From positions 1 to 20,637 of the IMG/VR virus record IMGVR_UViG_3300033182_001025: a stretch of 20,637 bases of DNA. The stretch is one strand, 5' to 3'. Positions 1-20,637 of the stretch are shown piece after piece. The translations under genes were made by a program, and so were the position numbers. Each line of letters starts with the position of its first letter. The first letter of the stretch is position 1. The notes below the pieces were generated by a model that did no database searches, was not told the DNA's origin, and saw only the letters and a program-made list of their open reading frames with translations. Origin of the DNA: a virus.

Positions 1-141
1 AAGGACCTTTATCTTAGCTTCTCAGTTGCCGATAGCAAGATAAATATGATTAAGGATACTATTACTTCTGGCGAACAGATATCCGGTGTCGGATATAAGA
101 CGACTTCTAGCTACTTAAACGGAGAACTAAAGAGGGTATAA
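1..141 (+). CDS. C-terminal end of upstream baseplate gene (probably gp6-like), partial
   Basis: The first 46 codons of the window are open in frame 1 and end at TAA (139-141), one base before the next start codon. The peptide ends with the residues SSYLNGELKRV. It is too short to identify by itself. The call rests on synteny: the next two genes resemble T4 genes 7 and 8, and in T4 gene 6 (baseplate wedge subunit) lies directly upstream of gene 7. The tight spacing suggests cotranscription with the next gene. Alternatives are another wedge protein such as gp25 or gp53, or an unrelated tail protein. Translation is certain from the reading frame; identity is inferred. Confidence 0.5.
   Translation, partial: KDLYLSFSVADSKINMIKDTITSGEQISGVGYKTTSSYLNGELKRV
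39..46 (+). promoter_or_regulatory. Candidate T4-type late promoter (GATAAATA) for the giant gp7-like gene
   Basis: GATAAATA matches the T4-like late promoter core (TATAAATA in T4, with a variable first base in relatives). It lies inside the 3' end of the upstream gene, 97 bases before the ATG at 143. ATAAATA was found only three times on the + strand of this window, each time just before one of the three gene starts. No sigma70-type -35 box is needed for this promoter class. Confidence 0.55.
131..136 (+). promoter_or_regulatory. Ribosome binding site of the gp7-like gene
   Basis: AGAGGG lies six bases before the ATG at 143, inside the last codons of the upstream gene. It is the only clear Shine-Dalgarno sequence among the three starts here and supports the choice of 143 as the start. 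Confidence 0.7.
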
Positions 142-142
142 G

Positions 143-1075
143 ATGATAAAAACTGGATTTGAGACGAGGGTAAAAGTTCAGCAAATTATTGAGAACCAAT
201 TACCAGAGTTTTTACGTTCCGAAAGTCCTAAGGCAGTAGATTTTCTAAAGCAATATTATATCTCTCAAGAATATCAGGGTGGTCCTATAGACCTCGCTGA
301 TAACTTAGATCAATATCTGAAGATTGATAATCTAACCCCAGACGTTATCAGTGGATCTGCCACTCTTAGTGCAGGAATTTCTTCTACTACCGACACCATT
401 GAAGTCTCTTCAACCAAGGGATTTCCAGCACAATATGGATTATTTCAGGTTGATGATGAAATAATCACATATACTGGTATCACTACGAACAGTTTTACTG
501 GTTGTGTAAGGGGATTTAGTGGAATTACCACCTATAACTCTAAGTCAAATCCAGAAGAATTAATTTTTAGCACCTCAAGTAAGGCATCTCATAGTTCTGG
601 AGCATCCGTAAAGAACTTAAGTGCTGAGTTTTTAAAGCAATTCTATAAAAAACTCAAGTATTCTCTTGCTCCTGGTCTTGAGAATGTAGATTTTGTATCA
701 GATCTTAAGGTTAATAACTTCCTTAAAGAAGCAAGATCTTTATATGAGTCAAAAGGAACCGAAGAATCCTTCAAAATTCTGTTCAATGTCCTTTATGGTG
801 TTACTCCAAAGGTCGTTGACTTAGAACAATTCCTCTCAAAACCCTCTTCAGCGAATTTTTTAAGAAGAGAAATTATTGTTGCTGAGAGAATTTCTGGTGA
901 TCCAACCAAATTAGTTGGACAAACCATCAAAAAATCTTCAGATACAGCAACTCAAGGTTCAATATCTGAAGTTGAGATCTTCACCAGATCTGGTATTTCA
1001 ACATATTATAAGATTGGTTTGTTTGTTGGGTATGATGATAAAGACCTGATTGAAGGAACATTTGAAATTCAACCA
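143..1075 (+). other. gp7-like N-terminal core region (residues 1-311)
   Basis: Predicted helical segments (QQIIENQLPEFLRSE, FLKQYYISQE, then 197-219) are followed by KLVGQTI at 256-262. T4 gp7 carries a comparable series: an ARFFESRSYDFYSTKG stretch leading to FLFKVLYN, then DLVGQTI. Order and spacing are similar, which makes this the best anchor for the gp7 call. A DDEIITYTG-like module (71-131) interrupts even this core. Confidence 0.65.
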
Positions 1076-4000
1076 GAAGTTAATGCAGCAAGACCAGTTT
1101 CTGTTGGATCCAGCGTAATTACTGTAGATTCTACAATTGGATTCCCTGCATCTGGAACTTTAATTTCTGGTAGCAACACTATTACTTACACCGACAAGAC
1201 TGTAAACCAGTTCTTAGGTTGTAGTGGTGTTGATACTGCTATTGATACCAAAGACCAGATCAGAACTGATGATGTCTTTTTTGGATATGAGGATGGTGAT
1301 ACAACTAAAAAGGTAGAACTTCGCATCACTGGTGTTCTCTCAGACTTTGAAACGATTGGTGATATTAAACTTGTCACAGAGGGACAAAAACTTTACGTCA
1401 AGAACGTAGGTGAGAAGGTATTCAACCCAGAGCAAGATAAGACTTATAAGCAAATCTTTTTCAACTCTTGGATCTATAACACCAGTTGTAGATTTGAAGT
1501 TGATAGTATAAGTGGTTCCAACTTCGTTTTAAAGTCTGAGATTGATAAGTCTAATTTAAAAGTTGGAGATACTGTTGACATTCTTCTTGGTTCAACAGAG
1601 AACGTTGCACATTCTAATGCAACTGTAGCATCAATATCTGGTAGTCAGATAACTCTAAACAATCTTGTTGGATTTACACACGATTCAACTTTAGACTATT
1701 CTATCAGAAGGAAGTTGAAGACCGCCACAAGTTCTGGAACTCCTCTGATTTATGGCAATGATGTAATCACAAGTGACATTCAGAATGTTTATAACGAGAA
1801 CGATCAGTATTTTTACGTTGCGTCAAACTCACTACCATCTTATGATATTACTGAAACGGTATCTAAGGCAGTTTTAGCATCTGCAAGTGGAAGTGCTCTT
1901 GCTGGATATGATGTAAATACTGAGAAGTATTCAATTCTGTCTTTCAGTTCTAGTGTTCCCTTCATCACTGGAGACGAAGTTTACTATACTGCAGAGAATG
2001 CCACTCTAAACGGTCTCTCTGAGGGGACTTATTATGTAAAAGTTCTCTCTCCAAATAACCAAATTAAACTGTATCTGTCACGCTCTCTGATCGTTAGTGA
2101 CAATCCAGTTGAATTTACTTCAAAAAGTTCAACTGGTTCACATACTTTTGTGCTGGCATCACAAAAAGATGAACTGATTTATCCTCAGAAAAATCTCAAA
2201 AAGTTTCCAAACTCTGGCAATATTAGAACTGGAAACAACGCTGAGACTATTCCAGGATCCGTTGGAATGCTTATCAACGGTGTTGAGGTACTGAACTATA
2301 AGTCAACCGATAAAGTCTATTATGGACCCGTAGAGTCGGTTAATCTGTATAATGGTGGAACGGGATATGATGTGGTTAATCCACTGACTGTTGAGTTATC
2401 AAATCCAGGTACTGGCACAACTGCTTTAGCAAGACCAGTTATAAAAGGAACTCTTAAGGAAGTTATTGTAGATCCACAGAATTTTGATGTTAAGAAGGTT
2501 GTCTCAGTAACTTTATCTGGTGGCAATGGTTCGGGTGCGATTTTAGAACCTGTAGTAGAGAAGAGACAACGTGAAGTTGAATTTGATTCACGCCCAACTT
2601 ATGAAGGTGGCGGAGTCAATATTTACACTGAGACCCTGAAGTTCTTGGATGAGCACAACTTCTCCAATGGAGATAAGATTCTTTATGATAGAAACGGCAA
2701 TAACCCAGTAGGCGTATCTTCATATCTTGGAAGTAATCTTGATCTTGGCACTACTTTAAGTAGTGAATCTGCATACTATGCCGAAGTTGTTGATACAACG
2801 TCCATCAAACTGTATCCAACTCTTAGTGACTACAATAGTGGTATTAACACTGTAGGATTCACCACTTCAAATACCCAAGGTATTCACAAATTCAAAACTT
2901 TTGATCTGAAGAATACCCTCAGATCTATCAAGGTTATTAATCCTGGTTCTGAGTATGAGAATAGAAAACTTATTGTAAAACCAGAGAATGTATCAACTAT
3001 TGAGGATAACATCAACTTTGAGAATCACGGATTCTCTGATGGCGATCTTATTGTATACAGCACTGATGGAACTGCAATCACTGGTCTTTCAACTTCCTTA
3101 GAATATTATGTTCTGAAGCAAGACGATAATAATTTTAGACTGGCAAATGCTGGTGCTGGTGGCACAATATCATCTAATTATCAGAGCAGACATTATGTAA
3201 AACTTTCCAGCACTGGTAGTGGTTATCAAAACTTTGCTTACAAACCACTTGAACTGACAATCAATGTTGAATATGACGGTGTAGGTGGAACAATCGTTGC
3301 TTCACCTATTATCACTGGTGAAATCACAGATCTTTATCTGTATGAGAAGGGTACTGGATATGGATCCAGTGTGCTCAACTTCCACAAGAAACCATCAGTA
3401 TTGTTCAAGAATGGTAAAAACGCTGAGATAAGAGCGATTGTATCTGGCGGTAAGATTGATACAATTCAAATCAGCAATTCTGGGGTTGAATACTTCTCTG
3501 CACCAGAGTTGGTTGTATCTGGTAGTGGAATTGGAGCAAAACTGAGAGCAGTAGTATCTGGAGGAAAGATTACAAGAGTTGTTATCGTTAATCCTGGTAT
3601 TGGATATGATGATAATACTACAATTAAAGTAGTGCCCAGAGGTAAGAATGCTTTTGCCGAAGCGTATGTTCGTTCTTTAAATCTGAACAATGTTGACAGA
3701 TTCTCAAATGAGATTCTGATTGATAATCCATCAAACAGTCAAGGTATGGAGTATGCCTTAGTTGGGTATACGACCAGTATTGGTGAGATTTTTGATGATG
3801 ATGGATTGTCACACTCACCAATTATTGGATGGGCATATGATGGTAATCCAATCTATGGATCATATGGATATACAAATCCAGATGATTCCAATTCAACTGT
3901 TAAAATATTAGAATCCAGTTATACATTATCAACTTCCGATGTAGTTGACAGACCTTCTGGATTTAGTTCTGGATTCTTTATTGAAGATTATAAGTTTGAT

Positions 4001-7000
4001 GGTTCTGGCGATCTTGATGCCTATAACGGAAGATATTGCAGAACTCCAGAGTTCCCCAACGGTGTATATGCTTATTTTGCTACAATTTCGTCTTCAGATT
4101 ACACATCAAAATTCCCATACTTCGTTGGAGACAAATATAAGTCTCTACTTGTAAATCAAACCTTAGATCAAGATTTTGATTTTAATAGTTCCAACTTAAT
4201 CAGAAATACATTCCCATACAAGGCATCTGATGTATATTCGGACAATGACTTCATTTCCGAACCATATGAGATACTTCTCCAAACGGCAGAAGTTAAGTCT
4301 GTAACAAGAGGATCTATCAATGGATTCACTATCAATGAAGAGGGTAGTGGATATGCTGTTGGGGATGTTGCATCCTTCAATAACACCAATACAGAAGGAT
4401 CTGGTCTAAGTGCAGATGTAAGAACTGTAACTGGTAAAGCAATTACAGATGTTTCAACAACTTTAGATACATATCAGAACGCAAAACTTGTTTGGGAAGA
4501 TTCTAACACAGTATCTTTACACACCGATAATTCACATATTATTGTGGATGGTGACAGCATTGTTGTTTCTGGTCTGTCAACTTTCGTCAATGGATTGACG
4601 AAATCCCATTTTGCTGGTATTTCTTCAGACAAGTCATATTTGGTGGCAGAAGTTCCTGCTAATACTAGTGCTGGTGTTGTAACAGACATCTATGTCTCAA
4701 GAATCCCAGTAACAGTATCTACAGGTTCAACAATTGCTATTGGAACTGAAAGAATGTCAGTTCTCAATACATTCTCTGATAATAAAGTAATTCGTGTAGA
4801 AAGAGGTGTTAGTGGGTCTGCACATACATCTTCAACAGAGTTTACTGTATTTGATGGTAAGATTACTCTTTCAACAAGAAGTTCATACTTTGATTCCAAA
4901 CTGAACGATAAGGTTTACTTCAACCCCGTACACTCTGTTGGTATTGGTACTGAAACTGGTCTGTCTTCATCAAACAACTATGTAATTGGCAATGTAACTA
5001 AATCAGTATCTGTACCAAATCAGAGCATCTATTTACCAAATCACCCATTCAAGACATCTCAACCAGTAACTTTAGCGATTGTTTCTGGTGCAAATGCTAT
5101 CTCAGTATCTAATACATCAACTAGCTCCACCTTTAACATACCTAGTGGCACCTCTCAAACACTGTATGTAATCAACAAGTCAAAAGATTATATTGGTCTT
5201 ACCACTCAGGTTGGATTATCTACAAGCACTGATGGTCTCTACTTTAGATCTTTCTCATCAAATGCCGATGATAAGGACTACAAGTATTCTTTAGAATCAA
5301 ACTATAATCAGATAACTGCTAAAATCCAAAGGGTAAAATCAACAATATCAGTATCAACTTCTCACTTGATGCAGAATGGTGATATTATCAATCTGACTGT
5401 AAATCCAAATCAATCTGTTGGTATTGGAACTTCTACTGCAGTTGTTGTCAAATACAACTCCGATAACAATAAGTTGCTGATCAATCCAGTAGGATTTACT
5501 TCATCAGTTGTTAGCACTAGTGCTAATACAATTACTTTGACTTCACATGGATTCAAAACTGGCGAAAAAGTATTCTATAGTTCTTCAGACTTCCTGATAT
5601 CTGGAGTAACAACTGGTTCTTACTTTGTTTATAGAATTGATGACGACACCTTTAATCTGACAAACACTAGATATGATGCTTTATCATCGCCACCATCCAT
5701 CGTAAGTTTTGCTTCCACTGGTGGTCTTGGACAAGAAATATCCAGAATAAATCCACAAATCAAGGTTATCAGAAATAATAATCTGGTGTTTGATCTTACA
5801 GATTCTTCATTGAGTGGGTATGAACTGAAGATCTTTGAAGATAATAACTTCTACAATGAATTAGTATCAACTGGATCAACAACTTCATTCAGTGTTTCTG
5901 GTGTAGGTACAGTTGGCGTTTCAACTAATGCATCACTCACACTGAATTACAGTGCAGAGTTGCCATCAAAACTCTACTACGGATTGGAGAAATCGGGATA
6001 TATTAGCACTGCTGATAGAACAGTAGAGAATGGATATGAGATTCTGTTTGAAGATAGTGTATATAATGGTTCTTACACCATCTCTGGTATAGCAAACACA
6101 ACCTTTGTTATTTCTTTAGACTCTATTCCAGAGTCTTTAACTTACAACCAAAATAATACCGAAGTTCTTAAGTACTCTACTTCTTCAGCAACTGCCAGAG
6201 GTGGTGTAGATTCTATGAGAATCACTGATCCTGGATTGAATTATAAGAAACTTCCAAGTTTTGTTAGTATTGCATCTTCTGCAGGCGAAAATGCTGATAT
6301 CACTCCAAAGTCTTCTGACATTGGAAGAATCAATGAAGTTATTATCAACGATCCAGGTTTTGACTTCTCAGCAGACAAAACACTGAGTCCTGAAGCATAT
6401 GTCTCACCAACTATCAATATTATCAATAGAAACACTATTACCGATATTGAAATTGTCTCTGGTGGATCTAACTACACCACAAATCCAGATCTGGTTATTG
6501 TAAATCCAGAAACAGGTACTGCATATACTAACGGTATCTTAGAATCTAAGATTCAAGGTTCTTCAGTATCTTCAGTTTCAATTATTGAGTCTCCAAGAGG
6601 ACTGTCTGAAGTAAAGAGTAAGGTCTACGCAATTAACAACAGCAACGGTGTTGGAATCAAGAGTTGTATTTCTTCAACTGTTGGATTAGTAACTTGCGTT
6701 CTGGTAACTCCAATATCTGGATTTACAACAGCACCATTTACTGTTGGTGAAAAGATCTTTGTTGAGGGAATCAAAAAATCTGGAACTTCTGGAGACGGAT
6801 TCAACTCTGCAGATCATGGATACAATTTATTCAGTATCTCTGCCTTTAGAAATACAAACCCAGCAGAACTTGAGTTTAGTGTAGGTGAGTACACAACAAA
6901 CGCTGGAGTTGCAGTAACTGATCAAAATTCGTTCGCTTCTATCATCAGTGAGAATGATTATCCTTCTTTTGATGTAGTTCAGGTTCCCCTTTCCTTTATT

Positions 7001-10000
7001 GAAGGTGAAAAAATCTTCACCTTAACCAATGGTGCTTATGTTGAAAGAGATTTGATTGTCACCGAAAACTTGAACGATTTGATCAAGGTTTATGGAACAT
7101 ATGATTTGTCTGCCGATGAAGTTATACTCGGCAGAGATTCTGGTACAATTGCTACCATTGAATCTGTTGAGAATAATAGAGCAACCTTTAAGGTTAATTA
7201 CTCCTTGAGAAAGGATATTGGATGGTCTGATGATATTGGTAAATTGAATGAAGATTATCAGGTAACTCCAAACAATGATTATTATCAGAATCTTTCCTAT
7301 ACTATCAAGAGCCCAATTGAGTATGAAGATCTAGTAACTTCTGTAAATAGTCTTCTTCATACAACAGGTCTTAAGAACTTTGCTGATACTGGCATAACCA
7401 GCACTGCTTCTGTTTCTGCTGGAACTGGAAGAACATCTACTAGTTTTGCACTTCTTGATATCATCTCCAAAGAAAGAGTTGACACGATTAATGCATACGA
7501 TCTCGTCTTGGATTATGAAACTGAAAATGATAGATCTAAGTTTCTCAAATTCCAAAATAAAAAACTTGCAGATTATATCAAGTGTATCAGTAATAGAGTA
7601 CTGATAATTGATGACATAAAGAACGAATTCTCTAGCAGCGAATCAAACAACGATCTTTACACCGATACCGTTGATTACAGTATCAATGATGGATATAGCA
7701 GATTCCTGGTTCAGATTATAAATCCAAACGATAGTGAAAGACAAACTACAGAAGTTATAACTTTATCTTCTGCAGATGGTGATATCATTACTGTAGAGAA
7801 AGGATCTGTATACTCAACTGCAGAATCTGTTGGAGATATTTCTGCAAACCTTTCAGAGTTTGGTGACCTCTCCTTGAGATTTACTCCTACAGAGAAGTTT
7901 AACTCTGACTACGATATCAAAGTTCTGAAGAATAATTTCTCATCATCAATATCTGGAGTTGGAACACAATCTGTTGGATTTATTGATCTTGTTGGTTCCA
8001 ACATCACTGTTGGATCTGGTTCAACTGGATCTATTGTCAGTTCAACTACTTCAACCACAGAAGCATTCTTTGCAAATATTGAGGTAAGAAACACTGATAC
8101 GAATGAGAGAAATTATGTAGAGTTGTATGTTGATCATGATGGAACTGATACCTTTGTATCCGAAGTATTCTTTGACAATGGATCTCCAGTTCAAACATCC
8201 ACAAACTTCATAGGAACATTTACCGCTTCTATTGATTCTGGTGTTCTCTCAATTGATTTCACCAATGATGAGTCAGATTCTGTCTTTATCAGATCAAAGG
8301 TTGTTGGATTTGGAACGACTTCGGTTGGTATTGGAACTTATAAGTTTGCTACTGCTGGTCAACCAGCAGGAACAGAAAAAACAGTTAGACTCCAAAGCAA
8401 CTTCATCTCTGCTTCTGGAATCTCAACAATCTTCACTGTATCAAAAGAAGATGTTACTTCTATTAAATCGGTAGCAAAAGTTGGATTTGGTAATACAACA
8501 GCACTGCATCAGTTCCTCATTATTCATGATGATACTGATACTTATACTGTTCAATATCCATTCTTAACCTCAGGTAGTGAAACTGGAATTGGTACATTTG
8601 GATCTTCAATCAATGGTTCAGATGTTGCAATAGAATTCCATCCAGATGCGTCAGTAACTGATGTAGTTACAATTCAGACTTATAGTGAGATTGTTCAAAC
8701 TGAAAGAGATCTTGTTAATATTCCACAAGATCTGACTTATGGAAGTATTTCAGAATCGGTTGTTGTTTCTTCTTATAACGCAATTAACGGAGATAGGATC
8801 AATAAAACCATATTTGATCTCAACACTAATGGAATTCCTATTTTTGAGAAGTCATTCAATCCATCAGACACCGATGTTTTGAATCTGTCTACTGGCGTAT
8901 TTACAGTTAGTGACCACTTCTTCAGTACAGGCGAAAGATTAATCTATGAATCAGGATCTTCTTTTGATGGAGGAACTTTCAGCGATATTCAAGTCTCTGG
9001 TGCAAGTAGTCTTCCTTCTGAAATATATGCAATTAGAGTAAATAGTGATCAATTTAAGTTAGCAACAAGCAGATCAAACGCTACTGCAGGAACTGCAATA
9101 ACCTTTAGTTCTGCTGGTACAGGAAACGCCCATACTCTTGAAATGTATAAGAAGATGGAGAAATCCATCATCTCCATCGATGGTGTTGTTCAAAGTCCTA
9201 TTGCCTTTACACCCATCAACCACACATTACAAGACAATGGTGGAACGGTTGGTGCTGCAGCAACATACTTCTCAATCTCTGGAATTTCTTCAATTCTTCC
9301 TGGTGATATTCTCAAGGTTGATGATGAATATATCAAGGTAGAATCTGTTGGAATTGGTACAACGAATACTGGACCAGTTACTGGAATTGGTACATTCAAT
9401 ATTGTCAAGGGTGAGAGAGGATTTGTTGGCACAACAGCAACTTCACACACTGATGGTGCAACTGCAAGAGTATATCTTGGTGCCTTTAATATCGTTGACA
9501 ATCAAATTTACTTTACAGAACCACCAACTGGTAATAGTTCTGAACCTGTTGATTCTGGCAACTTAGCATATCCAAGATCAACTTTTGCTGGAAGAGTGTA
9601 TTTGAGAAATGATTATACAACAAACCAAATCTATGATAATATCTCCAAGTCGTTTACTGGCATTGGTCAAACTTATACACTGACCGTTGGTGGTGCAAAT
9701 ACTACTGGCATTGAAACTGGTAGTGGTGTTCTGTTTATTAATGACATCTTCCAAACTCCAACTACGGAAAACAATACTGGAAACAACTATAATTTCATAG
9801 AGAATTCTGGTATTTCTAGTGCAGTATTCACTGGAATTACAACTTCAGGTGGATTGTTGATTTCCGATTATGATGTAAATCAAAATCAACTCCCAAGAGG
9901 CGGTATCATTGTTTCTCTTGGTTCCACTTCAGGATTGGGATTTGCACCTCTTGTAGGAGCATCTGTAACTGCTGTAGTTGGTGCTGGTGGATCTATTGTA

Positions 10001-12004
10001 TCTGTAGGACTTGGAACAACTGATATTGTTGGTTCTGGTTACAACGGAATCGTTTCAATTGGTGTTACTATTGTTGAGAGTGGTCACTCTGGTGATGTTG
10101 CTACAATTACTGCTACCGTAGGTGCTGGTGGAACTTTATCGTTTACTGTTGGTTCTGGAGGAACTGGATATACCAACCCCTCAATCTTCGTATCAGAACC
10201 TTCTTATGAGAATCTTTCAGTAACTGGAGTATCTAGAAGAGGAATTGGAAATACTACAGATACTGGAACTGGTCTCTTGGTATCAGTTGATGTTGGAGCA
10301 AGTTCTACAACTGGTATTGGTTCTACAATGTTTGAGGTAACAAACTTCAAGATCAGTAGACCCGGATATGGATTCAGAGTTGGTGATGTTATCAAACCTG
10401 TCGGTCTTGTAACAGATAAGAATCTTTCTTCACCTGTTGAAGAATTTACACTTACCGTTTTAGATACATTCACAGATTCATTCTCTGCTTGGCAGTTTGG
10501 TGAACTGGATTATATCGATCCAATTACCACTCTTCAAAATGGAGTGAGAACCAGATTCCCACTGTACTACAATGGTCAACTATTAAGTTTTGAAGTTGAT
10601 GAAAATAATCCACAGTCTGCCGAAATTGATCTGAGTGCAGTTCTTCTGATCTTTATCAATGGTGTTATTCAGGAACCAGGATTTGCTTACACCTTTGAAG
10701 GTGGAACATCATTCAGTTTCACTAGAGCACCAAGAGAAGAAGACGATGTTGCTATCTTCTTCTATAGAGGAACTAGAAATGAAGATAGTCTTTCGGTGAA
10801 CATAACTGAAACCATAAAAGTTGGTGATGTACTCAAAGTTCGTAAGAACAATAATATTGATGGAACAGTTACACAAAACATAAGAACAATCTATGACATA
10901 ACCACTTCTGACGTTGTAGAAACAAATCTTTATGCTGGTGTAGGAGTTGATGAAACTAATTACAAACCAACAGACTGGATTAAGCAGAAGAAGGACATCA
11001 ATGTCAACGGTGAAGCAGTTTATAAGTCAAGAGATTCTATTGAACCTCAAGTTTATCCAACTGCAAAAGTAATTGGAGATCTCTCAACTTCCGATACTGA
11101 AATCTTTATTGACGACGCACAATTCTTCAATTATGAAGAAAATGAGTCTTCAATTGTAATCGCAGATGTTGATGCACTGATTGTTCAGGGACAAGATCCA
11201 GTTGCTGCAGGAATAACTGCCGTTGTCTCTGCCGCTGGAACAATTAGTTCTCTGTCAATCGTTAGTGGAGGATCTGGTTATGTTGGATCTTCTGCAACAG
11301 TCTCAATTGCATCGCCAAAGCATGTTGGTGTTGGTATTGGAACAACTGCAACTGCAACCGTCACAATTAGTGCTGGAGCAATAACTTCTGCAACTATCGT
11401 AAATCCAGGATCTGGATATACAACTGCAAATCCACCTCAGGTTCTTGCACCAACTACAAATACATCTTATGAAAACATTACCTCAATTGACACTGTACAA
11501 GGATTCTCTGGTATTGTAACTGGAATTTCCACATCTGCTGGAACTGGATCAAATCCACTTGCAATTGTCTTCCGCCTTAATTCTTCAAACTTTGACTCGG
11601 ATCTTGTCGTTGGATATCCAATCTTTATTTACGATACTGCAGTTGGTTCTGGAGTAACTTCAATTGATAATAAGGATGCAGACACTGTTGGAATTGGTAC
11701 GACATTTGCAGACAATGTTTATATTATTCACGCCCTAGATTATCCAGGAGGAACTTCTGGAATTGTAACTTGTAATGTTTTATCAACTACAGATACGATT
11801 GGATTATCAACAACTGGATCAACTACAAGTCCAGCAGGTAGATTCTCTTGGGGCAGATTATCAGGATTCTCAAGATCTTCTTCACCAATCTCAATTGGTG
11901 TAACAGGATTAGTTGTTGACTCTGGATTATCAACATTCCCAACAATTCAAAGAAGAGGATATGGTTTGAGAGACACTGGCAGTTTGAGAAAGGATCTGGG
12001 ATAG
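143..12004 (+). CDS. Giant modular baseplate wedge protein, gp7-like (3953 aa)
   Basis: Probable structural protein in the T4 gene 7 position, between a gp6-like end and a gp8 homologue. T4 gp7 is the wedge backbone that nucleates baseplate assembly and is about 1030 aa, so this protein is nearly four times as long. Residues ~1-300 recall a C-proximal part of T4 gp7: a helical ARSLYESKGTEES.FKILFNVLYG motif at 197-219 and KLVGQTI at 256-262. A second block at 2369-2416 recalls the gp7 segment that follows. Between and after them are repeats: DDEIITYTG-like (71-131, 317-369, 3038-3111), HGFxxGD-like (598-671, 830-920, 953-1031, 1795-1866, 2916-3001), GxGY-like (several), a YHYH-like domain (1204-1335) and INGVxQxP motifs (3012, 3199, 3505). 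It has no signal peptide or membrane segment and only about eight Cys. The start is supported by AGAGGG and a one-base gap. The gp7 assignment is by eye from memory of the T4 sequence. Confidence 0.75.
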   Translation: MIKTGFETRVKVQQIIENQLPEFLRSESPKAVDFLKQYYISQEYQGGPIDLADNLDQYLKIDNLTPDVISGSATLSAGISSTTDTIEVSSTKGFPAQYGLFQVDDEIITYTGITTNSFTGCVRGFSGITTYNSKSNPEELIFSTSSKASHSSGASVKNLSAEFLKQFYKKLKYSLAPGLENVDFVSDLKVNNFLKEARSLYESKGTEESFKILFNVLYGVTPKVVDLEQFLSKPSSANFLRREIIVAERISGDPTKLVGQTIKKSSDTATQGSISEVEIFTRSGISTYYKIGLFVGYDDKDLIEGTFEIQPEVNAARPVSVGSSVITVDSTIGFPASGTLISGSNTITYTDKTVNQFLGCSGVDTAIDTKDQIRTDDVFFGYEDGDTTKKVELRITGVLSDFETIGDIKLVTEGQKLYVKNVGEKVFNPEQDKTYKQIFFNSWIYNTSCRFEVDSISGSNFVLKSEIDKSNLKVGDTVDILLGSTENVAHSNATVASISGSQITLNNLVGFTHDSTLDYSIRRKLKTATSSGTPLIYGNDVITSDIQNVYNENDQYFYVASNSLPSYDITETVSKAVLASASGSALAGYDVNTEKYSILSFSSSVPFITGDEVYYTAENATLNGLSEGTYYVKVLSPNNQIKLYLSRSLIVSDNPVEFTSKSSTGSHTFVLASQKDELIYPQKNLKKFPNSGNIRTGNNAETIPGSVGMLINGVEVLNYKSTDKVYYGPVESVNLYNGGTGYDVVNPLTVELSNPGTGTTALARPVIKGTLKEVIVDPQNFDVKKVVSVTLSGGNGSGAILEPVVEKRQREVEFDSRPTYEGGGVNIYTETLKFLDEHNFSNGDKILYDRNGNNPVGVSSYLGSNLDLGTTLSSESAYYAEVVDTTSIKLYPTLSDYNSGINTVGFTTSNTQGIHKFKTFDLKNTLRSIKVINPGSEYENRKLIVKPENVSTIEDNINFENHGFSDGDLIVYSTDGTAITGLSTSLEYYVLKQDDNNFRLANAGAGGTISSNYQSRHYVKLSSTGSGYQNFAYKPLELTINVEYDGVGGTIVASPIITGEITDLYLYEKGTGYGSSVLNFHKKPSVLFKNGKNAEIRAIVSGGKIDTIQISNSGVEYFSAPELVVSGSGIGAKLRAVVSGGKITRVVIVNPGIGYDDNTTIKVVPRGKNAFAEAYVRSLNLNNVDRFSNEILIDNPSNSQGMEYALVGYTTSIGEIFDDDGLSHSPIIGWAYDGNPIYGSYGYTNPDDSNSTVKILESSYTLSTSDVVDRPSGFSSGFFIEDYKFDGSGDLDAYNGRYCRTPEFPNGVYAYFATISSSDYTSKFPYFVGDKYKSLLVNQTLDQDFDFNSSNLIRNTFPYKASDVYSDNDFISEPYEILLQTAEVKSVTRGSINGFTINEEGSGYAVGDVASFNNTNTEGSGLSADVRTVTGKAITDVSTTLDTYQNAKLVWEDSNTVSLHTDNSHIIVDGDSIVVSGLSTFVNGLTKSHFAGISSDKSYLVAEVPANTSAGVVTDIYVSRIPVTVSTGSTIAIGTERMSVLNTFSDNKVIRVERGVSGSAHTSSTEFTVFDGKITLSTRSSYFDSKLNDKVYFNPVHSVGIGTETGLSSSNNYVIGNVTKSVSVPNQSIYLPNHPFKTSQPVTLAIVSGANAISVSNTSTSSTFNIPSGTSQTLYVINKSKDYIGLTTQVGLSTSTDGLYFRSFSSNADDKDYKYSLESNYNQITAKIQRVKSTISVSTSHLMQNGDIINLTVNPNQSVGIGTSTAVVVKYNSDNNKLLINPVGFTSSVVSTSANTITLTSHGFKTGEKVFYSSSDFLISGVTTGSYFVYRIDDDTFNLTNTRYDALSSPPSIVSFASTGGLGQEISRINPQIKVIRNNNLVFDLTDSSLSGYELKIFEDNNFYNELVSTGSTTSFSVSGVGTVGVSTNASLTLNYSAELPSKLYYGLEKSGYISTADRTVENGYEILFEDSVYNGSYTISGIANTTFVISLDSIPESLTYNQNNTEVLKYSTSSATARGGVDSMRITDPGLNYKKLPSFVSIASSAGENADITPKSSDIGRINEVIINDPGFDFSADKTLSPEAYVSPTINIINRNTITDIEIVSGGSNYTTNPDLVIVNPETGTAYTNGILESKIQGSSVSSVSIIESPRGLSEVKSKVYAINNSNGVGIKSCISSTVGLVTCVLVTPISGFTTAPFTVGEKIFVEGIKKSGTSGDGFNSADHGYNLFSISAFRNTNPAELEFSVGEYTTNAGVAVTDQNSFASIISENDYPSFDVVQVPLSFIEGEKIFTLTNGAYVERDLIVTENLNDLIKVYGTYDLSADEVILGRDSGTIATIESVENNRATFKVNYSLRKDIGWSDDIGKLNEDYQVTPNNDYYQNLSYTIKSPIEYEDLVTSVNSLLHTTGLKNFADTGITSTASVSAGTGRTSTSFALLDIISKERVDTINAYDLVLDYETENDRSKFLKFQNKKLADYIKCISNRVLIIDDIKNEFSSSESNNDLYTDTVDYSINDGYSRFLVQIINPNDSERQTTEVITLSSADGDIITVEKGSVYSTAESVGDISANLSEFGDLSLRFTPTEKFNSDYDIKVLKNNFSSSISGVGTQSVGFIDLVGSNITVGSGSTGSIVSSTTSTTEAFFANIEVRNTDTNERNYVELYVDHDGTDTFVSEVFFDNGSPVQTSTNFIGTFTASIDSGVLSIDFTNDESDSVFIRSKVVGFGTTSVGIGTYKFATAGQPAGTEKTVRLQSNFISASGISTIFTVSKEDVTSIKSVAKVGFGNTTALHQFLIIHDDTDTYTVQYPFLTSGSETGIGTFGSSINGSDVAIEFHPDASVTDVVTIQTYSEIVQTERDLVNIPQDLTYGSISESVVVSSYNAINGDRINKTIFDLNTNGIPIFEKSFNPSDTDVLNLSTGVFTVSDHFFSTGERLIYESGSSFDGGTFSDIQVSGASSLPSEIYAIRVNSDQFKLATSRSNATAGTAITFSSAGTGNAHTLEMYKKMEKSIISIDGVVQSPIAFTPINHTLQDNGGTVGAAATYFSISGISSILPGDILKVDDEYIKVESVGIGTTNTGPVTGIGTFNIVKGERGFVGTTATSHTDGATARVYLGAFNIVDNQIYFTEPPTGNSSEPVDSGNLAYPRSTFAGRVYLRNDYTTNQIYDNISKSFTGIGQTYTLTVGGANTTGIETGSGVLFINDIFQTPTTENNTGNNYNFIENSGISSAVFTGITTSGGLLISDYDVNQNQLPRGGIIVSLGSTSGLGFAPLVGASVTAVVGAGGSIVSVGLGTTDIVGSGYNGIVSIGVTIVESGHSGDVATITATVGAGGTLSFTVGSGGTGYTNPSIFVSEPSYENLSVTGVSRRGIGNTTDTGTGLLVSVDVGASSTTGIGSTMFEVTNFKISRPGYGFRVGDVIKPVGLVTDKNLSSPVEEFTLTVLDTFTDSFSAWQFGELDYIDPITTLQNGVRTRFPLYYNGQLLSFEVDENNPQSAEIDLSAVLLIFINGVIQEPGFAYTFEGGTSFSFTRAPREEDDVAIFFYRGTRNEDSLSVNITETIKVGDVLKVRKNNNIDGTVTQNIRTIYDITTSDVVETNLYAGVGVDETNYKPTDWIKQKKDINVNGEAVYKSRDSIEPQVYPTAKVIGDLSTSDTEIFIDDAQFFNYEENESSIVIADVDALIVQGQDPVAAGITAVVSAAGTISSLSIVSGGSGYVGSSATVSIASPKHVGVGIGTTATATVTISAGAITSATIVNPGSGYTTANPPQVLAPTTNTSYENITSIDTVQGFSGIVTGISTSAGTGSNPLAIVFRLNSSNFDSDLVVGYPIFIYDTAVGSGVTSIDNKDADTVGIGTTFADNVYIIHALDYPGGTSGIVTCNVLSTTDTIGLSTTGSTTSPAGRFSWGRLSGFSRSSSPISIGVTGLVVDSGLSTFPTIQRRGYGLRDTGSLRKDLG
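353..535 (+). repeat. DDEIITYTG-type module, copy 1 (residues 71-131)
   Basis: Pattern: TIEVSSTKGFP, then a VDDEIITYTG strand, then F-GC-RG and a Gly/Thr turn. Related segments occur at 1091-1249, 9254-9475 and, in the downstream DUF4815 gene, 19430-19633. Probably a small beta module of phage tail proteins. Function is unknown. Confidence 0.55.
1091..1249 (+). repeat. DDEIITYTG-type module, copy 2 (residues 317-369)
   Basis: VITVDSTIGFPASG, then NTITYTD and F-GCSG follow the same order as copy 1, including the shared GFP and GC dipeptides. The acidic DDE is replaced by GSN. Confidence 0.5.
1934..2155 (+). repeat. HGF-type module, copy 1 (residues 598-671)
   Basis: Pattern: an ITGDEVYY strand, GLSEGTYYVKV, a polar turn, an IKLYLS strand and a closing STGSHTF. 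This matches the four other copies in this gene (hydrophobic-F-x2-GD/E-x-(I/V)-x-Y ... G-x5-YYV ... F/I-x-L ... STG-x-H-x-F), though the leading HGF is degenerate here. Confidence 0.55.
2330..2566 (+). repeat. GxGY-type module, copy 1 (residues 730-808)
   Basis: A VNLYNGGTGYDVV opening is followed by PLTVELSNPG, a Gly/Ala-rich strand and a second VVSVTLSGGNGSGA half. The period is roughly 40-60 residues (I/V-x-I/V-x2-x-G-x-GY, strand, GxGA-x-A-x-V, G-x-I). It belongs to the family also found in the gp8 and DUF4815 genes here. Confidence 0.6.
2630..2902 (+). repeat. HGF-type module, copy 2 (residues 830-920)
   Basis: DEHNFSNGDKILY is followed by YYAEVVDTTSIKLYP and ends with NTQGIHKF. It has the same order of motifs as the other copies, with a longer loop before YYAEV. 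Confidence 0.6.
2999..3235 (+). repeat. HGF-type module, copy 3 (residues 953-1031)
   Basis: INFENHGFSDGDLIVYS, then ITGLSTSLEYYVLKQDDNNF and a closing STGSGYQNF. With copy 2 it forms a near-tandem pair separated by a short GSEY-containing linker. Confidence 0.65.
3287..3673 (+). repeat. GxGY-type module cluster, three successive units (residues 1049-1177)
   Basis: Three units follow each other: ITDLYLYEKGTGYGSS, IDTIQISNSGVEYFSAP and ITRVVIVNPGIGYDDN. They are separated by the Ala/Gly strands NAEIRAIVSGGK and GAKLRAVVSGGK. The two SGGKI hinges are nearly identical, which shows internal duplication most clearly. A repetitive beta structure is likely (inference). Confidence 0.7.
3752..4147 (+). 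other. YHYH-like domain with its histidines replaced (residues 1204-1335)
   Basis: HSPIIGWAYDGNPIYGSYGY at 1225-1244 is the hallmark opening of YHYH-family domains (G-A-DG-PIYG-G). It is followed by LDAYNGRYCRTPEFPNGVY and by FPYFVGDKYKS near 1325-1335. The family's name motif Tyr-His-Tyr-His is replaced here by YAYF at 1309-1312. Canonical domains occur in bacterial secreted proteins, with unclear function. Here it is probably structural or surface-binding. Confidence 0.7.
4310..4462 (+). repeat. GxGY-type module (residues 1390-1440)
   Basis: INGFTINEEGSGYAVGDV is followed by a GSGLSADVRTVTGKAITDV strand pair. It is a single unit of the same design as the clusters at 3287-3673 and 6200-6535. 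Confidence 0.55.
4582..4603 (+). other. Perfect 9-bp inverted repeat with 4-base loop inside the gp7-like gene
   Basis: TTTCGTCAA (4582-4590) and TTGACGAAA (4595-4603) are exact reverse complements separated by TGGA. The stem encodes part of TFVNGLTKS. It could form a stable mRNA hairpin. It lies mid-gene with only a short T tract after it, so it is not called a terminator; chance is possible. Confidence 0.6.
5525..5740 (+). repeat. HGF-type module, copy 4 (residues 1795-1866)
   Basis: NTITLTSHGFKTGEKVFYSS is followed by ISGVTTGSYFVYRIDDDTF and ends in FASTGGLGQEI. This is one of the cleanest copies, with the HGF-x2-GE-x-VFY core intact. Confidence 0.65.
6200..6535 (+). repeat. GxGY-type module cluster (residues 2020-2131)
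   Basis: Three degenerate units are visible: VDSMRITDPGLNYKKLP, INEVIINDPGFDFSADK and ITDIEIVSGGSNYTTNP. The terminal Gly-Tyr has drifted to N-Y, D-F and N-Y, so the copies have diverged but keep the I-x-I-x-(D/S)-(P/G)-G-x-(Y/F) frame. Confidence 0.6.
7247..7390 (+). other. Second gp7-like core block (residues 2369-2416)
   Basis: NEDYQ, DYYQNLSYTIKSP, then VNSLLHTTGLKNFADT recall the T4 gp7 stretch DYINRSRSYYVMKIKS followed by a VHPVGFGFIAI-like run. In T4 this follows the VGQTI motif by well under 150 residues; here the gap is about 2,100 residues. A conserved-looking block with RVDTIN and CISNRVLIIDDI follows to ~7640. The match is by eye and moderate. Confidence 0.5.
8888..9145 (+). repeat. 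HGF-type module, copy 5 (residues 2916-3001)
   Basis: VFTVSDHFFSTGERLIYES, then LPSEIYAIRVNSDQFKLATS and ITFSSAGTGNAHTLEM. The HGF is HFF here. The last part (F-x-L-A-x-S then G-x-I-x-F) is typical of this repeat. Confidence 0.6.
9254..9475 (+). repeat. DDEIITYTG-type module, copy 3 (residues 3038-3111)
   Basis: YFSISGISSILPGDILKVDD, then EYIKVESVG, NIVKGERGFVGT and SHTDGATARVY. The order (turn, VDDE strand, RG, H-x-DG) is conserved with copy 1, here in a fuller form with the closing histidine. Confidence 0.6.
9896..10405 (+). repeat. Gly-rich GxGY-type cluster (residues 3252-3421)
   Basis: Repeated units include VVGAGGSIVSVG, VGSGYNGIVSIG, VGAGGTLSFTVGSGGTGY and FKISRPGYGFRVGDV. It is the most glycine-rich stretch of the protein. 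Repetitive beta structure is inferred from the alternating hydrophobic/Gly pattern. Confidence 0.6.
11201..11452 (+). repeat. GxGY-type module pair near the C-terminus (residues 3687-3770)
   Basis: ISSLSIVSGGSGYVGSSATV and ITSATIVNPGSGYTTANPP are two clear units joined by an Ala/Thr-rich strand. Both keep the full G-SGY ending. The C-terminal tail after them (RFSWGRLSGF, IQRRGYGLRDTG) is non-repetitive. Confidence 0.7.
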
Positions 12005-12005
12005 T

Positions 12006-12013
12006 TATAAATA
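12006..12013 (+). promoter_or_regulatory. T4-type late promoter TATAAATA upstream of gp8
   Basis: An exact T4 late promoter core lies in the 27-base gap between the gp7-like stop and the gp8 start. By T4 geometry, transcription would start about 6-8 bases downstream, giving a leader of only about 12 bases before the ATG at 12032. The A-rich AGAAAAAAG behind it is at best a weak ribosome binding site. Confidence 0.75.
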
Positions 12014-12031
12014 TAGAAAAAAGCTATTACG

Positions 12032-13579
12032 ATGGCGGCAATTGTAACAGATCAGTTTAGAATATTAAATGCTGGTAACTTTATAGACTCAGTTAGTAAT
12101 GATTCAAACTCATATTATGTCTTTGTTGGATTAGCAAATCCAGCAGCGTCTGGATATGGTAGAGAATCTGACTGGGATACTGACACCCCATCACCAACAG
12201 ATAACTCAGATTATATGAGCTTTGTTGGTGATGCTTCTTTGTATGGTAAAAAAGTCACTTCTGCCAATGCAAGAAGATTGGTCAGAAGAATTGATTGGGC
12301 GACGGGAACAAAATATGAGATGTATCGTCACGATTATAGCATCTCCAATTTGTCCCCAATCACAAAGTCTTCAAGACTTTATGATTCAAACTATTATGTA
12401 ATCAATAGCGAATATAAAGTTTATGTTTGTATTGATAACGGTTCTTCAGGAATCAATACAACTGGTAATGCATCTTTAGATGAACCAACATTTACCGATT
12501 TGGAACCAACCAAAGCAGGTGAGAGTGGAGACGGATATGTATGGAAATATTTGTTCAGTGTCTCTCCAAGTGATATTATCAAATTTGATTCTACCGAATA
12601 TATTTCTTTACCAAACGATTGGAGCACTACTACAAATACTCAAATTGAATCGGTAAGAGATAATGCTAATTCGGATAACAACGAGAATCAGATAAAGAAA
12701 GTCTATATTGATGCACAAGGTGCAGGATATTCGCAAGGATCTCATGAATTAAATATCATCGGTGATGGAAGTGGGGCAAAGGTTGTTGTTGAAGTTGATA
12801 GTTCTGGAAAAATAACCGATACTGTTATTTCTGCTGGCGGTAAAGGATATACTTACGGTATTGTTGATCTTGGATCAATCAACGCAAATGCTTCAACAAA
12901 AGCAAAACTGATTCCTATTATCCCACCAGCAAAGGGTCATGGATATGACATTTATAAAGAACTTGGTGCTGATAAGGTCTTAGTCTATGCAAGATTTGAT
13001 GATTCTACAAGAGACTTCCCAATTGACACCAGTTTTTCTCAAATTGGGATAGTTAAGAATCCAACTGCGATTGGATCTACTTCAATATTTACTGAGAATC
13101 AATACTCATCTCTTGGTGCAATTAAGTTCTCCTCAGTCACTGGTACAGTAAACATTGGTGACAGAATCAATCAAACTGTAACTGGTGGAACAGCAAAAGG
13201 ATTTGTTGCTTCATATGATTCTGAGACAAAGGTTCTTAAATACTTCCAAGACAGATCTTTGTTCCTGAATCAGACAACCTTTGATTCTACTGATTATGTC
13301 GGTGTCTCTACGATATCAAAGGTTCTTGATTTTGAATCAAGTGGAAATGCAGTAACTACTGTTGGTGGATTTACTGGTTCAATTGAAACTGGATTTACTG
13401 GTATTACTACAAATCCAACTGGAAACAAGATCATTTCTCTTGGCACACAATTCACAAACGGAATTGCCTCTGCTGAGATAAATAAAGGGTCGGGAGATAT
13501 AATCTATCTTGATAACCGTCCAATGATCACAAGAAATTCTAGACAAAAAGAAGACGTTAAAATTATCCTGGAATTTTAA
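12032..13579 (+). CDS. 8: Baseplate wedge subunit gp8 homologue (515 aa)
   Basis: Homologue of T4 gp8, the wedge protein that binds gp7 and gp10. The N-terminus (AIVTDQFR-x-LNAGNFIDS) matches T4 AIVTSKFRTEKMLNFYNS. Near residues 168-176, GDGYVWKYLF matches T4 GDGYVWEYLF, followed by a TEYI-x-LP/VP motif. The C-terminus IYLDNRPMI (from 491) to KIILEF matches T4 IYMENRPPI to NILFTF. T4 gp8 has 334 residues, so this one is ~180 longer. Two expansions explain most of it: a GxGY module at 221-286 and a Gly/Thr-rich segment between IGIVKNP (338-344; T4 ISIITNP) and IYLDNRP. The start at 12032 is supported by homology and by TATAAATA 18 bases upstream. Confidence 0.92.
   Translation: MAAIVTDQFRILNAGNFIDSVSNDSNSYYVFVGLANPAASGYGRESDWDTDTPSPTDNSDYMSFVGDASLYGKKVTSANARRLVRRIDWATGTKYEMYRHDYSISNLSPITKSSRLYDSNYYVINSEYKVYVCIDNGSSGINTTGNASLDEPTFTDLEPTKAGESGDGYVWKYLFSVSPSDIIKFDSTEYISLPNDWSTTTNTQIESVRDNANSDNNENQIKKVYIDAQGAGYSQGSHELNIIGDGSGAKVVVEVDSSGKITDTVISAGGKGYTYGIVDLGSINANASTKAKLIPIIPPAKGHGYDIYKELGADKVLVYARFDDSTRDFPIDTSFSQIGIVKNPTAIGSTSIFTENQYSSLGAIKFSSVTGTVNIGDRINQTVTGGTAKGFVASYDSETKVLKYFQDRSLFLNQTTFDSTDYVGVSTISKVLDFESSGNAVTTVGGFTGSIETGFTGITTNPTGNKIISLGTQFTNGIASAEINKGSGDIIYLDNRPMITRNSRQKEDVKIILEF
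12692..12889 (+). repeat. GxGY-type module inserted in gp8 (residues 221-286)
   Basis: IKKVYIDAQGAGYSQG, then GSGAKVVVEVDSSGKITDTV and ISAGGKGYTYGIVDLG. Two units of the repeat family seen in the gp7-like gene. I recall no equivalent in T4 gp8, so it looks like a module insertion. Confidence 0.7.
13477..13484 (+). promoter_or_regulatory. Candidate T4-type late promoter (GATAAATA) for the DUF4815-like gene
   Basis: GATAAATA lies inside the 3' end of gp8 (in the codons for E-I-N-K), 99 bases before the ATG at 13583. Sequence and distance nearly equal those of the element at 39-46 before the gp7-like gene. Confidence 0.5.
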
Positions 13580-13582
13580 AAA

Positions 13583-16500
13583 ATGCCACAAAAAACGAAT
13601 CTCAATATAAGTCCCTATTTCGACGATTTTGATAAGGACGATAATTTTTATAGGGTCTTATTCAAACCAGGATTTCCCATCCAAGCTAGGGAGTTAACAA
13701 CTCTTCAATCTATCTTACAAAATCAGATAGAGTCGTTTGGAAGTCATATGTTCAAAGAGGGATCAATGGTGATCCCTGGTAATATCAGTTATGATGCTGA
13801 ATATTACTCAGTAAAATTAAACGCAGAACATCTTGGCATTGATGTTACCGTTTATGCTGATAAACTTGTAGGTAAGAGAGTTAGAGGTCAAGAGTCTGAT
13901 ATTGTCGCTGTTGTAGATAAGTATCTGACAGTATCTGAAACTGATGGTATTACCCATTTGACTCTGTTTGTAAAATATTTAAGTTCTGGAACAGATAATG
14001 AAGTAGCATACTTCCAGGATGGTGAAGTTCTTCTTACTGAAGAATCTTTTGTTTATGGTAATACTGAGATCGGTGCTGGAGATGGTGTAGCATCTCTGAT
14101 ATCTCAGGATTCTTGCTCAAGAGGAACATCTGTTTCAATAGGAAATGGTGTTTATTTCATCAGAGGAACCTTTGTAGATGTAGCAGCAGATAAGTTAGTA
14201 TTAGACGCTTATAGTGCTTCCCCTTCATATAGAGTTGGTCTTACAATTTCAGAAACTCTCGTTTCAGCAAAAGACGAAGATTCCTTATATGATAATGCAA
14301 AAGGATTCTCAAACTATGCAGCACCTGGCGCTGATAGACTGAAGATCTCAACAAAACTTTCTAAGAAGAGTCTTACTGACTTCAACGATAAGTCTTTCGT
14401 AGAACTTCTTAGAGTTGATAACGGCGAAATAAAAAAATTACAAAATAAGTCTGAGTATAACTTAATCAGAGATTATTTTGCTAAGAGAACCTATGAAGAG
14501 TCTGGAGACTATTCTGTAGGCAAATTTAAACTTGAGGTAAAGGAATCCCTCAATAATAATCTCTCAAATGAGGGTGTATTCTCTTCAGATCAAAAAACTG
14601 ATGAAGGTAATACTCCTTCCGACAATCTGGTTTCCGTAAAGGTATCTCCAGGTAAAGCATATGTAAGAGGTTATGATATTGAGACCTCATCAACAACTAT
14701 TCTTGATGTAGAAAAACCAAGAGATAAAGACTCTGTATCACAATCATTGGTTCCATTTGAGTTTGGAACTCTGATGAGAGTCAATAATGTATCGGGTTCA
14801 CCCCTTATCGGAGTAAACAACAATAGCAATACTGTTGAACTCTACAGTCAAAGAAAGACTTCTTTGAGCGCAGGAACTGGTGTTAAAATTGGTGAAGCGA
14901 GAGTTTATTCATTCAGTGTAACTGACGCCTCATATACAGACCCTTCTACTGAGTGGGATTTGTATCTGTTTGACGTTCAGACTTATACAATGCTGACTCT
15001 CAATGAGTCTTTGAGTTCTTCAAATTGCCCAGCATCTTCATATATTAGAGGTGTAAGCAGCGGAGCATCTGGATATGTAACTACTGCTGCTTCTGGAACC
15101 ACTATTACCCTCACCCAAACCTCAGGAACATTTATTGAAGGTGAACAACTTTTGATCAATGAAACCACAGAGGTTTCTAGATCTATTAGTTCCTTGAAGA
15201 CTTATGGTATTCAGGATGTAAAATCAGTATTCCAAGATTCCACCTCAGTAAGTGGTGGAGATCTTAAGGTTGACTTTGTTGCAGATACAGTTCTCCAAAA
15301 GATTTTACCTAAGAACTTTGGTATTTCTGACACCATCAGAATTACTACTGGTGGTGCAGTAACATCTCCAGGTAAATTCTTCACTGGTATCAAAACAGAT
15401 ACAATTATCAGATATCAGATTGCTGGGGTATCTTCGGAAACATATAACAGAGTATCTGCTGTAGCATCTGACGGATCTTCAATGACTGTTGTTGCAGTCA
15501 ATCCTACAGATCAAGTTTGCTCTGGTGCTCTGCCAGGATCAACTCAAAATGTCACCTTCTCACTTGGAGTTCCTTTAGTAAGTGATAATGGCGGTCTTTA
15601 CGCCAAAATTGATTCTAGCGATGTTGCATCTGTAAGTCTTGCAGATTCTAATCTGATTGTAACCAAACAGATTGTTGAAGAATCGACTGATTCTGACGGA
15701 ACAATGACTATTCCCATTTCTTCAGTGGGAATTACAAGTGCATTCTTTGAGACCTTTGATGCCGAAAGATATAGTGTTTTCTATTCTAATGGATCTGTAG
15801 AAGATCTGACATCTGATCAATTTACACTAAACTCTGGTGGAACTTCTGTTACTATTGATGGTCTCACTGTTTCACAAACAAGCAATGTAACAGTAAACGC
15901 TACTGTCAAAAAGAATAACATCAGAAATAAGAAGAAAGAATATACCAGAAGTCAAAAAGTTAACGTAACTAAGACTGTCAGTGGCGTATCAACCAGTATC
16001 ACTGGTCTTTCAACCAGTCAATTCTATGGTATGAGAGTTGAGGACAAAGAGATCTCTCTGAATGTCCCAGATGTAGTAAAAGTAATTGCAGTATACGAAT
16101 CATATGATTCTAGTGCTCCAACTTTAGATTCTCTTGAGTTCCCAAGTGGTCTTGGATTAGATACCAACTCTATTCTTGGTGAAAGAATTGTTGGTAGAGA
16201 TGGTAATGCTATCGCTCAGATTGTAACAAGATCTTCTGCCACAAAGGTTGAAGTTGTTTACCTCAATTCAAACAGATTCACTGTTGGTGAGGTTGTTGAT
16301 TTTGAAGAGTCAAACATCAGCACTACTGTTCAAGTAATAAATCTTGGTGATTATCAAGACGTAACTGATAAGTATTACTTAGATAAAGGGCAGAAGGAAC
16401 AATACTACGATTATTCTAAACTGGTTAGAAAGAATGATGGATATGTTCCAACCAATCGTCTGTTAGCAATCTTTGATTATTATACAGTACCTTCAAATGA

Positions 16501-19500
16501 TACTGGAGACGTTTACACTGCAAACTCTTATGACAAAGAGAGATTTGCTCAGGATATCCCAGTTTTACCAAGTGGTATAAGAGCAACAGACACTCTTGAC
16601 TTTAGACCAAGAGTTGCTCCTTTCACATCAACTACAAGTTCACCTTTTGCGTTTGCAAGTAGAACATTTGGAACTTCTGGAACCAACCCAACATTGGTTG
16701 TTACTCCCCAAGAGAGTTCTTTGATTGGTTATGACTTCTATTTGCCAAGAATTGACAAGGTTTTCCTTGACAAATTAGGTAAGTTTAGTGTAGTTAAAGG
16801 TGTTTCTGGTATTAATCCAAAACCACCTGTTAATATTGAAGAAGCGATGGAAATCGCAACTCTTGAGTATCCAGCATATCTGTATAATACAGATGATGTT
16901 AAGATCACTCTCGTTGATAATAGAAGATATACAATGAGAGATATTGGTAAACTTGATGATAGAGTTACCAACCTTGAGACTTTAACCTCACTCTCACTTT
17001 TAGAGCTTGACACAAAGACCTTCCAAGTTAGAGATATTGATGGATTTGATAGATTCAAGTCCGGATTCTTTGTAGATGACTTCAAAGATGTTGGAAGACT
17101 TGATAAAGATCTTTCAAAAATCAATGTTAATTCGCAAAATGGAGAACTGACAACTCCAATTGACTTCTATTCGGTCAAACCTGAATTAGCACTTGATCCT
17201 TCACTTAATGTAGATACTGCAGATCTGACTTCAAATCTGAGTCTTTTAGATTCAAATGTTCAGAAAACTGGCGATTTAATCACTCTGAAGTATGAGCAGA
17301 AGGGATGGATTGAACAACCTCTTGCTTCAAGAGTAGAGAATGTCAACCCATTCAATATGGTTGAGTTCACTGGTAGAATTCAACTGTCACCTGCCTCTGA
17401 TAACTGGGTAAGAAATATCTACGTTAGTGGTGGAGAGAGAACAATCACTGGTGATTTTGATGGTTCTTATATTGAAACTGTCAAGATTTCTAGCGTACCT
17501 GATACACATATCCGTTCAAGAAACGTAGGATTCATTGCTGGTGGTCTGAAACCACTAACAAGGTACTATCCATTCTTTGATGGTACTAGTGGGATTGATA
17601 TTATTCCAAAACTGATTGAAGTTACAATGACATCTGGTGTATTCCAGATTGGTGAAGTTGTAAAGGGATATATTGGTTCAAACAATCTCTTCACTGCAAG
17701 AGTTGCTCAACCAAATCACAAGACTGGAGCATACAACAGTCCAGCAACAAAGATCACTCTCAATCCATATAATAAGAACCTGACCTTGCCTGATAGTTAT
17801 TCAGCATCGTCAACAGTACTGAATATTGATGTAAACGCACTTTCCGAAGAAGTTCTTGGGAAGTATAACGGATACATCACAACTGGTATGGTTCTTCTTG
17901 GTGAGACAAGTGGTGCTCAAGCATCAGTATCAAATATCAGAGTAATTACTGATACATTTGGAGATGTTGGCGGATCTATCTTCTTCAGAGATCCTCTCGC
18001 ATCACCACTGCCACCTCTGAGATTCAGAACTGGTTCTAAGACCTTCAAGTTGACCTCTAGTTCCACGAACGCAGAACCTCTGCCAGGAAGTCTCTTAATC
18101 AGTAGTGGCGAAACCACTTACAATACAAGCGGAATTGTTGATACTTATAGACAGACTAGAGTCATAGTAAGAAGACCTCCCCCACCTCCACCACCACCAC
18201 CAGCACCTACTCGTGGCGGCGGCAAGGATCCTCTTGCCCAGACATTTACAGTTGATGAAACTGGCGCATTCCTTACTTCTCTTGACTTGTTCTTTGCTAA
18301 CAAGGATGAGAATGAGAAGGTTACGGTAGAAATTAGAACTGTAGAACTTGGAACTCCTACAGATCAGTTGGTAGAAGATTATGCTCGTGTAACTTTAGAT
18401 CCTTCACAAGTCAACACTTCGACTGATGGATCTGTTGCCACGAGAGTTACCTTCCCATCACCTATCTACTTACAACCAGAAGTAGAATATGCAATAGTAA
18501 TCCTGGCTCCTTCTTCGGATAATTATGAGACCTGGATTGCTAGAATGGGTGAGAAGACTGTAAACACAACAACACTTCCAGATGCTGAAAGTGTAATTGT
18601 AACTAAGCAGTATATTGGGGGAAGTCTGTTTAAGTCCCAAAACGGGACTATTTGGACTGCCAATCAGTTTGAAGATCTTAAGTTCAAACTTTATAAAGCA
18701 AACTTCACTTCCAATCAAGGAACTGCATACTTCTATAATCCAACACTTGACACTGATAGTGATTCTTCTAAGATCATTGCTGATGGTGTAAGAACTTTAC
18801 CAAGAAAGTTAAAAGTTGGTATTACAACAACCACTATTCTTGATTCTACACTCACTGTTGGTAAGAAGGTAAGTGACTCCACTTCCTCTTCAGCAATTTA
18901 TGGATACATTGAGCAAGTAGGCGGTAGACTTAATTCATCAACCACTTCAAGAGTTGGTGCTGGATATAGTGACGGAACTTATGCTAGTGTTCCTTTATAT
19001 TCAATTACTGGTTCTGGAACTGGTGCTGTTGCTACTATTACAATATCTGGTGGTAAGGTATCAGGCAATCCAACTGTAACTACTGCAGGAACTGGATATG
19101 TTGTTGGTGATATTCTTGGAATTACAACTAGCAATGTATTCAAAGGTAGTGGAGCACAAATCTCTGTCACATCTCTGAGTGGAAAAGATACATTGTATCT
19201 GACTAATGTTCAAGGTGAAGAGTTTACTTCTGGTCAGGATCTCGTTGTTTACAATGGTTCAACTGCAGTTTCCTTTGCAAATACCGACATCACTTCTTCA
19301 ACGTTGATTAGTTCTCTTTATGATGGAAGAGTTCTTGAGGTTACTCAGTACAATCACGGTATGCACGCCGATAACAATGTACTGACACTTGCAAATATTG
19401 AACCAAATACAATTCCTTCTACATTAGATGCTGCTCTTGGAATAAATGATACAACCATCTCTGTTGCAAATACTTCAATCTTTGCTACATTTGAGGGTAT

Positions 19501-20637
19501 ATCAACATCTAGAGGTTACTTGAAGGTAAACAATGAGATTATTTCTTATAACGGAATCACCGCTGGATCTGGTGGTGCAGGAACTCTTGGTATTACAACA
19601 AGAGGTATTGACGGAAGCATCATAAGATCACATAATATTAGTGACAAGGTTTATCCTTATCAGTTGAACGGTGTATCTCTGACAAGAATCAATACAAATC
19701 ACAGTATGCCTTCAGATTCAACTCTTAAGGCAAATAGAGATCTTGATACTTATCACGTTCAAATTACAAGAACTGATAGAGCATCTGGTGATAATCAGTT
19801 GAGCTTCACTGATGAGAATTCTGTTGGAGGAGATCACATTTCCGCTTCCAGAAATATCCAGTACAATACAATTCTCCCACAGTTCAACGTTATTACGCCT
19901 GGAGACAATACTACAGTATCTGCACAAATCAGATCAGTTTCTGGAACAAGTGCAGGAGGATCAGAATCTTCCTTCATTGATCAGGGTTATGAATCTGTTC
20001 AAATTAATGACCAGAATACTCTCCTTTCAACTAGGATTGTTGCTTCTGAAAGAAATGAAACAACAAGATTGACAGATCTTCCTAAGAATAAGTCATTCAC
20101 AATTGGTTTGACTATGAGTTCTTCTGATCCAAATCTGTCTCCAGTTATTGATACTCAAAACTCTACCATAATTTACGGTAGAAATAGAGTTAATAATCCT
20201 GTTGGCAACTATGTACTGGATGGTTCGGTAAATCTTGTTGAAGGTGATCCTCACACTGCAATTTATGTTTCAAATAAGGTATCTCTTAAGCAACCAGCAA
20301 CTTCTCTGAAAGTACTGTTGTCCTCTTACAGACACTCTTCTGCAGACTTCAGAGTTCTTTATCAACTGTTTAGAGTTGATTCTAACGGTGTTGAACAAGC
20401 ATTTGAATTGTTCCCCGGATATGATAATCTGAAGGATACTGACGATGATGGTTATGGAGACACTGTAGTTGATTCAACTAAGAACAGTGGTAGAGCAGAT
20501 GCTTATGTAAATCCAAGTAAGAGTGGTGAGTTTACTGAATATCAGTTCACTGCTGATGAACTTGAGCAATTTACTGGATTTAGAATTAAGGTTGTTATGA
20601 GCGGAACAAATGAAGCATATGCTCCAAGATTCAAAGA
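13583..20637 (+). CDS. Giant DUF4815-like baseplate/tail structural protein, C-terminus cut by window end (>=2351 aa)
   Basis: The frame is open from ATG 13583 (three bases after gp8) to the last base. The N-terminus (NISPYFDDFDKDDNFYRVLF, KPGFPIQARELTTLQSILQN, FKEGSMVIPG) is typical of DUF4815 proteins of marine myoviruses, as is VSPGKAYVRGYDIE (355-368). Further landmarks: a basic segment at ~776-800; DTLDFRPRV at 1003; a short helical stretch Y1116-E1141 (DIGKLDDRVTNLE); nine prolines at 1532-1540; KDPLAQTF at 1548; a GxGY module at 1790-1850; a DDEIITYTG-like module at 1950-2017; and a DxDxDGxGD loop at 2285-2293. The last visible residues (FRIKVVMSG, EAYAPRFK) look close to the natural end. 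There is no strong ribosome binding site. By position it may take a peripheral baseplate role like T4 gp9/gp10 (inference). Confidence 0.85.
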   Translation, partial: MPQKTNLNISPYFDDFDKDDNFYRVLFKPGFPIQARELTTLQSILQNQIESFGSHMFKEGSMVIPGNISYDAEYYSVKLNAEHLGIDVTVYADKLVGKRVRGQESDIVAVVDKYLTVSETDGITHLTLFVKYLSSGTDNEVAYFQDGEVLLTEESFVYGNTEIGAGDGVASLISQDSCSRGTSVSIGNGVYFIRGTFVDVAADKLVLDAYSASPSYRVGLTISETLVSAKDEDSLYDNAKGFSNYAAPGADRLKISTKLSKKSLTDFNDKSFVELLRVDNGEIKKLQNKSEYNLIRDYFAKRTYEESGDYSVGKFKLEVKESLNNNLSNEGVFSSDQKTDEGNTPSDNLVSVKVSPGKAYVRGYDIETSSTTILDVEKPRDKDSVSQSLVPFEFGTLMRVNNVSGSPLIGVNNNSNTVELYSQRKTSLSAGTGVKIGEARVYSFSVTDASYTDPSTEWDLYLFDVQTYTMLTLNESLSSSNCPASSYIRGVSSGASGYVTTAASGTTITLTQTSGTFIEGEQLLINETTEVSRSISSLKTYGIQDVKSVFQDSTSVSGGDLKVDFVADTVLQKILPKNFGISDTIRITTGGAVTSPGKFFTGIKTDTIIRYQIAGVSSETYNRVSAVASDGSSMTVVAVNPTDQVCSGALPGSTQNVTFSLGVPLVSDNGGLYAKIDSSDVASVSLADSNLIVTKQIVEESTDSDGTMTIPISSVGITSAFFETFDAERYSVFYSNGSVEDLTSDQFTLNSGGTSVTIDGLTVSQTSNVTVNATVKKNNIRNKKKEYTRSQKVNVTKTVSGVSTSITGLSTSQFYGMRVEDKEISLNVPDVVKVIAVYESYDSSAPTLDSLEFPSGLGLDTNSILGERIVGRDGNAIAQIVTRSSATKVEVVYLNSNRFTVGEVVDFEESNISTTVQVINLGDYQDVTDKYYLDKGQKEQYYDYSKLVRKNDGYVPTNRLLAIFDYYTVPSNDTGDVYTANSYDKERFAQDIPVLPSGIRATDTLDFRPRVAPFTSTTSSPFAFASRTFGTSGTNPTLVVTPQESSLIGYDFYLPRIDKVFLDKLGKFSVVKGVSGINPKPPVNIEEAMEIATLEYPAYLYNTDDVKITLVDNRRYTMRDIGKLDDRVTNLETLTSLSLLELDTKTFQVRDIDGFDRFKSGFFVDDFKDVGRLDKDLSKINVNSQNGELTTPIDFYSVKPELALDPSLNVDTADLTSNLSLLDSNVQKTGDLITLKYEQKGWIEQPLASRVENVNPFNMVEFTGRIQLSPASDNWVRNIYVSGGERTITGDFDGSYIETVKISSVPDTHIRSRNVGFIAGGLKPLTRYYPFFDGTSGIDIIPKLIEVTMTSGVFQIGEVVKGYIGSNNLFTARVAQPNHKTGAYNSPATKITLNPYNKNLTLPDSYSASSTVLNIDVNALSEEVLGKYNGYITTGMVLLGETSGAQASVSNIRVITDTFGDVGGSIFFRDPLASPLPPLRFRTGSKTFKLTSSSTNAEPLPGSLLISSGETTYNTSGIVDTYRQTRVIVRRPPPPPPPPPAPTRGGGKDPLAQTFTVDETGAFLTSLDLFFANKDENEKVTVEIRTVELGTPTDQLVEDYARVTLDPSQVNTSTDGSVATRVTFPSPIYLQPEVEYAIVILAPSSDNYETWIARMGEKTVNTTTLPDAESVIVTKQYIGGSLFKSQNGTIWTANQFEDLKFKLYKANFTSNQGTAYFYNPTLDTDSDSSKIIADGVRTLPRKLKVGITTTTILDSTLTVGKKVSDSTSSSAIYGYIEQVGGRLNSSTTSRVGAGYSDGTYASVPLYSITGSGTGAVATITISGGKVSGNPTVTTAGTGYVVGDILGITTSNVFKGSGAQISVTSLSGKDTLYLTNVQGEEFTSGQDLVVYNGSTAVSFANTDITSSTLISSLYDGRVLEVTQYNHGMHADNNVLTLANIEPNTIPSTLDAALGINDTTISVANTSIFATFEGISTSRGYLKVNNEIISYNGITAGSGGAGTLGITTRGIDGSIIRSHNISDKVYPYQLNGVSLTRINTNHSMPSDSTLKANRDLDTYHVQITRTDRASGDNQLSFTDENSVGGDHISASRNIQYNTILPQFNVITPGDNTTVSAQIRSVSGTSAGGSESSFIDQGYESVQINDQNTLLSTRIVASERNETTRLTDLPKNKSFTIGLTMSSSDPNLSPVIDTQNSTIIYGRNRVNNPVGNYVLDGSVNLVEGDPHTAIYVSNKVSLKQPATSLKVLLSSYRHSSADFRVLYQLFRVDSNGVEQAFELFPGYDNLKDTDDDGYGDTVVDSTKNSGRADAYVNPSKSGEFTEYQFTADELEQFTGFRIKVVMSGTNEAYAPRFK
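18176..18202 (+). other. Nine-proline linker in the DUF4815-like protein
   Basis: Codons at 18176-18202 encode nine consecutive prolines (residues 1532-1540, mostly CCA), then APTRGGGK and KDPLAQTF. A basic VRR precedes them. The tract separates the proximal region from the distal region and is best read as a stiff interdomain linker. Runs like this usually slow ribosomes unless EF-P acts. Confidence 0.85.
18950..19132 (+). repeat. GxGY-type module in the DUF4815-like protein (residues 1790-1850)
   Basis: RVGAGYSDGTYASVPLYSI, GSGTGAVATITISGGKVSG and PTVTTAGTGYVVGDILGI. Two units with the SGGK hinge also seen in the gp7-like cluster at 3287-3673. Confidence 0.65.
19430..19633 (+). repeat. DDEIITYTG-type module in the DUF4815-like protein (residues 1950-2017)
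   Basis: INDTTISVANTSIF, GYLKVNNEIISYNG, LGITTRGIDGS and a closing SH. It has the same order as the copies in the gp7-like gene (turn, NNEI strand, RG, H). Confidence 0.6.
20435..20461 (+). other. Calcium-loop motif DxDxDGxGD near the C-terminus (residues 2285-2293)
   Basis: D-T-D-D-D-G-Y-G-D exactly fits the DxDxDGxxD acidic loop of EF-hand/thrombospondin-type calcium sites. It lies in a distal segment (FELFPGYDNLKDTDDDGYGD), followed by a flexible Asn/Ser stretch. Metal binding is inferred from the motif only. Confidence 0.65.

Follow-up and report, generated by a model that had tools for sequence, protein, structure and literature searches.

The locus studied here raises the question of how a baseplate wedge protein can be recognised as gp7 when two segments that lie less than 150 residues apart in the T4 protein seemed to be separated by about 2,100 residues. 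The DNA analysed, hereafter the window, is a stretch of 20,637 nucleotides (IMG/VR record IMGVR_UViG_3300033182_001025, positions 1-20,637). One of its genes, at 143..12004 (+ strand), is an uninterrupted frame encoding 3,953 aa. The initial annotation ended this feature at 7390, which is only the approximate end of the second segment.

The giant ORF and its neighbours

The protein matched phrog_2885 (baseplate wedge subunit) with 3,884 bits over residues 2-3289. Upstream, the window begins inside a gene of which 45 codons and the stop remain (1..138, +). This was assigned to gp6 by its position, from translation and synteny, and a gp6 or wedge subunit gene is also found directly upstream of gp7 in P-SSM2, S-SRM01, Syn1, P-HM1, HTVC008M, S-CREM2 and S-PM2. 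Downstream are gp8 (12032..13579, +), identified by Pfam Phage-Gp8 and phrog_438, and a giant VrlC-like/DUF4815 ORF (13583..20635, +), which was assigned by profile matches and is cut by the window end. The gene therefore lies where a T4-type gp7 is expected, and its location between gp6 and gp8, already proposed from the letters alone, was borne out for gp8 by profile and for gp6 by translation and synteny. A DNA-level search of phage records with the window gave only short matches, all of them in the third ORF (5 records). Judged by its sequence and synteny, ORF 143..12004 is gp7, the wedge backbone of the baseplate, of a marine cyanophage-type phage of the T4 superfamily. Although the name gp7 is already known for this protein, the split described below appears to be undescribed in the open PMC papers searched.

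Two blocks of the T4 gp7 core

Sequence comparison shows that the T4 gp7 segment ~647-903 is retained and that an insertion of ~2,048 residues enters at a single site, past the small beta domain and ahead of the final core block (T4 827-864). To the explanation that we favour, which builds on this, we give a probability of roughly 0.8. The first core piece is helical (residues 7-62; 161..328, +), was delimited by BLAST to the gp7 of Cr30 and HTVC008M, and corresponds to Cr30 gp7 3-58 and to T4 from ~647. The helical part is then interrupted by a stretch of ~100 aa (residues 63-160; 329..622, +) that contains an R module (residues 80-142, +, by module HMM), appears as a gap in the window-Cr30 profile alignment and has no counterpart in Cr30. 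Core piece 1b (residues 161-310; 623..1072, +), established by profile matches, comprises the 'YESKGTEESFKILF' anchor, matched by HMM at residues 188-227, and the small beta domain, its last ~28 residues being placed by eye. The main insertion (residues 311-2358; 1073..7216, +) was deduced from anchor spacing and profile alignments, with boundaries estimated to within 20 residues on either side. It is followed by the second core piece, or C block (residues 2359-2433; 7217..7441, +), detected by HMM, profile-profile comparison and PDB search. A C-terminal extension of ~1,520 aa (residues 2434-3953; 7442..12001, +) lies past the C block, whereas only ~10 residues follow this block in S-CREM2 gp7 and ~24 in that of Cr30.

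Compared with T4 gp7 (PDB 5IV5, 5HX2), the gp6-gp7-gp8 gene order is the same, and so is the succession of the helical piece, the small beta domain and the final block, window residues ~7-62 and 161-310 corresponding to T4 ~647-826 and residues 2359-2433 to T4 ~865-903. On the other hand, the site of the insertion corresponds in T4 to no more than ~38 residues (827-864), and the window protein has, in addition, the stretch within its helical part and the C-terminal extension. The first ~640 residues of T4 gp7 were not detected in the window protein (best of 78 search segments, score 22 and probability 1.4%, with a shallow T4 profile). Since the gp7 of Cr30 and HTVC008M also starts at the helical piece, we read this N-terminal region as a trait of the T4 subfamily and not as part of the core. 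The initially proposed T4-like core was thus right as to the two blocks and their order, but it had overlooked the undetected N-terminal region, the module at 63-160 and the C-terminal extension.

Regarding the first block, an HMM made from seven non-T4 gp7s, including that of the window, matched 27 of 27 T4-family gp7 ORFs (26 contig loci and T4; E 1e-10 to 2e-8), which are close relatives and so not independent tests, and the next match in those loci was a non-gp7 protein with E 4.8. The helical piece, the 'SKGTEES' segment and the small beta domain (T4 ~647-826) are all present in window gp7. The profile comparison with T4 gp7 suggested beforehand gave a match with a probability of 87-93% for the window-family block, and the Cr30 profile aligned 10-197 with T4 647-826 at 96.8%. 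In addition, when the T4-free profile was searched against 177,635 distinct PDB sequences, the gp7 pair occupied the first two places (E 9.8e-5 and 1.2e-4; next 0.069). Other searches gave little: tblastn of window residues 201-336 reached coliphage gp7 with E 6, the HTVC008M blocks alone gave weak probabilities against T4 (4.2% and 19.8%), and a phmmer search of PDB with the complete protein retrieved no gp7 and two chance matches at E 0.8.

The second block could be questioned, because only the first might be gp7 and the ~40 residues of the other a chance likeness, the protein then being a gp7 N-core with a very long tail. The direct comparison of the window-family C block with T4 gp7 was not significant (probability ~1%, a wrong place scoring slightly higher). 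In the PDB search with the T4-free C-block profile, T4 gp7 itself was third (E 0.30), behind an unrelated designed protein (E 0.28). However, the first of the same 177,635 sequences was a T4-type gp7 (E 0.018), and an HMM of 98 non-T4 sequences matched all 27 T4-family gp7s at the same place (T4 865-902; E 4e-5 to 0.02), with a non-gp7 ORF next at E 0.42. Likewise, the pooled C block matched T4 gp7 with a probability of 86% and a score of 43.1, while none of 300 column-shuffled T4 profiles scored above 24.4. The block follows the first in 258 ORFs and has four invariant residues across 87 sequences. A chance likeness is thus very improbable, and the link of the window C block to T4, as far as sequence comparison goes, runs through intermediate families (window to Cr30, 97.8%; Cr30 alone to T4, 27.8%). 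Consequently, the separate comparison initially suggested for this block succeeds with pooled relatives but not with the window family alone, and the blocks first noticed (~1-300 and 2369-2416) do match T4 gp7, in order, by T4-free HMMs and profile-profile comparison.

The AlphaFold2 model of Cr30 gp7 (L070) had three Foldseek PDB matches at E <= 0.001, all of them T4-type gp7 chains, 5iv5_BJ and 9f4a_A0 being taken as gp7 from length, entry and PDB sequence search. VIA aligned Cr30 model 91..729 with T4 731..896, figures that give the aligned range and not the share of each block. The model is of a relative of the window protein and of low confidence (mean pLDDT 51, pTM 0.33, helical part 46-68), and it superposed on T4 gp7 with a TM of 0.09 and an rmsd of 18. 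In this comparison Z values below 8 often arise by chance, and unrelated chains scored up to 7.5. The two core pieces very probably form one fold that binds two copies of gp6, as T4 gp7 does, in which case the insertion would leave the core as a side arm.

A long insertion of variable length

The anchors are 2,133 residues apart in the window and 107 in T4. The C-block match begins at model position 1 in the window but only at 27 in T4, so the figure of 107 is about 26 too high and a comparable T4 value would be closer to 80. These measurements agree with the separations initially estimated. Spacings fall in discrete classes: 337-651 in Cr30-like and HTVC008M-like phages (551 in Cr30 and 530 in HTVC008M), 1,530-1,809 in Syn1-like phages and 2,103-2,366 in P-HM1-like and window-like phages. 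Every ORF with both anchors (258/258) has them in the order of T4 gp7, as had been claimed for the window. The N anchor occurs in 363 ORFs in all, of which 105 lack a counted C block; 101 of these run off the 3' end of their stretch of DNA and 4 are closed. By sequence, the split is common to the examined cyanophage groups and smaller in HTVC008M-like and Cr30-like phages.

The gp7s of P-SSM2 (5,195 aa), S-SRM01 (3,895 aa), Syn1 (3,274 aa), P-HM1 (4,446 aa), S-PM2d081 (3,048 aa) and S-CREM2 (1,937 aa) are the same protein with the same split, varying in insert length and C-terminal modules. S-PM2d081, until now 'hypothetical', was identified as a split gp7 by the profiles of this analysis. Those of Cr30 (Caulobacter phage, 767 aa) and HTVC008M (Pelagibacter phage, 1,016 aa) are compact, with the same blocks in order, and Cr30, unlike the window, is without the stretch in the helical piece. 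The S-SRM01 and P-SSM2 proteins align to that of the window over most of its length with 44-51% identity; by region, identity with these two is 58-76% in the core pieces, 44-49% in the insert and 49-56% in the C-terminal extension, so in this comparison the core is better conserved than the insert.

The insertion had been described as made of repeat modules, which is only partly the case: it is partly repetitive, and recognised modules, the YHYH-family domain included, cover 748 of its 2,048 residues. Module HMMs located, all on the + strand, R modules at residues 320-379 (1100..1279) and 1511-1570 (4673-4852). H modules were found at residues 595-645 (1925..2077), 825-893, 950-1002, 1622-1688, 1731-1776 and 1790-1842. 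A run of three G ('GxGY') modules occupies residues 1051-1160 (3293..3622), with further copies at residues 719, 928 (weak), 1386, 2011 and 2093. Other H, R and G modules are in the C-terminal extension (at residues 2913, 3037, 3320, 3691 and 3736). The E-values are flattering, as these HMMs were iterated on a small set holding their own seeds; 90 reversed or shuffled sequences gave one G match and no R or H match at E < 0.05.

Two conserved halves around a long stretch of variable length would also be expected if the insertion were an intein or were removed after translation. However, no Pfam splicing-domain match was obtained at E <= 0.1, the middle of the insert is conserved in sequence, and some of its modules recur in gp8 and in the VrlC-like ORF, which makes an intein or such a removal hardly credible. 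A cleavage of the chain during maturation is nevertheless conceivable.

Residues 1222-1316 (3806..4090, +) form a YHYH-family domain (Pfam PF14240, 95.7 bits for a cut-off of 25, profile positions 90-183 of 193). The YHYH string is absent from window gp7, and YAYF at residue 1309 presumably, as judged by eye, takes the place of this motif. AlphaFold2 predicted residues 1005-1480 as beta-rich (mean pLDDT 67.5), with a pLDDT of 82-95 in the second and third G modules of the run, and this model had no Foldseek PDB match at E <= 0.001. The best VIA match lay over the G modules, with immunoglobulin-type domains at a Z of 3.9, so that no fold is claimed.

The insert might be mainly an enzymatic or receptor-binding device and not an architectural substitute for the periphery of T4. 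YHYH domains have been predicted to be tail-associated metal-dependent hydrolases (PMC7824862) and have been listed among putative receptor-binding protein domains (PMC7029224). In a chemostat with the host, S-PM2d081 was reported to be mutated early and, later, to be among the mutated ORFs (PMC9910659). Against this, the domain makes up only ~95 of ~2,048 residues. The family is described as having three conserved histidines and an aspartate (PMC7824862). This signature was not found over residues 1005-1480 in 102 aligned sequences, where one histidine column (H1224) is conserved and three aspartate columns are invariant. We consider it rather doubtful that such a device is the main role of the insert; within the putative arm, the YHYH-family domain would be a candidate surface-binding unit, an enzymatic role being less likely here.

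The outer baseplate and the origin of a proposed arm

Cyanomyoviruses have been reported to be without g10, g11 and g12 (PMC2984593). The putative arm and the C-terminal extension could, with about even chances, form the outer baseplate and fibre docking sites, doing the job of the T4 gp7 N-terminal domains and gp10-gp11-gp12. A wider version of this idea, to which we give somewhat less credence, is that one linker of gp7 may be an evolutionary docking port where various phage groups acquired, always at the same point, an arm between ~300 and ~2,300 residues long, with the covalent arm and C-terminal extension of cyanophages replacing the whole T4 outer baseplate (gp7 N-terminal domains, gp10, gp11 and gp12).

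T4 could alternatively be the odd one out, if a long arm already separated the blocks in the ancestor and was lost in T4-like phages, as all five non-T4 groups examined have at least 337 residues between the anchors. However, a compact gp7 orthologue outside the T4 group has been described (PMC10457771): gp17 of Vibrio phage XM1, of 242 aa, a wedge partner of two gp6-type subunits to which spikes are attached via a loop and the C-terminus. In that published description it is minimal, with no large insertion. In addition, 9euk_D, a chain of 190 residues from a phi812 baseplate structure in which its protein is not named, could be aligned weakly with the two ends of the Cr30 model (Z 7.9, where chance often gives values below 8). 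Loss in T4 is therefore unlikely, and in view of XM1 gp17 the putative arm probably arose as beta modules were inserted and duplicated.

Should the core be assembled in the manner of T4, gp7 would clearly exemplify an assembly core that accepts 2,000 extra residues at a single place. The baseplates of cyanophages and pelagiphages seem to be little known, and the exact core segments are now available for modelling in future cryo-EM maps. A survey (PMC7029224) considered T4 gp7 absent from these two groups and apparently substituted by VrlC; in contrast, a gp7 core interrupted by an insertion is found here, next to VrlC, in members of both. Several cyanophage gp7 records are labelled as hypothetical or structural protein. 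In S-CREM2 ORF122 (1,937 aa) the N anchor occupies 184-223 and the C block 1864-1927, and virions were reported to yield 91 unique peptides from this ORF (PMC10665884).

Identity of the large ORF and its two gp7 blocks

The 20,637-base IMG/VR virus record carries the end only of gp6 (1-138, by translation), a single open frame of 3,953 codons (143-12004), gp8 (12032-13579) and, cut off by the end of the window, a VrlC-like/DUF4815 ORF (13583-20635). By sequence, the large ORF is identified as cyanophage gp7. Its residues 1-2416 matched 465 of 50,697 phage records by tblastn, query coverage reaching 80% or more in 93. The closest isolates were S-SRM01 (49.5%), S-SKS1 (46.9%) and P-SSM2 (44.4%). 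Since the P-SSM2 counterpart is already annotated gp7, the name is not new.

The initial annotation had proposed a T4 gp7-like core split by about 2,100 residues. No T4 sequence went into the models of the two core pieces. The N anchor ('LYESKGTEESFKILF...') matched 27/27 T4-family gp7 ORFs (E 1e-10 to 2e-8; next-best match within these loci, E 4.8), which are 26 viral-contig loci and T4 itself, all close relatives of one another. The C-block model (window residues 2359-2433) matched the same 27/27 (E 4e-5 to 0.02; in T4 at 865-902), the next-best in these loci being a non-gp7 ORF (E 0.42). In searches of 177,635 distinct PDB sequences, the two gp7s ranked first and second with the N-block profile (E 9.8e-5 and 1.2e-4; third-best, 0.069), and the C-block profile gave, in this order, gp7 of Klebsiella phage KP1 (E 0.018), a designed protein (0.28) and T4 gp7 (0.30). 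The same two gp7s were the sole matches of the whole-length compact-gp7 alignment (E 1.6e-8 and 1.5e-5), through the N anchor.

In profile-profile comparisons, the Cr30-family N part (10-197) aligned with T4 gp7 647-826 at 96.8% probability, and the window N and C blocks with those of Cr30 at 99.2 and 97.8%. The pooled C block matched T4 865-903 at 86.1% (score 43.1; 300 shuffles reached at most 24.4). The window C block by itself gave no match to T4 gp7, and its link to T4 is indirect. With this qualification, the gp7-like nature of both blocks was borne out. For the first ~640 residues of T4 gp7, no above-noise match appeared among 78 windows of the window family.

Spacing of the blocks and insertion point

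Spacing, taken from the end of the N anchor to the start of the C block, was 106-108 residues in the T4 family (25 ORFs), 337-651 in Cr30-like (67), 512-550 in HTVC008M-like (19), 1,530-1,809 in Syn1-like (59), 2,103-2,366 in P-HM1-like (49) and 2,124-2,199 in window-like ORFs (39), with 2,133 in the window and 2,232 in P-SSM2. The C-block match begins at model position 27 in T4 and at position 1 in the window, so that like for like the T4 gap is about 80. The anchors were in the wrong order in 0 ORFs of all classes, and the block order proposed, that of T4 gp7, was thus upheld wherever both anchors were found. Among 363 ORFs with the N anchor, the C block was uncounted in 105, of which 101 have an open 3' end in the stretch analysed. 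The four closed cases are two compact gp7 genes with interrupted frames and the C block in the following ORF (L039 and L107), one T4-family ORF whose score lies right at the 9-bit cut-off (L036) and an early end (L156).

The insertion site lies between T4 826 and 865. Aligning 'GKLNEDYQ...SYTIKS' by eye with T4 'GKDLLQ...SYYVMKIKS' suggests that the linker in T4 could be as short as ~17 residues.

A 767-aa compact relative, identical to gp7 of Caulobacter phage Cr30, was folded from an alignment of 53 sequences, giving a model of low overall confidence (mean pLDDT 51; helical part 46-68, C block 58-72, small beta domain 80-91). Among 350,542 PDB chains just three matched the model at E <= 0.001, all T4-type gp7 chains: 5iv5_BJ (1.7e-6), 9f4a_A0 (9.1e-6), both named gp7 from length, entry and PDB profile search, and 5hx2_A (5.8e-4). 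VIA-align placed model 91..729 on T4 731..896 (Z 7.6, rmsd 18.2, 153 aligned). In 9euk_D, which is 190 residues long and comes from a phi812 baseplate entry, residues 93..191 were matched by model 99..738 (Z 7.9, rmsd 3.3, 91 aligned). Both Z values are weak, being below 8, and unrelated chains reached 7.5 in the same list. In these alignments, both ends of the 767-aa protein fall on one ~100-170-residue segment of solved proteins.

Insert, further interruptions and extension

Repeat modules had been said to fill the interval between the blocks. Three modules (R, H and G, or 'GxGY') do recur in the insert (residues 311-2358), but together with one YHYH-family domain (PF14240, 1222-1316) they cover just 748 of its 2,048 residues. 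Residues 1005-1480 are common to Syn1-like and P-HM1-like gp7 (27-35% identity). Against S-SRM01 and P-SSM2, identity was 58-76% in the core pieces, 49-56% in the C-terminal extension and 44-49% in the insert. YHYH domains with three histidines are predicted metal hydrolases (PMC7824862); this role is doubtful for the window domain, because the string YHYH does not occur in the protein and, across 102 sequences, His is conserved in a single column.

The helical piece also has an interruption, ~100 aa long and carrying an R module (residues 63-160), which Cr30 gp7 lacks, and ~1,520 aa follow the C block. Both features, and the undetected T4 N-terminal ~640 residues, had been overlooked in the initial annotation. 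In S-CREM2 gp7 (1,937 aa), by contrast, the C block (1864-1927) is almost terminal, and the core blocks therefore lie near both protein ends.

Judged from shared modules, several baseplate genes of this phage reuse the same building blocks. phrog_460 matches both window gp7 and gp8. Besides DUF4815, one R module is present in the VrlC-like ORF (residues 1956-2024), and residues ~1780-1915 of this ORF have a weak BLAST link to G-module regions of gp7.

Virion evidence and annotation of gp7

T4 gp7 contacts gp6, gp8, gp9 and gp10 (PMC3004832), and in phage XM1 the gp7 orthologue holds spikes via a loop and its C-terminus (PMC10457771). Cyanomyoviruses are reported without g10, g11 and g12 (PMC2984593); we infer that the linker arm and C-terminal extension of gp7 would be a natural replacement. 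S-CREM2 gp7 was found in virions with 91 unique peptides and 27.2% coverage (PMC10665884), which supports its being a virion protein. S-PM2d081, a hypothetical protein of 3,048 aa called 'exceptionally large' and mutated in a host-phage chemostat (PMC9910659), contains both blocks (L393:7531-16677; 182-222 and 1809-1875), and both anchors identify it as a split gp7.

A comparison of 26 T4-like genomes, where it discusses the non-cyanophage core, names gp7 as one of the structural proteins that diverge (PMC3037559). In the open PMC papers searched, no account of a split gp7 core was recognised. A pelagiphage survey considered pelagi- and cyanomyophages to be without T4 gp7, VrlC being the apparent substitute (PMC7029224). 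Two wedge-subunit ORFs of HTVC008M, in the positions of gp6 and gp8, flank the ORF that contains the gp7 core, and VrlC has a gene of its own directly downstream. The HTVC008M gp7 orthologue (L006:5436-8486) is labelled 'head closure Hc2', possibly from the G module common to gp7, gp8 and gp14-type proteins. S-SKS1 gp7 is broken up into four open frames in successive frames with small overlaps, annotated only in parts in its record; the breaks may be either sequencing errors or true frameshifts. Extra ORFs outside gp6-gp8 in P-HM1 (L010:30325-35001) and HTVC008M (L006:16146-22001) are labelled gp7 or 'baseplate wedge initiator', a label that may have spread through common modules.
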